From positions 62,001-126,000 of the forward strand of contig NZ_SLXH01000001.1 in assembly GCF_004341365.1 (NCBI RefSeq): DNA of 64,000 nucleotides, given 5' to 3'. The notes beneath the pieces were generated by a model. It was not told the DNA's origin. It saw nothing but the letters and a program-made list of their open reading frames with translations, and ran no database searches. This stretch comes from Simplicispira metamorpha (GTDB lineage Bacteria; Pseudomonadota; Gammaproteobacteria; Burkholderiales; Burkholderiaceae_C). Numbering within the stretch: the first letter of the stretch is position 1; the number at the start of each line of letters is the position of its first letter. This document shows, piece by piece, positions 1-64,000 of this stretch. Position numbers and translations under genes: made by a program.

Positions 1-601
1 ATTCCAGCTCCAGCTCGCACAGCGGAGCGCTGCGGTGGCCGGCGGTGATGGTGCCCACGTCCAGCGCCACTTCGATCTCGCTGCCATCGCGCGCTGTGAC
101 GCGCCAGACCGTGCGCTCAAAGTCGGTCACAAAACAGGGGGCCAACGCCGGGGCCAGCGTGCCATCGGGGTCCATGCCAGGCCAGGGACTGTCGTGCAGC
201 AACTCCAGTGCCAGGGCCGGGCCAGGCACGGGCATTTCCCACTCGCCGCGCTGGCTCAGCGCCGAATCGCTGCGGCCTGCGGTTTTCAGGGTTTGCAGCC
301 ACTGCAGCGGCTGCTCTGACCCCACCCGGCGCAGGCGCAGGGCCACGCGCTGGCGGCGCAGCTGCTGGTCGGGCGTGTCGTAGTACACGCTGTACACCTG
401 CTGGCGCACCGCTTTGCGCCGGGCCAGTGCGGGCACGCGCGCCAATTGCGCCGCCAGCGCATCGGGTGAGACGCCCTGGGCGCCGGGCAAGGCCAGCTTG
501 ATTTCAGTTTCGGTCGCGCCAGCCGGAGCGGCGGTACGCTGGCGTTTTTTGGCTGGGCGCTGGCCGGGCTGCACCAGCGGCTGCCCCAAGGTGCGTGCCA
601 T
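1..601 (-). CDS. CYTH domain protein (inorganic triphosphatase-like), 3' part outside window
   Basis: I translated the minus strand from the ATG at 599-601; the frame stays open for 200 codons to the window edge. A basic leader (about residues 1-28) is followed by E-T-E-I-K at 31-35, the ExExK signature that starts every CYTH (CyaB/thiamine-triphosphatase) tunnel-fold domain. Further Arg/Lys/Glu-rich strands follow, including R-L-R-R and a C-E-L-E-L-E segment near the edge, as expected for the metal and triphosphate binding barrel. Proteobacterial homologues (YgiF type) hydrolyse inorganic triphosphate and often carry a C-terminal CHAD domain, which would lie outside the window. The start is 13 bases after the dps stop, so it may be read through from dps. 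The substrate is family inference. Confidence 0.8.
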   Translation of the reverse strand, partial: MARTLGQPLVQPGQRPAKKRQRTAAPAGATETEIKLALPGAQGVSPDALAAQLARVPALARRKAVRQQVYSVYYDTPDQQLRRQRVALRLRRVGSEQPLQWLQTLKTAGRSDSALSQRGEWEMPVPGPALALELLHDSPWPGMDPDGTLAPALAPCFVTDFERTVWRVTARDGSEIEVALDVGTITAGHRSAPLCELELE

Positions 602-614
602 AGCGTGCGCGGCC

Positions 615-1115
615 TCAGTCTTCGAGCAAAGAGCGCAGCATCCAGGCCGTCTGCTCATGCACGGTGAGGCGCTGGGTCAGCAAATCAGCGGTGGGCTGGT
701 CGTTGGCCTTGTCGGCCACGGGAAACAGCTCGCGCGCGGTGCGGGCCACGGCCTCGTGGCCTTCCACCAGGATGCGCACCATGTCGGTGGCCTTGGGTGG
801 CTTGGCCGGTGCATCCGGCAGGCTGGTGAGCTTGCCAAACTCGGCATACGAGCCCGGCGCCACATGGCCCAATGAGCGGATGCGCTCGGCCACGGGGTCA
901 ACTGCGTTCCACAGCTCGGTGTACTGCACCATGAACATGGTGTGCAGGGTGTTGAACATGGGCCCGGTCACGTTCCAGTGGAAGTTGTGCGTGGTCAGGT
1001 ACAGCGTGTAGGTGTCGGCCAGCAGGTGCGACAGGCCCTGGGCAATGGCAGCACGGTCTTTGTCGCCAATGCCGATGTGGATACCGGGGACGGTGGTCTT
1101 GGAAGCTTTGGCCAT
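615..1115 (-). CDS. dps: Dps: DNA-binding ferritin-like protein
   Basis: A 166-residue protein of normal Dps length. Dps dodecamers bind DNA, oxidise Fe(II) with H2O2 and store the iron, protecting starved or oxidatively stressed cells. The inter-subunit ferroxidase ligands are visible with E. coli spacing: His46, His58, Asp73 and Glu77 (E. coli 51, 63, 78, 82), within H-N-F-H-W-N-V-T-G and D-P-V-A-E-R-I. I chose the ATG at 1113-1115 because AGGAG lies a few bases upstream and the short, Lys-containing Dps tail (M-A-K-A-S-K) begins there; the frame could extend 21 codons upstream without family support. It lies 70 bases downstream of oxyR on the same strand. OxyR control is known for Dps in other bacteria and is inferred here. 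Confidence 0.96.
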
Positions 1116-1185
1116 GGTTTTCTCCTGGGATGGTGGGTGAAAAAAGCCGCCTACAGGCGCACAACCACTGTAGCGCAATCGTGTT

Positions 1186-2154
1186 TCAGGACAGGCGGGT
1201 CACGCCCGGCAGCTCGCAGGCGTAAATGGCATTGCGCAGGGCGGCAATTGCTTCGTAGCGTGTGAAACTGCGCCGCCAGGCCAGCACCACACGGCGCATG
1301 GGCGGGGCGGCGCTGGCATCGCTCTCGCACACCGGCAGGTAGCGGATATAGGTTTCGTCGCTTTTGCGCCGGCGCGAAGTAATTTGCAGCGCCGTGCGCG
1401 GCACCGCCAGGCGTGGCACCAGCGTCACGCCCATACCGGCGGCCACCATGTGCTTGATGGTTTCCAGCGACGAGCCTTCAAAGCTTTTGCGTATGCCCTC
1501 AGCGTTGCTGGAAAAACGCGCGAACTCGGGGCAGACCTCCAGCACATGGTCACGAAAACAGTGGCCTGCCCCCAGCAAGAGCATGGTCTCGTTCTTGAGC
1601 TGCTGCGCCGTCACCGACTTTTGCCCTGCCAGCGGATGGTTGCTGGGCACGGCGGCCAGAAAAGGCTCGTCGTACAACGGCGCCATGGCCAGGCCGGTAT
1701 CGGGAAAGGGCTCGGCCAGGATGGCACAGTCGATCTCCCCCGTGCGCAGCATCTCCAGCAGCCGGGCGGTGAAGTTCTCTTGCAGCATCAGCGGCATTTG
1801 CGGCGTGCGCTCTATGCAGTGGCGCACCAGTTCTGGCAGCAGATAGGGGCCGATGGTGTAGATCACCCCCAAGGTCAGTGCGCCTGCCAGCGGGTCTTTG
1901 CCGCGCTTGGCAATCTCCTTGATGGCCGCAGCCTGCTCCAGCACGCTTTGCGCCTGGCGCACGATGTCTTCACCCAGTGGCGTCACCGAGACTTCGCCCA
2001 CGCTGCGCTCAAATAATTTCACGTCCAGCTCTTCTTCCAGCTTCTTGACGGCCACCGACAGCGTAGGCTGCGATACATAGCAGGCATCGGCGGCCTTGCC
2101 AAAGTGCTTTTCACGGGCCACGGCGACGATGTATTTGAGTTCAGTGAGGGTCAT
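1186..2154 (-). CDS. oxyR: OxyR: LysR-family hydrogen peroxide sensor
   Basis: A 322-residue LysR-type regulator. The N-terminal winged helix-turn-helix is at about residues 1-60 ([16 protein letters not shown]) and the effector domain at about 90-300. The peroxide-reactive cysteines are at 199 (G-H-C-F-R-D) and 208 (E-V-C-P-E), the same numbers as in E. coli OxyR, where an intramolecular disulfide switches on transcription. It is the first gene of an oxyR-dps-CYTH string on the minus strand and diverges from the c-di-GMP gene at 2226 across 71 bases, which must hold both promoters. OxyR usually autoregulates from such a position. Identity is firm; the targets are inferred. Confidence 0.97.
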
Positions 2155-2225
2155 GGGGGTGGCAGTGTAAAGAAGCGGGCCACAGCGCTATACCATCTGC
2201 TTCTGTCTTCCAGGGAGCCCAGACC

Positions 2226-5000
2226 ATGGCTTTGCGTACACCCCGGTCCCTGCACCTGCGTCTGTGGATCGTTATTGCACTGGCCAGCCTGCCGGTGTTT
2301 CTGATGGCGTTTCTTGACTACCGTGAGCGGCGCCAGGACGCCATCACCAGTCTGGAAAACGAGGTATCCCGGATGCTCATTGCCGCACGGCTGGCCGAAG
2401 AATCGGCCCTGCGCCGCATCCGACAGACCTTCCAGATCATGGCCCGCGCCGACAACCTGCAGTCCCTCGATACCGACGACTGTTCCGGCCTGGCCCAGCG
2501 CCTGTTGCAGTCGATGGAAGGCGTCTCCAACATCGGCGCTGCCCTGCCCAATGGCCAGCTGTTCTGTAGCGCCAGCCCGATGCGCGAAGACGTGACCGTG
2601 AACGATCGCCTGTGGTTCCAGAGCGCCATGGCGAGCGAAAGCACCACTGCGGGCGATTTCGTGGTCGGTCGGGTCTCGCGCCAGCCTGGCATGGTCTTTG
2701 GCCATCCCGTCCGCGACAGCAAGGGGCAGATCAAAGCCGTACTGTTTGCCTCCATACAGCTGACCTGGTTCGAGAACCTGATCACTGAGTTCCAGCTGCC
2801 CGCTGGCTGGAATGCATTTTTGCTGAAGATTCCGGGGGAGGTGCTGTCCTACCACCCTGCTGCCGACCTGGCGCTGGCCAAAGCACAAGCGCCCCACGCG
2901 GCAGCGCCTTTTCTGCAAGCACTACAGGCAGGCCAGCGGGTGAGCGAACTCAAGGGCCTTGACGGCAACCGGCGCATGTATGGCATCGGCTCACCGCACT
3001 TGTCTCGCACGCCCCTGCTGGTGGCCATTGGCGCCCCGCTGGAGCGCACGGTGGCCCGCATCGACCAGGGTTTCTGGTGGCGCCTGCTGTTGCTGGCGGG
3101 CATTGCGCTGGTGTCGGTGCTCACGGCCCGCTTCTACATCTGGGGCCTGATCGAGGCCTGGACACGCCAGATCACGGGGGCCATCGACAGTGTGGCCTCG
3201 GGGCGCTTGCACACCCGCATACAGCGCTTTTCGCCCGTGCAGGAGCTGCACGCCGTGGAACGGGGCATCAACCACATGGCCAGTGAACTGCAAAAGCGCG
3301 ATGCAGACCTGCGCCGCCTGTCCGCTGCGGTAGAGCAAAGCCCCGAGGCCATCATCATCACCGACACCTCGGCCCGCATCGAGTACGTGAACGATGCTTT
3401 TGTGCGCTCCACCGGCTACACGCAGGCCGAGGTGCTGGGCAAGAACCCGCGCATCCTCAACCAGGGCCTGACCCCGCCCGCCACCTACGAAGCCATGTGG
3501 AACGCCCTGCGCGGCGGAAAGCCCTGGCGCGGCGAACTCATCAACACCCGCAAGGATGGCAGCACCTACGTGGAGATGGCCACCATCGGCCCCATCCTCG
3601 ACGAAGACGGCAAAGTGACCCACTTTGTCTCCACCAAAGAGGACATCACGCAGCGCAAGGCCTCCGAGGCCCTGGTACACCAACTGGCCTACTACGACGC
3701 ACTGACCGGCCTGCCCAACCGCACCCTGCTGCACGAACGGCTGGCGCAGGCCGTGCGCGGCAGCGCACACGGCCATGGTTTGCTGCTGCTGGTGGACATA
3801 GACCGCTTCAAGCAGATCAACGACACCCGGGGCCATGCCGCAGGCGACCTGCTGCTGCGCGAGGCGGCGCGGCGCATCCGCAGCGCCGTGCAAGCCCAGG
3901 ACACCGTGGCACGGGTGGGCAGCAACACCTTTGCCGTGCTGGCGCCCCACGTAGGCGCCTGGGCCACAGAGGCCAATGCCCGCGCGCACAACCTGGCCCA
4001 ACAGGTGCACCAGAGCCTGGCCGCCCCCTACGACCTGGACGAGCAAAAACGGCTCTACGCCACCACCAGCGCGGGCATTGCATTGTTTGGCGCGGGCGCG
4101 CCCTCTTCCGCCACCGTGCTACAGCAGGTCGAAGTGGCCTTGTACCGCGCCAAAGACGAAGGCGGCAACGCCGTCCTGTTTTTCGATGCAACCATGCAGG
4201 CCAGCGTGGATGCGCGCGCGGCCCTGGAAACCGGCCTGCGCGACGCCATTGAGCAACAGGACTTCCAGTTGTTCTACCAGGTGCAGGTGGACAAAGACGG
4301 TGCGGTGGTGGGTGCCGAGGCGCTGATCCGCTGGATAGGCGCCGATGGCAAGGTGGTCTCGCCCGCCGACTTCATCCCGCTGGCCGAGGAAACACGGCTG
4401 ATCGTGCCCATAGGCCAATGGGTGCTTGATACCGCCTGCCAGCAGCTGGCCCAATGGCAGCAGCACCCGGCCACCCGCCACCTGGCGCTGGCCATCAACG
4501 TGAGCGCGCGCCAGTTCCACCAGGCCGACTTTGTGGCCCAGGTGCGCGCCGCCATCGAGCGCCACCACATCGACCCCGGCTGCCTGAAGCTGGAGCTGAC
4601 CGAGAGCGTGATCCTGGGCGATATCGACACCACCATTGAGCGCATGCACCAGCTGCGTGCGCTGGGCCTGCGCTTTGCGCTGGACGACTTCGGCACTGGC
4701 TACTCCTCGCTGAGCTACCTCAAGCGGTTGCCGTTTGACCAGCTCAAGATCGACCAGTCCTTCATCCGCGACATGCTCACCGACCACAGCAGCAACGCCA
4801 TCGTGCGCGCCATTTTGGTGATGAGCGAAGCGCTGGGCCTGGAGGTGGTGGCCGAAGGGGTAGAGACCACCGCCCACCGTGCTTTTCTGGTGGAGCACGG
4901 CTGCCAGTTCTGCCAGGGCTATTTGCTGGGCCGCCCGGTACCCATCGCCACCTGGGAAGCAGCGCACCTGGACGCGCCTGCGCTGCCTACTACGCCTTGA
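2226..5000 (+). CDS. Membrane sensor with PAS, degenerate GGDEF and EAL domains (c-di-GMP phosphodiesterase)
   Basis: A 924-residue inner-membrane protein. TM1 is at about 11-30, a Cache-like periplasmic domain at 31-282, TM2 at 284-305, a HAMP-like linker at 306-360, PAS at about 365-478, GGDEF at about 490-650 and EAL at about 670-915. The cyclase signature is replaced by G-S-N-T-F (565-569) and there is no RxxD inhibitory site, so it should not make c-di-GMP. The EAL domain keeps E-A-L (698-700), E-L-T-E-S, D-D-F-G-T-G-Y-S-S, K-I-D and A-E-G-V-E, the metal and catalytic residues of an active phosphodiesterase. The GGDEF relic may bind GTP as a regulator. AGGGAG precedes the ATG. It is divergent from oxyR and converges on recG with an 11-base overlap. 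Confidence 0.92.
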   Translation: MALRTPRSLHLRLWIVIALASLPVFLMAFLDYRERRQDAITSLENEVSRMLIAARLAEESALRRIRQTFQIMARADNLQSLDTDDCSGLAQRLLQSMEGVSNIGAALPNGQLFCSASPMREDVTVNDRLWFQSAMASESTTAGDFVVGRVSRQPGMVFGHPVRDSKGQIKAVLFASIQLTWFENLITEFQLPAGWNAFLLKIPGEVLSYHPAADLALAKAQAPHAAAPFLQALQAGQRVSELKGLDGNRRMYGIGSPHLSRTPLLVAIGAPLERTVARIDQGFWWRLLLLAGIALVSVLTARFYIWGLIEAWTRQITGAIDSVASGRLHTRIQRFSPVQELHAVERGINHMASELQKRDADLRRLSAAVEQSPEAIIITDTSARIEYVNDAFVRSTGYTQAEVLGKNPRILNQGLTPPATYEAMWNALRGGKPWRGELINTRKDGSTYVEMATIGPILDEDGKVTHFVSTKEDITQRKASEALVHQLAYYDALTGLPNRTLLHERLAQAVRGSAHGHGLLLLVDIDRFKQINDTRGHAAGDLLLREAARRIRSAVQAQDTVARVGSNTFAVLAPHVGAWATEANARAHNLAQQVHQSLAAPYDLDEQKRLYATTSAGIALFGAGAPSSATVLQQVEVALYRAKDEGGNAVLFFDATMQASVDARAALETGLRDAIEQQDFQLFYQVQVDKDGAVVGAEALIRWIGADGKVVSPADFIPLAEETRLIVPIGQWVLDTACQQLAQWQQHPATRHLALAINVSARQFHQADFVAQVRAAIERHHIDPGCLKLELTESVILGDIDTTIERMHQLRALGLRFALDDFGTGYSSLSYLKRLPFDQLKIDQSFIRDMLTDHSSNAIVRAILVMSEALGLEVVAEGVETTAHRAFLVEHGCQFCQGYLLGRPVPIATWEAAHLDAPALPTTP

Positions 5001-7098
5001 GGTAGTCCTGACGCCCACCCAGCCAGCGCGCCACATGGCGCGCAGCCAGTTCGGGGTGGCGCTCAAGCATCCAGGGCGCCAACGCACGCGCCCACTCCAG
5101 CAAAGCGGTGTCGGTAGCCAGGTCGGCAAAGCGCAGCAGCGCATCGCCCGACTGGCGCGCGCCCAAAAATTCGCCGGGGCCGCGAATTTCCAGGTCGCGC
5201 CGGGCAATCTCAAAACCGTCGTTGGTTTCCTGCATGGCGCGCAGGCGCTCTTTGGCGGTTTCACCCACGCGGCCACTGTCGTTGGTGGCGTACAGCAGCA
5301 CGCAGGCCGATGCCGCCGCGCCGCGCCCCACCCGCCCGCGCAGCTGGTGCAGTTGCGAGAGGCCAAAGCGCTCGGCGTGCTCAATCACCATCAGCGAGGC
5401 GTTGGGCACGTCCACGCCCACTTCAATCACCGTGGTGCTGACCAGCACGCCCATGTGGCCGCCGCTGAACAGCGCCATCACGGCTTTTTTCTCGCTGCTC
5501 GCCATGCGCGAGTGCAGCAGGCCCACCATGACGCCGGGCAGGGCCTCGCTCAAGTCGGCGTGGGTGGCGGTGGCGTTGGACAAGTCCAGCGCCTCGCTCT
5601 CTTCGATCAGCGGGCACACCCAGTACACCTGGCGGCCTGCCGCCACCTGGGCGCCGATGCGCGCAATCACCTCGTCTTTGCGGCTGTCGGCAATCAGCTT
5701 GGTGACGATGGGCGTGCGCCCCGGCGGCAGTTCGTCAATCACCGAGACATCCAGATCGGCGTAGTAGCTCATGGCCAGCGTGCGCGGGATGGGGGTGGCG
5801 GTCATCATCAGCAAATGCGGCTCCATGCCGTGGTGGGCCAGCTTTTGCCGCAGCGCCAGGCGCTGGGCGACGCCAAAACGGTGCTGCTCGTCAATCAGCG
5901 CCAGCGCCAGGTTTTTGAAGCGCACCTGCTCCTGGATGACGGCATGGGTGCCCACCACCAGCGCGGCCTCGCCGCTCTCGATCAGCGCCAGCATGGCAGC
6001 GCGTTCTTTTTTCTTTTGCCCGCCCACCAGCCAGGCCACGCGCTGGCCGCGCGCTGCCAGCAGGGGCTCGAGCCAACCAATCATCTTGGCAAAGTGCTGC
6101 TCGGCCAAAATTTCGGTGGGCGCCATCAGTGCGCACTGCCAACCCGCGTCCATGGACACGGCAGCGGCCAGCGCAGCCACCACGGTTTTGCCCGAGCCTA
6201 CATCGCCTTGCAGCAACCGGTGCATGGGCACGGGCAGCGCCAGGTCAGCAGCGATCTCCTGGCCCACGCGCTGCTGTGCGGCGGTGAGGGCAAAGGGCAG
6301 AACGGCCAGCAGTTGCGCGGGCAAAGGCAGGCCACCATCGGCGGGCGTGCGCGCTTGCAGCACGGGCGCACGCAGGCGCTCGCGCTCGCGTTTGGACTGC
6401 TGCTGCGACAACTGCTGTGCCAGCAGCTCCTCGGCCTTGAGCCGCTGCCAGGCCGGGTGGCTGTGGTCTTCCAGCGTGGCCAGGGCCACATCGGGGCTGG
6501 GATGGTGCAAAAAGGTGAGCGCCTCGCGCAGACTGGGCAAGGGCTGGAGGCCATTTTGGCTATAAATGGCAATCGGCGGCAGCGGCGCCCCGGGCGGCAG
6601 GGTTTCCGACAGCTCCACGCGCTGCAAGGCCGTGACCACGGCGCGGCGCAGGTAGGGCTGGGGCAGGCCCGCTGTGGTGGGGTACACCGGCGTGAGGGCG
6701 CTGGGCAGCTCGCCGCCAGCGGCCTTGAACGCCGGGTGCAGCATCTGACGCCCCCAAAAGCCACCCTTGACCTCGCCCCGGATGCGCAGGCGCGCGCCCA
6801 CGGCCAGCGTTTTCAGGTGCGAGGGGTAGAAGCTGAAAAAACGCAGCTCGCAGGTGGCTGTGCCATCGTCCACCTGCACCAGCAACTGACGGCGCGGCTG
6901 CAACTGCACCTCGCTGGCGGTGACGGTGGCCTCGATCTGCACGACGCTGCCTTCGCGGGCGTTTTTCAACGGCGTGATGCGCGTCTCGTCCTCGTAGCGC
7001 AGAGGCAGGTGCAGGGCCAGATCGATGGGGCGCACCAGGCCAAGCTTGCGCAGCGCTTTTTGCGCGGGGCTGGGGGCAGCGCCAGGGGCTAAGGGCAT
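4990..7098 (-). CDS. recG: RecG: ATP-dependent branch-migration DNA helicase
   Basis: A 702-residue superfamily 2 helicase that remodels stalled forks, Holliday junctions and R-loops. In order: the wedge/OB-fold domain in the first third; helicase domain 1 with Walker A G-D-V-G-S-G-K-T and the RecG-typical Walker B D-E-Q-H-R-F-G; helicase domain 2 with motif V (V-S-T-T-V-I-E-V-G-V-D) and motif VI (Q-L-R-G-R-V-G-R-G). I chose the ATG at 7096-7098 because residues before it (the frame is open 41 codons further) do not resemble RecG and would reach into the HD-GYP gene's leader. No strong Shine-Dalgarno sequence precedes it. It stands alone on the minus strand between two c-di-GMP genes. Confidence 0.96.
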   Translation of the reverse strand: MPLAPGAAPSPAQKALRKLGLVRPIDLALHLPLRYEDETRITPLKNAREGSVVQIEATVTASEVQLQPRRQLLVQVDDGTATCELRFFSFYPSHLKTLAVGARLRIRGEVKGGFWGRQMLHPAFKAAGGELPSALTPVYPTTAGLPQPYLRRAVVTALQRVELSETLPPGAPLPPIAIYSQNGLQPLPSLREALTFLHHPSPDVALATLEDHSHPAWQRLKAEELLAQQLSQQQSKRERERLRAPVLQARTPADGGLPLPAQLLAVLPFALTAAQQRVGQEIAADLALPVPMHRLLQGDVGSGKTVVAALAAAVSMDAGWQCALMAPTEILAEQHFAKMIGWLEPLLAARGQRVAWLVGGQKKKERAAMLALIESGEAALVVGTHAVIQEQVRFKNLALALIDEQHRFGVAQRLALRQKLAHHGMEPHLLMMTATPIPRTLAMSYYADLDVSVIDELPPGRTPIVTKLIADSRKDEVIARIGAQVAAGRQVYWVCPLIEESEALDLSNATATHADLSEALPGVMVGLLHSRMASSEKKAVMALFSGGHMGVLVSTTVIEVGVDVPNASLMVIEHAERFGLSQLHQLRGRVGRGAAASACVLLYATNDSGRVGETAKERLRAMQETNDGFEIARRDLEIRGPGEFLGARQSGDALLRFADLATDTALLEWARALAPWMLERHPELAARHVARWLGGRQDYLKA

Positions 7099-7213
7099 GT
7101 TCTGGGGAGTGGCCTCAAAAGCACAAAAGACCAAATACGTCAGGAATGGCAAAAGGCTATCATGGTTTCTTCTAGTTACATTGCAGTCCCACGGTGGGGC
7201 TGGCAGGTCTTTC

Positions 7214-8524
7214 ATGCTCAAGCGAATCAGCGTTCACGATCTCACTATGGGGATGCACATCCATGAGTTGTGCGGCTCCTGGATGGAGCACCCGTTCTGG
7301 CGTACCAAATTCACGCTCACCGACCCCAAAGACTTGGCCAGCATCCGCGCCACCGCCATCCGCGAAGTCTGGATTGATGTCTCGCTGGGGCACGATGTGG
7401 CGCCGGGCACGGCCTCCACCACGCGCGAAGAGGTGGATCAGCGCATCGACACCGCATTCAGCCGCCTGCAAGACCTGCCGGCCATCAACCTGCGCGATGC
7501 AGCACCGCCGCCGCCCCCAACGCCGCAGCCGCAGCCGCAGCCGCAGCCGCAACGCTCGCTGATGCCCACGCGCATGCAAGAGGAGCTGAAAACCGCTGCC
7601 GCCATCTGCACGCAGTCCAAAGAGGCCGTGGTGTCGATGTTCAAAGAGGCCCGCATGGGCCGGGCGGTGGACAGCGCCAGCGTGCAAAACCTGGTGCAAA
7701 ACATCTCGGACTCCGTCACCCGCCACCCGCATGCGCTGCTGAGCCTGGCGCGGCTCAAAACCATAGACGACTACACCTACATGCATTCAGTGGCTGTGTG
7801 CGCGCTGATGGTGGCGCTGGCCAAGCAAGTCGGGCTGCAAGACGCCCATGTGCGCAGCGCTGGCGTGGCCGGGCTGCTGCACGACCTGGGCAAAGCCATG
7901 ATTCCGCTGGCCGTGCTGAACAAGCCGGGCAAGCTCACCGACGAAGAATTTGCCGTGGTGCGCAACCACCCCGTGCAGGGCCACCGCATGCTGCAATCGG
8001 CGGGCAACATCGAGGCGCCTGTGCTCGACGCCTGCCTGCACCACCACGAAAAAATCGACGGCTCGGGCTACCCCGACCGCCTGCAAGGCGACCAGATCAG
8101 CCTGATTGCCCGCATGGCAGCCATTTGCGATGTGTACGACGCCATCACCTCCGACCGGCCCTACAAAGCCGGCTGGGACCCGTCCGAATCGCTGCGGCGC
8201 ATGGCCGAGTGGACTGGCGGCCACTTCGACCTGCGCCTGTTCCAGGCCTTTGTGAAAAGCATTGGCATCTACCCCGTGGGCTCGCTGGTGCGCCTCAGTG
8301 GCGGGCGGGTGGGCGTGGTGGTGCAGCAAGGCAGCAAGTCGCTGGTGGCGCCGCACGTGAAGGTGTTTTTCTCGACCCGGCACGACCAAAGCATCACGCC
8401 CGAGGTACTGGACCTGTCAGCACCCGGCTGCCATGAGAAAATCATAGGCCGCGAAGACCCGGAAAAATGGCGCAGCTACAACACCAACGCGCTCTGGTCG
8501 GGGCTGGCCCAGCCCGCCTGGTAA
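7214..8524 (+). CDS. DUF3391-HD-GYP c-di-GMP phosphodiesterase
   Basis: A soluble 436-residue protein with no signal peptide or membrane segment. The N-terminal ~95 residues match the DUF3391 domain that commonly precedes HD-GYP. A Pro/Gln linker follows (P and P-Q runs, residues 97-113, from a CAGCCG tandem repeat at about 7526-7550). The HD-GYP domain spans about 190-400 with L-L-H-D-L-G-K (HD pair at 222-223), H-H-H-E near 275 and D-G-S-G-Y-P just after. These are the di-iron ligands and GYP motif of phosphodiesterases that cut c-di-GMP to pGpG/GMP. All metal ligands I can recognise are present, so activity is likely. The start is the ATG that opens the conserved M-L-K-R-I-S domain. Confidence 0.94.
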   Translation: MLKRISVHDLTMGMHIHELCGSWMEHPFWRTKFTLTDPKDLASIRATAIREVWIDVSLGHDVAPGTASTTREEVDQRIDTAFSRLQDLPAINLRDAAPPPPPTPQPQPQPQPQRSLMPTRMQEELKTAAAICTQSKEAVVSMFKEARMGRAVDSASVQNLVQNISDSVTRHPHALLSLARLKTIDDYTYMHSVAVCALMVALAKQVGLQDAHVRSAGVAGLLHDLGKAMIPLAVLNKPGKLTDEEFAVVRNHPVQGHRMLQSAGNIEAPVLDACLHHHEKIDGSGYPDRLQGDQISLIARMAAICDVYDAITSDRPYKAGWDPSESLRRMAEWTGGHFDLRLFQAFVKSIGIYPVGSLVRLSGGRVGVVVQQGSKSLVAPHVKVFFSTRHDQSITPEVLDLSAPGCHEKIIGREDPEKWRSYNTNALWSGLAQPAW

Positions 8525-8553
8525 AAACGTTTTCTGCGCCTATGCTGTCAGAT

Positions 8554-9519
8554 ATGCACACGTTCCTGACCCTCACCCCCAACCCCGCCCTGGACATTGC
8601 CACCGACACCGAGCGGGTGCAACCCACCCACAAGCTGCGCTGCGGCCCGGTGCAGCGCTACCCCGGCGGGGGCGGCATCAATGTGGCGCGGGTACTGCAC
8701 CGCCTGGGCGCCAGCGTGCAGGCCCATTACCTGGCCGGTGGCCCCAACGGCGAACAACTGGAGCGCCTGCTGGCCGCCGAGGGCATTCCCGCCCATGCCC
8801 ACCCGATTGCCGGCGACACGCGCGAAAACTTTGCCGTGGTGCAGACCAGCACCAGCGATGAATTTCGCTTCGTGCTGCCCGGCCCAGTGGTGCAAGACAG
8901 CGAATGGCAACCGTGGCAGCGCGCATTGAACAACGCCGCACCCGCAGCGCGCTGGCTGGTGGCCAGCGGCAGCCTGCCGCCGGGCATGCCGGTGGATTTT
9001 TATGCCCGCCTGGCCCGGCAGGCCCACGCCCAGGGCCAGCACCTGGTGCTGGACACGTCAGGGGATGCCTTGGCAGCAGCCTTGCAGGCCGGGGTGTACC
9101 TGCTCAAGCCCAGCCTGCGCGAGCTGCGCGAACTCACCGGCTTGCCGCTGCAAACGCCTGCCCAATGGTGCGCGGGCGCCCAGGCGCTGGTGCACAGCGG
9201 CCAGGCGCAGCTGGTGGCGCTGTCGGTGGGGGCGCAGGGTGCGGTGCTGGCCAGCGCAGCGGGCGTCTGGCAGGTCGATGCGCTGGCCGTGCCCGCCCGC
9301 ACCGGCACCACCGGCGCAGGCGATTGTTTTCTGGCGGCGCTGGTGTTTGCACTGGAGCGCGGCACGCCGCCACCCGAAGCCCTGCGCTGGGGCATTGCCG
9401 CCGGGGCCGCCGCCCTGCTCTCGCCCGGCACAGCGCTGGCGCAGGCAGCCGACATCGCCCGGCTGCTGCCCCAGGTGGCCCCGGCCCAGGCACAGCCCAC
9501 CGATCTGGCAGCGCCCTGA
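8554..9519 (+). CDS. PfkB-family hexose kinase (1-phosphofructokinase / 6-phosphofructokinase II type)
   Basis: A 321-residue ribokinase-fold sugar kinase. Signature 1 is at about residues 37-50 (Y-P-G-G-G-G-I-N-V-A-R-V-L), and the ATP/anion-hole signature near 250 is G-T-T-G-A-G-D-C-F, with the catalytic Asp. The T-L-T-P-N-P-A-L-D start is typical of the LacC/FruK/PfkB branch that phosphorylates fructose-1-P, fructose-6-P or tagatose-6-P. Sequence alone does not settle which. No fructose PTS genes are nearby, so a FruK role has no local support. I chose the ATG at 8554; an in-frame ATG at 8542 is possible and neither has a clear ribosome site. It follows the HD-GYP gene by 29 bases and may be cotranscribed. 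A repeat copy follows the stop. Confidence 0.85.
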   Translation: MHTFLTLTPNPALDIATDTERVQPTHKLRCGPVQRYPGGGGINVARVLHRLGASVQAHYLAGGPNGEQLERLLAAEGIPAHAHPIAGDTRENFAVVQTSTSDEFRFVLPGPVVQDSEWQPWQRALNNAAPAARWLVASGSLPPGMPVDFYARLARQAHAQGQHLVLDTSGDALAAALQAGVYLLKPSLRELRELTGLPLQTPAQWCAGAQALVHSGQAQLVALSVGAQGAVLASAAGVWQVDALAVPARTGTTGAGDCFLAALVFALERGTPPPEALRWGIAAGAAALLSPGTALAQAADIARLLPQVAPAQAQPTDLAAP

Positions 9520-9535
9520 TGATTTCCGGCAATCA

Positions 9536-9594
9536 CTATCAAAACCATAGCTGCAAGCGCTTACTGTGCGGGCGCTACAGGCCGATTTGGCTTC
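9536..9594 (+). repeat. Interspersed repeat, copy 1
   Basis: Begins 16 bases after the kinase stop with CTATCAAAACCATAGCTGC, has an AGCGC...GCGCT inverted core, and ends ACAGGCCGATTTGGCTT. It has the same orientation as the upstream gene and a slightly diverged core. Confidence 0.8.
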
Positions 9595-9673
9595 ATATTC
9601 AAACAGCACAGACCACCGGCTGGCCTACAGCCCCCCTGCGCACCCCAGGCCCACACACCACCGCAACACCCTC

Positions 9674-10480
9674 ATGAAACCCTCCGCAACGCTCTGGGCG
9701 CTTGGTTTGGTCGTGGCCAGCCTGGGGGCCACTGCTGGCGCCCAGGCCCCGGCCCCCGGCCGCCTGGCCCAGATTCAAGCCACGGGGCAGGTGCGGGTGT
9801 GCATCTGGCCGGATTACTACAGCATCTCGCTGCGCGACCCGCGCACGCAGCAGCTCACGGGCATTGATATCGACCTGGCGCACGAGCTGGCGCGCGACCT
9901 GGGCGCCAGCGTGCAATTTGTGGACAGCTCCTTTGCCCGCCTGGTGCCCGATGTGCTGGAAGCACGCTGCGACGTGGCCATGTTTGCCATTGGCATCATC
10001 CCGCAGCGCCAGCAGGTGCTGCGCTTTACGCGGCCCTATCTGGCCAGCGACGTGATGGCCATCACCACGCGCAGCAACCGCAGAATCCGCACCTGGGCCG
10101 ACATCGACCAACCGGGCACCATCGTGGCCGTGGCCAAGGGCACGCTGCACGAGCCCTTGATGCGTGAGCGCCTGAAAAACGCCGAGCTCATCGCCCCGGC
10201 CACCCCGCACGCACGCGAGCAGGAAGTGCTTTCGGGGCGCGCCGATGTGTTCATCACCGACTTCCCGTACTCGCGCCGCATGTTGGAAACCACCGATTGG
10301 GCGCGGCTGGTGGCCCCCTCCGGCACGTACCACATCACCTCCTATGCCTGGGCCATCAAGCCCGGCGACGACGCCTGGCACGAACGCCTGGAACAGTTCA
10401 TGCAAGCCATCAAACGCGATGGCCGCCTGCTGGCTGCTGCGCGCAAACACAAGCTTGACCCCATCGTCGTACTCGACTGA
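9674..10480 (+). CDS. Periplasmic solute-binding protein, family 3 (amino-acid type)
   Basis: 268 residues. A signal peptide covers about 1-23 (basic M-K-P, hydrophobic L-G-L-V-V-A-S-L, cleavage near A-G-A-Q). The mature part has the SBP_bac_3 pattern: G-I-D-I-D-L-A-H-E-L-A, R-C-D-V-A-M-F, F-T-R-P-Y-L and G-R-A-D-V-F-I-T-D. Such proteins bind polar amino acids or related organic ions in the periplasm. There is no ABC permease or ATPase beside it; instead the stop is 11 bases before a membrane diguanylate cyclase. I infer that it may deliver ligand to that sensor rather than to a transporter. The start was chosen at the ATG that begins the signal peptide; the frame is open further upstream through the repeat, without coding character. 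Confidence 0.88.
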   Translation: MKPSATLWALGLVVASLGATAGAQAPAPGRLAQIQATGQVRVCIWPDYYSISLRDPRTQQLTGIDIDLAHELARDLGASVQFVDSSFARLVPDVLEARCDVAMFAIGIIPQRQQVLRFTRPYLASDVMAITTRSNRRIRTWADIDQPGTIVAVAKGTLHEPLMRERLKNAELIAPATPHAREQEVLSGRADVFITDFPYSRRMLETTDWARLVAPSGTYHITSYAWAIKPGDDAWHERLEQFMQAIKRDGRLLAAARKHKLDPIVVLD

Positions 10481-10491
10481 ACAGCGCCCGT

Positions 10492-13230
10492 ATGTCCGCA
10501 CCCCTGTGGCCCTTGCCAGAGCGCGCTGCGGCGCGCGTGTCCGCACCGCAGCGCCTGGCGCGCAGCCCGCTTTTGCTGCTGGTCGGTTTGCAGCTGCTGC
10601 TGGCGCTGGCCGTGGCCGCAGGGGTGTGGGCCACCAGCGCGCACTTGCGGCGCCTGGCGCTGGACAACATGCTCCACCACTCCCAGGAGCAGACGCGCAG
10701 CCTGGAAGACCACCTGACGCAAAGCTTCAACCTGCTGCACATGCACCTGCGCGCCCTGGCGGCCGAGCACCCCGACCTCTCCGGCGAGCCGCAGCAGCTG
10801 AAAGACGCCCTGGTGGCACTGCAACACAAGCTGCCGTATCTGCGCTCTCTGTCAGCCCTGGACGCGCAGGGCACAGTGGTCATCAGCACCCACGCGGCCA
10901 ACCTGGGGCGTCAACTGCACCTGGACCCACTGCTGCCCCAGGTCGTACCGGGCACGGCGGGTGTTTTGCGCTTTGGCCATCCCTGGCGCGGGCGTGACTT
11001 TGCCGACGGCAGCCCCTGGCCGCACGAACGCCAGCCAGGGCCGGTGGTGGATGCGGGCTTTTTCCCCGTCACCCTGGTGCTGCCCGAGGCGCCACAGTGG
11101 CTGCTGGTGGCCGCCATCAACAGCGACTACTTCATCAACCCGGCACTGCACCGCCAGATGTCTGCGCCACTGCACCACAGCATCTATGCCGACGACGGCA
11201 CGCTGCTGTTTTCCTGTGCTGAAGATGAGCAACCCGGCACCGTGCTGGCCCCGCAGGGCCGGTTGGAACACATTCTGGAGCGCCAGATCGGCACCGCACA
11301 GTGGGCGCAGGCCGATGGCCAGGGGCAGCAGCTGGCGGCCTTTCGCACCTCGCGCAGCCACCCCTGGTTTGTGCTGTCGCAGACCCCGCGCCAAGAGGTG
11401 CTGCGCCCCTGGGAGCGGCAAACACGCAGCCTGACACTGATTGCGGCCTTGACCCTGGCTGCGCTGCTGCTGGTCACGGGCGCCCTGACCTGGCGCGTGC
11501 AGCGCACCCTGACGCGCGAAGAGCGCCACTTGGAAGAAAGCCGCCTGGCCGCCAGCGTGTTCTCGCACACCAGCGACCTGATCGCCATCACCGACCGCCA
11601 GGGGCGGGTACTGACCGTCAACCCGGCGTTTGAGCAGGGGCTGGGCTTCAGCGCCCAGGAAGTGCAAGGGCGCAAACTGGGCGAATGGGTCGATGGCCTG
11701 CCCGCCCCCACCAACTTTGCCGAGCTGTGGGCTGGCATGGGCAGCCACGGCACCTGGCAGGGCGAAGTGCAGGAGCGGCGCAAAGATGGCACGCCCCTGA
11801 CCGGCTGGCTGGCCATCAGCGCCGTGCGCGACCACCAGGGCCAGGTGGTGAACTACGTCGGCGTACTGCGCGATTTATCGCGCTTGCAGGCCGATGCGGC
11901 CACCATCCGCAAACTGTCGCTGGCGGTGGAGCAAAGCCCGACCAGCATCGTCATCACCTCCACCGAACCAGCCATCGAATACGCCAACCCGCAGTTCTTT
12001 CGCTCCACGGGCTACACCCCGCAAGAGGTACTGGGGCGCAACCCGCGCGTGCTGCAATCGGGCCAGACGGCCCAAAGCATCTACACGGCCATGTGGGCGG
12101 CGCTGTGCGCTGGCCAGGTGTGGCAGGGCGAATTCGTCAACCGGCGCAAGGACGGCAGCCTCTACATCGAAAGCGCCACCGTGGCGCCCCTGATCGATGC
12201 GGCAGGCCGCACCACCCACTACATGGGCATCAAGCAGGACATCACCGCCCAGAAAGCGGCAGAAAACGCCCTGCGCCTGACGGCCAGCGTGGTGGCCCAG
12301 ACCCACGACGGCGTGATGGTGTGCGATGCCCAGCGGCGCATCATCGACGTGAACCCCGCCTTTACGCGCATCACCGGCTATACCGGGGCGCAAGTGCTGG
12401 GGCGCAAGCCCAGCCTGCTGTCTGCGGGCAGCAAAAACCGGGAGCAATACCAGGACATGGAGGCCGCCCTGCGCGCGCACGGGCACTGGCAGGGAGAGTT
12501 CTGGAACCGGCGCAGCGACGGCAGCCTGTACGCCATCGCCAGCACGCTGAACACCGTGTGCGACGACGCGGGCAAGGTCACGCACTACATCAACGTGTTC
12601 AGCGACGTGACCGAGCGCAAGCACCAGAACGAGCACCTGGAGCTGCTGGCCCATTTCGACCCGCTGACGCGCCTGCCCAACCGCACCTTGTTGGCCGACC
12701 GCCTGGCGCAGGCCATGGCGCGCGTGCAGCCTGAGCAGCACCGGCTGGCCGTGTGCTTCATGGATTTGGATGGCTTCAAGGCCGTGAACGACACCCATGG
12801 CCACGAGGCCGGTGATGAGCTGCTGGTCATCGTGGCACGGCGCCTGGAAGCCCATGTGCGCACCGACGACACCGTGGCCCGGCAGGGCGGCGATGAGTTC
12901 GTCATCCTGCTCAACGGCCTGCCCAACCTGGCAGAGTGCGAACGCGCCGCCGGGCGGCTGCTGCAAGCCGTGCGCGAGCCCATCGTGGTGCATGGCCACA
13001 CCGTACAGGTGGGCGCCAGCATCGGCATTGCCCTGCACCCGCAAGACGGCAGCGATGCCGAAACCCTGCTGCGCTACGCCGACCAGGCCATGTACCAGGC
13101 CAAGCAGGGTGGACGCAACCGCTGGGTGTTCTACGCCCCCGGCATGGTGGAGGCGCCCAGCACCCCACGGCAAGCCACCGACCTGGCCCCACTGGCCCCT
13201 GACAGCCAGCTTCAACCACTATTAGATTAA
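10492..13230 (+). CDS. Membrane diguanylate cyclase with three PAS domains
   Basis: 912 residues. TM1 is at about 24-47, a periplasmic Cache-like sensor at about 48-310, TM2 at about 318-338, PAS domains at about 350-465, 470-590 and 595-705, and GGDEF at about 715-890. The catalytic motif is intact (R-Q-G-G-D-E-F, with GGDEF at 799-803) and an inhibitory RxxD site (R-T-D-D, 790-793) lies five residues upstream, so the enzyme should make c-di-GMP and be product-inhibited. No EAL domain follows. It is in an operon with the periplasmic binding protein at 9674. The last codons, including the TAA, lie inside repeat copy 2, so the C-terminal P-L-L-D was probably set by that element. Confidence 0.92.
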   Translation: MSAPLWPLPERAAARVSAPQRLARSPLLLLVGLQLLLALAVAAGVWATSAHLRRLALDNMLHHSQEQTRSLEDHLTQSFNLLHMHLRALAAEHPDLSGEPQQLKDALVALQHKLPYLRSLSALDAQGTVVISTHAANLGRQLHLDPLLPQVVPGTAGVLRFGHPWRGRDFADGSPWPHERQPGPVVDAGFFPVTLVLPEAPQWLLVAAINSDYFINPALHRQMSAPLHHSIYADDGTLLFSCAEDEQPGTVLAPQGRLEHILERQIGTAQWAQADGQGQQLAAFRTSRSHPWFVLSQTPRQEVLRPWERQTRSLTLIAALTLAALLLVTGALTWRVQRTLTREERHLEESRLAASVFSHTSDLIAITDRQGRVLTVNPAFEQGLGFSAQEVQGRKLGEWVDGLPAPTNFAELWAGMGSHGTWQGEVQERRKDGTPLTGWLAISAVRDHQGQVVNYVGVLRDLSRLQADAATIRKLSLAVEQSPTSIVITSTEPAIEYANPQFFRSTGYTPQEVLGRNPRVLQSGQTAQSIYTAMWAALCAGQVWQGEFVNRRKDGSLYIESATVAPLIDAAGRTTHYMGIKQDITAQKAAENALRLTASVVAQTHDGVMVCDAQRRIIDVNPAFTRITGYTGAQVLGRKPSLLSAGSKNREQYQDMEAALRAHGHWQGEFWNRRSDGSLYAIASTLNTVCDDAGKVTHYINVFSDVTERKHQNEHLELLAHFDPLTRLPNRTLLADRLAQAMARVQPEQHRLAVCFMDLDGFKAVNDTHGHEAGDELLVIVARRLEAHVRTDDTVARQGGDEFVILLNGLPNLAECERAAGRLLQAVREPIVVHGHTVQVGASIGIALHPQDGSDAETLLRYADQAMYQAKQGGRNRWVFYAPGMVEAPSTPRQATDLAPLAPDSQLQPLLD

Positions 13231-13275
13231 TAGCTGTTTGCGCTTATTCCACAAGGCCTAGGGGCTAATTTTTGT
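13219..13275 (+). repeat. Interspersed repeat, copy 2 (supplies the upstream stop codon)
   Basis: CTATTAGATTAATAGCTGTTTGCGC-type start, diverged right half (AGGCCTAGGGGCTAATTTTTG). It overlaps the last four codons of the diguanylate cyclase gene, whose TAA at 13228-13230 is part of the element. Confidence 0.75.
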
Positions 13276-13413
13276 AAAAACCCAGTACCCCTCGGCGCCA
13301 TCACGCCAAATGCCTAGAACAGGTTTTAAGATAGGCCCCCGCCCGCCTGGGCCCTTGCCTGCGAGCAGGCGCCCCCCGTTTCACTTGCCCCATGCCGCTT
13401 GTCGGCAGTGCCC

Positions 13414-14067
13414 ATGGCTTCTGCTTCCGATCCCCAGCGCCCTCCCCACCACCGCACGGCCACCGGTCAGGCCCAACGCGCCAAAACCCGGACGATGATC
13501 ATCCGGGCGGCCATTCCCGTTTTTGCCGAACACGGCCCGGACAGCCCGGTGATCGACCAATTTGCCAGCGCCGCAGGCATCTCCCGGGGCACGTTCTACA
13601 ACTACTTCGCCACCACTGGCGAGCTACTGCAAGCGACGATGGAGCTGCTGGCCAACGACCTGATCGCCAACATCGTTCCGGCCGTAGAGGACGAAACCAA
13701 TCCGGTGGTGCGCATGGCCACCGCCGCCCGCCTGTATTACCGCCAGGCCCGGCTGGACCCGCTGCTGGGCCGCTTCATGGACTCGATTTCCGGGGTGGGA
13801 GCCCTGGCCTCCGAGCATGGGCGCCAGGATCTGGAGGAAGCCATCGCCAAAAACCTCGTCCAAGTGCGTGACATGGAACTGGCGACGGCGATCGCTTACG
13901 GGGTGATGGTTTTTGCGCTACGCGCCCCCAGCGAGCACGAAAACATTGAGCAGCGCTCTATCGACGTAGTGCGCGCCATCTTGCGCGGGCTGGGCGCAAA
14001 ACCCGCCCTGATCGAGCGCGCCGTGGGTGTGCCCCTGCCCCCCATCGCACTGACACCTGCGGGTTAA
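13414..14067 (+). CDS. TetR/AcrR-family regulator of the adjacent aromatic operon
   Basis: 217 residues. The N-terminal HTH is at about residues 25-70 (R-T-M-I-I-R-A-A-I-P-V-F-A then A-G-I-S-R-G-T-F-Y-N-Y-F, the TetR recognition helix), followed by an all-helical ligand-binding region with no recognisable subfamily. The start is the ATG at 13414; a TTG at 13399 would add five residues. It lies directly upstream of the meta-cleavage genes in the same direction, and two tandem palindromes lie between its stop and the first catabolic gene. The simplest inference is a repressor released by an aromatic acid or its CoA ester or ring-cleavage product. TetR is uncommon for mhp-type operons, which usually use IclR or NtrC regulators. 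Confidence 0.88.
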   Translation: MASASDPQRPPHHRTATGQAQRAKTRTMIIRAAIPVFAEHGPDSPVIDQFASAAGISRGTFYNYFATTGELLQATMELLANDLIANIVPAVEDETNPVVRMATAARLYYRQARLDPLLGRFMDSISGVGALASEHGRQDLEEAIAKNLVQVRDMELATAIAYGVMVFALRAPSEHENIEQRSIDVVRAILRGLGAKPALIERAVGVPLPPIALTPAG

Positions 14068-14088
14068 TCCCAGGGCTCGCTTTCCCTT

Positions 14089-14134
14089 ACATTGACAGAA
14101 ATGTCATTGACGAAAGTGTCAATGTAAATAGACT
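14089..14134 (+). promoter_or_regulatory. Double-palindrome operator overlapping a putative promoter
   Basis: Two 14-bp palindromes, TGACAGAAATGTCA (14093-14106) and TGACGAAAGTGTCA (14108-14121), are separated by one base. The outer arms ACATTGACA (14089-14097) and TGTCAATGT (14117-14125) are exact reverse complements. A possible promoter overlaps them: -35 TTGACG at 14107-14112 and -10 TAGACT at 14129-14134 with a 16-base spacer. Half-sites repeat every 9 or 15 bases, a layout that suits two TetR dimers. The promoter call is weaker than the palindromes, which are plain in the sequence. Confidence 0.7.
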
Positions 14135-14228
14135 TCCGTCGGTCGTCTCTGGCGCGGTGCGTGTGGCACCGCCGCTGCCATGAATATGGTGTTCAGCCCC
14201 AGGCGAGACGATGCGATGAGAAGTCCCC

Positions 14229-15095
14229 ATGGCAGAGCCCTCCTTTCCCTCCCGCCGCGCCGAAGGCCATACCGAAAACGGCACGGCGTGGCATATCCAC
14301 TACCAGGTGCTCGGCAGCGGCCCTGACCTGCTGCTGTTGCACGGCGGTGGCCCCGGCGCTACCGGCCTGAGCAATTACAGCAAGAACCTGGACGCCCTGG
14401 CCTGCCAGTACCGCTGCTGGGTAATTGATCTCCCTGGCTGGGGCCAAAGCTCGAAAAACCTGAACGCCTTTGGCGGCGCAGGCCCATTTCAGAACGGCGC
14501 TCGGGCTGTTCTGGCCTTTATGGATGCGGTGGGCCTTGAGAAAGCCCATCTGGTAGGCAACTCCTTTGGCGGTTCGGCCGCACTGTGCCTGGCCATGGAG
14601 CACCCGCAGCGCGTGGACAAACTGGTGCTGATGGGCCCGGGCGGCGGTGTGGTGGCGGGCGCCACAGGCCCCACCGAAGGCATACAGCAACTGCTCACCT
14701 ATTACCTGGGTGAAGGCCCCACGCTGGAAAAACTCCAGGCTTTCCTGAAAAACCTGGTGTTTGACCAAAGCCTGCTGACTCCCGAACTGGTACAGCAGCG
14801 CTTCAAGGCCAGCAACGACCCGGCCATTTGCGCCAACCCGCCCCTGGTGCCCCCGCCCGGAGGGCCTGGCAAAGAAACTTTCATCAGCCTCGACACCCGC
14901 CTGGCCAGCTTGCCCCACCGCGCCTTGTTCGTCTGGGGCCTGCAAGACCGCGTCAATCCGGCAGCAGGCATGGAGCCCTTCAAAGCCATGCCTCAGGCGG
15001 ATTTTGTGCTGCTCGCTCGCTGCGGCCACTGGGCGCAGTGGGAGCACGCCGAGCGCTTCAACGACCTGGTGCTGGGCTTTCTACGCCACGGCTGA
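14229..15095 (+). CDS. Meta-cleavage product hydrolase (MhpC/BphD/HsaD-like alpha/beta hydrolase)
   Basis: 288 residues. It shows H-G-G-G-P-G-A near residue 40, the nucleophile elbow G-N-S-F-G-G (serine hydrolase, about 110-115), an acidic residue in the G-L-Q-D-R-V-N-P segment and the catalytic His in G-H-W-A-Q-W-E-H near the end. The G-N-S-F-G-G and H-G-G-G-P-G-A forms are those of carbon-carbon hydrolases that cleave ring-fission products such as 2-hydroxy-6-oxo-dienoates to 2-hydroxypentadienoate plus an acid. It is the first catabolic gene after the operator, and the dioxygenase start follows 53 bases after its stop. The released acid cannot be predicted from sequence. Confidence 0.88.
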   Translation: MAEPSFPSRRAEGHTENGTAWHIHYQVLGSGPDLLLLHGGGPGATGLSNYSKNLDALACQYRCWVIDLPGWGQSSKNLNAFGGAGPFQNGARAVLAFMDAVGLEKAHLVGNSFGGSAALCLAMEHPQRVDKLVLMGPGGGVVAGATGPTEGIQQLLTYYLGEGPTLEKLQAFLKNLVFDQSLLTPELVQQRFKASNDPAICANPPLVPPPGGPGKETFISLDTRLASLPHRALFVWGLQDRVNPAAGMEPFKAMPQADFVLLARCGHWAQWEHAERFNDLVLGFLRHG

Positions 15096-15148
15096 ACCCA
15101 GTTTTATTTTCCTGTTCCCTGTCCATACCAATTCCAAGGAGACATTTG

Positions 15149-16102
15149 ATGCATGCCGTAACCGACCTGGGCTATCTGGGCTTTGAGGTGTCCAACCTCG
15201 CCCGCTGGGACACCTTTGCCAGTGAGGTGCTGGGCCTGGCCACCCGCCCCGGGCCCGCCACCGTCGATGGGCGGCCCACGCGCCTACTGCGCATGGATCA
15301 CGCCAGCCACCGTTTCATCCTGGTCGAAGGCCCCGCCGACGATTGCGCCTTTGCTGGCTGGCGCGTAGCCGATGCGGCTGCAGTCCAAGCGTATGGCCAC
15401 CACCTCGATACCCTGGGCCTGCCGTGGACTTGGGGCTCGCAGACAGAACTGGCGCTGCGCGGCGTGCAGAAGATGCTGCATTTCCAAGACCCGGAAGGCA
15501 ATCGCCACGAGGTGTTTTGCGGCATCGCGCAAGGCGACGGCGCCTTTGTCTCCAGCCAGGTGTCCTCGGGCTTTGTGACGGGCGCCGGTGGTCTGGGCCA
15601 CATCGTCTATGAAGTGAACAACTACCCGGCCATGGTCGATTTTGCGCAGCGCGTGCTGGGTCTGCGCCTGAGTGACCACATCGACATGCCCGTCGGCCCG
15701 GACATGGCCATCGAAATTTCGTTCTTCCATGCCAACGAACGCCACCACTCGTTTGCCGTCGCTCCCCGGCCCCCGTTTGGCCCGCAAAAACGCATCCACC
15801 ATTTCATGCTGGAGGCTGGCAGCATCGCCGATGTGGGCCGCGCGCGCGACCGCTGCCACCAGGCGGGCCACGCCATAGGAATGGACATTGGTCAGCACCC
15901 CAACGACCAGATGATTTCTTTCTACGGCGCAACCCCCTCCGGCTTCTTCGTGGAGTTTGGCTACGGCGGCGTGCTGGTGGATGAAGCGCAATGGCAACCC
16001 ACCCGCTACCTGGGCATCAGCGCCTGGGGCCACCGGCCTCTGCCGCATTTTTCGGACATGCCCCTGCCACCCGGCATGCCCGCCCCCGCTGCCAACGCCT
16101 AA
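15149..16102 (+). CDS. Type I (vicinal oxygen chelate) extradiol dioxygenase
   Basis: 317 residues with two VOC modules (about 1-130 and 140-290), the length of BphC-type enzymes. Fe(II) ligands are recognisable in the second module: His151 (G-L-G-H-I-V), His217 or 218 (R-I-H-H-F-M-L-E) and Glu269 (F-F-V-E-F-G-Y). The acid/base His is in F-H-A-N-E-R-H-H-S (about 194). The enzyme opens a 3-substituted catechol next to its hydroxyls. The pathway's classical MhpB is a type II (LigB-like) enzyme, so this operon resembles hbpC/bphC or hpp-type routes rather than E. coli mhp. AAGGAGA precedes the ATG by six bases. Confidence 0.9.
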   Translation: MHAVTDLGYLGFEVSNLARWDTFASEVLGLATRPGPATVDGRPTRLLRMDHASHRFILVEGPADDCAFAGWRVADAAAVQAYGHHLDTLGLPWTWGSQTELALRGVQKMLHFQDPEGNRHEVFCGIAQGDGAFVSSQVSSGFVTGAGGLGHIVYEVNNYPAMVDFAQRVLGLRLSDHIDMPVGPDMAIEISFFHANERHHSFAVAPRPPFGPQKRIHHFMLEAGSIADVGRARDRCHQAGHAIGMDIGQHPNDQMISFYGATPSGFFVEFGYGGVLVDEAQWQPTRYLGISAWGHRPLPHFSDMPLPPGMPAPAANA

Positions 16103-16116
16103 ACCAGGAGAGCCCC

Positions 16117-17658
16117 ATGAACACCTCCGTGTTTGACACCGACGTTGCCATCATCGGCTACGGCCCCAGCGGCCTGGCCGCCGCCCTGAGCCTGGGCAGC
16201 TACGGCGTGCGCGCCATCGCCTTCGAGCGTGAGGCAGCCATCTACCCGCGCGCCCGCGCCATCACGGTCAACGACTGGACCATGCGTTGCTTCCAATCCG
16301 TGGGCATGGATCAGGCACTGGCCAAAGGCATGGACAAAACCGCCGCGCTGCGCTGGATAACCTACGACGGCAAACAGCTGATGCGCATGGACTTCCCGCC
16401 CTCGCGCCTGGGCGAACACCCCACTTCCTACGCCATCTACCAGCCCACGATGGAAGAAACCCTGCGCAAAGGCATGGAGCGCTACAACGACCAAGTGCAA
16501 GTGCGCTTTAGCGTCGAAGTGACCGACCTGCAGCAGGATGCCGAGGGCGTCACCGTCACCAGCAAAGATCTGGCCAGCGGCAAGGAAACCCGCATCCGCG
16601 CCCGCTACGCACTGGCCTGTGACGGCGGCTCCAGCCGCACCCGTGAGCGCCTGGGCATTCGCCTGATCGGCGAGACCGTGGAAACGCGCTGGGTAGTGAT
16701 CGATGGCAAGGTCAAACGCTGGTGGCCTGAGCGCAACATCCTGACGTTTTGGTCAGACAAAAAGCGGCCTGTCGTCGATGTGGCCCTGGCGCACGGCAAC
16801 CACCGCTGGGAAATCCCGTTGGAGCCGCACGAATCGGAAAAGGACTTTGCCACCCACGCACAGCTCTGGCAGCTGCTGAACAAGCTGGGCGTGACGGAGG
16901 ACGAAATCGAAATCCACCAGCACGCCTTCTACAAACACCACATCCGCCACGCCGAGCGCTGGCGCGATGGTCGCGTGTTTCTGCTGGGCGATGCGGGACA
17001 CCTGATGCCTCCGTGGGCGGGGGCGGGCATGCAGTCGGGCATTCGCGATGCCTTCAACCTGGGCTGGAAGCTGCACTGCGTACTGAAAGGCCAACTGCCC
17101 GATTCCATTCTGGACAGCTACGAAGCCGAACGCGCGCCCAACGTGGCGATGTACACCGCCATCGCCATTGAGCTGGGCCGCATCATCAAACAGGAGCTGA
17201 GCGAGGAAGAGTTGGCCGCCATGGCCCCGCCGCCAGACCAGCCACCGCCGGAGCCACCGCTGCTGGCAGCGCCCTTCCTGGAAGCGGGTTGGGTGCGGGG
17301 CCCACTGGGGCCAGACAGCATCGTCGGCAAGATGATTCCGCAACCGCGTGTGGCCGATGCCCAGGGCAAGCTGTGCCTGCTCGATGAGGTACTGGGCAAC
17401 GGCTTTGTACTGCTGGGCGATGGCCTAGACCCTGCAACGCTGCTGAGCGCCGAAGAAAAGGCCCAGTGGGATCGACTGGGCGCGCGCTATCTGACGGTGC
17501 TCTCAGTGGAGCAACGTGGCAAGGGCGCAGACGACATCATCGACTTGAATGGCACCTTGCTCGCCTGGCTACGCCAGTTCAGCGCACGGGCGATCGCCCT
17601 GCGTCCAGACCGCTTCGTGGCGGCCACCGATGCCACAGGACTGGCCGTACCCGCCTGA
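16117..17658 (+). CDS. FAD-dependent aromatic monooxygenase (MhpA/HbpA-like)
   Basis: 513 residues. The Rossmann FAD motif G-Y-G-P-S-G-L-A-A is at about 13-21, an R-A-R-A-I motif near 50, the DG motif (A-C-D-G-G-S-S-R-T-R) near 168-177, and the second FAD motif G-R-V-F-L-L-G-D-A-G-H-L-M-P-P near 285-300. This is the class A flavoprotein hydroxylase fold that places a hydroxyl ortho to an existing phenol, giving the catechol for the neighbouring dioxygenase. 3-(3-hydroxyphenyl)propionate, 3-hydroxycinnamate or 2-hydroxybiphenyl are substrates of relatives; which applies here is unknown. AGGAGAG lies just before the ATG, 14 bases after the dioxygenase stop. Confidence 0.9.
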   Translation: MNTSVFDTDVAIIGYGPSGLAAALSLGSYGVRAIAFEREAAIYPRARAITVNDWTMRCFQSVGMDQALAKGMDKTAALRWITYDGKQLMRMDFPPSRLGEHPTSYAIYQPTMEETLRKGMERYNDQVQVRFSVEVTDLQQDAEGVTVTSKDLASGKETRIRARYALACDGGSSRTRERLGIRLIGETVETRWVVIDGKVKRWWPERNILTFWSDKKRPVVDVALAHGNHRWEIPLEPHESEKDFATHAQLWQLLNKLGVTEDEIEIHQHAFYKHHIRHAERWRDGRVFLLGDAGHLMPPWAGAGMQSGIRDAFNLGWKLHCVLKGQLPDSILDSYEAERAPNVAMYTAIAIELGRIIKQELSEEELAAMAPPPDQPPPEPPLLAAPFLEAGWVRGPLGPDSIVGKMIPQPRVADAQGKLCLLDEVLGNGFVLLGDGLDPATLLSAEEKAQWDRLGARYLTVLSVEQRGKGADDIIDLNGTLLAWLRQFSARAIALRPDRFVAATDATGLAVPA

Positions 17659-17723
17659 GCCCCCCGCACACCGCGCCCAGAGAAGGCGCGGTGTTGAATT
17701 TGAAAATCACAGGAGACTTTTTC

Positions 17724-18611
17724 ATGCGTACCCATTTGCCCTTGTGGGGCCTTTGCCTGCTTGCCGCCACCCATGCCGTCCACGCCGCCGAGGGCGGTGG
17801 CTCCATCTACCAGCATGGCACCGAAAACTACATGGTCGGCGCCATTCCTCCCCCGGGCCTGTACGGCATGGTGTATGGCAACCACTACCGTACAGACCGC
17901 ATGAACAGCCCGACCGGGGAAAACCTGCAACTGCCCGGCTTCAAGGTGCGTGCCAGCGCGGTGGTGCCACGGCTGGTGTGGGTCTCTGGCGTGCAGGTGC
18001 TGGGAGGCCAGCTGGTGGCCCATGCCCTGGCGCCGTTGGCCGATATCGAGGTCAGTGTGGGCGGTATGCGCCAGCGCAAGTCCGGGCTGGGCGACATCAC
18101 CGTCGGTGCGGGGCTGGGCTACCACCACAGCCCGCAATTGCACAGCGCTGTCGCCGTCGATGTCATCTTGCCCACCGGTAGCTACACGCAAGGCGACCTG
18201 GCCAACCTGGGGCGCAATTACCGCGCCATCGAACCCATTTATGCCCTGAGCTACGTTGACCCCCAGGGCTTCAATGGCGATGTGCGCCTGGGCTACCTGT
18301 TCAACCAGCGCAACAAAGCCACCGACTACACCTCAGGCCAGGAGCTGCACTTTGACTACGCCGCAGGCTGGGGCGTTGGCAATGGCTGGACGGTAGGTGT
18401 GGGAGGCTACTACCGCAAACAAACCAGACTGGACCGGCAAGGCGGCGCCAGCCTGGCCAACAGCAAGAGCAGCGGCATGGCCATCGGCCCCTCGATCAAA
18501 TACGACAGCGGCAAAGGCTGGTTCATCACCGCCAAGTGGCAATCCGAACAACGCATGAAAAACGGCACGCAAGGCTCAGCCTTTTGGCTCAAAGCCGTGA
18601 TGCCACTGTGA
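17724..18611 (+). CDS. Outer-membrane channel of aromatic degradation operons (Phenol_MetA_deg / SphA-like)
   Basis: 295 residues. The signal peptide is about 1-22 (cleavage near V-H-A-A-E). The mature part is made of alternating short strands rich in Gly and aromatics and ends in a strand like K-A-V-M-P-L, typical of an outer-membrane beta barrel. The G-L-Y-G-M-V-Y-G-N-H-Y opening and D-V-I-L-P-T-G-S-Y segment match the MetA-pathway phenol-degradation family, thought to admit hydrophobic aromatic substrates. AGGAGA lies eight bases before the ATG. It is the last gene of the operon; no hydratase, aldolase or aldehyde dehydrogenase follows. Confidence 0.82.
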   Translation: MRTHLPLWGLCLLAATHAVHAAEGGGSIYQHGTENYMVGAIPPPGLYGMVYGNHYRTDRMNSPTGENLQLPGFKVRASAVVPRLVWVSGVQVLGGQLVAHALAPLADIEVSVGGMRQRKSGLGDITVGAGLGYHHSPQLHSAVAVDVILPTGSYTQGDLANLGRNYRAIEPIYALSYVDPQGFNGDVRLGYLFNQRNKATDYTSGQELHFDYAAGWGVGNGWTVGVGGYYRKQTRLDRQGGASLANSKSSGMAIGPSIKYDSGKGWFITAKWQSEQRMKNGTQGSAFWLKAVMPL

Positions 18612-18648
18612 CGATGGCCTGGCTATACCCTGGCAGCCAGCGCAAAAA

Positions 18649-18713
18649 GCTATTCAATTAATAGCTGTTTACGCCCGTCCTACGGGGCCTGGAGGCCAAT
18701 TTGGCTTGATGCT
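18649..18713 (+). repeat. Interspersed repeat, copy 3
   Basis: Starts 37 bases after the channel-protein stop: AGCTATTCAATTAATAGCTG, then a core with GGGGCCTGGAGGCCAATTTGG. It is oriented like the upstream gene and lies between two convergent genes, close to the stop of the hemerythrin-GGDEF gene. Confidence 0.8.
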
Positions 18714-18715
18714 TC

Positions 18716-19864
18716 CTATTCGCCCACATCTGCCAGCACCCAGCGGTTGCGCCCGGCGCCCTTGGCGCGGTAGAGCGCGGCATCGGCGCTGGACACCAGG
18801 GCGCTGACGGCATCGGCCTCGGGCGGCACCTGGCTGGCCGCGCCCACGCTGACGGTGACATGGGGCGCCACATCCGACGCCCGGTGCTCCAGCGCCAGCG
18901 CGGCCACACCGGCCACCACGCGCTGGGCGACAGCGGCGGCGCCCTGGGCATCCGTGTCGGGCAGGATGACGGCCAGCTCCTCGCCGCCATAGCGTGCCAC
19001 CAAATCGGTGGTGCGCTGGGTGGCCTGCTGCACTGCGCGGGCCACGGCCTGCAAGCAGACATCACCGGCCTGATGGCCATAGCTGTCGTTGTAGCGCTTG
19101 AAGAAGTCCACGTCGATCATCAACAGGCCCAGCGGCGTTTGCCGGCGCACGGCAGCGGCGCAGGCCTGCGCCAGGCGGTCGTTGAAATACGCGCGGTTGG
19201 CAATTTGCAGCAGCCCGTCGGTGCGTGAAAACGCCTCCAGGCGCGTGTTGGCCTGCTGCAAATCGTCGTTGGCGCGGGCCAGCTCGCGGGTGCGCTGGGC
19301 CACGCGCTCTTCCAGGCGCAGGTTGGCCTGTGCCAGCTCGGTGTTCTGCGCCGACAGCACGTGGTAGAGCTTGCCAATCATTTTCAGCAGCGCCTGGGTG
19401 CCGTTGTCGTGGCCCAAAGTCTCCTGGTCAAAGGCCTGCGCGGCGGGTACGCCCTGGCGAATCAGCGCAATCTGGCGCGCCAGCGACTGGTCTATGCCCA
19501 GAATGTGCAGCCCCAGCCACGAGGTCAGAAAACCCACAAAGGTTTCTGCCGGATCGGCCATGTGGGCGCGCTGGCTCCACATGCTGTTGACCTGCGCCAC
19601 AAACTGGTGGTGCAGGCTGCGGTGCGCGGCCACATGGCGCTCATCCACGCCCTGGGCCTGCATCAGCGCTTCTTCATCGCGGAAGTGGTATTGCGTGTAG
19701 GCCACCAGGCGATCGAAGGTGTCGTTCAACACCACTTCGCGGCTGGCGTCGGACAAAAACAGCGAGCGGCTGAGCTCGTTGAACAAGTCCACCAGCGCGT
19801 GGTGCTGCTCGTCCACCTCGGGCAGGCCGGTGACAAAGTTCTGGTCCCAGACAAACGTATCCAT
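18716..19864 (-). CDS. Bacteriohemerythrin-GGDEF diguanylate cyclase (oxygen/redox sensor)
   Basis: 382 residues, no membrane segment. The N-terminal hemerythrin domain (about 1-130) keeps the full di-iron set: His21/22, His60, Glu64 (H-F-R-D-E), His77, His81, His120 and Asp125 (H-I-L-G-I-D). A coiled coil spans about 172-213. The GGDEF domain spans about 215-382 with active G-G-E-E-L (293-297) and the inhibitory site R-T-T-D (284-287). Characterised relatives (Bhr-DGC of Vibrio cholerae) change c-di-GMP synthesis with di-iron redox state, so this is an inferred O2 sensor. I chose the ATG at 19862-19864, where the conserved F-V-W-D-Q start lies; the upstream extension is basic and unsupported. 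Confidence 0.93.
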   Translation of the reverse strand: MDTFVWDQNFVTGLPEVDEQHHALVDLFNELSRSLFLSDASREVVLNDTFDRLVAYTQYHFRDEEALMQAQGVDERHVAAHRSLHHQFVAQVNSMWSQRAHMADPAETFVGFLTSWLGLHILGIDQSLARQIALIRQGVPAAQAFDQETLGHDNGTQALLKMIGKLYHVLSAQNTELAQANLRLEERVAQRTRELARANDDLQQANTRLEAFSRTDGLLQIANRAYFNDRLAQACAAAVRRQTPLGLLMIDVDFFKRYNDSYGHQAGDVCLQAVARAVQQATQRTTDLVARYGGEELAVILPDTDAQGAAAVAQRVVAGVAALALEHRASDVAPHVTVSVGAASQVPPEADAVSALVSSADAALYRAKGAGRNRWVLADVGE

Positions 19865-20000
19865 AGCGATTCCATCCCGTCTTTGTGCAATGGCCAGCGC
19901 GCCAGGCGCCAGCCCCTCCAGGGCCTGGTTGCGCCAGGCCAGCGCATTCACCCGGTGGCGGCCCCGCCACCTGCCTGCACACAGCACCCCTGCCCGCGCA

Positions 20001-20765
20001 TCACCCCAGCGCTTCGTGCAGCGCCAGCAGCGCCAGCGTCAGTTTGTGGCGCGGCTCCAGGTGAACCATGGGCAGGCTCTGCTGGTGCGACTCGCGCACC
20101 TTGACCGACGACGGCAGGTACGGTTGCAGCACCGGCAAGCCTTCGTCGATCAGCTCCTGCACCAGCCGCCGGGGCAAACTGGCGCGGGCCTGGAACTGGT
20201 TGACCACAATGCCCTTGACCTGCAAGTCGGGGTTGTGGTCGGCGCGGATTTCCTGCACGTTGGCCAGCAGCGTATAGAGCGCCTGGCGCGAGAAATCATC
20301 GCAGTCGAACGGAATGAGGCAGCCCGAGGCCCCCATCAGCGCCGAGCGGGTGTAGAAGTTCAGCGCCGGCGGCGTGTCGATGTAGATGCGGCCAAAGTCG
20401 GCGGCCAGCTGCTGCAAGCCCTCGCGCAGCTTGTAGATTTTGTGGCGCGATTCCAGCTTGGGCTGCAATTCATCGAGCAGCGGGCTGGACGCCATCAGGT
20501 GCAGGTTCTCGAACGGGGTGGGCACGACAAAATCGGCGGTCGGCACGGGCCGGAAGCTGAAGCTCAGCGTCTGCTCAAAAAACTGCGCCACGCTGGGCTG
20601 GTCGGGCGCAGGGGCGCCGCCCAGCAGGTAGGCACTGGAGTTGCCTTGCGGGTCGAGGTCGATCACCAGGGTGCGCAGGCCCTGGCTGGCGCTGATGGCG
20701 GCCAGGTTGCAGGTGATGGTGGATTTGCCCACCCCCCCTTTCTGGTTGAAAACGACGAGCGGCAT
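20001..20765 (-). CDS. ParA/Soj-family ATPase, no ParB partner nearby
   Basis: 254 residues. The deviant Walker A motif K-G-G-V-G-K-S-T is at 9-16, with [10 protein letters not shown] near 40 and a Walker B-like I-Y-I-D-T-P-P near 125. ParA/MinD ATPases dimerise on ATP and use DNA or membrane as a scaffold to place plasmids, chromosomes or protein clusters. There is no parB, centromere-like repeat, gid genes or replication gene around it, so it is an orphan; chemotaxis or c-di-GMP machinery positioning is one possibility. CCTCC/AAGGAA precedes the ATG at 20763-20765. It lies 136 bases after the hemerythrin-GGDEF gene on the same strand and diverges from queA. Confidence 0.85.
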
Positions 20766-20982
20766 GGAGGTTCCTTGTGGCGAGGCAGCGTGCAGAGGAG
20801 CAAAACAGAAAAAAACCGGGCCACACCCCCCGGTGCGGCCTGCGGCAGGCAGGCGATTATGGGACACCCGCCGTGGGACAATCGCGCCCCGTACCCCTGC
20901 GCCCGCCACCACGCCACACGCACTGCGTGCCTGGCGCGCGTTTTTTCTGCCTTGGCCCGGGCCTGTCCAGCCCTCAAGCACC

Positions 20983-22074
20983 ATGACCGCTACGCCTGCC
21001 CCCTTCACCCTCAGCGATTTCGATTTTTCCCTGCCCCCCGAGCTGATTGCCCAGCACCCCGCGCCCGAGCGCAGCGCCTCGCGCCTGCTCGATGGCCGCG
21101 CGGCCCAGCCCGCCGACCGCATCTTCAAAGAGCTTCCCGGCCTGCTGCGCGCAGGCGATTTGCTGGTGTTCAATGACACCCGCGTGCTCAAGGCGCGGCT
21201 GTTTGGCGAGAAAGACAGCGGCGGCAAGCTCGAACTGCTGATCGAGCGTGTGCTCGATGGCGCCGAGGTGGTGGCCCACCTGAAGGTGAGCAAAAAGCCC
21301 CTGCCCGGCGCGCGCATCCACCTGGCCGGCGGCCTGCACCAGGGCGGCTTTGAGGCCACGCTGCTGGGCCGCTACCCCGACGAAGACGGCCCGCTGTTTC
21401 GCTTTGCGCTGCGCGGCGCGGCGGGCGAATCGCCCTGGGAGCTGATGGAGCGCCACGGCCACCTGCCGCTGCCGCCGTACATCGAGCGCCAGCAAAACCA
21501 GGCCCACGACCCCGACGAGGCCGAAGACGCCCAGCGCTACCAGACCGTGTTTGCCCGCGCCCCCGGCGCCGTGGCCGCACCCACGGCCGCGCTGCACTTT
21601 GACGAGGGCGTGCTGGCCGACCTGGCCGCGCGCGGCATTGAGACCGCCAGCGTCACGCTGCACGTGGGCGCAGGCACCTTCCAGCCCGTGAAGACGGAAA
21701 ACCTGGCCGAGCACCAGATGCACAGCGAGTGGTACGACGTGCCCCTGGCCACACTGGCTGCCCTGGAGCGCTGCCGCCAGCGCGGTGGCCGCGTGGTGGC
21801 CGTGGGCACGACCACCGTGCGCACGCTTGAATCCTGGGCGCGCAGCGGCCAGACCTCGGGCGACACCAATATCTTCATCACGCCGGGCTTTGATTTTCAG
21901 GTGGTGGACGTGCTGCTGACCAACTTCCACCTGCCCAAAAGCACGCTGATGATGCTGGTGAGCGCCTTTGCCGGGTATGTGCCGGTGATGGGGCTGTACC
22001 GCTACGCCATCGCGCGCGGGTACCGCTTCTTCAGCTATGGCGATGCCATGCTGCTGGAGCGTGCCAAGGGCTGA
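20983..22074 (+). CDS. queA: QueA: S-adenosylmethionine:tRNA ribosyltransferase-isomerase
   Basis: 363 residues. QueA moves the ribosyl part of SAM to 7-aminomethyl-7-deazaguanine in tRNA, making epoxyqueuosine at position 34. Family landmarks: [14 protein letters not shown] near the start, [12 protein letters not shown], the [10 protein letters not shown] segment, [18 protein letters not shown], the G-T-T-T-V-R-T-L-E block, and the C-terminal F-F-S-Y-G-D-A-M-L. Start at the ATG where homology begins. It is transcribed away from parA and converges on trpB across a repeat copy. No tgt is visible downstream. Confidence 0.97.
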
Positions 22075-22082
22075 GGATTTTG

Positions 22083-22139
22083 GGTATTTTGGGCCTCCAG
22101 CGCTTGCTGGACGGGCGCTGGCAGCTATCTATTTTGAAG
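22083..22139 (-). repeat. Interspersed repeat, copy 4
   Basis: Reverse orientation: on the minus strand it reads CAAAATAGATAGCTGCCAGCGC ... AGCGCTGGAGGCCC AAAATACC (spaces only mark the parts). It lies 50 bases past the trpB stop, in the trpB direction, between convergent queA and trpB. GGCAGCT (22120-22126) and AGCTGCC (22138-22144) form a further inverted repeat. Confidence 0.85.
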
Positions 22140-22188
22140 CTGCCACCAGCACCCATGGTGGCCGGGGATGTGCTCTACAGAACCCCGG

Positions 22189-23388
22189 TTACAGCCCCAG
22201 ATGCTGGGCCACGAAATCCGCATCCTTGTCACCGCGCCCCGAGAGGTTGACCAGGATGGTCTGCTCGGGCGCCATGGTCTTGGCCACCTTCATGGCATAG
22301 GCCACGGCGTGGGCGCTCTCCAGCGCGGGGATGATGCCCTCGGTGCGCGACAGCACCATGAACGCATCCAGGCACTCGTCGTCGGTGATGGACTCGTACT
22401 GCACGCGGCCAATGTCTTTCAGGTGGCAGTGCTGCGGGCCCACACCAGGGTAGTCCAGCCCCGAGGCGATGGAATACACCGGCAGCGGCTCGCCCTGCGC
22501 GTCTTGCAGCGTGTAGCAGGCAAAACCGTGGATGGCCCCTTTGGTGCCGCGCGCCATGGTGGCGGCGTGGTCGGGCGTGTCCAGCCCCCGGCCTGCGGGC
22601 TCCACGCCCACCAGCTGCACCGCGTCGTCAGGCAAAAATTCGGTGAAGATGCCCATGGCGTTGGAGCCACCGCCCACGCACGCCACCACCATGTCGGGCA
22701 GGCGGCCATGTTGGGCCAGGCACTGAGCGCGTGCCTCGCGCCCGACGATGCTCTGGAAGTCGCGCACCATCTTCGGAAACGGGTGCGGCCCCACCACCGA
22801 ACCGATGGCGTAGAAGAAGTTGACGGGGTCTTTCAGGTACTCCTCGAACGCGCTGTCCACCGCGTCTTTCAGCGTGCGCGTACCGCGCGACACCGGCACC
22901 AGCTTGCAGCCCAGAATCTTCATCTTGGTGACGTTGGGGTGCTCTTTGGCGATGTCGATCTCGCCCATGTGGATTTCGCAGTCAATGCCCACCAGCGCGC
23001 AGGCCGAGGCCAGCGCCACGCCGTGCTGACCCGCGCCGGTTTCGGCCAGCACCTTGGTCTTGCCCATGTGCTTGGCCAGCAGCGCCTCGCCCAGGCAGTG
23101 GTTGATCTTGTGCGCGCCGGTGTGGTTGAGGTCTTCGCGCTTGAGTACGATGCGCGCGCCGCCCTGGCGCTGCGACAGCCGCTTGGCATGAAAAATCGGG
23201 CTGGGGCGGCCCACATAGTGGGCGTACAGCTCGGCCAGCTCGTCCTGGAAGGCCGCCGTCTGGCGCACCTGGTCGTAGGCGGTGTTGATGTCGTCCATCA
23301 CGGCCTTGAGTTCTGGCGGAATCAGCTGGCCGCCGTACTCGCCAAAGTAGCCCTGGCTGTCGGGCATGTCCAAAAATGTGCGATCCAT
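22189..23388 (-). CDS. trpB: Tryptophan synthase beta chain (divergent, no trpA beside it)
   Basis: 399 residues from the ATG at 23386-23388, which has AGGAGA upstream. TrpB condenses indole and serine on PLP. Visible: the PLP lysine in N-H-T-G-A-H-K, the catalytic Glu in A-E-T-G-A-G-Q-H-G, the phosphate loop [10 protein letters not shown] and the C-terminal S-G-R-G-D-K-D. It begins [14 protein letters not shown] and has A-K-E-H where TrpA-coupled enzymes usually have a V-x-R-Q segment, so it may be a second TrpB rather than the trpFBA-operon copy. trpA and trpF are not in this window. It lies 122 bases downstream of ung. Confidence 0.9.
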
Positions 23389-23510
23389 GGGTGTCTCCTG
23401 GGGGGTGGTGAAATGCAAGCGCGCATTGTCACGCAGCGGCTTTCAGCACCCTTGCACCACGCTGCGTGGCCCATGCGCGTGCCGATTGCCCGTGGGGCGT
23501 TGGCGCGGTG

Positions 23511-24239
23511 CTAGGCGTGCGCCAGCCGAAACGCCCGCGCCTGGCCAAAATGCCCGCAGCCAATGAACGGCACCGGCGGGCGCAGCGCAGACAGCGGCGA
23601 GGGGTGGTTGGCGCACAGCACCAGATGGCCCCGGTCGGCCGGAATCACCACCCGCTTGGATTGCGCGTGCGCCCCCCACAGCATGAACACCACGGGCCGC
23701 GGCCCCTGCGCCACCTGGCGGATGACGGCATCGGTCAGCCGCTCCCAGCCCCGGCCTGCGTGGCTGGCGGGCTGGCCCTCTTCCACCGTCAGGCAGGTGT
23801 TGAGCAGCAGCACGCCGTTTTGCGCCCACTTGACCAGGCTGCCGCCGGGCTGCGGAAACGCCGGGGGCGGTGTGCCCAGATCGCGCTGCAATTCCTTGAA
23901 GATGTTGCGCAGCGACGGCGGCAGCGCCACACCCGGCGCTACCGAGAACGCCAGCCCCTCGGCCTGGCCGCGCCCGTGGTAGGGGTCTTGGCCGAGGATG
24001 ACCACGCGCACGCTTTCAGGCGGCGTCAGTTCCAGCGCGCGCAGGGGCCGGGGCGGAAAGATGCTGGCCCCGGCCTGCAAGCGCGCCTGCAAAAAGGCGA
24101 GCAGCTGGTGCCCCTCGGTGCTGGCAAAAAAGCCGTCCACCAGCGGTTGCCAGCCGCTGGCCACGGGCCAATCGGCGGGGTCAGCGCTCTGGAGTTGCGC
24201 CGCGTTCGGGGGATTTGTCCATTCAGTCATCAGCGTCAT
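23511..24239 (-). CDS. ung: Ung: uracil-DNA glycosylase
   Basis: 242 residues. Family 1 UDG removes uracil from DNA to start base-excision repair. Motif A is G-Q-D-P-Y-H-G (catalytic Asp and activating His), preceded by V-V-I-L-G. The uracil-recognition strand gives L-L-L-N-T-C-L-T-V, and the minor-groove loop is H-P-S-P-L-S-A. All catalytic features are present. The start may be 24239 or the ATG three codons on (24230, M-T-E-W); neither is decisive. It lies between trpC and trpB on the same strand, 89 bases after the trpC stop across a repeat copy. Confidence 0.97.
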   Translation of the reverse strand: MTLMTEWTNPPNAAQLQSADPADWPVASGWQPLVDGFFASTEGHQLLAFLQARLQAGASIFPPRPLRALELTPPESVRVVILGQDPYHGRGQAEGLAFSVAPGVALPPSLRNIFKELQRDLGTPPPAFPQPGGSLVKWAQNGVLLLNTCLTVEEGQPASHAGRGWERLTDAVIRQVAQGPRPVVFMLWGAHAQSKRVVIPADRGHLVLCANHPSPLSALRPPVPFIGCGHFGQARAFRLAHA

Positions 24240-24260
24240 CCAAAACCAATGCAGGGAGGG

Positions 24261-24330
24261 CCGATTTTTAAGCCAAAACGGCCCTCAGCGCCCGCCAGAT
24301 ATGCGCCAGCAGCTATTATTTTGATAGTTC
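24261..24330 (-). repeat. Interspersed repeat, copy 5
   Basis: The minus-strand reading starts directly at the trpC stop (TGAACTATCAAAATAATAGC), continues GCTGCTGGCGC ... GGGCGCTGAGGGCCGTTTTGG, and ends before ung. It is oriented like trpC. Confidence 0.85.
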
Positions 24331-25129
24331 AGGCGAACAGCTCGGCCAGCGCCAGGCCCGGCTCGGGCGCGCGCATGAACGCCTCGCCCACCAAAAAGGC
24401 GTGGACGTCGGCATCGCGCATGCGCTGCACATCGGCGCGCGTCAAAATGCCCGACTCCGTGACCAGCAGGCGGTCGGCGGGCACGTGCTTTTGCAAGTCC
24501 AGCGTGGTTTGCAGGCTGACCTCAAAGCTGCGCAGGTCGCGGTTGTTGATGCCGATCAGCGGCGTTTTCAATTTCAGCGCGCGCTCCAGCTCGGCGCCGT
24601 CGTGGACTTCCACCAGCACGGCCATGTCCAGGCTGCGGGCAATGGCCTCGAAGTCGCGCATTTGCGCATCGTCCAGGCAGGCGGCGATCAAGAGCACCGC
24701 GTCAGCGCCCATGGCGCGCGACTCATACACCTGGTAGGCATCGACCAGAAAGTCTTTGCGCAGCACCGGCAGCTGGCAGCTGGCACGCGCCTGCTTCAAA
24801 TAATCGATTTGCCCCTGAAAAAACTGCTTGTCGGTCAGCACCGACAGGCAGGCGGCGCTGACCTGGCCGTTGCCCTCGGCGTAGCTTTGCGCGATGTCGG
24901 CGGGCTCAAAGTCTTCGCGGATCACGCCTTTGCTGGGGCTGGCTTTCTTGATTTCAGCAATCACGGCGGCCTGACCGGCGGCGATTTTGGCGCGCAGGGC
25001 GCCGACAAAATCGCGCGTCAGCACGCGGCTTTCGGCGTCGGCGCGCATGGCCTCCAGCGACTTGCGCTTTTGCGCTGCGGCCACTTCCTGCACTTTGACT
25101 TCGCAAATTTTTTTCAGAATATCGGACAT
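24329..25129 (-). CDS. trpC: TrpC: indole-3-glycerol phosphate synthase
   Basis: 266 residues, a single (beta/alpha)8 barrel, not fused to TrpF. It closes the indole ring from CdRP. Landmarks: [12 protein letters not shown] (catalytic Lys and substrate loop), [17 protein letters not shown] (catalytic Lys), L-I-A-A-C-L, G-I-N-N-R-D-L and V-T-E-S-G-I. Complete. It is the last gene of the trpE-aroQ-trpG-trpD-small protein-trpC series, 85 bases after the small membrane protein gene. Confidence 0.98.
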
Positions 25130-25214
25130 GGTTTTTTCCTGGTGGCTGCGCGCGGGGGCCGGGCGCAGCGGGGTGGCGGGTGGGGAGGCTGGCAGCGGCG
25201 CGCGCTGCCAGCGC

Positions 25215-25481
25215 TCAATCGGGGGTGGATGCGGCAGGTGCCGCAGCGGTGGCAGTGGCGGCGGTTGCAGCGGTTGCAGCAGTGGCGGACGGTGCCGGTG
25301 GTGTGGCCACGGCAGCAGCGGCAGGCGCAGCAGGTGCAGGCGCCGCCTCGGGGGCGGGCGCGCGCACCACTTTCATGATGGTGTGGTGCATCACCGCACC
25401 CACCACGATGAACAGCAGCGAGATGCCCAGCACGATCCAGGTGCCGGCGTCGTGCCAAATGGGGGCGTCGAGCAGGCTCAT
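25215..25481 (-). CDS. Small single-span membrane protein within the trp operon
   Basis: 88 residues from the ATG at 25479-25481, which has AAGGAG at good distance. A short polar head ([11 protein letters not shown]) precedes one membrane helix at about 12-34 ([17 protein letters not shown]). The rest is a low-complexity Ala/Pro/Thr tail with repeated A-T-A-A motifs, probably cytoplasmic or periplasmic and disordered. I recognise no family. The strong ribosome site and tight position 22 bases after trpD and before trpC support a real gene. The role is unknown; a membrane anchor for the pathway enzymes or an unrelated passenger are both possible. Confidence 0.7.
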
Positions 25482-25503
25482 GGTGTGCTCCTTGCTGCCG
25501 GGG

Positions 25504-26550
25504 TCAGGCGGTGGTGGCCGCAGCGGCCAGGGCCTGGGTGCGTGCCACCAGCGCGTCGAGTTTGGCGCGGGCAGCGCCGCTGTCGATGGCCTGCTGCGCG
25601 CGCGCCAGGCCCTCGGCAATGCTGGGCACCACGTTGCCCGCGTACAGCGCAGCGCCCGCGTTCAGGCAGACGATGTCGCGCGCCGGGCCGCTGGCACCGG
25701 CCAGCACGCCCAGCAGCATGGCTTTGGACTCCTCGGGGTTCTCGACCTTCAGTGAGCGGGTGCTGGCCATGGGCAGGCCGAAGTCCTCGGGGTGGATTTC
25801 GTACTCGCGCACGGCGCCGTCTTTCAACTCGCCCACCAGGGTGCTGGCGCCCAGGCTGATTTCATCGAGTCCGTCGCGGCCATAGACCACCAGCGCGTGC
25901 TCGGCGCCCAGGCGTTGCAGCGCACGCACCTGGATGCCCACCAGGTCTTCGTGGAACACGCCCATCAGGATGTTGGGCGCGCTGGCCGGGTTGGTCAGCG
26001 GCCCCAGGATGTTGAACAGCGTGCGCACGCCCAGCTCTTTGCGCACGGGCGCCACGTTTTTCATGGCCGGGTGGTGGTTGGGCGCAAACATGAAACCGAT
26101 ACCCACCTCGGCAATGCAGCGCGCAATCTGCCCGGGCGTGAGGTTGATGTGGATGCCCAGCGCCTCCATGGCGTCGGCGCTGCCGCTTTTGCTGCTGACG
26201 CTGCGCCCACCGTGCTTGCTGACCTTGCCGCCCGCTGCCGCGATCACGAAGGTGGCGCAGGTGGAGATGTTGAAGGTGTTGGCGCCGTCGCCGCCCGTGC
26301 CCACGATGTCCACCAGGTGCGTGGCATCTTGCACCGCCACCTTGGTGGAGAACTCGCGCATCACCTGCGCGGCGGCGGTGATTTCACCGATGGTTTCTTT
26401 TTTCACGCGCAGGCCGGTCACGATGGCCGCTGTCATCACCGGCGAGAGTTCGCCGCGCATGATCATGCGCATCAGGTGCAGCATTTCGTCGTGGAAGATT
26501 TCGCGGTGCTCGATGGTGCGTTGCAGCGCTTCCTGGGGGGTGATGGACAT
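25504..26550 (-). CDS. trpD: TrpD: anthranilate phosphoribosyltransferase
   Basis: 348 residues. Transfers the phosphoribosyl group of PRPP to anthranilate. The PRPP loop [17 protein letters not shown] is near 82-98, the second glycine-rich segment is [15 protein letters not shown], and [19 protein letters not shown] is the anthranilate-binding region. Complete; not fused to TrpG. It follows trpG after 139 bases containing repeat copy 6. Confidence 0.98.
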
Positions 26551-26577
26551 GGGGCCTCCGCCAAAAATTTACAGTGT

Positions 26578-26627
26578 TTCAGGGCTCTAAGGCTGATGGA
26601 GCCTGCGCGAGCAGCTATCAAATGAGA
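26578..26627 (-). repeat. Interspersed repeat, copy 6 (diverged)
   Basis: On the minus strand: CATTTGATAGCTGCTCGCGC followed by a degenerate right half (AGAGCCCTGAAAC). It lies 63 bases after the trpG stop in the trpG direction, between trpG and trpD, so it is inside the operon. Confidence 0.6.
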
Positions 26628-26689
26628 TGCACCCTGCGGTGGGCGCACGGCGCAAAGCACCGGCACCCGCGCGGGGCAACACGCCGCCC

Positions 26690-27277
26690 TCAGGCGCTGC
26701 GCGGCTCCAGAAAGTTTTTCAGCATGGCGTGGCCGTGCTCGGTCAGGATGCTCTCGGGGTGGAACTGCACGCCTTCGATGTCCAGCGTTTTGTGGCGCAC
26801 GCCCATGATTTCGCCATCGTCCGTCCAGGCGGTGATCTCCAGGCAGTCGGGGCAGGTGGCGCGCTCAATGGCCAGCGAGTGGTAGCGGTTCACGGTGAAC
26901 TGCGGCGGCAGTCCGGCAAACACGCCCTGCTGCGTGGTGGTGATGACGCTGGTCTTGCCGTGCATGAGCTGCTGCGCCCGCACGATCTTGCCGCCAAACG
27001 CCGCACCAATGCTCTGGTGGCCCAGGCACACGCCCAAAATGGGCAGCTGGCCCGCAAAGTGCTGTATCGCCGCCACCGAGATACCCGCCTCGGCTGGCGA
27101 GCACGGCCCGGGCGAGATGACCAGGCGGTCAAGCTGCCCGGCGTCCAGCCGCGCCTGGATGTCGGCCACGGTGATTTCGTCGTTGCGATACACCTGCACC
27201 TGCGCGCCCAGCTCACCAAAATACTGGACGATGTTGTAGGTAAAGCTGTCGTAGTTATCGACCATCAAGAGTTTCAT
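26690..27277 (-). CDS. trpG: TrpG: anthranilate synthase glutaminase subunit
   Basis: 195 residues, class I glutamine amidotransferase. It starts [11 protein letters not shown]. It has S-P-G-P (oxyanion side), the nucleophile in G-V-C-L-G-H-Q, V-N-R-Y-H-S-L near 130 (TrpG type; PabA is usually related) and the catalytic pair in V-Q-F-H-P-E-S. It supplies ammonia to TrpE and may also serve 4-amino-4-deoxychorismate synthesis, as in other bacteria with one such subunit. The ATG overlaps the chorismate mutase stop by four bases, showing translational coupling. Confidence 0.97.
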
Positions 27278-27603
27278 GGCTGCTCTCCTTGGGGCGCGCG
27301 CAGGCGGGCAAATTCGCGGTGCTCTTGGGCGATGGAATGCTCCATCAGGCTGCGGTAGATGGCCTCGATCACGTCGGGCGCGCCGCCGTGCAGTGCGGTG
27401 CTGGCACGCACGCGCTGCACGATGGCTTCGATGCGCTCCTCGTCGCGCACCTGGGCGGCGTCTTGCTTGATGCGCGCGGCCTGCGTCATATAGCCGGTGC
27501 GCTGCACCAACAGGGGCACCAGGATGTCGTCCAGGGCGTCGATGTGGCGGCGCACGTCTTGCATGGTGGTGCAGTGCTGCACGTTGTCGATGGCGCGGGT
27601 CAT
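27274..27603 (-). CDS. Monofunctional AroQ-type chorismate mutase inside the trp operon
   Basis: 109 residues from the ATG at 27601-27603. All-helical AroQ fold. [11 protein letters not shown] near 17-27 and V-Q-R at 33-35 give the two arginines spaced as in E. coli CM (18 and 35 here, 11 and 28 there), with a Lys at 46 (A-R-I-K) and R-D-E-E-R near 53-57. It converts chorismate to prephenate for Phe/Tyr. It overlaps trpE upstream and trpG downstream by ATGA at both ends, placing the competing chorismate branch between the two anthranilate synthase subunits. No signal peptide, so it is cytoplasmic. It has no prephenate dehydratase domain. Confidence 0.88.
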
Positions 27604-29099
27604 TCCAGGCCCTCCTCTACCAGTTCGGCGGCGCGCAGCAGGGCGCGGGCTTTGTGTTCGGTCTCTTTCCATTCCAGCTCGGGCACCGAGTCGGCCACCA
27701 CCCCGGCGGCGGCCTGCACGTAGAGCTGGCCGTCTTTGATGATGCCGGTGCGAATCGCAATGGCCACGTCCATGTCGCCGGCGTAGCTGAGGTAGCCGCA
27801 GGCACCGCCGTAAATGCCGCGCTTGCTGGGCTCCAACTGGTCGATCAGCTCCATCGCGTGCACCTTGGGCGCGCCGGTGAGCGTGCCCGCCGGGAAGGTG
27901 GCCTTGAGCACATCCATGCTGGTCATGCCCTCGTTGAGGATGCCCTCGACGTTGCTGACGATGTGCATGACGTGGCTGTAACGCTCCACCACAAAGGCTT
28001 CGGTCACTTTGACGCTGCCGGTTTTGGCGATGCGGCCAATGTCGTTGCGTGCCAGGTCAATCAGCATGACGTGCTCAGCGCGCTCTTTGGGGTCGTTGAT
28101 GAGTTCGACCTCGGCGGCCTTGTCCAGCTCGGGCGTGGCACCCCGGGGGCGGGTGCCCGCCAGCGGACGGATGGTGATTTTTTGCCCCTCGGGCGTGCTT
28201 TCCTGGCGCACCAGAATTTCCGGGCTGGCGCCGACGACGTGGAAGTCACCAAAGTGGTAGTAGTACATGTACGGCGACGGGTTCAGCGAACGCAGCGCGC
28301 GGTACAAGGACAGGGGCGACTCGGTGTAGCGCTTGTGGATGCGCTGGCCCACCTGCACCTGCATGAAGTCGCCTGCGGCAATCAGGCCCTTGGCCTGCTC
28401 GACGGCGGCCAGGTAGTCCGCTTTGGCAAAGCTGCGCTGGGCCGGGTGGCTCTCGGTGGGCAAGACCCGGGGTGCGCTGACCGAATACTGCAACTGCTCC
28501 TTGAGCTGGCGCAGGCGCTTTTTGGCCTGCGTGTACGCCTCGGGCTGGGCCGGGTCGGCATAGACAATCAGGTAGAGCTTGCCCGAGAGGTTGTCGATGA
28601 CGGCCAGCTCCTCGCACTGCAACAGCAGGATGTCGGGGCAGCCCAGGGTGTCGGGCGGGCAGGTGGATGCCAGCTTTTTCTCGATGTAGCGCACGGCGTC
28701 GTAACCGAAGTACCCCGCCAGACCACCGCAAAAGCGCGGCAAGCCCGGGCGCAGTGCCACCTTGAAGCGCTTTTGGTAGGTCTCGATGAAGTCCAACGGG
28801 TTGCCGCGCGCGGTTTCCACCACCACGCCATCGGTCACCACCTCGGTCTGGGCGGCATCGCCAAAGCCGCTGGCACGCAAGAGCGTGCGCGCGGGCAGGC
28901 CAATGAAGCTGTAGCGGCCAAAACGCTCGCCGCCCACGACCGATTCGAGCAAAAAGCTGTATTGGCCACCATCTTTGGCATGGGCCAGCTTCAGGTACAG
29001 CGACAGCGGAGTTTCCAAGTCCGCAAAGGCTTGCACCATGAGCGGAATACGGTTGTAGCCCGCAAGGGCCAGGCTTTTGAATTCAAGTTCTGTGATCAC
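27600..29099 (-). CDS. trpE: TrpE: anthranilate synthase component I
   Basis: 499 residues. The N-terminal regulatory part has P-L-S-L-Y-L-K-L and [18 protein letters not shown], the tryptophan feedback site. The C-terminal chorismate-binding domain has [35 protein letters not shown] and Y-G-G-A-C-G-Y. It makes anthranilate from chorismate with TrpG-derived ammonia. It is the first gene of the operon in this arrangement; its 345-base upstream region is shared with a divergent sulfatase-fold gene. I see no leader peptide with tandem Trp codons. Confidence 0.98.
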
Positions 29100-29444
29100 G
29101 GGAGAGGTTCCCTGCTGGGGTGGCGCGTGGGGCAGGCAAAAGGTGGTGCCGCGCAGCGCCGCTGTTCATGCAATCGGCCTGCGCGCGCGGTGCGGGTGCG
29201 GGGCCGGAGGGGGGCACGCCGGGCGGTGCCCCGGGTGCGGTCAAGCGTTCAGGCGTGCAGGCTTTCGCCAGGGCCAGGCTCCCCGGTCACTGCGACCTGT
29301 GATGAACACGCGGTGGATGAACATGGGCCAAAGTGTAGCAAAGGAAAATTAGATTTCTGTATGCCATATCCTCGCCAGAATTGCAGTCCAGAAACCGCAT
29401 AGCGTCAATTGTTCTGAACGAATCTGCCCGTTTGCTGTAATTTT
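29100..29444. other. Divergent intergenic region of trpE and the sulfatase-fold gene
   Basis: No gene found. The trpE-proximal half is GC-rich and holds a hairpin with stems GGGGCAC and GTGCCCC (about 29213-29236). The other half (from about 29320) is clearly richer in A/T and runs into the sulfatase-fold gene. A possible trpE -10 (TACACT on the minus strand, 29332-29337) has no convincing -35. A short minus-strand reading frame starting at the CAT near 29168 contains no Trp codon, so an attenuation leader is not supported. Confidence 0.5.
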
Positions 29445-31217
29445 GTGTACCCACTCATTTGTTTCAAGATACTTCTGTTGATCGCCACCGTAGCACTGCG
29501 TAGTACGGCGATTACCTCACTCACCACAACCTATCTCGGTGAGAGCGGCAGATACGCCAGTGCTGCCTTGGTGTACGACACCCGCTGGATAGCGCTGTGT
29601 GGTTTGCTGATGCTGCTCAGCTACGCCACACGCAATCGCTGGGTTTGGGGGTGTCTACAGTGGCTTTCCGGTGGCGTAATTGCACTGGCTGTGTTGGATC
29701 TCTACATTTTTCAGACCACTTGGCAGCGCCTGAGCTGGGATGGCGTTATCACCTTTGGTGGCGAATGGTCGGCAGCGGTTGACCTTTTTGTCAAAAACCT
29801 CCACAAGCCCGATGTTTTGGCCTGTTCGGCCCTGCTCGGTGTAGCGCTGTTGTTGCTTCTGGCAGAGCCGGTGGTTCTGTGGCGCTTGCCTCCCCTCAAA
29901 AGTCCGCGCCGGGTTTACGTGGCTTTGGGCTCGCCTGCTTTGCTGGCGTTGGCCGTGGCGCCAACCCCTTGGCTTGAATCCAGAGCGCTGGGAACGATCA
30001 AGCCCTTGGCAGTCGATGTGTTGACCTACCAATGGGCGTACAGCACGCCGCCAGCGGTGGATGCAGCCACCAAAGCGGCCTTTATCGAACGTTACGCTGC
30101 ACTGCACCCAGCCGCCCAGCCGCAGTGCCCTGCCGGCTGGAGCCGACAAGGGCACGTGGTACTGGTCATCATGGAGTCGCTTTCGTCCCACCACAGTCTG
30201 CGCGTGGCCGGACTACACGATTGGACCCCCAAGATCGATGAAATTTTTGCTCCTGGCTGGACGTTCAAAAATTTTTACGCAAATGGATTCAGAACCGATT
30301 TGGGGTTGGCGGCAATCCTGACAGGAGTGGAACCGGTTGCGGGTGATGCAACAGGGTCTTCTATCTACCTGAATGCGCCTGGCGCCAAAGCGCTTCCAGC
30401 ACGTCTGAGGCACCATGGATACAGCACCCATTTCATTTCCGGCAGCTCGCTGTTTTTTCTGGATATTGACCAGTGGCTTCCGGGGATTGGCTTTGAGCAT
30501 TTGCATGGGCCCCAGCCTGCCCCTGGCGAGACAAAGCAAAACTACGCTTTTCAAGTCTGGCCCGATCAGCAGACCTACGATGCCACCTTGAAGATCATGC
30601 AACAGACGCCTGCGCCGGGCCTGTTCGTTGTTAACACAATGTCCAGCCACATGCCCTACCAACATCAGGAAACTCTTGAGAGGGGCGAGCAGGCGGCGAT
30701 GGCATACGCAGATCAAGCGTTCGCTGATTTTTATCGCCAGTTGGAACGGCAAGGTTTTTTTCGGCAAGGCGGCTTGCTGGTGTTGACAGGCGATCACCGC
30801 TCCATGACGCCCATCAGCGCAGAAGAGCGGGATCGCTACGGAGCCTCTGCTCCAGCGCGGGTTCCTTTGTTTGTCTTGGCAGAGAACCTTCCGCCCCTGT
30901 CAGTCTCCCTTATTACAACACCGCTGCAACAGGCGGATTTGCCAGCATCTTTGGAGTATTGGGCTGGTAGCAGTGCCTGCCTACAGTGGCGCCAACGCAA
31001 CATTTTTGCCCTGTCTGTTGAACAGCCACAGCGCTGTATCGTCCATATGCGGGGGGATAACCAAAGATACCTGAACATTTTTTGTGGAGAGCGCATGGTG
31101 GAAGTGGAAATGAGCGCCCAAGGCGCACAGGCGACCACGGACCAGCAGCAACCACCGGGTCTCAGCGAGGCCCTGGACGACCTGATTGCACGGCGTCTGG
31201 GCATGCAGCTGCATTGA
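29445..31217 (+). CDS. Membrane sulfatase-fold enzyme (LTA synthase/phosphoethanolamine or phosphoglycerol transferase-like)
   Basis: 590 residues from a GTG at 29445 with no clear ribosome site, so the true start may differ. About four or five N-terminal membrane segments lie in residues 5-175; a periplasmic alkaline-phosphatase-fold domain follows from about 235. Likely metal and nucleophile residues: Glu244 (V-I-M-E-S-L-S), Thr284 (G-F-R-T-D-L-G), His402 (S-S-H-M-P-Y) and Asp450-His451 (T-G-D-H-R-S-M). This pattern fits LtaS/OpgB/EptA-type transferases acting on lipid-linked head groups. The gene is AT-richer than its neighbours (for example 22 G/C in 30241-30300) and runs against the trp genes between gph and trpE, suggesting insertion. 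Confidence 0.8.
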   Translation: MYPLICFKILLLIATVALRSTAITSLTTTYLGESGRYASAALVYDTRWIALCGLLMLLSYATRNRWVWGCLQWLSGGVIALAVLDLYIFQTTWQRLSWDGVITFGGEWSAAVDLFVKNLHKPDVLACSALLGVALLLLLAEPVVLWRLPPLKSPRRVYVALGSPALLALAVAPTPWLESRALGTIKPLAVDVLTYQWAYSTPPAVDAATKAAFIERYAALHPAAQPQCPAGWSRQGHVVLVIMESLSSHHSLRVAGLHDWTPKIDEIFAPGWTFKNFYANGFRTDLGLAAILTGVEPVAGDATGSSIYLNAPGAKALPARLRHHGYSTHFISGSSLFFLDIDQWLPGIGFEHLHGPQPAPGETKQNYAFQVWPDQQTYDATLKIMQQTPAPGLFVVNTMSSHMPYQHQETLERGEQAAMAYADQAFADFYRQLERQGFFRQGGLLVLTGDHRSMTPISAEERDRYGASAPARVPLFVLAENLPPLSVSLITTPLQQADLPASLEYWAGSSACLQWRQRNIFALSVEQPQRCIVHMRGDNQRYLNIFCGERMVEVEMSAQGAQATTDQQQPPGLSEALDDLIARRLGMQLH

Positions 31218-31231
31218 CCCCACGCAGACAC

Positions 31232-31298
31232 ACTATTCAATCCTGAATTGATAGCTGCTTGCGCACATCCAGAAAGGGCTGGAGGCGTTTTTTTCTGT
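31232..31298 (+). repeat. Interspersed repeat, copy 7
   Basis: Starts 14 bases after the sulfatase-fold stop (ACTATTCAATCCTGAATTG), continues ATAGCTGCTTGCGC ... GGGCTGGAGGCGTTTTTTTC. It ends in a run of seven T, so this copy could act as an intrinsic terminator for the upstream gene. Confidence 0.85.
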
Positions 31299-31302
31299 AT
31301 TT

Positions 31303-31998
31303 TTATGCCAGCAGCGCCAGCGAACCCACCCAGCCATCGGCATCCACATCGGTGGCGGGCTGGCCGTGGTTGTAGCCGTAGGTGACCAGCACCACAGGGC
31401 AGCCTGCGGCGCGCGCGGCCTGGGCGTCGTTGCTGGAGTCGCCCACCATCAGCGTGCGCGCGAGCGCGCTGCCCAGGGCGGCGCAGGTTTTGACCAGCGG
31501 CAGCGGGTCGGGCTTTTTGCGCTCGAAGGCGTCGCCGCCAAACACCTGGTCAAAGAAGCCGTCCAGCCCCTTGGCGCGCAGCAGCGGCAGCGCAAAGGCG
31601 GTGGGCTTGTTGGTCAGGCAAGCCAGGCGCAGGCCCGCACTGCGCAGCGCGTGCAAGCCTTCAGGCACGCCGGGATAGACCTGTGCATATTGCCCGTTGA
31701 TGGCCAGGTAGTGGTGCTGGTAGCGCGCCCAGGCCTGCGGGTAAATTGCTTCTGTATTGATAGCTGCTGGCGCTTGTCCAGCTTGGGCTAGCACGTGGTG
31801 GAGTACTGATTTGATCAGGTGTTCCGAGCCCTTGCCCACCATGCGTTCGATGTGGGTGCGCTCAATGCCCGGCAGCGCCAGATCGTCCAGCATGCGGCCC
31901 AGGGCCTGGGCAAAATCGCCCAGCGTATCGACCATGGTGCCATCGAGGTCGATGATGGCGGCGTCGAAGGCGGCAGGGTTCAGGGGCAGGGCAATCAT
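31303..31998 (-). CDS. gph: Gph: phosphoglycolate phosphatase
   Basis: 231 residues, HAD superfamily. Motif I D-L-D-G-T-M-V-D-T, motif II near C-L-T-N-K-P, motif III K-K-P-D-P-L-P and motif IV V-G-D-S-S-N-D are all present, with a helical cap between I and II. It dephosphorylates 2-phosphoglycolate formed by oxidative DNA damage or RuBisCO. Residues about 69-86 (A-Q-A-G-Q-A-P-A-A-I-N-T-E-A-I-Y) are encoded by an inverted repeat copy inside the cap, an in-frame insertion that the usual family length tolerates. It pairs with rpe upstream on the same strand, as in other Burkholderiales. Confidence 0.95.
   Translation of the reverse strand: MIALPLNPAAFDAAIIDLDGTMVDTLGDFAQALGRMLDDLALPGIERTHIERMVGKGSEHLIKSVLHHVLAQAGQAPAAINTEAIYPQAWARYQHHYLAINGQYAQVYPGVPEGLHALRSAGLRLACLTNKPTAFALPLLRAKGLDGFFDQVFGGDAFERKKPDPLPLVKTCAALGSALARTLMVGDSSNDAQAARAAGCPVVLVTYGYNHGQPATDVDADGWVGSLALLA
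31744..31792 (+). repeat. Interspersed repeat, copy 8 (inside gph, antisense to it)
   Basis: TTCTGTATTGATAGCTGCTG then GCGCTTGTCCAGC on the plus strand, inside the minus-strand gph coding region and in frame with no stop. The left half is the clear part; the right half is truncated after GGGCTAGC. Confidence 0.75.
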
Positions 31999-32020
31999 GG
32001 GGTACGAAAAAAGTCAGTCC

Positions 32021-32046
32021 AAGAAAAAAGGCCCGCGCGGGGCCTT
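32021..32046 (-). terminator. Intrinsic terminator after rpe
   Basis: On the minus strand a perfect 7-bp stem AAGGCCC (loop GCGCG-like) GGGCCTT is followed by a run of T (plus-strand A run at 32024-32029). It lies 21 bases past the rpe stop and before the gph start, so rpe and gph may be only partly cotranscribed. Confidence 0.75.
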
Positions 32047-32066
32047 GCCAGGGTGTGGGAGGGTGC

Positions 32067-32747
32067 TCAGGCCAGCGCGCTGCGCATGGCGTCGATCACG
32101 CTGCGGTAGTCCGGCTGGCCAAAGATGGCGCTGCCAGCCACAAACGTGTCGGCACCGGCATCGGCGGCGCGGCGGATGTTGCCCTCTTTGATGCCGCCGT
32201 CCACCTCCAGGCGGATGTCTTTGCCGCTGGCATCGATGCGCTTGCGCACGGCCTCGATCTTGCGCAGCGCCGAGTCGATAAAGCCCTGGCCACCAAAGCC
32301 GGGGTTGACGCTCATGATGAGGATGAGGTCGATGTCCTCGATCACCCAGTCCAGCACATCCAGCGGCGCTGCCGGATTGAACACCAGCCCGGGCTTGACG
32401 CCCTGGGCACGGATGGCCTGGATGCTGCGGTGGACGTGGGTGGAGGCATCGGGGTGGAAGCTGATGTAGTCGGCACCGGCCTGGGCAAACGCGGCGGCCA
32501 GCGCATCGACGGGCTGCACCATCAGGTGTACGTCAATGGGCACGGCCACCCCGTCGGGCGTGACGGCGTGGGGCTTCAAAGCCTGACACACCATGGGGCC
32601 AAACGTGAGGTTGGGCACGTAGTGGTTGTCCATGACGTCGAAGTGAACCCAGTCGGCGCCCGCAGCAATGACGCTGCGGACTTCATCGCCCAGGCGGGCG
32701 AAATCGGCGGACAGGATGGAAGGGGCAATGCGGTAGGTACGGCTCAT
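32067..32747 (-). CDS. rpe: Rpe: ribulose-phosphate 3-epimerase
   Basis: 226 residues, (beta/alpha)8 barrel. It interconverts ribulose-5-P and xylulose-5-P (pentose phosphate pathway). Family motifs: A-P-S-I-L-S-A-D-F near the start, [31 protein letters not shown] and E-V-D-G-G-I, which include the metal ligands and catalytic aspartates. The start at 32745-32747 opens the conserved M-S-R-T-Y-R-I-A-P; the open frame upstream overlaps apaG on the other strand and is not coding. Only 30 bases separate it from divergent apaG. Confidence 0.98.
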
Positions 32748-32777
32748 GGCAGGAATTGTCGCAGTTACTATTCGGTC

Positions 32778-33185
32778 ATGCCAAAGTACCAATTTGAGGT
32801 CGAAGCACAGCCCGAGTACCTGCCACGGCAGTCGTCGCCCGAGGCCGGGGTGTTCAGCTTTTCTTACACCATCACCATCACCAACACGGGTGATATCGCG
32901 GCGCAGCTGGTGTCGCGCCACTGGATCGTCAGCGATGCACAAGGCCACACCGAAGAGGTCAAGGGCCTGGGCGTGGTGGGCCAGCAGCCGCTGCTCAAGC
33001 CCGGCGAAGCCTTCCAGTACAGCAGCGGCTGCCAGTTGCGCACGCCCAGCGGCACCATGCACGGCAGCTTTCACTGCGTGGCCGACGATGGCGAGGCGTT
33101 TACCTGCCCCATCGCCCTGTTTGTGCTGGAGGCGCTGGACCCCGGCGAGCCCCACCAGCCCCTGAGCGCGAGGGTGTTGCATTGA
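32778..33185 (+). CDS. apaG: ApaG family protein
   Basis: 135 residues, the full length of ApaG, a fibronectin type III-like fold of uncertain biochemical role (linked to Co2+ resistance and Mg2+ efflux in Salmonella, and fused in eukaryotic F-box proteins). Landmarks: [19 protein letters not shown], the G-x-G-V-V-G-x-Q-P-x-L-x-P-G signature, Y-S-S-G-C-Q-L and G-S-F-H-C. Its TGA overlaps the TTG start of the next gene (TTGA), which implies translational coupling to the membrane protein. Confidence 0.96.
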
Positions 33186-35167
33186 GCAGCGGGCACAGCG
33201 AGGCGCGCAGCCTGGCCGTCCTGCTGGCGCAGCTTGACCCGCAGGCCGGTCTGGCCGAGCGCCACCTGTGGCTGATTGCCCTGTGCGCCTGGCTGCGCGG
33301 CAACGCCCAGAGCGTGCCCGAGACACTGGAGCGGCTGGCGCTGCTGGTCGATACCGTGCAGGCCCAGCCCGAAACCTGCACGCGGCTGCAAGCGTGGTGG
33401 CAGGCGCTGGCGGGTGCGGTGGACATCACCCCGCTGCTGGCCGACTTTGGCTTTGCGCCCCGCACCGCGCTGTTCAGCGAACTGGCCGAGCGCCTGCGCC
33501 TCAAGCTCCTGCCCAGCAGCCCCGAAACCATCGATGCTGCCGAGCTGTTCACCCTGGCCCTGCCCAGCGCGTTCGATGCGCAGTGGCTGGCCGCCCTGCC
33601 CGACGATCTGGCCCAGCGCCTGGTCGGGCTGTTGTCCGATGGCCCCGGCCTGCACGCGCGCTGGCAGCGCACCCTGCTGGACGCCATGACGTACTGTGCC
33701 GGACAAATCCTCTCCACCGGTTTTGCCCCCGAGCTGCGCCTGCGCATGAGCGAATCCGCGCGCGAGGCCCAGCCTTTTGCCGCGCTGATCCGCGACGTGG
33801 AGAGCCTGCGCATCGAAGTGCTGCACAGCCTGCGCACGCCCGATAGGCTGGAGCAGGCCGCGCAGGGCCTGCGCGAGCGGCTGGACGCCTGCCGCGCGGC
33901 CGCCACCACGGTGTACGCGCACTTTGAAGAAAACGGTATCTCGGTCGGCCTGGTGTTCCGGCTGCGCCAGCTGCGCGCGCGCATCGTGCGGGTGCGTGAG
34001 CTGCTCGAATGCGTGCTCTCGCCCACCCCGGCGCTGCACGCGGCGCGCCTGCTGGGGCATCTGGTGCAGGTGGCGCAGGAGCGCCACAGCCTGCGCGCGG
34101 TGCTGGCCACCAATTCGTCGTTGCTGGCGGCCAAGGTGGCCGAGCGCAGCGCTGAAACCGGCGAGCACTACATCACCCGCACCCGCGCCGAATACCTGGC
34201 CATGGTGCGCAACGCTGCCGGTGGCGGGGCAGTGATGGCCTTCACCACGCTGGCCAAGTTTGCGCTGTACGGGTTGGCGCTGTCGGCGTTCTGGGGTGGT
34301 TTTTGGGCGGGCATCAATTACGCGGTGAGCTTCGTGCTCATCCAGCTGCTGCATTTCACGGTGGCCACCAAGCAGCCTGCCATGACGGCGCCCGCCATGG
34401 CCGCCAAGCTCAAAGACCTGGGCAGCGGCGAGGCCATCAGCGATTTTGTCGATGAGGTGGCGCACCTGGTGCGCTCGCAGGTGGCGGCAGTGCTGGGCAA
34501 TGTGCTGGTCGTGTTTCCGGCGGTGCTGGGGCTGTGCCTGCTGATAGCGCAGTTCACGGGCACCCCGGCCATCAGCGCCAAAGAGGCTGCCCATGTGCTG
34601 GAGGCCCAGCACCTGCTGGGGCCATCGCTGTTTTTTGCGGCCTTCACCGGGGTGCTGCTGTTTGTCTCCAGCATCATTGCGGGCTGGACAGAAAACTGGT
34701 TTGTGCTGCACCGGCTCGATTCGGCCATGCGCTACAACCCCCGCATCACCGCCTTGCTGGGCAGCGCACGGGCGGCGCGCTGGGCGCACTTTTTGCGCAA
34801 CAACATCTCGGGGCTGGCCGCCAATATCTCGTTGGGCCTGATGCTGGGCCTGGTGCCCGCGTTTGCGGGCTTTTTTGGCCTGGGTCTGGATGTGCGCCAC
34901 GTCACGCTGTCCACCGGCCAGGTCGGTGCAGCCGCTGCCAGCCTGGGGCTGGGCGTGCTGCAGCAAAGCGCTTTCTGGTGGGCTATGGCCACCCTTCCCC
35001 TGCTCGGCGCCATCAATGTGAGCGTGAGCTTTTACCTGGCGTTCTTGCTGGCGCTGCGCGCCCAGAACGTCAGCGGCGTAGAGCGCACGCGCCTCTACGC
35101 CGCCATCCGATCGCGTCTGCGCACAGCTCCCCTGAGCTTTTTCCTGCCCAGTCGCCAGGCTTCCTGA
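33182..35167 (+). CDS. Gcr-family membrane protein (annotated elsewhere as site-specific recombinase)
   Basis: 661 residues starting at TTG (33182), overlapping the apaG stop. The N-terminal ~330 residues are helical and soluble-looking; the C-terminal half has about six hydrophobic segments (near 345-385, 430-455, 475-505, 545-570, 580-600). This is the SpecificRecomb/Gcr family. I see no tyrosine- or serine-recombinase catalytic motif, and the membrane half argues against DNA strand exchange, so the inherited name should be treated with caution. The real function is unknown. The coupling to apaG is the only contextual hint. Confidence 0.8.
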
Positions 35168-35220
35168 CCAGGGCATAGCCCTGGCCGTTGCCGCAGCGCG
35201 TGCCGCTGTCCTACAGCGGC
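35168..35220 (+). other. Two tandem hairpins after the Gcr-family gene
   Basis: CCAGGGC-ATA-GCCCTGG begins at the base after the TGA (35168-35184), and GCCGCTG-TCCTA-CAGCGGC follows (35202-35220). Both stems are perfect 7-mers, but no T run follows either, so they may stabilise the 3' end or act with Rho. The rest of the 180-base gap before the antiporter shows nothing recognisable. Confidence 0.55.
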
Positions 35221-35347
35221 GCATCTGCAACCAACGGTAAATTCAGGCCATCGCGCGGGTTGATGCTGCCGCCCTTGGCGGGGCGTCCGTCAGCCCTTTC
35301 CTCCCCCAAAGCGGGCGCTGCCCGCTTGACGCACAAGGACGCAAGAC

Positions 35348-36604
35348 ATGAACGAGATTCTGACCTTCTGGGCGCAGTGGCTGCGGCCCTCCGCCGGGCT
35401 GCCCACGGTGCAATGGTCTTTGCTGCTGGCCGTGGCCACCATCGCGGGCTACCTGTTCCAGCGCCACATCGGCTTGCCCAAGGTGGTGGGCTATTCACTG
35501 GTGGGCACACTGGCCGGTCTGGCAGGCTTCAGCGGCGCGGTCTGGCCGCTGCAAGGCATAGGGCTGTTTCTGCTGGAGCTGGGCATTTCGCTGGTGCTGT
35601 TCGAGTGCGGGGCGCGCATTCCGTTGCGCTGGTTCCGGCACAACCCCATGGTGCTGGTGCAAAGCATTGCCGAGTCGGCCCTGACTTTCTTTGCCGTGTA
35701 CTGGGCACTGCTGTGGCTGCAAGTGCCCGAGCGCGCTGCGGGCCCGCTGGCCGTGGTGGCGCTGGCAGCATCGCCTGCCGTGCTTACCCGTGTGGTCAAC
35801 GACACGCGCGCCGCCGGCCCGGTGACCGAGCGCGCCATCGTGCTGGCCACGCTGTCCACGCTGTACGCCCTGACGCTGGGCAGTGCGCGCGCTGAACTGA
35901 TCAACCGGCCTTCCATCACGTTCATGGACACGGTGTACCCGGTGATGGTGGTACTAGGCGTGTCGGTGGTGGTGGCAGCACTGCTGGCGCTGGTGCTGCG
36001 CATGGCGCTGCGCTTTATGAGCCCCACCAGCGAGAACACCTCCATCTTGCTGCTGGCGCTGATTGCCGCAGGCACTGCCGTGGCTGCGCACATGGGTGGC
36101 TCGGCGCCGCTGGCGGCACTGCTGGGCGGCATGCTGCTCAAGCAGCTCAACCCGCGCCCCTGGGCCTGGCCGCGCCAGTTGGGCACGGCCTCGTCGTTGC
36201 TGACCATGCTGATGTTCGTGCTGGTCTCCACCGTAGCGGCGCAGGCCGACTGGAGCGGCCCGGTCGCTGGCGTAGTGCTGGCGCTGATTGGCGTGCGCCT
36301 GCTGGCCAAGGTGGTGGGCGTGGGCCTGGGCAACGTGGGCAGCGGCGCCAGCTGGCGCCAGGCGCTGTGGGTGGGCGCCGCCATGACGCCCATGTCGTCC
36401 ATTGCCCTGTTGATTGCCTCGCAGTTCGTCATGGCCTCGCCTTCCACGGGCCACCTGATTGCGCAAATCGCGCTGCCCGCCATCTTGCTGATGGAGGTGC
36501 TGGGCGCAGTGATTGCCACCGTGGCCATTTACCGCGCGGGCGAGAGTTCCAAACCCTGGGCGCCACTGACCCGCAGCGGCGCAGGAGACAACCGTGAGTC
36601 TTGA
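35348..36604 (+). CDS. CPA2-type cation:proton antiporter (KefB/Na+/H+ exchanger family)
   Basis: 418 residues with about 12 hydrophobic segments from residue 22 to the C-terminus and no TrkA-N/RCK domain, so the regulatory part of KefB/C is absent. The family pattern shows in [30 protein letters not shown] and [19 protein letters not shown]. It would exchange K+ or Na+ for H+ across the inner membrane; ion choice is not readable. It overlaps the next gene by 11 bases. Confidence 0.88.
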
Positions 36605-37718
36605 AGCCTTTACCCAATCTGAACCGCTGACGCTGGGCGTCGAGCTGGAGTTGCAGCTCGTCAACACCCACGACTACGACCTGGCGCCCTACGCCGAAGA
36701 CATGCTGCGCCTGATGCTCAAAACGCCGCTGCCGGGCAGCGTGGTGCCCGAGATGACCAACAGCATGATCGAAATATCGACCGGCATCTGCCACAGCAGC
36801 AGCGAGGTGCTGGGCCAGCTGAGCCAGATCCGCGACGCGCTGGTCAAAAGCGCCGACAAGCTCAACATCGCCGTGGTGGGCGGTGGCACGCACCCGTTCC
36901 AGCAATGGCACGAGCGGCGCATTTACGACAAGCCACGCTTTCAGGAGCTGTCGCAGCTGTATGGCTACCTCTCCAAACAGTTCACCATCTTTGGCCAGCA
37001 CGTTCACATCGGCTGTCCCGATGCCGATGCGGCGCTGCTCATGCTGCACCGCATGAGCCGCTACATCCCGCACTTCATCGCGCTGTCGGCCTCCAGCCCC
37101 TACGTGCAGGGGCAGGACACGGCGTTTGACTCGGCGCGGCTCAATTCGGTGTTTGCGTTTCCGCTGTCGGGGCGTGCGCCCTGCGTGCTGACCTGGGCCG
37201 AGTTTGAGCAGTACTTCAACAAAATGACCCGCACGGGCGTGGTCAAAAGCATGAAGGACTTTTACTGGGACATCCGGCCCAAGCCCGAGTTCGGCACCAT
37301 CGAAATCCGTGTGTTCGACACGCCCCTGACCATTGAGCGCGCCGCTGCACTGGCCGGTTTTGTGCAATCGCTGGGAGCCTGGTTTCTGGCCGAGCAACCC
37401 TTCACGCCGCAAGAGGACGACTACCTGGTCTATACCTACAACCGCTTCCAGGCCTGCCGCTTTGGCATGGATGCGGTGTACGTAGACCCGGCCAGTGGTG
37501 AGCACATGCCGCTGCGCGAGCACATCATGCGCACCATCGACCAGATTGCCGGCCACGCGGCAGCGCACGGCGCCTCGGGCGCGCTGCACCTGCTGCGCAG
37601 CGAAGCCCACGCGGGCCAAAACGACGCACGCTGGCTGCGCGAGCGCCAGCGCGAAGAGCAATTGCTGGCCGAGGTCAGCCGCCAGGCAGCGCAGCGCTTT
37701 CGCGGCACAGGCGCTTGA
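36594..37718 (+). CDS. YbdK-type carboxylate-amine ligase (glutamate-cysteine ligase family 2)
   Basis: 374 residues starting at GTG with AGGAG upstream, inside the end of the antiporter gene. GCS2 landmarks: [10 protein letters not shown] at the start (metal-binding glutamates), [29 protein letters not shown] and the [16 protein letters not shown] block. YbdK shows weak gamma-glutamylcysteine ligase activity in vitro and its natural role is unsettled. The overlap with a cation antiporter fits the link between thiols and K+ efflux seen in Kef systems, but that is inference. Confidence 0.93.
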
Positions 37719-37897
37719 ACCGATGCAGCCAGCACAAGCCGTGTGGTCTGTGCTGGCAGGCGCGCAAATACCGCTGGGCCTGTACCGCGCTCGCATGAAT
37801 AATCGGCGCCCATGCCTGCCTTCCTCCTCACCCATTGCACCCCGCCCACGGCCTTGAGCCATCCGGTGGCTGTGGCGCACCGCGCCCCTGGGTCAGC

Positions 37898-40309
37898 ATG
37901 AGGCGGCTGCTATGGTGGTTCATGGCGGTGCTGGCCTGCGTGGCGGCGGGCTGTATTGCCGCCAGCGCCTACCTGACATTTGCCACCCTGCGCAGTGCGC
38001 AGCAAGAAGCCTTTGACGCCCGCTTCGCTCTGGCGGCACAGCGCGCCGCCACCGCCGCAGAAAGGGCGCTGGCGCTGGGCGTGGCGCTGACCGATCAGCC
38101 CCCGTTGCAGGCGCTGTTGGAGCGCGAAGCCACGCTGGAGCCCGCCATCGTCGCCTTTGGCATCGCCAGCGCCAGCGGCCAGCGCCTGCTGGGCCACACC
38201 CGCCCGCCCGACGGTACCCGCGCCACTACCTTGCTGGAGCGCCCCGTGCGCAACGATCTGGGCCAGACCGTGGCACGGGTGCAGCTGCGCTACGACACCT
38301 CGGCCCTGGTCAGTGCAGAGCAGCAACTGCAACAAGCAGTCCAGGCAGCCGCCTGGCCACCGCTGCTGGCGGTGTGCGCTGCGGCGCTGCTGCTGGGCGT
38401 GGCTCTGTCGCAGCGGCTGACGTCGCAATCGCACCGTGCTCCCTCTGGGGGAGTGGTGCCTGCGGGGCATCTGGGGCTGGCGCGCTGGCCGGGCGGCCTG
38501 CGCGCGCAGCTCACGGCCTTGGCCGCACTGGCGCTGTGCCTGGGCCTGCTGTGGCTGGGCTGGGGCGCACACCGCGCGGGCCAGGCGCTGATACAGCCGG
38601 TGCAGCTGGCCAAGGCCGCTGCCATCGCTCGTTCCAGCGCCAGTCTGGTCGAACACGCACTGGCCGTGGGCATTCCGCTGGACGCCCTGGTCGGGCTGGA
38701 CACCCACACCAGCGCCCTGCGCCGCGACAACCCCGAAGTGGCCGACCTGGCCCTGCTGGCGACCGACGGGCGCGCACTGCACCGCCGCAGCGCAGGTGCG
38801 GCCAGCCACGCAGCCGAGGCCAGTGCGGCCAGCACCACTGCGCCTGCCGCCCGCGCACCAGTAGTGCATGCAGGCACCCACTTGGCCGATGTGGTGGTGG
38901 TGCTAGACCCCGGTGTGCTGGCGCGCAAGCTGCAAACCACGCTGCTGGACATGGCTTTTCTGGGGGCGGTGAGCCTGTTGGTGGCGCTGGAGCTGCTGGC
39001 ACTGGCACTGGGCTCACGCGGCGCCCGTGCGCTGGCCGCCACCGAGGCGCGCCAGCAACGGCTGGCCCACCCACAAGCGCAGCACGCGCCCTGGCGCAGC
39101 ACCAGTGCCGCAGCGGTGCGCCCGGCGCTGTTCTTGTTCATGCTGTCCGAAGAACTCACGCGCCCTTTCCTGCCAGGCTGGGCCCGGCAACTGGCACCCC
39201 AGACCTGGGGGGTGTCCGCAGAGCTGCTGGCGGGCCTGCCGCTGGTACTGTTTCTGGCGGTAGTGGCGCTGCTGCAATGGCCGCTGGCAGGCTGGTCCGA
39301 GCGCCATGGCAGGCGCGCTGGCTTTTTGCTGGGTGCGCTGCTCAGTGCAGCCGGTCTGGCGCTGGCAGCCTGGTCGGCGGGGTATGGCAGCTTTCTGGCG
39401 GCGCGGGGCCTCAGTGCGGTGGGGTTTGCGCTGGTGTTTGTGTCCGGGCAGGGCGTGGTGATTGATGGCTCAGGGGCCAGCGACCGGGCGCGCAGCCTGG
39501 CGCAGTTTGTGCGTGCCATTTTGGTGGCCGGACTGTGCGGCCCGCCACTGGGCGGGTTGATTGCCGACCGCTGGGGCGTGCCCAGTGCGTTTGCGGCCTG
39601 TAGCGTGTTGGCGCTGCTGGCCGCCAGCGTCGCCTGGCTGCAACTGCCACCCGAACGCCCCACCGCCGCCCGCGCTGCGCCCCACCCTGGCACTGCCGCC
39701 CCCGGTCTGTGGGCCAACGCACTGCGCCAACCTGGGCTGCTGGCACTGCTGCTGGGCTGCGCCCTGCCCGCCAAGCTGCTGCTGGCAGCGCTGTGTTTTT
39801 ACCTGCTGCCGGTGTACCTGCAAGACAGCGGCCAGGGCAGCGCCATGATCGGCCGCCTGCAAACCATTTACCCACTGACCATGGTGTTGCTGGTGCCGCT
39901 GGCTGCGCGCCTGGCCGACCGCTGGGGCCAACGCAGTGCTTTTGTGCTGGCCGGTGGCCTGCTGGCGGGGTGCAGCGCCATACTGGCCTGGCCTGCCGGG
40001 GCATCTCCCACTGGGCTGGCGCTGGTACTGCTGGGCCTGGGGCTGGGGCAGTCGCTGTCGATTGCGCCGCAGTCGGCTCTGGTGGCAGACTTTGCCAAGG
40101 GTGCCCCGGCAGGCCACGGGGCGGGCATTCTGGGCCTGTTCCGTCTGGTAGAGCGTGGCGGCAGCGCACTGGGCCCGGCCACGGGCGCGCTGCTGCTGCC
40201 CCTGCTGGGCTTTGGCCCGGCGCTGGCCACCATTGGCCTGGGCGTGGTGGGTGCCAGCTTGGCCTATGGCTGGCACCTGCGCCGCCCAGGCCACCCCAAC
40301 CGCGCGTAA
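37898..40309 (+). CDS. MFS transporter fused to two periplasmic sensor modules
   Basis: 803 residues. Sensor module 1: TM about 3-28, periplasmic 29-152, TM 153-172. Module 2: TM 203-222, periplasmic 223-345, TM 350-372. Then an MFS unit from about 405 to the end with some 12 segments; motif-A-like G-W-S-E-R-H-G-R-R and later A-R-L-A-D-R-W-G-Q-R are visible. Module 1 resembles the stand-alone sensor at 43298 (both have an A-E-x(4-5)-A-x-G start and N-D-L-G-Q), and module 2 resembles that at 44049 (V-G-I-P-L-D/A). Two sensors on an MFS carrier is an architecture I do not know. First gene of a seven-gene operon with a SpoIIE phosphatase; a transceptor role is inferred. ATG chosen at the first hydrophobic segment. 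Confidence 0.85.
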   Translation: MRRLLWWFMAVLACVAAGCIAASAYLTFATLRSAQQEAFDARFALAAQRAATAAERALALGVALTDQPPLQALLEREATLEPAIVAFGIASASGQRLLGHTRPPDGTRATTLLERPVRNDLGQTVARVQLRYDTSALVSAEQQLQQAVQAAAWPPLLAVCAAALLLGVALSQRLTSQSHRAPSGGVVPAGHLGLARWPGGLRAQLTALAALALCLGLLWLGWGAHRAGQALIQPVQLAKAAAIARSSASLVEHALAVGIPLDALVGLDTHTSALRRDNPEVADLALLATDGRALHRRSAGAASHAAEASAASTTAPAARAPVVHAGTHLADVVVVLDPGVLARKLQTTLLDMAFLGAVSLLVALELLALALGSRGARALAATEARQQRLAHPQAQHAPWRSTSAAAVRPALFLFMLSEELTRPFLPGWARQLAPQTWGVSAELLAGLPLVLFLAVVALLQWPLAGWSERHGRRAGFLLGALLSAAGLALAAWSAGYGSFLAARGLSAVGFALVFVSGQGVVIDGSGASDRARSLAQFVRAILVAGLCGPPLGGLIADRWGVPSAFAACSVLALLAASVAWLQLPPERPTAARAAPHPGTAAPGLWANALRQPGLLALLLGCALPAKLLLAALCFYLLPVYLQDSGQGSAMIGRLQTIYPLTMVLLVPLAARLADRWGQRSAFVLAGGLLAGCSAILAWPAGASPTGLALVLLGLGLGQSLSIAPQSALVADFAKGAPAGHGAGILGLFRLVERGGSALGPATGALLLPLLGFGPALATIGLGVVGASLAYGWHLRRPGHPNRA

Positions 40310-40336
40310 CCACCCTGCCCACACCTTGCACACACC

Positions 40337-41416
40337 ATGACTGTTCGCCGCCACTTTCTCTCCCATGGCCTGCGCCATGCCGCAGGGCTGTCGTTGCTGC
40401 CGCTGCTGCCACCGGCCTGGAGCGCTGGCACCACGCCCACACCCCGGCTGCGGCACCCCACGGGCCGACCGTTCCGCATCCTGATGCTCACGTTCCGGGG
40501 CGAAACGGATGTGGATCGCGGCTTTCGCGCCTACCTGGCCGATGCCGGGCTGGATGCCCAGTTCACCGTGCGCGATGTGCAGCAAGACGCGGGCCGCGTG
40601 CCCGGAATCCTGCGTGACACGGCCCCATGGCAGCCTGACCTGATTTACGCCTGGGGCACGCCGATCACGCTGGCCGTGGTGGGCCCGCACGATGCGGCCA
40701 GCCAGAGCGGTTTTGTCCGTGACATCCCGGTGGTGTTTGCGCTGGTGGCGGCGCCGCTGCAATCGCGCATCGTGGCGCAGCTCGACGCCCCCGGGCGCAA
40801 TGTGACCGGGGCAGTGCACGTGGTGCCCACCGATGTGCAACTGCGGGCCATGCAGTCGTACCGCCCCTTCCAGAAGCTGGGCGTGCTCTACAACGCCGCC
40901 GAGCCCAACTCGCGCGCCATCGTCGCGCAGGCGCGGGAGTTCTGCCAGCGCAGCGGCGCCCAGCTGCTGGAGCGCACCTTCCGCACCAACGCCACAGGCG
41001 CCCCGGTGGCCGATGGCGTCGAAGACCTGGTGGCACAGCTGCACGCCGCCGGTGCCCAGTGGCTGTACCTGCTGCCCGACACCTTTCTGGGCAGCTTGTA
41101 CGAGCGCATTGCCCCCACGGCACTGAAGTTGCAACTGCCCTCGTTTGGCGCTGCCGAGCTGGCCGTGCGCTCGGGCGGGGCGCTGGTGGGGCTGGTCAGC
41201 CGCTATTACTCGGTGGGCCAGTTGGCGGGCGCCAAGGCGCTGGACATTCTGGTGGCGGGCAAATCCCCGGCCCAGGTGCCGGTGGAAACGCTCAAGCGCT
41301 TCTCGCTGCTGGTGAACATGCAGGTGGCGCGCAGCCTGCGCCTGTACCCCCCCATCGACATGCTGAATTACGCCGAAGTCATCGCCATCGGCCCCACCGA
41401 GGCCCGCCCGTCATGA
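40337..41416 (+). CDS. Periplasmic ABC-type binding protein (ABC_sub_bind family)
   Basis: 359 residues. The leader has twin arginines (V-R-R-H-F-L) before a hydrophobic stretch and a cleavage-like W-S-A-G, so Tat export is possible. The mature part shows the two-lobed family 1-like periplasmic binding fold: R-I-L-M-L-T-F-R-G-E, Q-P-D-L-I-Y-A-W-G-T-P, V-V-F-A-L-V, G-V-L-Y-N, G-A-Q-W-L-Y-L-L-P-D and G-A-L-V-G-L-V-S-R-Y-Y. Related proteins bind aromatic amino acids or serve as ligand carriers for sensors. No ABC permease or ATPase is nearby. It starts 27 bases after the sensor-MFS gene and its stop overlaps the next ATG (ATGA). Confidence 0.86.
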   Translation: MTVRRHFLSHGLRHAAGLSLLPLLPPAWSAGTTPTPRLRHPTGRPFRILMLTFRGETDVDRGFRAYLADAGLDAQFTVRDVQQDAGRVPGILRDTAPWQPDLIYAWGTPITLAVVGPHDAASQSGFVRDIPVVFALVAAPLQSRIVAQLDAPGRNVTGAVHVVPTDVQLRAMQSYRPFQKLGVLYNAAEPNSRAIVAQAREFCQRSGAQLLERTFRTNATGAPVADGVEDLVAQLHAAGAQWLYLLPDTFLGSLYERIAPTALKLQLPSFGAAELAVRSGGALVGLVSRYYSVGQLAGAKALDILVAGKSPAQVPVETLKRFSLLVNMQVARSLRLYPPIDMLNYAEVIAIGPTEARPS

Positions 41417-42114
41417 GCACGCCCATCTCCCCATCCACCTCCCCTGCCGCGCCCACCCCATCCACCCTGGCGTGGCGCCTGCTGCAACCGGCCGATCTGG
41501 GCACCATGGAAGTGCTGCACCGCCTCAGCCTGGCGGGCATGGCGGCGCACACCGTCAAGGCCGAGTCGCGTGATTTTCTGGCCAGCCTGCTGCAAGGCCG
41601 GGGCCAGGTGATCGGCGCCTGGGCGGGTCAGGCGCTGGTGGCCTACGGCGTGCTGCAACACGACCTGCTGCCCGAAGACGACCCGCGCCCTCACCTGGGC
41701 CTGTCCGCAGACCGGCCTGCGGCCAAGCTGGCAGGTGCGGCCGTGGCCCCCGACTGGCGCGGCCAGCACCTGCAACGCACCCTGATTGCCAAGCGTATGG
41801 CACAGGCACAGCCCGGCGCCGTGCTGTTTGCCACCGCTGCCCCCGACAACACCGCCAGCTGGCACAACCTGCTGGCCTGCGGCTTTGCCGTGCGCGCGCT
41901 GGAATACCGCTACGGCGGCTTTGCCCGCTACCTGCTGGCGCACGACCCGGCTGCGCCATCTGCGGGCCCGGCGCTGGCAGCGTCTGGCCTGGACGTACCC
42001 TCCAGCGACCTGCCCCGCCAGCAAGCCCTGTTGCACGCAGGCTGGCGCGGCGTGGCCCCCGGCAGCACCGCAGGCAGCCTGCACCTGACACCGCCACCCG
42101 GAGGTGCCGCATGA
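41413..42114 (+). CDS. GNAT-like acetyltransferase
   Basis: 233 residues. A GNAT-like core runs from about residue 22 to 160: W-R-L-L-Q-P-A-D-L-G-T-M (strand 1), V-I-G-A-W-A-G-Q-A-L-V-A-Y-G-V (strands 2-3), A-A-V-A-P-D-W-R-G-Q-H-L-Q-R-T-L-I (the acetyl-CoA Q/R-x-x-G-x-G/A-like loop, here R-G-Q-H-L) and N-T-A-S-W-H-N-L-L-A-C-G-F near the end. The pyrophosphate loop departs from the R-G-x-G-x-G form, so activity is plausible but not certain. The substrate is unknown; an amino acid or amine would suit its racemase-like neighbour. ATGA overlaps at both ends make it a coupled member of the operon. Confidence 0.7.
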   Translation: MSTPISPSTSPAAPTPSTLAWRLLQPADLGTMEVLHRLSLAGMAAHTVKAESRDFLASLLQGRGQVIGAWAGQALVAYGVLQHDLLPEDDPRPHLGLSADRPAAKLAGAAVAPDWRGQHLQRTLIAKRMAQAQPGAVLFATAAPDNTASWHNLLACGFAVRALEYRYGGFARYLLAHDPAAPSAGPALAASGLDVPSSDLPRQQALLHAGWRGVAPGSTAGSLHLTPPPGGAA

Positions 42115-43301
42115 ACACCGCTGCCGCCCACGACCGCCCCCGCCTGCACGTGGACTTGCACGCCCTGGCGCACAACTGGCAGGCGGTGCGCAGCACCTTT
42201 CGGGGCCAGCGCATCGGCGCCGTGGTGAAGAACGATGCCTACGGCCTGGGCCTGGCCACGGTGGCACCGCTGCTGTGGCACCTGGGCTGCCGCGACTTCT
42301 GGGTGGCACACACCAGCGAAGCCCTGGCCTTGCGCGCCCTGCTGCCTGCGCATGCCGCGCGCATTCTGGTGCTGCACGGCCTGGGCGGGCTGGCCCCCCA
42401 AGACTTTGCCGCCCACGCCCTGGTGCCTGTGCTGGCAGGCCCCCATGAGCTGCCCGCTCTGCACGGCCACACCCACCGCCACGGCACACCGCTGCCCGTG
42501 GCCCTGCACCTGGACACCGGCCTGACCCGCCTGGGCTTTGGCGCCGCCGACCTGCCCGCACTGCGCCCCGGCAGTGCGCTCTGGGCCGACGCCCAGCCAC
42601 AAACCTGGGTCAGCCACCTGGGCCGCTTCAGCGACCCCACCGCGCCCGAATGCCTGCGCCAGCGCGCCGACTTCACTGCCTGGACGGCGCAACTGCCCCG
42701 GGCCGAACGCAGCATTGCCACCTCATCGAGCGTGTTTGCCGACCCGGCCTGGCACTTCGACCACGCCCGGGTGGGCAGCGCACTGTTCGGCGTGCAAACC
42801 ACCCCTGGCCACCCCCAGCCCCTGCGCAGCGTGGCCAGCCTGCACGCGCCGGTACTGCGCGTGGCCGACGTGCCCGCTGGCACGGAAGTGGGCTATGCAG
42901 GCAGCTACCGCACCCTGCGCGCCAGCCGCATCGCCACCGTGGCCATTGGCTACGGCGATGGTCTGCCCTTTGGCCTGGTCAATCGGGGGGTGCTGTACCT
43001 GTGCGGGCAGGCCGCGCCCATCGTGGGCGGCGTGGCCATGGGCATGCTGGGGCTGGACGTCAGCGCCTTTGCGCCAGGGCAGGTGCAGCCTGGCATGTGG
43101 GCGCAGGTGTACGGCCCCCAGCAGCCCCTGGAGCAGCTGGCCGCCACGGCAGGCGTGGCGCCCAACACCTTGCTGGTAACTACCGCCAGCCTGGCCACGC
43201 GGCACTACAGCGACAGCACCCACGGCGGTGACTGCTGCGATAGCGGCAACCAGCGCCTGTCACCCCCCACAGCGCAGGCACCCCAGGAGCCACAGCCATG
43301 A
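42111..43301 (+). CDS. Alanine-racemase-like PLP protein with altered active-site motifs
   Basis: 396 residues, fold-type III barrel plus C-terminal beta domain. The PLP lysine is Lys40 (V-V-K-N-D-A-Y-G-L-G) and the catalytic-type tyrosine lies in V-G-Y-A-G-S-Y-R-T (Tyr262). Two conserved sites differ: the usual H-L-K-x-D-T-G lysine is replaced in L-H-L-D-T-G-L-T-R (His133), and the usual G-R-V-x-M-D reads G-G-V-A-M-G (306-311), losing Arg and Asp. No signal peptide. It may racemise another amino acid, act slowly, or be a ligand-binding relic. A tail of about 30 residues rich in Ser, Cys and Pro follows the domain. It sits mid-operon between the GNAT gene and the sensors, overlapping both by ATGA. 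Confidence 0.82.
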   Translation: MNTAAAHDRPRLHVDLHALAHNWQAVRSTFRGQRIGAVVKNDAYGLGLATVAPLLWHLGCRDFWVAHTSEALALRALLPAHAARILVLHGLGGLAPQDFAAHALVPVLAGPHELPALHGHTHRHGTPLPVALHLDTGLTRLGFGAADLPALRPGSALWADAQPQTWVSHLGRFSDPTAPECLRQRADFTAWTAQLPRAERSIATSSSVFADPAWHFDHARVGSALFGVQTTPGHPQPLRSVASLHAPVLRVADVPAGTEVGYAGSYRTLRASRIATVAIGYGDGLPFGLVNRGVLYLCGQAAPIVGGVAMGMLGLDVSAFAPGQVQPGMWAQVYGPQQPLEQLAATAGVAPNTLLVTTASLATRHYSDSTHGGDCCDSGNQRLSPPTAQAPQEPQP

Positions 43302-44059
43302 ACCCGCGCCACCGTCTGCTGGCCATCGTGCTGGCTTGCGTGCTGGCGGTGCTGGCCAGCACCCAGGCCCTGGCACATTGGGCCGCCCGCACTGCCCACG
43401 ACGCCATGGTGCAGCAGCGCGACCACTATCTGCTGCACAGCCTGCGCACCGCCGCAGAAAACTACCTGGCCATCGGCCTGAACCTGGAGCAAATGGAAGC
43501 GCTGCAAACCCTGATCGAGCGTGAACGGGCCAGCTTTGACCAGGTGCTGGCCATCGATGTGTTCGCCGCCAGCGGCACCCTGCTCTACAGCACCGACCCC
43601 AACGCCCTGGGCAGCCAGGTGCCACCGCACTGGCGCCAGGGGCTGGAGCACAGCACCCCGTGGCACACCGACGGCCCGGCGCAGCGCCAGCTGGGCGTGC
43701 GCTTTGACAACGACCTGGGCCAGGCGGCGGGCGGCATTGTGCTGACCATCTCCACCGCCACGCCGCCCCTGACGCTGGCGCAATGGAAAGCGCACGGCCA
43801 ACAGGCCCTGGCGTTGCTGGCCGCCGCCGCCCTGGCCACCTTGGTCGCCTGGGCTGGGGTGGCGCTAGGTATGCGCCGCCTGATGGCGCCCTATGTGCGC
43901 GTGGCCCGCATCCTGCAAGGCCAGCCGCCAGCGCCAGCACAACCACCGGCCACGCCACTGGAGCAGGCCGCCCACCACACCCACGCCAGCTGGGCCGCCG
44001 CCCGCCAACGCGCACAACACCGCCTGCACCAGCTACAGGAGCTTGACGATGCCGACTGA
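43298..44059 (+). CDS. Stand-alone two-TM periplasmic sensor (like module 1 of the MFS fusion)
   Basis: 253 residues. TM1 is about 7-27, the periplasmic domain about 28-165, TM2 about 168-190, and the cytoplasmic tail about 60 residues with no HAMP or output domain. The periplasmic part has the pattern A-E-N-Y-L-A-I-G-L-N-L-E-Q-M-E-A-L and R-F-D-N-D-L-G-Q, matching A-L-G-V-A-L and R-N-D-L-G-Q in the first module of the sensor-MFS. The cytoplasmic tail ends in a helix rich in Gln, Ala and His, possibly a coiled coil. Starts inside the stop of the racemase-like gene (ATGA) and overlaps the next gene by 11 bases. Ligand and partner unknown; the downstream SpoIIE phosphatase is the obvious candidate. 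Confidence 0.75.
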   Translation: MNPRHRLLAIVLACVLAVLASTQALAHWAARTAHDAMVQQRDHYLLHSLRTAAENYLAIGLNLEQMEALQTLIERERASFDQVLAIDVFAASGTLLYSTDPNALGSQVPPHWRQGLEHSTPWHTDGPAQRQLGVRFDNDLGQAAGGIVLTISTATPPLTLAQWKAHGQQALALLAAAALATLVAWAGVALGMRRLMAPYVRVARILQGQPPAPAQPPATPLEQAAHHTHASWAAARQRAQHRLHQLQELDDAD

Positions 44060-44858
44060 CTCCATCGCCACAGTGGCGCCGGTTCTGCAACCGCCACCCC
44101 AGCTCGCCCGCAGCCTGGGCTTGCTGGCCTTGTGCCTGACGCTGGCGATTGGCACGGCCAGCGCCCTGTGGTCGCTGCACCAACTGCGCACCACCACCGA
44201 ACGCGAAGCCCGCACCGACGCCCAGGCCATGGCCCAGTCGGTGGCGCACACGCTGGCCCAGCAAATCGGCCGGGCGGTGCGCGTGGGCATTCCGCTGGCC
44301 GATATTCCCGGCGTACCCGCCTACCTGCAACGCACGCTGGAGCAGGCGCCGGGCCTGGCCTTTATCGCGCTGCACACCGAAGACGACACCCTGCTGCACA
44401 CCACCAGCACCTCGCGCAGTGCCAACGACCTGGTGCGCGCGCCCATCCAGGTGCAGGGGCGCACCGCAGGCACCGTGGTGGTGGGCACCGCCGCCGCAGC
44501 GCTGGCCCAGGGACTGGCCTGGGCACAGGCCCTGTGCGCGCTGGTGGTACTGGGCCTGGGCCTGCTGGGCGGCTGGCTGGCCGCCCGGGGGCCGGGCCAG
44601 CGCCTGGAGCACCAGCGCCAGCAGTTGCAAGCCGGGCTGCACGGCACGCCCCCGCCCGAACCGCCCCCCGGTGCCAGCGACGACGGCGTGGCCCAGGCAC
44701 TGCAAGCCCTGGCCGACGGACACCAGCAAGCGCAAGCACACGATGCCGCCGTGGCCGCCTACGCCCAAGAGCTGCTGGCAGTGGACTTTGACCAGCGCCT
44801 GCAAGCGCACATTGCCCGCATCGTGCCCGACCACCCCCACCCCGGCAAAGGCGCCTGA
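44049..44858 (+). CDS. Stand-alone two-TM periplasmic sensor (like module 2 of the MFS fusion)
   Basis: 269 residues. TM1 about 20-42, periplasmic about 43-150, TM2 about 158-180, then a cytoplasmic tail of about 90 residues rich in Gln, Ala and Pro without a recognised domain. V-R-V-G-I-P-L-A-D-I-P-G-V in the periplasmic part parallels A-V-G-I-P-L-D-A-L-V-G-L in module 2 of the sensor-MFS. The ATG lies 11 bases inside the previous gene and the stop shares one base with the next start (TGATG), so it is tightly coupled to the phosphatase. With the previous gene it reproduces the two sensor halves of the fusion protein as separate chains. Confidence 0.75.
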   Translation: MPTDSIATVAPVLQPPPQLARSLGLLALCLTLAIGTASALWSLHQLRTTTEREARTDAQAMAQSVAHTLAQQIGRAVRVGIPLADIPGVPAYLQRTLEQAPGLAFIALHTEDDTLLHTTSTSRSANDLVRAPIQVQGRTAGTVVVGTAAAALAQGLAWAQALCALVVLGLGLLGGWLAARGPGQRLEHQRQQLQAGLHGTPPPEPPPGASDDGVAQALQALADGHQQAQAHDAAVAAYAQELLAVDFDQRLQAHIARIVPDHPHPGKGA

Positions 44859-46909
44859 TGCTGCTGCGCACCCGTATCACCCTCATCGTCGCCCTGGGCC
44901 TGGTGCTCACCGTGCTGGGCCTGGGCAGCGCCGGGCTGCTGCGCGAGCAGCTGCTGCAACAGCGCCTGGCCAGCACCGCCCTGGCAGCGCAAACCTCGCT
45001 GTGGGGCGAAATGCTGGCCGCCGAAGACCGCCTGCTCGACCAGGGCCTGGACCAGCTGCTGGCCGACACACGCTTTCTGCACGCCGTCCGCCTGGGCGAC
45101 CTGGCTGCGCTGGAACAAGCCCTGCAAGCCCTGAACCTGCTGCCCGGCCCCGCCCAGCCGCTGGCCCTGGTGGCGCTGGTCAACGCCCGGCAAGACCCCA
45201 TCGCCCTGGGCCTGGCGCCGCCGCGCCCACTGCTCGACAGCGTCAGCCTCGACCGCGCGGCCACCGGCGAATCCGTGGGCGGGCTGCGCCTGGGCGCGGG
45301 CAGCGTGCCGCTGGTGTTGTCGGCGCGCGCGCTGCCCGGCCAGACCGAACCCGTGGTGCTGGTGCTGGGGCGCCATGCCCGGCACGCCCTGGAACGCTTT
45401 GCCGAACGCACCGCCACCACCGCCAGCGTGCTGGACTTGCGCGGCGCACTCAGCGCCTCCACCGATGACGCCCTGTGGCGCAGCGCCCAGGTGCAGGTGT
45501 CGCCGCGCACGGCGCACCACGGTCAGCACGAGGTCGGGGCGCGCACCTACACCCTCAACAGCACACCCTTGAGCGACATTGCGGGCCGCAGCGCAGGCGT
45601 TCTGGTCACTTTGGGCGACCAGACCGAAGAGGCCGATGCCAGCGCTTTTCTGGGCCGCCTGGCCCTGGGCGGCACACTGGCGCTGGTGCTGGCCGTGCTG
45701 CTGGGCCTGAACTTTTACCTGGGTCGCAGTCTGCGCCCGCTGGGCAAAGCCATTGCCGCCTTGCAGGCGCTGGCGCGCGGCGACGCCAGCGTGCGCCTGC
45801 AACACGCGGGCGACGACGAAATCGGCCGCATCGCCCAGGCCGTGGTGGCCTTCCGGCGCAACGCCCAGGAGCTGGCCGCCAGCCGCACCCTGCGCGAGCG
45901 CGTGCGCAGGCGCCAGGAGCGCCTGATCCGCCACCGACTGCAACACCTGGCCGACGCCACCGACATGACCAGCCGCGAAGAAATGCTGCGCCTGCTGAAC
46001 GCCACCGGCCCGCAGCCCACCGGCGCGCCCCACGGCGACGAAGAGCAGCTGCGCCAGCTGGCCGCCGTGATGGCCGAACTCACCGAACGCATCATCCAGC
46101 AGCACCAAAGCCTGTCGTCGATGATCGTGGAGCTGCGCGAAGCCCTGGTCACCAAAACCCGGCTGGCGGGCCTGGAGCAAGAGCTGCAAATTGCCGCCCA
46201 GGTGCAGCTGAGCATCCTGCCACGCCATCTGCCCGCCGACCCGCGCGTGCAGCTGCACTGCCACATCACCCCCGCGCGCGAGGTGGGCGGCGACTTCTAC
46301 GACTACTTTGAAATCGACAGGGAGCACTTTGGTTTTGTCATGGCTGATGTCTCGGGCAAAGGCGTGCCAGCAGCGCTGTTCATGGCCATCACGCGCACGC
46401 TGCTCAAGGCCACGGCGCTGTTTGTGACCTCGCCCACGTCGTGCATGCGCAAGCTCAACGACCTGCTGGCCGTGGAAAACGACCAGATGATGTTCGTCAC
46501 CATCTTCTACGGCGTGCTGCACCTGCCCAGCGGGCGTGTGGCGTATGTCAACGCAGGCCACAACCCGCCGTATCTGCGCCGTGCCGATGGCACCGTCGAG
46601 CCTGTGGCGCGCACCGGCGGCATGGCCGTGGCCGTGAGCGACGGCTTTGTCTACCGCGAAGGCAGCGTCCAACTGGCCCCGGGCGACCTGCTGTTCCTGT
46701 ATACCGACGGCATCACCGAAGCCTTTGACATCGACGCCCAGGAGTACGGCGACCAGCGCCTCGAAGCCGTGCTGCGCGGCCTGGACGGCCAGGGCCTGGA
46801 GCCCGCCGACGTGTGTACCGCCGTGCTGGCCGATGTGCGCCAGTTCGAGCGCGGCGCACCCCAGGCCGACGACATCACCTGCATGGCGCTGCGCTGGCAG
46901 GGCGCCTGA
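44858..46909 (+). CDS. Membrane HAMP-SpoIIE (PP2C-type) serine phosphatase
   Basis: 683 residues. TM1 about 7-28, periplasmic sensor about 29-262, TM2 about 264-288, HAMP about 289-345, helical linker with coiled-coil character about 345-450, SpoIIE domain about 450-683. Metal-binding aspartates are present: Asp479 (V-G-G-D-F-Y-D), Asp497 (D-V-S-G-K-G), Asp617 (Y-T-D-G) and Asp671/672 (D-D-I-T). Such phosphatases remove phosphate from STAS antagonists; Bordetella BtrU is a betaproteobacterial parallel with HAMP. The likely substrate is the STAS protein encoded at 53967. It is the last gene of the operon and is followed after nine bases by a repeat copy. Confidence 0.93.
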   Translation: MLLRTRITLIVALGLVLTVLGLGSAGLLREQLLQQRLASTALAAQTSLWGEMLAAEDRLLDQGLDQLLADTRFLHAVRLGDLAALEQALQALNLLPGPAQPLALVALVNARQDPIALGLAPPRPLLDSVSLDRAATGESVGGLRLGAGSVPLVLSARALPGQTEPVVLVLGRHARHALERFAERTATTASVLDLRGALSASTDDALWRSAQVQVSPRTAHHGQHEVGARTYTLNSTPLSDIAGRSAGVLVTLGDQTEEADASAFLGRLALGGTLALVLAVLLGLNFYLGRSLRPLGKAIAALQALARGDASVRLQHAGDDEIGRIAQAVVAFRRNAQELAASRTLRERVRRRQERLIRHRLQHLADATDMTSREEMLRLLNATGPQPTGAPHGDEEQLRQLAAVMAELTERIIQQHQSLSSMIVELREALVTKTRLAGLEQELQIAAQVQLSILPRHLPADPRVQLHCHITPAREVGGDFYDYFEIDREHFGFVMADVSGKGVPAALFMAITRTLLKATALFVTSPTSCMRKLNDLLAVENDQMMFVTIFYGVLHLPSGRVAYVNAGHNPPYLRRADGTVEPVARTGGMAVAVSDGFVYREGSVQLAPGDLLFLYTDGITEAFDIDAQEYGDQRLEAVLRGLDGQGLEPADVCTAVLADVRQFERGAPQADDITCMALRWQGA

Positions 46910-46918
46910 AACAGCGCA

Positions 46919-46985
46919 CTGCAAAAATGTGAGCTGCTCGCGCTTACTGCGCAAGCTCTGGAGGCTGTTTTGACTATCAAAAACG
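46919..46985 (+). repeat. Interspersed repeat, copy 9
   Basis: Nine bases after the phosphatase stop: TGAGCTGCTCGCGC ... CAAGCTCTGGAGGCTGTTTT, ending GACTATCAAAA, which is the reverse complement of the usual TATCAA head. It has the same orientation as the upstream gene. Confidence 0.8.
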
Positions 46986-47113
46986 GATCTCGCACGGAAG
47001 GCGGGCCGTGGCACTTTGTGGGTTGACCCGCGCAGCCCGCTGCTGCACGATGCCTGCGACTTGGCCCTGGCCAGCGCCCGCCCACCGTTCACCGTCACCC
47101 CCCCTTCTTGCTT

Positions 47114-48931
47114 ATGAACGCCCCTGATCTTTTCATCCGCACCCGTTGGGCTGCCACCCTGGCCACCGCCTTGTTTGCACTCAGCGGCTGCGGCGGCAGC
47201 GACGGCCCTGCCCCAGACCCGCTGGCCGCCTACCGCACGCAAACCCTGGCATGGCAGGAGTGCGACACCACGGCCGTGGGCGTGGACATTTCGGGCTACA
47301 TCACCGCCGCCGGGGAGCGCCTGCGCTGCGCCAGCGTGCGCGTGCCCATGGACTGGAGCGCGCCCGAACGTGGCGACCTGCAAGTGGCTGTCATGCGCCT
47401 GGCGGCTGCGCAGCCGCAGGCGCGCCAGGGAGCGCTGCTGTTCAACCCCGGCGGCCCGGGGGGCGATGGCCTGTCGTATGGGTTGGTGCTGTGGAGCGCC
47501 TTTGGCAACAGCAACCCGCAAAGCCCGCTGGGCGCGCAGCAGCTGCGCCTGCTTGATGAATTCGACATGGTTGGCTTCTCGCCGCGCGGCGTCGGCTCCA
47601 GCACCACGCTGCACTGCTCCACCAACGCGCTCCAGCGCCTCGTGGGCCGCGCCAGCGCCCAGCTCAACGCCGACAACCTGGACAACGCGGCCTACAACAG
47701 CCGCACCATGGCCCAGGCCTGCCTGAACAACCCGATCACGCCCTACATCAACACCGACGCCACAGCGCGCGACATGGATTTGGTGCGCCACCTGCTCGGT
47801 GACAGCAAGCTCAACTACGTCGGCTACTCGTACGGCACCTGGCTGGGCGCGTGGTACGCCAGCATCTTCCCCGAGCGCGTGGGGCGCATGGTGCTCGACA
47901 GCAGCGTGGACTTCACTGACAACTTCGACGCCGCCTTCATCGGCCAGGTGCAGGCCCGCCAGCGCCTGCACGACGCGGTGCTGCTGCCCTACGCCGCACG
48001 CCACCCGCAGTACTTTGGCCTGGGCAGCGATGCAGCGCAGATCGGCGCGCAGGTTCAGGCGCTGAGCCCGCAGGTGCAGGACGTGCTCTATGGCGAGCTG
48101 GAAAAGCTGTTTTCCAGCCGCAGTGCCGCCGACGACTACCTGTTCACGGTCAACGGCGCACGCGGGCTCGATGCCGTGCTGCTCCAGCAGCCCCGGCCCA
48201 GCGCCCCCGAGACCGTGCAGCAGGCGCTACAGGCTTACACCTTTGTGCCTGACCAGCCCGAACCTGACCAGGAGGCACGCGCCCAAGCCGAGGTGCTGTA
48301 CAGCGCCTACCGCGAGCGCTGGGAGGACTACCTGCCCGCCAGCATTTACCTCAAACCCGAAGACGCGGTGTACCGCAGCGTGGTGTGCAACGACGTGACC
48401 GGCATCACCGACCCGCAAGCCTGGAACGCGGCCATCACGCGCACTGCCGCCCAGAGCCCGGTGGCGTTTTACGAGCTGCAAACCAACCTGTGCCCCTACT
48501 GGGGCGGCCCGCGCGTGGCGCACCCCGGCATCGCGCCACTCAAAACCATGCCGCTGCTGACCGTGCAATCGCAGTACGACGCGGCCACCATCACCGAAAA
48601 CGCCGAACGCTTCTACGCCCAACTGGACGGCGCCTGGCACATTGCCGTGCCCGGCGAGTACCAGCACGGCCTGTTCCCCTACCAGGAGCCCTGCCTTGAT
48701 GGCACCGTGCTGGGCTACCTGCTCGAAGGCCCGGGCGGCCTGCCCGGCCAGCGCCACCTGCGCTGCCCGGCACGCCCGCTGGCGCAAGACAAAAAAGCAC
48801 TGGAGGCCGCCCCTGCGCCCCAGCGCGCGGCCTTGGCCACCGTGCCCACCTACCGCGATCCGGCCTGGGCACAAGCGCGCATCGACTATTTCAAGCAGGG
48901 TGTGGGCCGTCTGGCGCGCCCCCTGCCTTGA
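47114..48931 (+). CDS. Lipoprotein alpha/beta hydrolase, S33 tripeptidyl-peptidase type
   Basis: 605 residues from the ATG at 47114. Lipoprotein signal with lipobox-like A-L-S-G-C-G-G near residue 26, so probably membrane-anchored and periplasmic or outer-membrane. Oxyanion motif N-P-G-G-P-G-G-D-G near 112, nucleophile elbow V-G-Y-S-Y-G-T near 237, catalytic Asp in S-Q-Y-D-A-A-T and His in E-Y-Q-H-G-L. The C-terminal TAP-like segment has paired cysteines (Y-Q-E-P-C, L-R-C-P). Relatives trim N-terminal tripeptides or prolyl residues. It stands between the two signalling operons with its own upstream region (TTGACC-17-CACGAT at 47023-47051 is a weak promoter candidate). Confidence 0.85.
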   Translation: MNAPDLFIRTRWAATLATALFALSGCGGSDGPAPDPLAAYRTQTLAWQECDTTAVGVDISGYITAAGERLRCASVRVPMDWSAPERGDLQVAVMRLAAAQPQARQGALLFNPGGPGGDGLSYGLVLWSAFGNSNPQSPLGAQQLRLLDEFDMVGFSPRGVGSSTTLHCSTNALQRLVGRASAQLNADNLDNAAYNSRTMAQACLNNPITPYINTDATARDMDLVRHLLGDSKLNYVGYSYGTWLGAWYASIFPERVGRMVLDSSVDFTDNFDAAFIGQVQARQRLHDAVLLPYAARHPQYFGLGSDAAQIGAQVQALSPQVQDVLYGELEKLFSSRSAADDYLFTVNGARGLDAVLLQQPRPSAPETVQQALQAYTFVPDQPEPDQEARAQAEVLYSAYRERWEDYLPASIYLKPEDAVYRSVVCNDVTGITDPQAWNAAITRTAAQSPVAFYELQTNLCPYWGGPRVAHPGIAPLKTMPLLTVQSQYDAATITENAERFYAQLDGAWHIAVPGEYQHGLFPYQEPCLDGTVLGYLLEGPGGLPGQRHLRCPARPLAQDKKALEAAPAPQRAALATVPTYRDPAWAQARIDYFKQGVGRLARPLP

Positions 48932-48940
48932 GAAAGGTAT

Positions 48941-49002
48941 GTTTTTGATAGCTGCTTGCGCGCACTGTGCAAGGGCTGGAGGCTGTTTTGACCATCAAAA
49001 TC
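48941..49002 (+). repeat. Interspersed repeat, copy 10
   Basis: Nine bases after the peptidase stop: TTTTTGATAGCTGCTTGCGC ... AAGGGCTGGAGGCTGTTTTG, then ACCATCAAAA. Oriented like the upstream gene, and closely similar to copy 9. Confidence 0.85.
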
Positions 49003-49084
49003 GCCCCCTGCCAATGCCCCTGCTGCACGCGACACCGGGCGGCCCGGGCACAGCCGCACGGGCTGCGCCCGGGCGCTGGCGGGG

Positions 49085-50806
49085 TCAGTTCTCGAACGTC
49101 AGGCGCAGCACGCACAGGCCTGCGCTGCTGCTGGCGCGGGCATGGCGGGCCGATCGCCCCACCAGATAGCCCGCCATTTGCAACTCGGCCTGGGCACTGG
49201 CCATCAGCTCATCGGCGCTGGGCGGCGTGGCGGCCAAGGGCAGCAAGGTGCCCCGGTAGCGCAGCACCAGGGTGAACACGTAGTCATCGAAGCCGGTTTC
49301 AATCTCGATCTCGGGGAAGGCGGTATCGACCAGGTGGTGCGCCGTCAGCGCCTCCACCACCTGCCAGCCCGCCATCTCGGCGCGGCGCACGGGCTCGTGG
49401 CGCGCGCCCCAGCGCTTGCCTTGCTGCTCCAGAAAATCGGTCACATCCTGCAAGGTGGTGTGCGCCAGGGCAAAGCGCTGGCGCGTGCCCTGGCGGATGC
49501 CCAGGCGAAACAGCGTGGCCAGCAGCACCGAGGTACACACCCCGGCGGCCAGCCCTGAGAGCGCCACAAAACGCAGATCGGGCCACAGCGCCACCACCGC
49601 TTCATGGATGGTGGGCATGCCCGTGCCCACCAGCAGCCCCACGCCCACGGCCAGCACGCGGCGGTTGTCCAGCATGCGCGAGGCAATCAACTGCAACCCG
49701 CTGAGGGTGGCAAAGGCCGAGAGGTACAGCAACAGCGCACCCGTGACGGGCGCGGGCAGCAGCAGCCAGGCCCCGGTGATGTGCGGCAGCAGCGCAGCCA
49801 AAAACAAAAAGCCCGCCGTCCAGTAGCCCAGATAGCGGCTGGTGCAGCCCGAAGCGGCTGCCAGGCTCACCGCACCGCCGCTGGCCGCCAGGGGCAGGCC
49901 ATTGACCAGGGCGGCAAACAGGTGGGCCACGCCTTCGGCACGCACACCACGCGCCAGTGCCCGCAGATCGGGGCGCACCCAGTCGGCATTGGACGTGCGC
50001 TGGGCAATCGTCTGGGTGCCCATCGACGTCAGGGCCAGCGCAAAGCCCGTGACCACGTAGGGCACGATGGCTTTGGCATCAAAGGCCCAGCCAAACACCG
50101 GCAGTTGCGGCACCCAGAACCAGGGCATGTCTTGCCACTGGTGCAGCTCCTGTGCGGGCACCAGATCCAGCAGCACACTGGCCAACATGCCCGCCAGCAG
50201 CCCCAGCAGCGGCGCAAACAGGCGCAGCACGGTTTTGACCCAGACATTGCACGCCACCATGGTGGCAAAGGTGAGCAGGCCCACCAGCAAACTGGCGCCT
50301 GAAGCGGGTGTGCCATCCGTGCCGTGGCCAAAAATCTCCCGGAAACCCAGGTGCCCCAACCCCAGGCCGATGAGCATCACCGCCACGCCCGACACCTCGA
50401 CGGTGAACACATTGCGCAGCCGCATGATCAGAAAGCTGAACGCCACCTGCGACAGGCCAATCACCCAGACCATGCCAAACACCGTGGCCAGCGTGGCCCC
50501 GGGCAGGCTGCTGACCAGGTACATGGCGGGCAGCACCGCGCCCGTGGCCTGCAACGGGTAGTAGTAGCGCGCGCCCAGGTGGCGCATGCCCCGCACCTGC
50601 AACAAGATCACGAACGCCGACACCAGCAGCGTGGACGAGACAATGTTCAGAAAATCGTGGTGCCCCAGCCCCTGGGCGCGCACATAAATTTCCGGTATCA
50701 CCAGCAATGCGCCCAAAAAGGCCAGTTGCTGCAAAGCCAGCCCGGCGCCCAGGCGCGCGGGCAGCGGGTCGTCAACGCCAAAGGCGATGTTGTCGGGGCG
50801 GCGCAT
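49085..50806 (-). CDS. NCS2-type permease with C-terminal degenerate RsbW-like domain
   Basis: 573 residues. About 12-14 membrane segments occupy 15-435 in the order of nucleobase:cation symporter 2 proteins, but the usual first-helix Q-H is Q-Q (A-L-Q-Q-L) and I cannot find the conserved substrate glutamate of the eighth helix. Residues 440-573 form an extra soluble domain. Its order resembles the RsbW-like kinase encoded at 51633 (helix, V-V-E-A-L-T-A-H-H where the N box would be, strands F-D-D-Y-V-F-T-L-V-L-R, late G-Y-L-V-G-R-S), but ATP-site residues Asn and Asp are missing. The second permease (52102) has a matching domain. Sensor or docking function inferred. Last gene of the minus-strand operon, eight bases after the carbonic anhydrase. 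Confidence 0.78.
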   Translation of the reverse strand: MRRPDNIAFGVDDPLPARLGAGLALQQLAFLGALLVIPEIYVRAQGLGHHDFLNIVSSTLLVSAFVILLQVRGMRHLGARYYYPLQATGAVLPAMYLVSSLPGATLATVFGMVWVIGLSQVAFSFLIMRLRNVFTVEVSGVAVMLIGLGLGHLGFREIFGHGTDGTPASGASLLVGLLTFATMVACNVWVKTVLRLFAPLLGLLAGMLASVLLDLVPAQELHQWQDMPWFWVPQLPVFGWAFDAKAIVPYVVTGFALALTSMGTQTIAQRTSNADWVRPDLRALARGVRAEGVAHLFAALVNGLPLAASGGAVSLAAASGCTSRYLGYWTAGFLFLAALLPHITGAWLLLPAPVTGALLLYLSAFATLSGLQLIASRMLDNRRVLAVGVGLLVGTGMPTIHEAVVALWPDLRFVALSGLAAGVCTSVLLATLFRLGIRQGTRQRFALAHTTLQDVTDFLEQQGKRWGARHEPVRRAEMAGWQVVEALTAHHLVDTAFPEIEIETGFDDYVFTLVLRYRGTLLPLAATPPSADELMASAQAELQMAGYLVGRSARHARASSSAGLCVLRLTFEN

Positions 50807-50814
50807 GGGCAGGC

Positions 50815-51588
50815 TCAGAGCACGGGCATGAGCTGCATGCCACCGGGCTCGGTGGCCCAGAGGTCGCCGGTGTCCAGATCAAACCACCAGCCGTGCAGCA
50901 CCAGCGTGCCCGCCTCGACGCGCTCGCGCACCCAGGGGTACGAGAGCAGGTTCTTCAGCGACCCGGCAATGGCGGCGCGCTCGACCAGGTGGGCGTTCTC
51001 GCGCAGGCGCTGCAACGACGCTTGCAGCGGCTGGCCGTGCTCGTCTTTTTCTGAGAGGTACAGGCGGCTGGCGTCCAGCGCCATAGACACCCAGCCGCCG
51101 ATGAAGTCGCGGTCAGGCCACTGGCCGCCCGCTGCGCCCAGCATGGCCTTGATGCCGCCGCAGTGCGCGTGGCCCAGCACGATGATGTGGTCTACCTTCA
51201 GGTCGCGCACCGCGTACTCAATGGCGGCACCGGCGCCGTCGTAGTGGCGGGTGGTGTCGTAGGGCGGCACCAGATTGGCCACGTTGCGCACGACAAACAG
51301 CTGGCCCGGCTCGGCGTCCGACAGCAAGGTGGGATCGACCCGGGAGTCGCTGCAAGAAATCAGCAAAGCGGGTGGCGACTGGCCCTGCTCGACCAGACCG
51401 CGCATCAGCGTGGAGTTTTCTTCGTAAAACCGGGTACGAAAGCGCCGGATGCCCTCCAGCAAGTGGCTGATGTCGCGGCATGGCGTTGCCTGGCCCTGCG
51501 CCTGATGGTTTTGCTCCAAGGTAGTCCCCGAAAAGTTGAGTGGTTGAACGCACAAGCCCTGCCCATGCAGGCCCTGCACGGGTGGCAT
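50815..51588 (-). CDS. Beta-class carbonic anhydrase
   Basis: 257 residues from the ATG at 51586-51588; the frame extends upstream but homology does not. Zn ligands and dyad: C-S-D-S-R-V-D-P (Cys, Asp, Arg) and G-H-A-H-C-G-G (His, Cys), all intact, with V-R-N-V-A-N-L-V-P between them. Interconverts CO2 and bicarbonate. About 50 residues at the N-terminus precede the domain, without a convincing signal peptide. It stands between the RsbW-type kinase and an NCS2 permease on the same strand, so inorganic carbon may be an input or need of this signalling cluster. That link is inference. Confidence 0.95.
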   Translation of the reverse strand: MPPVQGLHGQGLCVQPLNFSGTTLEQNHQAQGQATPCRDISHLLEGIRRFRTRFYEENSTLMRGLVEQGQSPPALLISCSDSRVDPTLLSDAEPGQLFVVRNVANLVPPYDTTRHYDGAGAAIEYAVRDLKVDHIIVLGHAHCGGIKAMLGAAGGQWPDRDFIGGWVSMALDASRLYLSEKDEHGQPLQASLQRLRENAHLVERAAIAGSLKNLLSYPWVRERVEAGTLVLHGWWFDLDTGDLWATEPGGMQLMPVL

Positions 51589-51632
51589 TTTGCCTACGTT
51601 GGAAGGCAGCGCCGCGCCCGGGCCTGGCGCGC

Positions 51633-52094
51633 TCAGGCGGCCCACGCTGCACCCAGCAGCAGCACGTTGCGGTCGCCCTGGCGCTGGTAATGCAGCGTGT
51701 GCAGGTAGTGGCGCATCAGGCGCAGGCCGTGGCCGCCAACACGCGCATCGTCCAGTGAAAGGGCCAGCTCGGGCGGCTCCTGGGCCGTGGGATCGAAAGC
51801 GGCGCTATCGTCCTCCATGCGCAGCGCCACGCCATAGGGCGTGCGGCCACACTCCAGGCGCAGGCCCAGCTGCGGCTGCCCCGGCGGCGCCTGGGCATAA
51901 GAGACGACATTGGTGAGGGCCTCATCGGCGCACAGCGTCAGGGCAAACAGCGTGCGCGCTGGCCAGCCGTCGCGCTCGGCCAGGGCCTCCAGCCATGCCA
52001 GCGCCTGGGCCACGCCCTGCACCGAGGGCTCGGGCACCAGCACATCGGGCGGGGCAAGGTACACAGAGCCATCATTGGGGGCAGTGGCGTTCAT
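51633..52094 (-). CDS. RsbW/SpoIIAB-type serine kinase (anti-sigma-factor-like ATPase)
   Basis: 153 residues from the ATG at 52092-52094 (GAGGAC upstream). A GHKL ATPase with an intact site: N box D-E-A-L-T-N (Glu58, Asn62), G1-like M-E-D-D-S-A-A-F-D-P (95-96), G2 G-G-H-G-L (120-124). Members of this family phosphorylate a STAS antagonist on serine and sequester a partner such as a sigma factor when the antagonist is phosphorylated (B. subtilis RsbW; Bordetella BtrW). The STAS partner is most likely the 110-residue protein at 53967 and the opposing phosphatase the SpoIIE protein at 44858. It is seven bases after the upstream NCS2 gene. No target sigma or anti-sigma gene is visible. Confidence 0.92.
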   Translation of the reverse strand: MNATAPNDGSVYLAPPDVLVPEPSVQGVAQALAWLEALAERDGWPARTLFALTLCADEALTNVVSYAQAPPGQPQLGLRLECGRTPYGVALRMEDDSAAFDPTAQEPPELALSLDDARVGGHGLRLMRHYLHTLHYQRQGDRNVLLLGAAWAA

Positions 52095-52101
52095 GGTGTC
52101 C

Positions 52102-53868
52102 TCAATGTTCAAAATGCAGGCGCAGCGCAGCAGGCCCGGCACCACCGTCCGCCACCTCCACCCGGTCGGCCAGGTGGCGCAGCAACAGGCCCGAGACGTT
52201 CAGCAACGCAGCGTCCAGCGCGGCGTCATCGGCGTCCAGCAGCGAGGCGTGTGGCGCCGCCGTGCCGTGGGCGGCAGCAGAGGTCAGCGCCAGGGCGGGG
52301 CCGCTGTGCAGCAGCTCAATGTCGAGGTTGAACTCGTCAAAGCTGCCCCGGATGGCCACCAGCGAACGCCCGCCTGCGGCGGCGATGGCCTCGGCGCCCT
52401 CCAGCGTGGCCAGGGCCGCGCGCTGCACCACCGCACGGCGCGCCCCCCAGGCGCCACCACGGCCTTCGACAAAGCCGGTGATATCGGCATGCAGGGTGCT
52501 GCTGGCCATGTCCAGGCGTTGCTCGGCGCGCTGCGCCGTGCCCAGGCGAAACAGCAGGTTGAGCGCAATCACCAGCAAACCCGCCACCAGAAAACCGCTG
52601 CCCAGCAAGAACCGCAAACCCTCGGGCGCTGCCTGCACCAAGGGCGGCATAAGCATGGTGGCCAGACCGGCACTGATGGACAGGCCCACCGCAAAAATGC
52701 CCCGGCTGTCCATGGCCCGCGAGGCGATCAGCTCCATGCCCGAGACGATCAGAAAGCCCGCCGCATACAGCTCCACCGCCCCCAAGACCGGCGTCGGGAT
52801 AAGCGTCAGGCCCAACGTAGCCTGGGGCATGAACGCCACCAGCGCCAGCATCGCTGCTGTGGCCAGGCCAATCACGCGGGCCGTGGAATGGGTGGCATGG
52901 GCCAGCGCGATATTGGCCGAACACACGCAAGAGGGAAAGCTGCCCAGCAGGCCGCAGGCCAGATCGCCCAGGCCATTGGCCTTGATGCCGCCACCCACGG
53001 CCTGCATGTTGGCGCGCTTCCAGTCGGCATCGTCCATTTTGTCCAGGATGATGACGCTGCCCAGCGTATCGAGCTGGCTGAGCACGGCGATGAGCGCAAT
53101 CGCCACCACCATGGCCGGGTCGATGCGAAACACGGGCGCTGCCACGCTGGGCAGGGCCAGCACGGGGGCGCTGCGCAGGGCATCGAGGCCCTCCAGCTGC
53201 CCTGTCAGCGCCGCCACGGCCACGCCAATGGCAATGCCCGCCATCAGCCCCAGCAGCCGGGTACGCCGCCCGCCCCACACCGACAGCGCAATGATGCAGC
53301 CCAGCGTGGACGCCGCAATGGCGGCACTGACCGGGTTGATGCGCCACTGCGCATCCACGCCCAGCGAATGGCGCACCGCCGACTCCACCAACCCCAGCCC
53401 GCCCATGCAAATGACCGTGCCGACCACAGCAGGAGGAAACAAGGCGCGCATGCGCGTCACCAGCGGGCCCACGGCCAGGGCGGCTGCGCCGTACACCAGC
53501 GTGGCCACCGCAATGCCCCCCGGGCCGTGCGCGGCCACCAGGGCGGCCACCAGCGTGATCATGAACGGATTGGGCATGTGTACCAGCAGCGCGCCGCTGC
53601 CCGTGCGCCCGCCCCAGGCCTGCAAGGCCGTACACAAGGCCATGCCCAGCAAAGTCATGGCCACCATGGACTGGGTGCCCTGCCGGTCCAGCCCCGCAAT
53701 CTGCGCCGTAGCCAGCACATAGGTGATGAAAGCCATGGCCGTGGCCGCGTGCTGCCCCGCCAGCACCAGCAGCGCAAACCGGGGCGGCCGGTCATCGGCG
53801 GCAAACAACAACTCCGGGGGGCGGCGGCGCACAGGCGACGGGGGCAGGCGGGGCAACAAAAGTGGCAT
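52102..53868 (-). CDS. Second NCS2-type permease with C-terminal degenerate RsbW-like domain
   Basis: 588 residues from the ATG at 53866-53868; an ATG at 53910 is possible and neither has a clear ribosome site. Membrane segments cover about 28-435. A G-Q-H in the first helix fits NCS2 proteins, but the eighth-helix region reads S-Q-L-D-T-L-G-S, with Asp where family members have Glu. Residues 443-588 are a soluble domain sharing W-G-A-R and F-D-E-F-N-L-D-I-E-L with the domain of the permease at 49085 (W-G-A-R, F-D-D-Y-V-F-T-L). No usable N box is seen. It is the first gene of the minus-strand operon (permease, kinase, carbonic anhydrase, permease) and diverges from the STAS gene across 98 bases. 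Confidence 0.78.
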   Translation of the reverse strand: MPLLLPRLPPSPVRRRPPELLFAADDRPPRFALLVLAGQHAATAMAFITYVLATAQIAGLDRQGTQSMVAMTLLGMALCTALQAWGGRTGSGALLVHMPNPFMITLVAALVAAHGPGGIAVATLVYGAAALAVGPLVTRMRALFPPAVVGTVICMGGLGLVESAVRHSLGVDAQWRINPVSAAIAASTLGCIIALSVWGGRRTRLLGLMAGIAIGVAVAALTGQLEGLDALRSAPVLALPSVAAPVFRIDPAMVVAIALIAVLSQLDTLGSVIILDKMDDADWKRANMQAVGGGIKANGLGDLACGLLGSFPSCVCSANIALAHATHSTARVIGLATAAMLALVAFMPQATLGLTLIPTPVLGAVELYAAGFLIVSGMELIASRAMDSRGIFAVGLSISAGLATMLMPPLVQAAPEGLRFLLGSGFLVAGLLVIALNLLFRLGTAQRAEQRLDMASSTLHADITGFVEGRGGAWGARRAVVQRAALATLEGAEAIAAAGGRSLVAIRGSFDEFNLDIELLHSGPALALTSAAAHGTAAPHASLLDADDAALDAALLNVSGLLLRHLADRVEVADGGAGPAALRLHFEH

Positions 53869-53966
53869 CGGAAGAGCGGGCAAATGGGGGGTACAAGGCC
53901 ACGGTATCATCGCGGCGGCTCTGAATTCTGCGACAAACCTCCGCCCCAGCACACTGAAATATTCCC

Positions 53967-54299
53967 ATGACCATCGCCCTCGAATCCGCCGCCAACGCCC
54001 AGATTGTTGCCCTGCAAGGCCAGATCAACAGCGCCAATGCCGCCACCACCGAAGCAGAAGTTCTGGCCCTGATCGCCAGCGGACAAAAAAACCTGGTGAT
54101 CGACTTTGCTGCCCTGGACTACATCTCCAGCGCCGGTCTGCGCATGGTGCTGGTGGTGGCCAAGCGGCTCAAGCAAGAAGGCGGCAAGCTGGTGCTGTGC
54201 ACCATGCAGCCGCACATCCGCGAGGTGTTTGACATCAGCGGTTTTCTGGCCATCCTCAACGTCACCGCCACGCGCGCCGAGGCCCTGGCGCAGTTCTGA
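53967..54299 (+). CDS. STAS-domain anti-sigma factor antagonist (SpoIIAA/RsbV type)
   Basis: 110 residues, one STAS domain. L-D-Y-I-S-S-A-G-L-R places the phosphorylatable serine at 55, equivalent to Ser58 of SpoIIAA by alignment of the S-S-x-G-L loop; the I-D-F strand precedes it. When dephosphorylated it should bind the RsbW-type kinase at 51633; the SpoIIE phosphatase at 44858 would restore that state. Divergent from the kinase operon, so both could share control of the 98-base intergenic region. A possible alternative is an STAS adaptor for another output such as HsbA in Pseudomonas. Start at the only ATG that gives the complete first strand. Confidence 0.93.
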   Translation: MTIALESAANAQIVALQGQINSANAATTEAEVLALIASGQKNLVIDFAALDYISSAGLRMVLVVAKRLKQEGGKLVLCTMQPHIREVFDISGFLAILNVTATRAEALAQF

Positions 54300-54364
54300 C
54301 ACCGGCGCACGGCCTGCGCACCACACCACCGCCCCCCCCACGCCATCGCCCCGCCACCGTCCCC

Positions 54365-55339
54365 ATGGGCGAGTTCGACCTGATTGCACGCTACTTCACC
54401 CGCCCCGTGCGGCGCGCGGTGCTGGGCGTGGGCGACGACTGCGCCCTGCTGGCACCCACGCCGGGCATGCAACTGGCGGTGTCCAGCGACATGCTGGTCG
54501 AGGGACGGCACTTTTTTGCCGGCACCGATGCCCGCCGCCTGGGCCACAAGGCGCTGGCCGTCAACCTGTCTGACCTGGCCGCCTGCGGTGCGCGGCCCCT
54601 GGCTTTTACGCTGGCGCTGGCCCTGCCCGCCGTAGATGCCGCCTGGCTGCAAGGCTTCTCGGCGGGGCTGCTGGCGCTGGCCGACGCCCACGGCTGCGAG
54701 CTGATCGGCGGCGACACCACGCAAGGCCCGCTGAACATCTGCATCACCGTCTTTGGCGAGGTGCCTGCGGGCCAGGCCCTGCTGCGCAGCGGCGCGCGCG
54801 CGGGCGACGACCTCTACGTCAGTGGCACGCTGGGCGATGCGCGCCTGGCGCTCGAAGCCCTGCAAGGCCACACCACCCTGGCGCCCGGCGTGCTGGCCAC
54901 CGCCCGCCAGCGCCTGGAGGCCCCCACGCCCCGCGTGGCCCTGGGCCAGGCGCTGCGCGGCGTGGCCAGCAGCGCGCTGGACGTGAGCGACGGCCTGCTG
55001 GGCGACCTGGGCCACATCCTGCGCGCCTCGGGCGTAGGCGCCTGCATCCACACCACAGAAACTATCAAATTGATAGCTGCTAGCGCACACCCAGAAAGCG
55101 CTGGAGGCCATTTTGATACTGAATTACTGCACCAATGCACCCTGGCCGGGGGCGACGATTACGAGCTGGCCTTCACCGCCCCGGTGGCGCAGCGCGCGGC
55201 GGTGGCCGCTGCGGCGCAGGCCAGCGCCACGCCGGTCACGCGCATTGGCTGCATCGAGGCTGCGCCGGGGCTGCGCCTGATCGACGCCCACGGCCAGCCC
55301 ATGCCCCAGCGCTACGCCTCGTTCGACCACTTCGCCTGA
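54365..55339 (+). CDS. thiL: ThiL: thiamine-monophosphate kinase
   Basis: 324 residues, PurM-like ATPase fold. It phosphorylates thiamine phosphate to the diphosphate cofactor. Landmarks: G-E-F-D-L-I near the start, G-V-G-D-D-C-A-L-L, V-S-S-D-M-L-V-E-G-R-H-F, H-K-A-L-A-V-N-L-S-D-L-A-A-C-G-A, G-G-D-T-T and S-D-G-L-L-G-D-L-G-H-I. Residues about 233-253 (T-I-K-L-I-A-A-S-A-H-P-E-S-A-G-G-H-F) come from an in-frame repeat copy that fills a loop before L-A-G-G-D-D-Y-E-L. The protein looks complete, so the insertion is tolerated. It follows the STAS gene by 65 bases. Confidence 0.95.
   Translation: MGEFDLIARYFTRPVRRAVLGVGDDCALLAPTPGMQLAVSSDMLVEGRHFFAGTDARRLGHKALAVNLSDLAACGARPLAFTLALALPAVDAAWLQGFSAGLLALADAHGCELIGGDTTQGPLNICITVFGEVPAGQALLRSGARAGDDLYVSGTLGDARLALEALQGHTTLAPGVLATARQRLEAPTPRVALGQALRGVASSALDVSDGLLGDLGHILRASGVGACIHTTETIKLIAASAHPESAGGHFDTELLHQCTLAGGDDYELAFTAPVAQRAAVAAAAQASATPVTRIGCIEAAPGLRLIDAHGQPMPQRYASFDHFA
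55060..55121 (+). repeat. Interspersed repeat, copy 11 (inside thiL)
   Basis: ACTATCAAATTGATAGCTGC then TAGCGC ... AAGCGCTGGAGGCCATTTTG, the most consensus-like copy in the window. It lies in the sense orientation of thiL, in frame and without a stop. Confidence 0.92.
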
Positions 55340-55383
55340 CGCGGGCGGACGGCGCACCGCCCCCTCTGGGACAGCGCCCGCAC

Positions 55384-56328
55384 TCACTTCTCGGGCCAGC
55401 CCGGCGCGGCACGCACCGCCTGTTGCTGCGCCGTGTTGACGGCCAGCTGGAACACGTCGGGCCGCGCGTAGTGGCCCACCGGGTCAAAGTCCATCTGCGC
55501 ACGGGGGATGTCGCCCAGGTCTATCTCGGCCAGCAGCAGGGCATCTTCGCCATACACCGGCCCGGCCAGCACCTGGCCCAGCGGCCCGATGATGCAGCTG
55601 CCGCCGCGCATCAGCACCGTGTCGGGAGCCTCGGGCAGGCGGTTGTGCAGGGCGTCCATGGGCAGCTGCGTGCGGCGCAGGTGCTGGCAGGCCGAGAGCA
55701 CAAAACAGCGCCCCTCCATGGCGATGTGCTGCATGGTGCTGATCCAGCTGTCGCGGTCGTCTGCCGTGGGCGCACAGTACAGCGCCACGCGCTGCTGGTA
55801 CATGGCCATGCGCAGCGCGGGCATGTAGTTTTCCCAGCAGATCACGGCGCCCAGCTTGCCGTAGGGCGTGTCCACCGCTTGCAGCGTGGAGCCATCGCCC
55901 TGCCCCCACACCAGGCGCTCCAGCGCCGTGGGCATGAGCTTGCGGTGGTGGCCCAGCACGGTGCCCTCGGGCCCCAGGTACACGGCGGTGCAGTACAGCG
56001 TGCCGCCATCGCGCTCGATGATGCCCACGCACACATACAGCCGGTGCTGGCCAGCGGCCTGGGCGAGCTGGGCGATTTCCGGGCCATCGAGCGTGACGGC
56101 GGCGTCGTAGTATTTTTTGAAGTCCTGGCGCCCCTCGGGCGTGCGCGCACCGATGAAGATGTGAAAGTCCGCCCCCTTGGGGTAGCCGCCGATGAACGCC
56201 TCCGGAAACACCAGCACCTGGGCGCCGCGCCCGGCCGCCTCCTGCATCAGTGCCTGGGCCTTGGCCACGGTGGCGGGGGTGTCGAACATCACGGTGGCGG
56301 TCTGGGCCACGGCTGCAATCATCTTCAT
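55384..56328 (-). CDS. Nitrilase-family carbon-nitrogen hydrolase
   Basis: 314 residues from the ATG at 56326-56328 (AGGAGA upstream). Catalytic triad of the superfamily: Glu43 (F-P-E-A-F-I-G-G-Y-P-K-G), Lys130 (H-R-K-L-M-P-T) and Cys164 (I-C-W-E-N-Y-M-P). The G-G-Y-P-K-G and C-W-E-N-Y forms are those of true nitrilases (branch 1), which convert nitriles to acids and ammonia, rather than amidases. The natural substrate could be an aryl or alkyl nitrile. No aldoxime dehydratase, nitrile hydratase or transporter is nearby. It converges on thiL with 44 bases between stops, and lies opposite the YecA-like gene. Confidence 0.92.
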   Translation of the reverse strand: MKMIAAVAQTATVMFDTPATVAKAQALMQEAAGRGAQVLVFPEAFIGGYPKGADFHIFIGARTPEGRQDFKKYYDAAVTLDGPEIAQLAQAAGQHRLYVCVGIIERDGGTLYCTAVYLGPEGTVLGHHRKLMPTALERLVWGQGDGSTLQAVDTPYGKLGAVICWENYMPALRMAMYQQRVALYCAPTADDRDSWISTMQHIAMEGRCFVLSACQHLRRTQLPMDALHNRLPEAPDTVLMRGGSCIIGPLGQVLAGPVYGEDALLLAEIDLGDIPRAQMDFDPVGHYARPDVFQLAVNTAQQQAVRAAPGWPEK

Positions 56329-56606
56329 ACGGTCTCCTGTTTTTGTGCAATGGGAGAGCGCAGTGTGCCGACAAACCGCGCGCAGTGCAGCCCCCTCCAG
56401 GCACACCAGTACCCGCTACCCACCGGTGGCCGCCCGCGTGGCACTGCACTGGCGCCCAGACACCAGCGCTACACTTTGCGCCCCGCTGGCGGCGCCACCG
56501 GCACGCGCCCTGCGGCCCGGGCCCCTGAGCGAGCACCCCGCTGCCATTTTTTCTGCGCCGCAGCCTTCTCTATCCACCCGCTTTTGACCGACCCACGGAG
56601 CCCGCC

Positions 56607-57440
56607 ATGAACGACCCCACATCGCCCACCCCTGACCACGCCGCCACCGCCCCGGCCCTGAGCAGCGACGACATCGACGCCCTGGAAACCCTCCTGGACG
56701 ACCTGCGCACGCGCAGTGAAGAAATCCCGCAGTGGGAGTTCTGCGACGGCTTTCTGACCGCGCTGGTGTGCAGCCGCCGCGCCATCGGAGCAGCCGAATA
56801 CCTGCCCATGCTGCTGGGCGATGGCGCCGCCATCGACGTGGCCGAAGGCGAGAGCCTGCCGCTGCTGGAGCCGTTTGCCGACGCCGCACAGCAAGCGCAG
56901 TTTCTGGCGCTGTGGCAGCGGCGCTGGAACGAGATCGAGCAGGCGCTGGACACCGACGTCAAAACCCTGGACGACGAGCGCACCTTCGAGCCCGATGTGA
57001 TGGACATGCGCGGTGCCGTCGCTGCCCTCTCTGAAGCCGAGCGCGCCGAACTGGCCGGCCAGGACATCCCCTCGTTTGCCCAGGTCTGGGCGCTGGGCTT
57101 CATGTTTGCTGTGGAGAACTGGCCCGAAGAATGGCAGCCCCCCCGCGACAAGGAAACCGCCCAGTGGCTGGATGAAGCCCTGGACAGCATCGTCGCCCTG
57201 ACCGAAGACGACACCGGCACGCCCAGCGTCAGCATGTACGCCGAAGACGGCCCACCCAGCGTCAGCCAGGCGCGTGTGGAGCTGTTTGGCGAGGCCATCT
57301 GGGCCGTGTACGACCTGCGCCAGCTCTGGAAAAGCGTGGGCCCGCGCATCGAAACCCTGCGCAAAGCCCCCGAGCCGGGCCGCAACGACCCCTGCACCTG
57401 CGGCAGCGGCAAGAAGTTCAAGAAGTGCTGCGGCGCCTGA
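56607..57440 (+). CDS. YecA/UPF0149-family protein with C-terminal SEC-C zinc motif
   Basis: 277 residues. The helical UPF0149 region spans about 20-200 (W-E-F-C-D-G-F-L-T-A-L near 45, then F-A-Q-V-W-A-L-G-F-M near 160), and a SEC-C motif closes the protein: G-R-N-D-P-C-T-C-G-S-G-K-K-F-K-K-C-C (last 20 residues) with the C-x-C-x8-CC zinc ligands. E. coli YecA and AscA with this tail interact with ribosomes and the secretory pathway; a chaperone or translation-linked role is therefore likely. GGAG precedes the ATG. A repeat copy follows nine bases after the stop. Confidence 0.9.
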   Translation: MNDPTSPTPDHAATAPALSSDDIDALETLLDDLRTRSEEIPQWEFCDGFLTALVCSRRAIGAAEYLPMLLGDGAAIDVAEGESLPLLEPFADAAQQAQFLALWQRRWNEIEQALDTDVKTLDDERTFEPDVMDMRGAVAALSEAERAELAGQDIPSFAQVWALGFMFAVENWPEEWQPPRDKETAQWLDEALDSIVALTEDDTGTPSVSMYAEDGPPSVSQARVELFGEAIWAVYDLRQLWKSVGPRIETLRKAPEPGRNDPCTCGSGKKFKKCCGA

Positions 57441-57448
57441 CGCAAAAT

Positions 57449-57515
57449 CGCTATTGATTTGATAGCTGCTAGCGCACGCCAAACGGGTGATAGAAGCCAA
57501 TTTGGCTTGATTCTT
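57449..57515 (+). repeat. Interspersed repeat, copy 12
   Basis: GCTATTGATTTGATAGCTGC then TAGCGC; the right half is diverged (GATAGAAGCCAATTTGGCTT), resembling copies 1 and 3. It starts eight bases after the YecA-like stop, same orientation. Confidence 0.85.
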
Positions 57516-57530
57516 TGACCTCCCTTTTCC

Positions 57531-57548
57531 ACGCGCCTTCGGGCGCGT
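57531..57548 (+). promoter_or_regulatory. TTCG-loop hairpin directly before the SulP start
   Basis: ACGCGCC-TTCG-GGCGCGT, a perfect 7-bp stem with the stable UUCG tetraloop in RNA, ends nine bases before the SulP ATG, where a Shine-Dalgarno sequence would be expected. None is seen. It may terminate upstream transcripts or modulate translation. Confidence 0.5.
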
Positions 57549-57557
57549 TGCTGTTGC

Positions 57558-59159
57558 ATGAGCCCCTTGTTTCTAACCCGCCTGCGCGCCGAATGGGCGC
57601 CCAGCATCCCGCGCGAGCTGCTCGCCGGGGCCGTGGCCACGTTTGCGCTGATCCCCGAAGTGATTGCGTTCTCGTTTGTCGCGGGCGTCGATCCGTCGGT
57701 GGGGCTGTTTGCCTCGTTCGTCATCAGCATCGTGATTGCGTTTGCGGGCGCGCGCCCGGCCATGGTGTCGGCGGCGGCGGGCTCGGTGGCGCTGGTGGCA
57801 GCGCCGCTGGTGCAGTCGCACGGGCTGCAATACCTGCTGGCGGCGGGGCTGCTGGCGGGCGCGGTGCAGGTGGTGTTTGGCCTGCTGCGGCTGGGGGTGC
57901 TGATGCGCTTTGTCTCCAGCTCGGTGCGCACTGGCTTTGTCAACGCGCTGGCCATCTTGATTTTTGCCGCGCAGTGGCCGCACCTGGCGGACGCCAATGC
58001 CGCCACCTGGGCCATGCTGGCGCTGGGCCTGGCGCTGATTTACGGCCTGCCGCGCCTGGGCGCCGTGCTGGGCTGGCGCGCGCTCACGGCCATTCCGTCG
58101 CCGCTGATTTGCGTGGTGGTGCTGACGCTGCTGGCATCGTGGCGGGGCCTGCCGCTGGCCACCGTGGCCGACCTGGGCCAGCTGCCCAGCGCCCTGCCCG
58201 CCTGGGGCCTGCCCGAGGTGCCCGCCACGCTGGAGACGCTGCGCACCATCTTGCTGCCCGCGCTGGCCATTGCCATGGTCGGCCTGCTCGAATCGGTGCT
58301 GACCGCCGCCGTGGTCGATGAGCTGACCGACACGCCCAGCAACAAAAACCGCGAATGCACCGGCCTGGGCCTGGCCAACATCGCCGCCAGCTGCTTTGGC
58401 GGCATTGCGGGCTGCGGAATGATTGGCCAGGCCGTGGGCAACGTCAAATACGGCGGGCGCGGGCGCCTGTCCACGCTATTTGCGGGGGTGTTTTTGCTGG
58501 TGCTGATGGTGGCGCTCAAGCCCTGGGTGTCACAGGTGCCGGTGGTGGCGCTGGTCGCCATCATGGTGATGGTGTCGGCAGAGACATTCGACTGGAAATC
58601 GCTGCGCACGCTGGTGCGCCACCCGCGCCTGTCCAGCGCCGTGATGCTGGCCACCGTGGTGGTGACGATAGGGACGCACAACCTGGCGGCGGGCGTGGCC
58701 GTGGGCGTGGTGCTCAGCGGGGTGTTTTTTGCGGTCAAGGTCTCGCGCATGCTGGACGTGCAGTGCGAGGATATTGACGAGGCTGACGCGGGCGACGGTG
58801 TGGGCAGTGCGCTCCACAGCGGCGGCAGTGGCAGCACTGGCATGGGCGCAGAAACCGGCAGCGCAGCCACCCATGGCCAGCGCATCTGGCGCGTGGCGGG
58901 ACAGGTGTTTTTTGCCTCTGCCGATGCGTTCATCGAGGCGTTTGACGTGCTGGGCGCCGAGCACCGGCACGTCACCATCGACGTCTCGCGCGCGCACTTT
59001 TGGGACGTGACCGCCGTGGCCGCGCTGGACAAGGTGGTGCAGCGCCTGCGCCAGCACGGCTGCACCGTGCAGGTGCTGGGTCTGAGTGAGGCCAGCGCGG
59101 TGTTGATAGACCGCCTGGGCGGTGCAACGGCAGATGGGCGCTCACCCAGCGGCTCGTGA
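57558..59159 (+). CDS. SulP-family anion transporter with C-terminal STAS domain
   Basis: 533 residues. About 10-12 membrane segments lie in 20-395 with the SulP look (E-L-L-A-G-A-V-A-T-F-A-L-I-P-E-V-I-A-F at the start, I-A-G-C-G-M-I-G-Q-A-V-G-N in the middle, A-G-V-A-V-G-V-V-L-S-G-V-F-F near the end). A Gly/Ser-rich linker (about 415-440) leads to a STAS domain (about 445-515) whose loop reads H-F-W-D-V-T-A-V-A, without a phosphorylatable Ser. Substrates of relatives are sulfate, bicarbonate or dicarboxylates; M-I-G-Q-A-V-G-N resembles the group near a carbonic anhydrase or bicarbonate role, but this is only suggestive. Confidence 0.9.
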   Translation: MSPLFLTRLRAEWAPSIPRELLAGAVATFALIPEVIAFSFVAGVDPSVGLFASFVISIVIAFAGARPAMVSAAAGSVALVAAPLVQSHGLQYLLAAGLLAGAVQVVFGLLRLGVLMRFVSSSVRTGFVNALAILIFAAQWPHLADANAATWAMLALGLALIYGLPRLGAVLGWRALTAIPSPLICVVVLTLLASWRGLPLATVADLGQLPSALPAWGLPEVPATLETLRTILLPALAIAMVGLLESVLTAAVVDELTDTPSNKNRECTGLGLANIAASCFGGIAGCGMIGQAVGNVKYGGRGRLSTLFAGVFLLVLMVALKPWVSQVPVVALVAIMVMVSAETFDWKSLRTLVRHPRLSSAVMLATVVVTIGTHNLAAGVAVGVVLSGVFFAVKVSRMLDVQCEDIDEADAGDGVGSALHSGGSGSTGMGAETGSAATHGQRIWRVAGQVFFASADAFIEAFDVLGAEHRHVTIDVSRAHFWDVTAVAALDKVVQRLRQHGCTVQVLGLSEASAVLIDRLGGATADGRSPSGS

Positions 59160-59167
59160 GCGCCGCC

Positions 59168-59656
59168 TCACCCCTGCGCCAGAAATTTTTTCAGATTGCC
59201 TGCCGCCGTGCTGCGCACCTTGCGCTTGAGCGAGGGCGACCAGCCCAGCAGCACGCCCGGGGCGCCCAGTGCCTGGCGCGCCCAGCGCCAGAAGCTGAAG
59301 CGGTCGCGGTGCGTGGCAATCAGCCCGTCGGGGGTAAAGGTGAAGACGCCGTCCACAACGTTGTGCACCACGCGCCCGGTGGCGCTGAAAAGGTAGCGCG
59401 CTTGCCAGTGGGCGCGACCACCACTGGCGTCGGCCTCGATGCCGCTGAACTCCAGCTTCCAGTGCTGTGCAGCGCCGGGCTTTTGGCTGGCGCTGCACAG
59501 CATGCGCCACATGCCCGCCACCTGCTCGCGGCCCTGGAGCGAAAAAGCTTCGTCATCAAACGTGGCCTCGGGTGCGTAGCAGGCGGCCATGCGGGCGTGG
59601 TCTAGCTGGCTGAAGGCGGTGTAAAAGCGGTGCAGTGTCTGGGCGTTGGGGTGCAT
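59168..59656 (-). CDS. NTF2-like (SnoaL-fold) protein
   Basis: 162 residues from the ATG at 59654-59656 with AGGAGG upstream. The pattern is that of the nuclear-transport-factor-2 superfamily: helix Q-T-L-H-R-F-Y-T-A-F-S-Q-L-D, Y-A-P-E-A-T-F-D-D-E-A-F, G-R-E-Q-V-A-G-M-W, then the beta sheet with A-R-Y-L-F-S-A-T-G-R-V-V-H-N and D-R-F-S-F-W-R-W-A. Relatives bind small ligands or act as isomerases, cyclases or limonene-epoxide-type hydrolases; the substrate cannot be deduced. It overlaps no gene and converges on the SulP gene with eight bases between stops. Confidence 0.85.
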   Translation of the reverse strand: MHPNAQTLHRFYTAFSQLDHARMAACYAPEATFDDEAFSLQGREQVAGMWRMLCSASQKPGAAQHWKLEFSGIEADASGGRAHWQARYLFSATGRVVHNVVDGVFTFTPDGLIATHRDRFSFWRWARQALGAPGVLLGWSPSLKRKVRSTAAGNLKKFLAQG

Positions 59657-59727
59657 ACGGCCTCCTCCTGAATGTGGCGCGCCCATGCTACAGCGCCGCT
59701 TGCAGTGGTCTCAGAAACCGCCCGCCC

Positions 59728-61335
59728 TCACTGCAAGGACTTCAGGAAGTGCTGCTCGTCGGGCGTTTCGCGCCGTTCCTGCACGCGGTTATTGACCAGG
59801 GTTTCGTGGGTATGCGACTGCGTCTGGTCTGTCTTTTGCACGGCGTTGGTGAGCCGGTCTTTGGCTGCTTCAAGCAAGGTCGTGACCGTGCGCCGGTCTT
59901 GAATGCGGTAGCGATCGAAATTGCCGGAGGAGATGTCCAGCATGCCTTCATTGCGTGCTTTGGCGTATTGCGACTTCAGTTGCTCGCTTTGCTCTTGGAC
60001 GATGGATGCCGTGTCTTTGCGGGGGTCGGTCTGCACCTCGGTTTTCTGGCTGATCTCGTATTCCACATGGCCTTTTTCGGTCACGCTGTTCCAGCGGTTG
60101 TTGCGGGTGAAGTCGCCGCTGAAGCTGGCCTCAAAGTCCGTCAATCCGCTCAACAAGGGCTGCGCCTGCTCTGTGAAGCCCGGGCCGGGAAGGGCTGGAG
60201 ACATGCCCAAAACGCCCACTGCGCGGCCCTCGCTGGACGCAGCCGCTTGGTGCATTTGCGTGAAACTGCTTTTGAACAAGTCCACCAGGGCGGCGTCGGC
60301 ATGGCCGCGTTCTGCTGCGGCGTCAATGAGTTGCAGCTGCTGGGCCAGGGCCGCCTGGCGCTGCTGCGCGTTGTCCGCTGACAGCGGCGGGGTCACATCC
60401 AGGCGCAGGTCGATCTGGCCCGCCGTGCCTTTGAAGGCCAGCGTGTTTTCGTGCTCCCCCAGCCGCAATGAAAACGCACCGACCGCAGCCGATGCCGTGG
60501 GGTTCACGATGTCCAGGCTCAGCCCTGAAAACACGCTGCGGTCGTAGTTCATCAGGCCCGCCAAATCCATGGTGGGCGACTCTGACTGGCCCAGCCCGGC
60601 AAGCGCCTCTTCCAGTCCATCGGAGAGTGTGACCAGCGCCTGGCGCTCGGCATCGCTCAACGCGCCAGAGCTGCTGACCGCCACCTGAATGCCGGGGTTG
60701 GCGCTCGCGTTGGGCAGCCGGGGCTGGTTGTTCACTGCGATCTGCAAATCCACGGTCTGCCCGGAACGGGTCTTGATCTGCAACGTGACCGTGGCGGCCT
60801 TGCGCTGGAGGTTGCTGAACTGATCGTCAAGCGACTGCGTGGGGTCTATGCCCACCAGCATCGTCTGCCGAAAATCCACAGGCTCGGTGGTCGCCGCAGA
60901 CAGCTTGGACAGCAAGGCACTGCCCAGGCCACGCCATTGGTTGGCAAGGTTGTCTCTGTCTCGGGGGGTGGTGCCGTAGTTGCGGGCCATCAAGGTGCTG
61001 ATGGCGTCTCCGGCGGGGGAAGAAGCCCAGGTTTTCTCGGCGCCGGACGGCTTGGGCATTGCGCTGGCCAGCGTGTCGGCCTTGGATACCGTGGTCACGG
61101 TGAACGGTTGCAGCTGCTCGTAGGTGTTGTCTGCGGGCACCGCCCTTTCTGGCGCCTGCGAGAGCCAGACGACGGATGCGGTCGGGGGCGCTTGTGCTTG
61201 CGCCTTATCCAGGGCACCTGCCTGGACGAGCTGGACTGAACCAGCCGCACCTGCCGACCCTCCGCGCTCACTCAAGCGGGTATAGCTGGCGTTGTCCAGC
61301 GGACTTGCCATGCGCAATGCTGAAATAGGGGTCAC
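59728..61335 (-). CDS. Large protein of unknown function
   Basis: 535 residues. I do not recognise a family. The likely start is GTG at 61333-61335, nine bases after AGGAGG. No signal peptide or membrane segment. The N-terminal third is rich in Ala, Ser, Thr and Pro and looks disordered; the middle (about 150-330) has alternating strands such as V-T-L-Q-I-K-T-R-S-G-Q-T-V-D-L-Q-I-A-V and I-D-L-R-L-D-V, with helices; the last ~120 residues are charged and helical (K-A-R-N-E-G-M-L-D-I, R-V-Q-E-R-R-E-T-P-D-E). There is no cysteine that I can see. Base use is a little less GC-rich than its neighbours. It stands alone between the NTF2 gene and cinA. Confidence 0.75.
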   Translation of the reverse strand: MTPISALRMASPLDNASYTRLSERGGSAGAAGSVQLVQAGALDKAQAQAPPTASVVWLSQAPERAVPADNTYEQLQPFTVTTVSKADTLASAMPKPSGAEKTWASSPAGDAISTLMARNYGTTPRDRDNLANQWRGLGSALLSKLSAATTEPVDFRQTMLVGIDPTQSLDDQFSNLQRKAATVTLQIKTRSGQTVDLQIAVNNQPRLPNASANPGIQVAVSSSGALSDAERQALVTLSDGLEEALAGLGQSESPTMDLAGLMNYDRSVFSGLSLDIVNPTASAAVGAFSLRLGEHENTLAFKGTAGQIDLRLDVTPPLSADNAQQRQAALAQQLQLIDAAAERGHADAALVDLFKSSFTQMHQAAASSEGRAVGVLGMSPALPGPGFTEQAQPLLSGLTDFEASFSGDFTRNNRWNSVTEKGHVEYEISQKTEVQTDPRKDTASIVQEQSEQLKSQYAKARNEGMLDISSGNFDRYRIQDRRTVTTLLEAAKDRLTNAVQKTDQTQSHTHETLVNNRVQERRETPDEQHFLKSLQ

Positions 61336-61433
61336 GGGGCCATCCCTCCTGGCTGAGTGTTGTTGACGAACCTCCGTGTTTTATCGGCAGATGGGGGGAA
61401 ATATTGAATTTTCGAGAAACCGCAGGGCCCGGA

Positions 61434-61961
61434 TCAGCGCGGCAGCCGTGCGGACAGGTGTTGCAAGGCGTGCCGCACCGTGGCGGCGCGCACGGCGGCG
61501 CGGTCGCCCGCAAAGTGCTGTACCTCGCTGTGGGTTGTGCCGTCCACGCACCAGGCTAACCACACCGTGCCCACGGGCTTGTCGGCACTGCCCCCGGTAG
61601 GCCCGGCCACCCCGGTCACGGCCAGGCTGACCTGGGCGTGGGAGCGGGCCAGCGCGCCCTCGGCCATGGCGCGGGCCACGGGTTCGCTGACGGCGCCATG
61701 CTGCGCAATCAGGTCGGCATCCACGCCCAGCAGCTCGGTTTTGGCGGCGTTGGAGTAGCTGACCACACCGCGCTCAAACCACTGGCTGGAGCCAGCCAGA
61801 TCGGTGCAGGCGGCGGCGATGAGGCCGCCGGTGCAGCTCTCGGCGGTGGCCAGCATCCAGCCGCGCGCCAGCAGGGCGCCAGAAATAGACACCAAAATGG
61901 CCTCCAGCGCTTGTGCAGTGGGCGCATCCAGCTCATTTTTTGATAGTGAAACGGCACTCAT
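61434..61961 (-). CDS. pncC: CinA C-terminal domain protein / nicotinamide-nucleotide amidase
   Basis: 175 residues. This is the stand-alone C-terminal CinA domain that hydrolyses NMN to NaMN in NAD salvage. Motifs: A-T-A-E-S-C-T-G-G-L-I-A (catalytic Ser region), G-S-S-Q-W-F-E-R-G-V-V-S-Y-S-N, A-V-T-G-V-A-G-P-T-G-G and K-P-V-G-T-V-W. Residues about 5-25 (L-S-K-N-E-L-D-A-P-T-A-Q-A-L-E-A-I-L) are encoded by a repeat copy, so the N-terminus is partly element-derived. The ATG overlaps the pgpA stop (ATGA). It is the last gene of the rlmL-like/PIN/pgpA/cinA series. Confidence 0.93.
   Translation of the reverse strand: MSAVSLSKNELDAPTAQALEAILVSISGALLARGWMLATAESCTGGLIAAACTDLAGSSQWFERGVVSYSNAAKTELLGVDADLIAQHGAVSEPVARAMAEGALARSHAQVSLAVTGVAGPTGGSADKPVGTVWLAWCVDGTTHSEVQHFAGDRAAVRAATVRHALQHLSARLPR
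61883..61949 (-). repeat. Interspersed repeat, copy 13 (inside cinA/pncC)
   Basis: On the minus strand CACTATCAAAAAATGAGCTG, then CAAGCGCTGGAGGCCATTTTG. It occupies codons near the 5' end of cinA in the sense orientation and in frame. Confidence 0.85.
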
Positions 61962-62506
61962 ACCCAGAACCTCCACAGTGCAATGACCAGCAGGGTGCAA
62001 AACGCCGCCACCAGGTCGTCAAACAAAATGCCCCAGCCACCGCGCCAGCCAAAGCCTTTGAACAGGCCATCGGCCCAGCCCACGGGGCCGGGTTTGACGG
62101 CATCAAAAAACCGGAACAGCACAAACGCCCAGAACTGGCCCCAAAAGCCCATCGGCATGGCCAGCCACAGCACCAGCCAGAAGGCCACCACCTCGTCCCA
62201 GACGATGGCGCCGGGGTCGGCCACGCGCATGTGGCGGGCGGTGAGGGTGCAGGCCCACCAGCCGCCCAGCGTGGCAAACACGATGAGCAGGCCCAGGCGC
62301 AGCGGATCGAGCCAGTGTTGCAACAGCAAAAAGGCCAGCCAGGCCCACAGCGTGCCCACGGTGCCGGGGGCGTTGCGCGACAGCCCTGCACCCAAGCCCA
62401 GCGCGATGAAGTGCGCCGGGTGGGCGAGCAAAAAGCGCACCGTGGGGCGCGGTGCAGGGGCCGCAGAAGCAGCAAAGGAAGCCGGGCTGGCAGAAGGAGC
62501 GTCCAT
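61958..62506 (-). CDS. pgpA: PgpA: phosphatidylglycerophosphatase A
   Basis: 182 residues from the ATG at 62504-62506. It removes the phosphate of phosphatidylglycerol phosphate at the inner membrane. Landmarks: G-L-G-A-G-L-S-R-N-A-P-G-T-V-G-T-L, D-P-G-A-I-V-W-D-E-V-V-A-F-W (catalytic acidic residues), F-R-F-F-D-A-V-K-P-G-P-V and a late D-D-L-V-A-A. Four hydrophobic segments lie within about 35-180. The Ala/Ser-rich first 20 residues may be variable. It is 11 bases after the PIN-domain gene and overlaps cinA by ATGA, the same pgpA-cinA pairing as in many proteobacteria. Confidence 0.96.
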   Translation of the reverse strand: MDAPSASPASFAASAAPAPRPTVRFLLAHPAHFIALGLGAGLSRNAPGTVGTLWAWLAFLLLQHWLDPLRLGLLIVFATLGGWWACTLTARHMRVADPGAIVWDEVVAFWLVLWLAMPMGFWGQFWAFVLFRFFDAVKPGPVGWADGLFKGFGWRGGWGILFDDLVAAFCTLLVIALWRFWV

Positions 62507-62517
62507 GGCAAAAAATT

Positions 62518-63141
62518 CTAGGCAGGGGTCGTGACAGGAGGGGCGGCGACCAGGGCAGGCGCGGCCAGCGGGGCAGCCTCCGGCGGGGCATAGTGGGTGG
62601 CGTCTGGCCGCACCGCGCCGGGCACCGCCCACACCAGCGCCGTGGCCACCTGCGCGCCGTAGGCCAGCAGGCGCTTGCGCACGGCCAGCACGGCTTTGTC
62701 TTTGCTCAGCAGCAGCGCGCGGTGGGCAGCGGCCAGATCGAGAAAGCGCTGGTCGTCGGCGTCGCGGCAGACCACGGGCACGCGCGCGGGCACGTCCACC
62801 CATTGGACTTGGGCGTCGTAGGCTTGCAGCACGGCGGCAGCGTCCAGCCCATAAAAGGCCACGCGCGGGGCGATTTGCGGGTAGGCCAGCACACGCTCCA
62901 GCTCATCGCGCATGGGCGCCGTGGCCAGCCAGCGCACCTCACCGCCTTGCAGCAGCTGGCGCAGCACGGCGGTGGCGGGGTCGGCAAACACCAGCAGGTC
63001 GAGCACGATGTTGGTGTCCAGCACCACGGCGCACGGGCCAGTGGCGGGCGCAGCCAGCGGCCAGCGCAGCTCAACGCGCACGGGGCGCACCGGCGGGGGC
63101 GGCAGCGGGCGCAGCGGCGCCAGGCGCGCCCTCGGGGGCAT
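62518..63141 (-). CDS. PIN-domain protein (putative VapC-like RNase, PIN_3 family)
   Basis: 207 residues. The PIN fold begins at about 38 with V-V-L-D-T-N-I-V-L-D-L-L (first catalytic Asp). R-D-E-L-E-R-V-L near 80 gives the conserved Glu, and D-A-D-D-Q-R-F-L-D-L-A and L-L-S-K-D-K-A-V-L supply later acidic residues, so the nuclease site seems intact. Family members are toxin-like RNases; no antitoxin gene is next to it, and it overlaps the preceding methyltransferase gene by 71 bases, which suggests a stable chromosomal gene linked to RNA processing. The start is uncertain: no ribosome site is seen, and the first ~30 residues are Pro/Arg-rich. Confidence 0.82.
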   Translation of the reverse strand: MPPRARLAPLRPLPPPPVRPVRVELRWPLAAPATGPCAVVLDTNIVLDLLVFADPATAVLRQLLQGGEVRWLATAPMRDELERVLAYPQIAPRVAFYGLDAAAVLQAYDAQVQWVDVPARVPVVCRDADDQRFLDLAAAHRALLLSKDKAVLAVRKRLLAYGAQVATALVWAVPGAVRPDATHYAPPEAAPLAAPALVAAPPVTTPA

Positions 63142-64000
63142 TGCCCGGGCGCGGCGCGCGCACGGCGCCCTTGACCATGTCGAAGCGGAACAACCGGCAC
63201 TCGATAGGGCCGTTCCACATCGGCACGCGGCGCGATTCTTTCAGGCGCATCTTGCCGGGCAGCTTCAGGTCGGGGGTGAGCATCCAGGCCTGCCAACCGG
63301 CGTAGTTTTTCTTCCAGTGCGCAGCCAGTTGGCTGAAGAATTCGCCGCCGTCTTCGGTGTGCGCGGCCTCGCGGCCCACGGCGCCGCCCTGGGCGCGCTG
63401 GGCGGCGCGCTCGCTGGCGTTCTGGCCGGCGCTGCCGGCGGCGGCAATGCGCTCGCCGTAGGGCGGGTTGAGCAGCATCACGCCGGGCTGCTCGCACGGA
63501 GGCATGCGCTGCAAGGCGTCGCCACCGCGCAGCTGCACGGCGTGCGCCACCCCAGCGCGCTCGGCGTTGCGCTGGGCAAAGTCCACCATGCGGTGCGATA
63601 CATCACTGCCAAAAATGGCTACAGGGCTTGCTTGCTCTGCGCTGGCAGCTTCGTTTTTAATAGCATTCCAGACATGAGCCTGGAATGGCAGCAGCTTCTC
63701 AAAGGCAAAGCGGCGGCGCTGGCCGGGGGCAATGCGGCAGGCGATTTGCGCCGCCTCGATCACCACGGTGCCGCTGCCGCAGCAGGGGTCGTACAGCGGC
63801 AGGGGGGCCTCGCCGTGCGGGTCCCAGCCGCTGGCGGCAATCATGGCGGCGGCCAGGGTTTCCTTCAACGGCGCATCGCCCTTGTCCTCGCGCCAGCCGC
63901 GCTTGAACAGCGCCTCACCCGAGGTGTCGATATAGACGGTGGCGTGCTCGGTGGTCAGGTGCAGGTGGATGCGCACGTCGGGCCACTGGGTATTCACATC
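63071..64000 (-). CDS. RlmL-type 23S rRNA (m2G) methyltransferase, N-terminal part outside window
   Basis: 310 codons visible; the frame is open at the window edge, where a V-N-T-Q-W-P-D segment continues from outside, so the THUMP domain lies beyond it. Class I SAM fold: F-K-R-G-W-R-E before it, D-P-C-C-G-S-G-T-V-V-I-E-A-A (SAM loop), G-S-D-V-S and N-P-P-Y-G-E-R (catalytic N-P-P-Y). E. coli RlmL methylates G2445. Residues encoded by repeat copy 14 (A-I-K-N-E-A-A-S-A-E-Q-A-S-P-V-A-I) sit between the SAM loop and G-S-D-V. The C-terminal ~30 residues are Ala/Pro/Gly-rich, and their gene segment doubles as the start of the PIN gene. Confidence 0.9.
   Translation of the reverse strand, partial: DVNTQWPDVRIHLHLTTEHATVYIDTSGEALFKRGWREDKGDAPLKETLAAAMIAASGWDPHGEAPLPLYDPCCGSGTVVIEAAQIACRIAPGQRRRFAFEKLLPFQAHVWNAIKNEAASAEQASPVAIFGSDVSHRMVDFAQRNAERAGVAHAVQLRGGDALQRMPPCEQPGVMLLNPPYGERIAAAGSAGQNASERAAQRAQGGAVGREAAHTEDGGEFFSQLAAHWKKNYAGWQAWMLTPDLKLPGKMRLKESRRVPMWNGPIECRLFRFDMVKGAVRAPRPGNAPEGAPGAAAPAAAPAGAPRAR
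63610..63666 (-). repeat. Interspersed repeat, copy 14 (inside the rlmL-like gene)
   Basis: On the minus strand GCTATTAAAAACGAAGCTGC, CAGCGC, then a diverged right half CCTGTAGCCATTTTTGG. In frame and sense with respect to the methyltransferase gene. Confidence 0.75.

Follow-up and report, generated by a model that had tools for sequence, protein, structure and literature searches.

A translationally coupled operon in Simplicispira metamorpha predicted to connect a btr-type partner switch to Cache-like sensors, a sensor-bearing carrier, and a binding protein

The btr genes of Bordetella have so far been studied as regulators of the T3SS. Table 3 of PMC7498569 lists the members of the locus as BtrV, BtrW, alr, BtrO, BtrU, BtrN, BtrM, BtrA, and BtrS, and gives the function of the racemase, carrier, ABC, and ligase members as unknown. 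A passage of the same paper states that each of BtrU, BtrV, and BtrW is required and that none acts as a negative regulator, and an excerpt of PMC8076611 has unphosphorylated BtrV inhibiting secretion; on these partial accounts, the Bordetella switch is unlike a plain Rsb system. In B. pertussis, as reported in an excerpt of PMC7828420, the btr-locus alr rises alongside T3SS genes after blood exposure, which would fit a racemase that works with the switch. Judged from titles, the openings of abstracts, and term counts, our literature search found no seven-gene set like the one described here beyond the Bordetella btr papers.

We analysed an operon of S. metamorpha (genome G000) within a window of 64,000 nucleotides of contig NZ_SLXH01000001.1 (positions 62,001 to 126,000). 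An initial annotation had described seven ORFs read in one direction, five of their six junctions overlapping, and recomputation in the window returned the same ORFs (Table 1), with junctions of +27, -4, -4, -4, -11, and -1 in gene order. The start of gene 1 is supported by relatives in genomes G213 and G283 that align from residue 1. A consensus scan of positions 37400-47400 found no sigma-70-type promoter, an absence that means little in these organisms; the same interval holds 12 terminator-like sites (mean of 3.8 in shuffles), with all seven of those on the + strand lying within gene 1. The scan speaks neither for nor against a single transcript. The ligase gene just upstream, at most a putative member of the operon, is possibly a counterpart of BtrM; among the loci compared, a relative of it was matched only in L001.

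Table 1. Genes of the operon and associated genes in the window
Feature	Coordinates	Strand	Assignment
Gene 1	37898..40309	+	MFS carrier preceded by N-terminal sensor segments N1 and N2, each TM-periplasmic-TM; BtrO-like architecture
Gene 2	40337..41416	+	Periplasmic substrate-binding protein (SBP), TrpX-like PF04392 family; RR-x-F-L start
Gene 3	41413..42114	+	GNAT acetyltransferase
Gene 4	42111..43301	+	PLP racemase, alanine-racemase fold; own lineage
Gene 5	43298..44059	+	Stand-alone sensor 1: periplasmic Cache/PAS-like domain between two TM segments, then a helical tail
Gene 6	44049..44858	+	Stand-alone sensor 2; family shared with carrier N2
Gene 7	44858..46909	+	Membrane HAMP-SpoIIE (PPM) serine phosphatase; BtrU-like catalytic domain
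Glutamate-cysteine ligase, GCS2 family	36594..37718	+	Pfam GCS2 2.5e-58; just upstream of the operon
HATPase, RsbW/BtrW-like	51633..52145	-	Pfam HATPase_c_2 3.1e-17
STAS protein, BtrV-like	53967..54299	+	Anti-sigma-factor-antagonist-like; TIGR00377 75.1 bits (cut-off 53.45)

A full-length relative of the gene 7 phosphatase was found in 18 genomes, S. metamorpha included, hereafter the phosphatase genomes. Eight of these, from three families and again counting the window, carry what we call a type-A locus, in which all seven genes stand in one order and direction; the proteins of these loci are 27-76% identical to those of the window. Several overlaps recur exactly: -4 between genes 2 and 3 (7/8 loci), genes 3 and 4 (8/8), and genes 4 and 5 (6/8), and -11 between genes 5 and 6 (6/8). 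Genes 6 and 7 overlap by 1 base in four loci, the others having gaps of +5 and +165 and +176 and, in one case, a fusion; the junction of genes 1 and 2 is looser, with gaps of -40 to +287 across type-A loci and 2175 bases in G213, where an opposite-strand ORF sits between the two genes. Since eight of the 18 genomes share this arrangement, with several identical overlaps, the grouping is not a matter of chance. The co-occurrence in other genomes on which the initial annotation had staked its reading is found, and its view of the seven genes as one coupled signalling operon is upheld by the conserved order and the recurring overlaps.

Outside the strict type-A arrangement the set varies. Relatives of sensor 1 and of the GNAT protein were each seen in 16 of the 18 phosphatase genomes, and the racemase was absent in 10 and the GNAT protein in 2; these counts refer to fetched stretches, and those of G023, G466, G696, and G083 are limited by short contigs or contig ends. 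A contig scan returned four loci, two with full-length phosphatase relatives (L001 and L002) and two matching the catalytic part only (L003 and L004); at L003, STAS-like and HATPase-like matches adjoin, and at L001 we found no MFS carrier. The absences of racemase and GNAT, together with the carrier-free L001, indicate that the chemistry genes are dispensable for the core. Partial phosphatase matches (G012, G047, G338, G382, G686, G693, G698, G705, and G083, the last on a 6-kb contig) were left out of the count of 18. Beyond the order, a search of 369 genomes of the class gave a full-length match only in S. metamorpha's own genome, with three others matching the C-terminal part only, and tblastn found no plasmid relatives of gene 1 at E <= 1e-20.

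Gene 1 contains a Pfam MFS_1 domain (3.7e-36, residues 410-760), preceded by hydropathy-predicted TM segments at residues 4-22, 148-166, 205-223, and 353-371; in NCBIfam it comes closest to drug-efflux families, none of them over cut-off. Segment N1 resembles sensor 1 (hhalign 99.5), segment N2 resembles sensor 2 (99.4), and the two stand-alone sensors resemble each other (98.0); on these profile comparisons, the sensors and the carrier segments are one family. Neither stand-alone sensor has a Pfam match over cut-off, Cache included. For sensor 1, with predicted TM segments at residues 7-25 and 170-188 by hydropathy, an AlphaFold2 model built from two sequences (mean pLDDT 66.7, pTM 0.44) was matched by Foldseek to CitA, WalK, KinD, and other periplasmic PAS/Cache domains (E 3e-4 to 7e-4); this model of middling confidence suggests a Cache-like fold for the family. 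The sensor 1 profile found a single match among solved-structure sequences (E 1.2), and a structure predicted for gene 1 from one sequence (mean pLDDT 42.8) was unusable.

Members of this sensor family are found fused to the phosphatase in two genomes: in G640 the gene 6 counterpart is joined to it in frame, and in G210 a family member is likewise joined. These fusions suggest that the free sensor pair acts on the phosphatase. The triplet of sensor 1, sensor-MFS, and binding protein recurs in other families, where some copies adjoin Cache-HAMP kinases or cyclases. Among 20 further SBP-carrier loci, sensor 1 was found in 18 (as a neighbour gene in 17 and as a carrier fusion in 1), and the other two lie at contig edges; the N2 profile used in this survey includes carriers that were later scored, so that only the N1-versus-sensor 1 pattern is independent. 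The Cache-like family of sensors and carrier segments, the sensor-phosphatase fusion (two genomes), and the recurring triplet are the parts that we regard as new.

The gene 2 product matches Pfam ABC_sub_bind (1.9e-22), and its relatives with solved structures are 3lkv, 6hni, and 3lft; we take its N-terminal start to be a Tat-like motif. Assignment as the tryptophan-binding protein TrpX was rejected (87.3 bits against an NCBIfam cut-off of 390), and no product of the seven genes matched an ABC permease or ATPase in Pfam or NCBIfam. With a TrpX score so far under the cut-off, the sensing of amino acids, raised in the initial annotation, is a guess.

For the two enzymes, the gene 3 product narrowly exceeds the Pfam Acetyltransf_1 cut-off (1.8e-4, 22.2 bits versus 20.7), and in related loci the GNAT protein belongs to a different family, Acetyltransf_3 (one protein scanned, with four clustered neighbours). 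The gene 4 product contains both Ala_racemase_N (1.3e-42) and Ala_racemase_C (4.2e-24), but falls short of the curated Alr profile TIGR00492 (163.4 bits, cut-off 168). It is 45.5-67.5% identical to five type-A operon racemases and 28% identical to the other Alr of the S. metamorpha genome, and two distinct racemase lineages occur across loci. All six type-A copies keep K40, R220, and Y262, of which the Lys and Tyr are presumably catalytic; in the same six, the SMD motif reads [AS]MG and the GYADGYP motif reads GY[GA][DH]GLP, changes that we take to lie near the substrate entry.

Gene 7 encodes SpoIIE (4.3e-51) and HAMP (1.5e-8) Pfam domains and has TM segments at 7-25 and 268-286 by hydropathy; motifs at 477, 496, 616, and 670 presumably form its metal site. 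In the window, phosphatase, STAS, and HATPase genes lie together within 7.1 kb, the latter two ~5-7 kb from the operon and on different strands. The STAS protein is the sole match in its genome at E <= 0.001, and its serines 54 and 55, within SSAGLR, fall at the positions that an excerpt of PMC8076611 reports as BtrV phosphosites. The HATPase is a probable serine kinase and STAS partner, and its true start may lie inside the ORF. Closer linkage is seen elsewhere: an 80% identical STAS gene stands directly behind gene 7 in G699, and in G256 the gene that follows gene 7 is a HATPase relative read from the opposite strand. A STAS and/or RsbW-type gene was present in the fetched stretches of 15 of the 18 phosphatase genomes, with both in 11 and neither in those of G213, G270, and G466; HATPase identity is just 24-32% in the type-B loci G020, G018, G231, and G570. 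The partner switching through this STAS protein that the initial annotation had proposed is accordingly probable, given a STAS protein unique in its genome and the recurring linkage. A xanthine/uracil permease (52102-53952) considered as ending in an RsbW-like domain was rejected (profile comparison probability 0.18).

Our preferred reading, to which we give a probability of about 0.7, is that the operon encodes a periplasmic sensing complex driving a btr-type partner switch. The binding protein would catch a small molecule and dock on a pair of sensor 1- and sensor 2-type domains. The MFS carrier has one such pair built in and would move the ligand or its product; the other, free beside the phosphatase, would act on gene 7. 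The signal would reach the PPM dimer by way of HAMP and a helical linker, the route put forward for RsbU-type phosphatases; an excerpt of PMC12143880 describes control of PPM phosphatases, those with HAMP included, by a coiled-coil linker. The phosphatase would then strip phosphate from Ser54/55 of STAS, and free STAS would bind the RsbW-type kinase, so that the kinase's target is released or changed. The GNAT protein and the racemase probably modify the intracellular ligand pool. A wider and more tentative proposal, to which we lean less than even, is that binding protein, Cache-like sensor pair, and sensor-bearing transceptor carrier form a modular front end that is plugged into varied Cache-HAMP outputs and that, with GNAT and racemase, may form a self-signal loop. 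The outputs in that proposal are the PPM phosphatase and STAS here and in Bordetella-type T3SS loci, and, in further families of the Burkholderiales, Ser/Thr kinases or adenylate cyclases. A front end of such design was not found described in the papers searched.

That the operon is a relic, having formerly regulated a Bsc-type T3SS since lost, is in our judgment the least probable of four alternatives. A T3SS secretin over cut-off is enriched among the phosphatase genomes (8/18, versus 18/150 genomes of the family and 18/300 of the order; Fisher p about 0.014 within the family and 9e-6 overall, uncorrected for kinship, with non-carriers of 17/145 and 16/296 obtained by subtracting carriers assumed present in the samples from genome labels and listings), and in G188 and G270 the module lies inside T3SS gene clusters. 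G338 and G382, in which a phosphatase accompanied by a STAS gene has a secretin ~29 kb away, would raise the link if counted. Yet 10 of the 18, from six genera and including S. metamorpha, have no secretin over cut-off (among these is G696, whose genome is just 64% complete), and in G256, which has a T3SS, the operon is ~1 Mb away from it. The window ORFs are moreover all intact, the overlaps recur across families, and interrupted genes occur in just one genome with type-A order (G699, a draft). In 14 phosphatase genomes tested for relatives of BtrS, the best match was 58-67% identical in 6 and 33-36% in 7 (34% in S. metamorpha), with none at E <= 1e-15 in 1. As the whole set exists without a T3SS, it is probably a device of more general use, of which T3SS control in Bordetella-type loci is one output.

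The other three alternatives concern what the operon does now. It could serve the metabolism or export of one compound, a pathway to which control by the phosphatase and sensors would be confined, with no wider regulon; the translational coupling of enzyme and transport genes to sensors, the exchange of GNAT family in related loci, and the two racemase lineages would suit this. We consider it doubtful, since the racemase (10/18) and the GNAT protein (2/18) go unseen in genomes that by definition keep the phosphatase, sensor 1 being seen in 16, and since phosphatase-STAS-kinase sets, as in RsbU/V/W and SpoIIE systems and in an excerpt of PMC8256260, normally control a wider target. The racemase and GNAT protein might instead make an acetylated or D-form compound that the carrier exports and the SBP and sensors measure outside, as in a quorum-like loop. 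Such a design would account for synthesis-, export-, and sensing-type genes in one coupled operon, for a racemase of separate lineage with two changed active-site motifs, and for the likeness of gene 1 to efflux-type MFS proteins, albeit below the NCBIfam cut-offs; with the racemase so often missing, we hold it to be slightly less probable than a purely metabolic role. Marginally less probable again is an output through c-di-GMP. In SiaC/SiaD and HsbA/HsbD, the free or phosphorylated STAS protein controls a diguanylate cyclase, and by analogy the same might hold here: in G117, a gene that we named GGDEF-like from its sequence overlaps the start of gene 1, and STAS follows on the opposite strand. 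That arrangement is seen in only 1 of the 18 genomes, however, and gene 7 was rejected as a SiaA, scoring 61.3 bits against a cut-off of 700.

If the preferred reading of a sensing complex upstream of a partner switch is correct, the pairing of a binding protein with a carrier that has its own sensors would be an unusual means of measuring transport or substrate. That a larger btr-like set with recurring overlaps occurs in genomes without a T3SS secretin over cut-off or a close BtrS suggests that sensing is the task of the racemase, carrier, ABC, and ligase members, with T3SS control as one use of it; such genomes also offer organisms in which to seek ligand and output apart from virulence.

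The btr comparison was made through genome G433, standing in for Bordetella's own sequence. Its locus holds STAS, HATPase, Alr, sensor-MFS, PP2C, SBP, ECF sigma, and T3SS genes, in the order of Table 3 of PMC7498569 without BtrM. The STAS protein of G433 is 59% identical to that of the window over 109 residues and shares serines 54/55; the kinase is 50% identical over 135 residues, the catalytic part of the phosphatase 46% over 243 residues, and the carrier 30%. Both carriers have two N-terminal sensor segments, those of G433 matching N1 (93) and N2 (97) profiles built without G433 (unrelated controls, <1). The binding protein of G433 is likewise of PF04392, but is only 21% identical to gene 2 over 224 residues and sits far from it in the SBP tree, on an end branch of 8.14; the phosphatase bears a different sensor, dCache; and the Alr is not orthologous, being 29% identical to gene 4 and 43% to the other S. 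metamorpha Alr. These three differences make the match to btr one of parts and not of gene-for-gene orthology. The window operon also differs in gene order and in its genome's lack of a T3SS secretin over cut-off and of a close BtrS. The statement in the initial annotation that no system with this set had been described therefore needs narrowing: STAS, kinase, alr, MFS, SpoIIE phosphatase, and ABC protein occur together in btr, and what the window adds is the GNAT protein and the two stand-alone sensors.

Other known systems share smaller portions. TrpX-type SBPs have family and overall sequence in common with gene 2, which differs in its low TrpX score and in an operon without ABC permease or ATPase. 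SiaA-SiaB-SiaC-SiaD of Pseudomonas resembles the window in pairing a membrane HAMP-PP2C phosphatase with a small partner protein; the window differs in that its STAS protein is canonical, over the TIGR00377 cut-off. The RsbU-RsbV-RsbW and SpoIIE-SpoIIAA-SpoIIAB systems have in common with the window a SpoIIE-type phosphatase, a STAS protein with SSAGLR, and an HATPase_c_2 protein. In contrast to those systems, no sigma factor was found among the proteins read beside the operon, and the predicted sensing parts in the window are a carrier, a binding protein, and Cache-like sensors.

The operon consists of seven open reading frames that are all read in the same direction, and its recomputed junctions (+27, -4, -4, -4, -11 and -1 bases) bear out the initial annotation's account of a single direction with five overlaps and one 27-base gap. 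According to Pfam and NCBIfam, gene 1 encodes an MFS carrier with 400 additional N-terminal residues, gene 2 a PF04392 binding protein, gene 3 a GNAT (a weak match), gene 4 an alanine-racemase-fold protein and gene 7 a HAMP-SpoIIE phosphatase, while sensors 1 and 2 (genes 5 and 6) match no family in these two collections above cut-off.

Operon and neighbouring features in the window
Feature	Position	Strand	Placement	Basis
Seven-gene operon	37898-46909
GCS2-type ligase			upstream of operon
Abhydrolase			downstream of operon	Pfam
Two xanthine/uracil-type permeases			downstream of operon	one by profile, the second by clustering with the first
Carbonic-anhydrase-like protein			downstream of operon	named from sequence
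RsbW-type HATPase	51633-52145	minus	downstream of operon
STAS protein	53967-54299		downstream of operon	Pfam, NCBIfam
Block: both permeases, carbonic-anhydrase-like gene, HATPase, STAS	49085-54299

By hydropathy, each stand-alone sensor is one transmembrane (TM) pair flanking a periplasmic stretch, and two such TM-periplasmic-TM units (N1 and N2) precede the carrier part of gene 1. Profile comparison pairs N1 with sensor 1 (99.5) and N2 with sensor 2 (99.4), all four scoring at least 97.7 mutually; the phosphatase N-terminus shows no clear relation to this family (6-86). A sensor 1 structure predicted from two sequences (pLDDT 66.7, pTM 0.44) appears to resemble the periplasmic PAS/Cache domains of CitA, WalK and KinD (E 3e-4 to 7e-4). 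Two genomes have a sensor-phosphatase fusion: sensor 2 is joined in frame to the phosphatase in G640 (98.9), and the phosphatase of G210 is fused to a sensor of the same family that is nearest N2 (97.7; sensor 2, 94.1; sensor 1, 93.4).

Phosphatase searches gave 15 matches in 299 genomes of the family (E <= 1e-60), seven in 26 of the genus (E <= 1e-40; full-length only in the window genome G000, G699 and G696, the last with two copies), eight in 399 of the order (E <= 1e-90) and four in 369 of the class, with no full-length copy outside the order. The gene content of the 18 genomes with a full-length phosphatase (carrier genomes) was taken from tblastn and gene calls on fetched stretches. The initial annotation's expectation of conserved co-occurrence and order held in eight of these, window included, where all seven genes keep the same order and direction (type A: G000, G213, G283, G256, G117, G532, G640 and G699). 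An opposite-strand ORF separates genes 1 and 2 in G213, and in the draft G699 the racemase and binding-protein genes are each interrupted (L054:11152-14035, minus strand), reflecting assembly error or decay. Overlaps recur among the eight type-A loci: -4 between genes 2 and 3 in seven, genes 3 and 4 in eight and genes 4 and 5 in six, -11 between genes 5 and 6 in six, and -1 between genes 6 and 7 in four; gene 1 is joined more loosely. A second arrangement, type B (sensor 1, a sensor 2-like protein with extra TM helices, phosphatase, reversed GNAT, carrier, binding protein), is complete or partial in G020, G018, G231, G023 and G570. Its sensor 2-like proteins (L025:9392-11392, L026:9805-11694, L028:6910-8796) bear a long added multi-helix membrane part, and that of L025 matches no Pfam family above cut-off. 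A T3SS gene cluster houses the set in G188 and G270, where it comes after a secretin; G696, G210 and G466 complete the sample. Across all 18, the binding protein was seen in 17, carrier, GNAT and sensor 1 in 16 each, and racemase in eight.

In a binding-protein tree of 37 rows (L001 among the type-A rows, the interrupted G699 gene excluded), the eight type-A rows group together (97/99), as do the type-B and T3SS-embedded rows with G210 (100/99). L001 is one of two phosphatase loci in a Giesbergeria MAG (the other is L002); there, no racemase separates GNAT from sensor 1, and the binding-protein gene comes directly after the GCS2 gene, without a carrier.

The binding-protein profile (E <= 1e-45) found 25 places in 21 of 398 order genomes; five are known carrier-genome loci, and we examined the remaining 20 (L110-L129, other Burkholderiales families). 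All 20 have an MFS relative next to the binding protein, an N2-type segment lies ahead of the MFS in 18 of 18 scorable genes (sequences that helped build the N2 profile), and sensor 1 is a neighbouring gene in 17 and fused to the carrier in one (L127), with none seen in the other two, both at contig ends. The phosphatase has no match across these 20 stretches. Because the triplet recurs there without it, the sensing front end looks wider than the operon, with neighbouring kinases and cyclases as candidate outputs: six of the 20 loci lie near related Ser/Thr kinase genes that form one cluster (dCache-HAMP in both of two scanned), a different Ser/Thr kinase is near L120, and five loci lie near a gene of another cluster, whose scanned member is a dCache-HAMP adenylate cyclase. 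L123 adjoins a T6SS gene, and no kinase- or cyclase-type neighbour was recognised in the remaining further loci. A GNAT of a different family (one scanned) stands beside sensor 1 in four of the 20.

T3SS-type secretins score above cut-off in 8/18 carrier genomes, in 1/8 same-genus genomes without a full-length phosphatase, and in backgrounds of 18/150 family and 18/300 order genomes, a suggestive excess (p 0.014 within the family, 9e-6 overall, by a test that ignores kinship). A relative of BtrS, the ECF sigma factor of the Bordetella btr locus for T3SS regulation, occurs at 58-67% identity in six of 14 carrier genomes tested, all six with such a secretin; the best match is 33-36% in seven others, window genome included, and in G532 no match reaches E <= 1e-15. 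The window genome has no T3SS-type secretin above cut-off. The gene set can be separated from both T3SS and BtrS.

A STAS and/or RsbW-type HATPase gene was found in the fetched stretches of 15/18 carrier genomes (both in 11) and in none of those from G213, G270 and G466; in G640 the STAS gene sits in a separate T3SS locus. G283 has a window-like block (STAS, permease, HATPase, a further gene, permease) ∼7 kb from its phosphatase, and G256 and G696 have partial copies. The window STAS is the sole match in its genome at E <= 0.001, and its SSAGLR motif supplies serines 54 and 55, as in G433, a btr-type comparison genome; BtrV is described as phosphorylated at S54 and S55 (excerpts of PMC8076611). 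In G117 a gene reading as GGDEF (L023:13624-14409, minus strand) overlaps the sensor-MFS start and is flanked at its opposite end by a STAS gene. In G338 and G382, small genomes (2.1-2.4 Mb) from a different family, a SpoIIE phosphatase accompanied by a STAS gene lies ∼29 kb from a T3SS secretin (L052, L053, L159, L160).

The simplest chain would pass from ligand through binding protein, sensor pair, phosphatase and STAS to kinase, its first step (ligand to binding protein) and its last (STAS to kinase) resting on least. PPM phosphatases are described as controlled through dimeric helical linkers, HAMP among these (excerpts of PMC12143880). For the carrier, possible roles are reporting on transport and removing the ligand. 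All six type-A racemases compared retain K40, R220 and Y262, which we take, from alanine racemase, to be the PLP lysine, PLP arginine and catalytic tyrosine; in all six the SMD motif has become [AS]MG and GYADGYP has lost its second tyrosine. From these residues we infer a probably active racemase with changed substrate entry.

The btr locus, in Table 3 of PMC7498569, comprises BtrV STAS, BtrW kinase, alr, BtrO MFS, BtrU SpoIIE, BtrN ABC transporter, BtrM gamma-glutamylcysteine synthetase, BtrA and BtrS, the function of alr, BtrO, BtrN and BtrM being given there as unknown. Beside its T3SS, G433 has the same order minus BtrM: STAS, HATPase, Alr, sensor-MFS, dCache-HAMP-SpoIIE, a PF04392 protein, a protein of 190 residues with no Pfam match and an ECF sigma factor. 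Identity between window and G433 is 59% for STAS, 50% for HATPase, 46% for the phosphatase catalytic part, 30% for carrier, 29% for racemase and 21% for binding protein; the G433 carrier bears both sensor segments (profile-comparison probability 93 and 97; controls < 1). The G433 racemase shares more identity with the window genome's other Alr (43%) than with the operon racemase, so that loci of this kind have taken up racemases of two lineages. In B. pertussis, blood exposure is described as inducing the btr-locus alr along with T3SS genes (excerpts of PMC7828420). The mechanism of the Bordetella switch is disputed: in the portions consulted, PMC7498569 has BtrU, BtrV and BtrW all required and none negative, whereas PMC8076611 has unphosphorylated BtrV inhibiting secretion. 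The initial annotation's view that it knew of no described system with this set is only partly right: the btr locus has such a switch, and for the sensing half we found no description in the literature searched (titles and abstract starts). Overall, the operon belongs with the btr-type partner switches, as a variant form.
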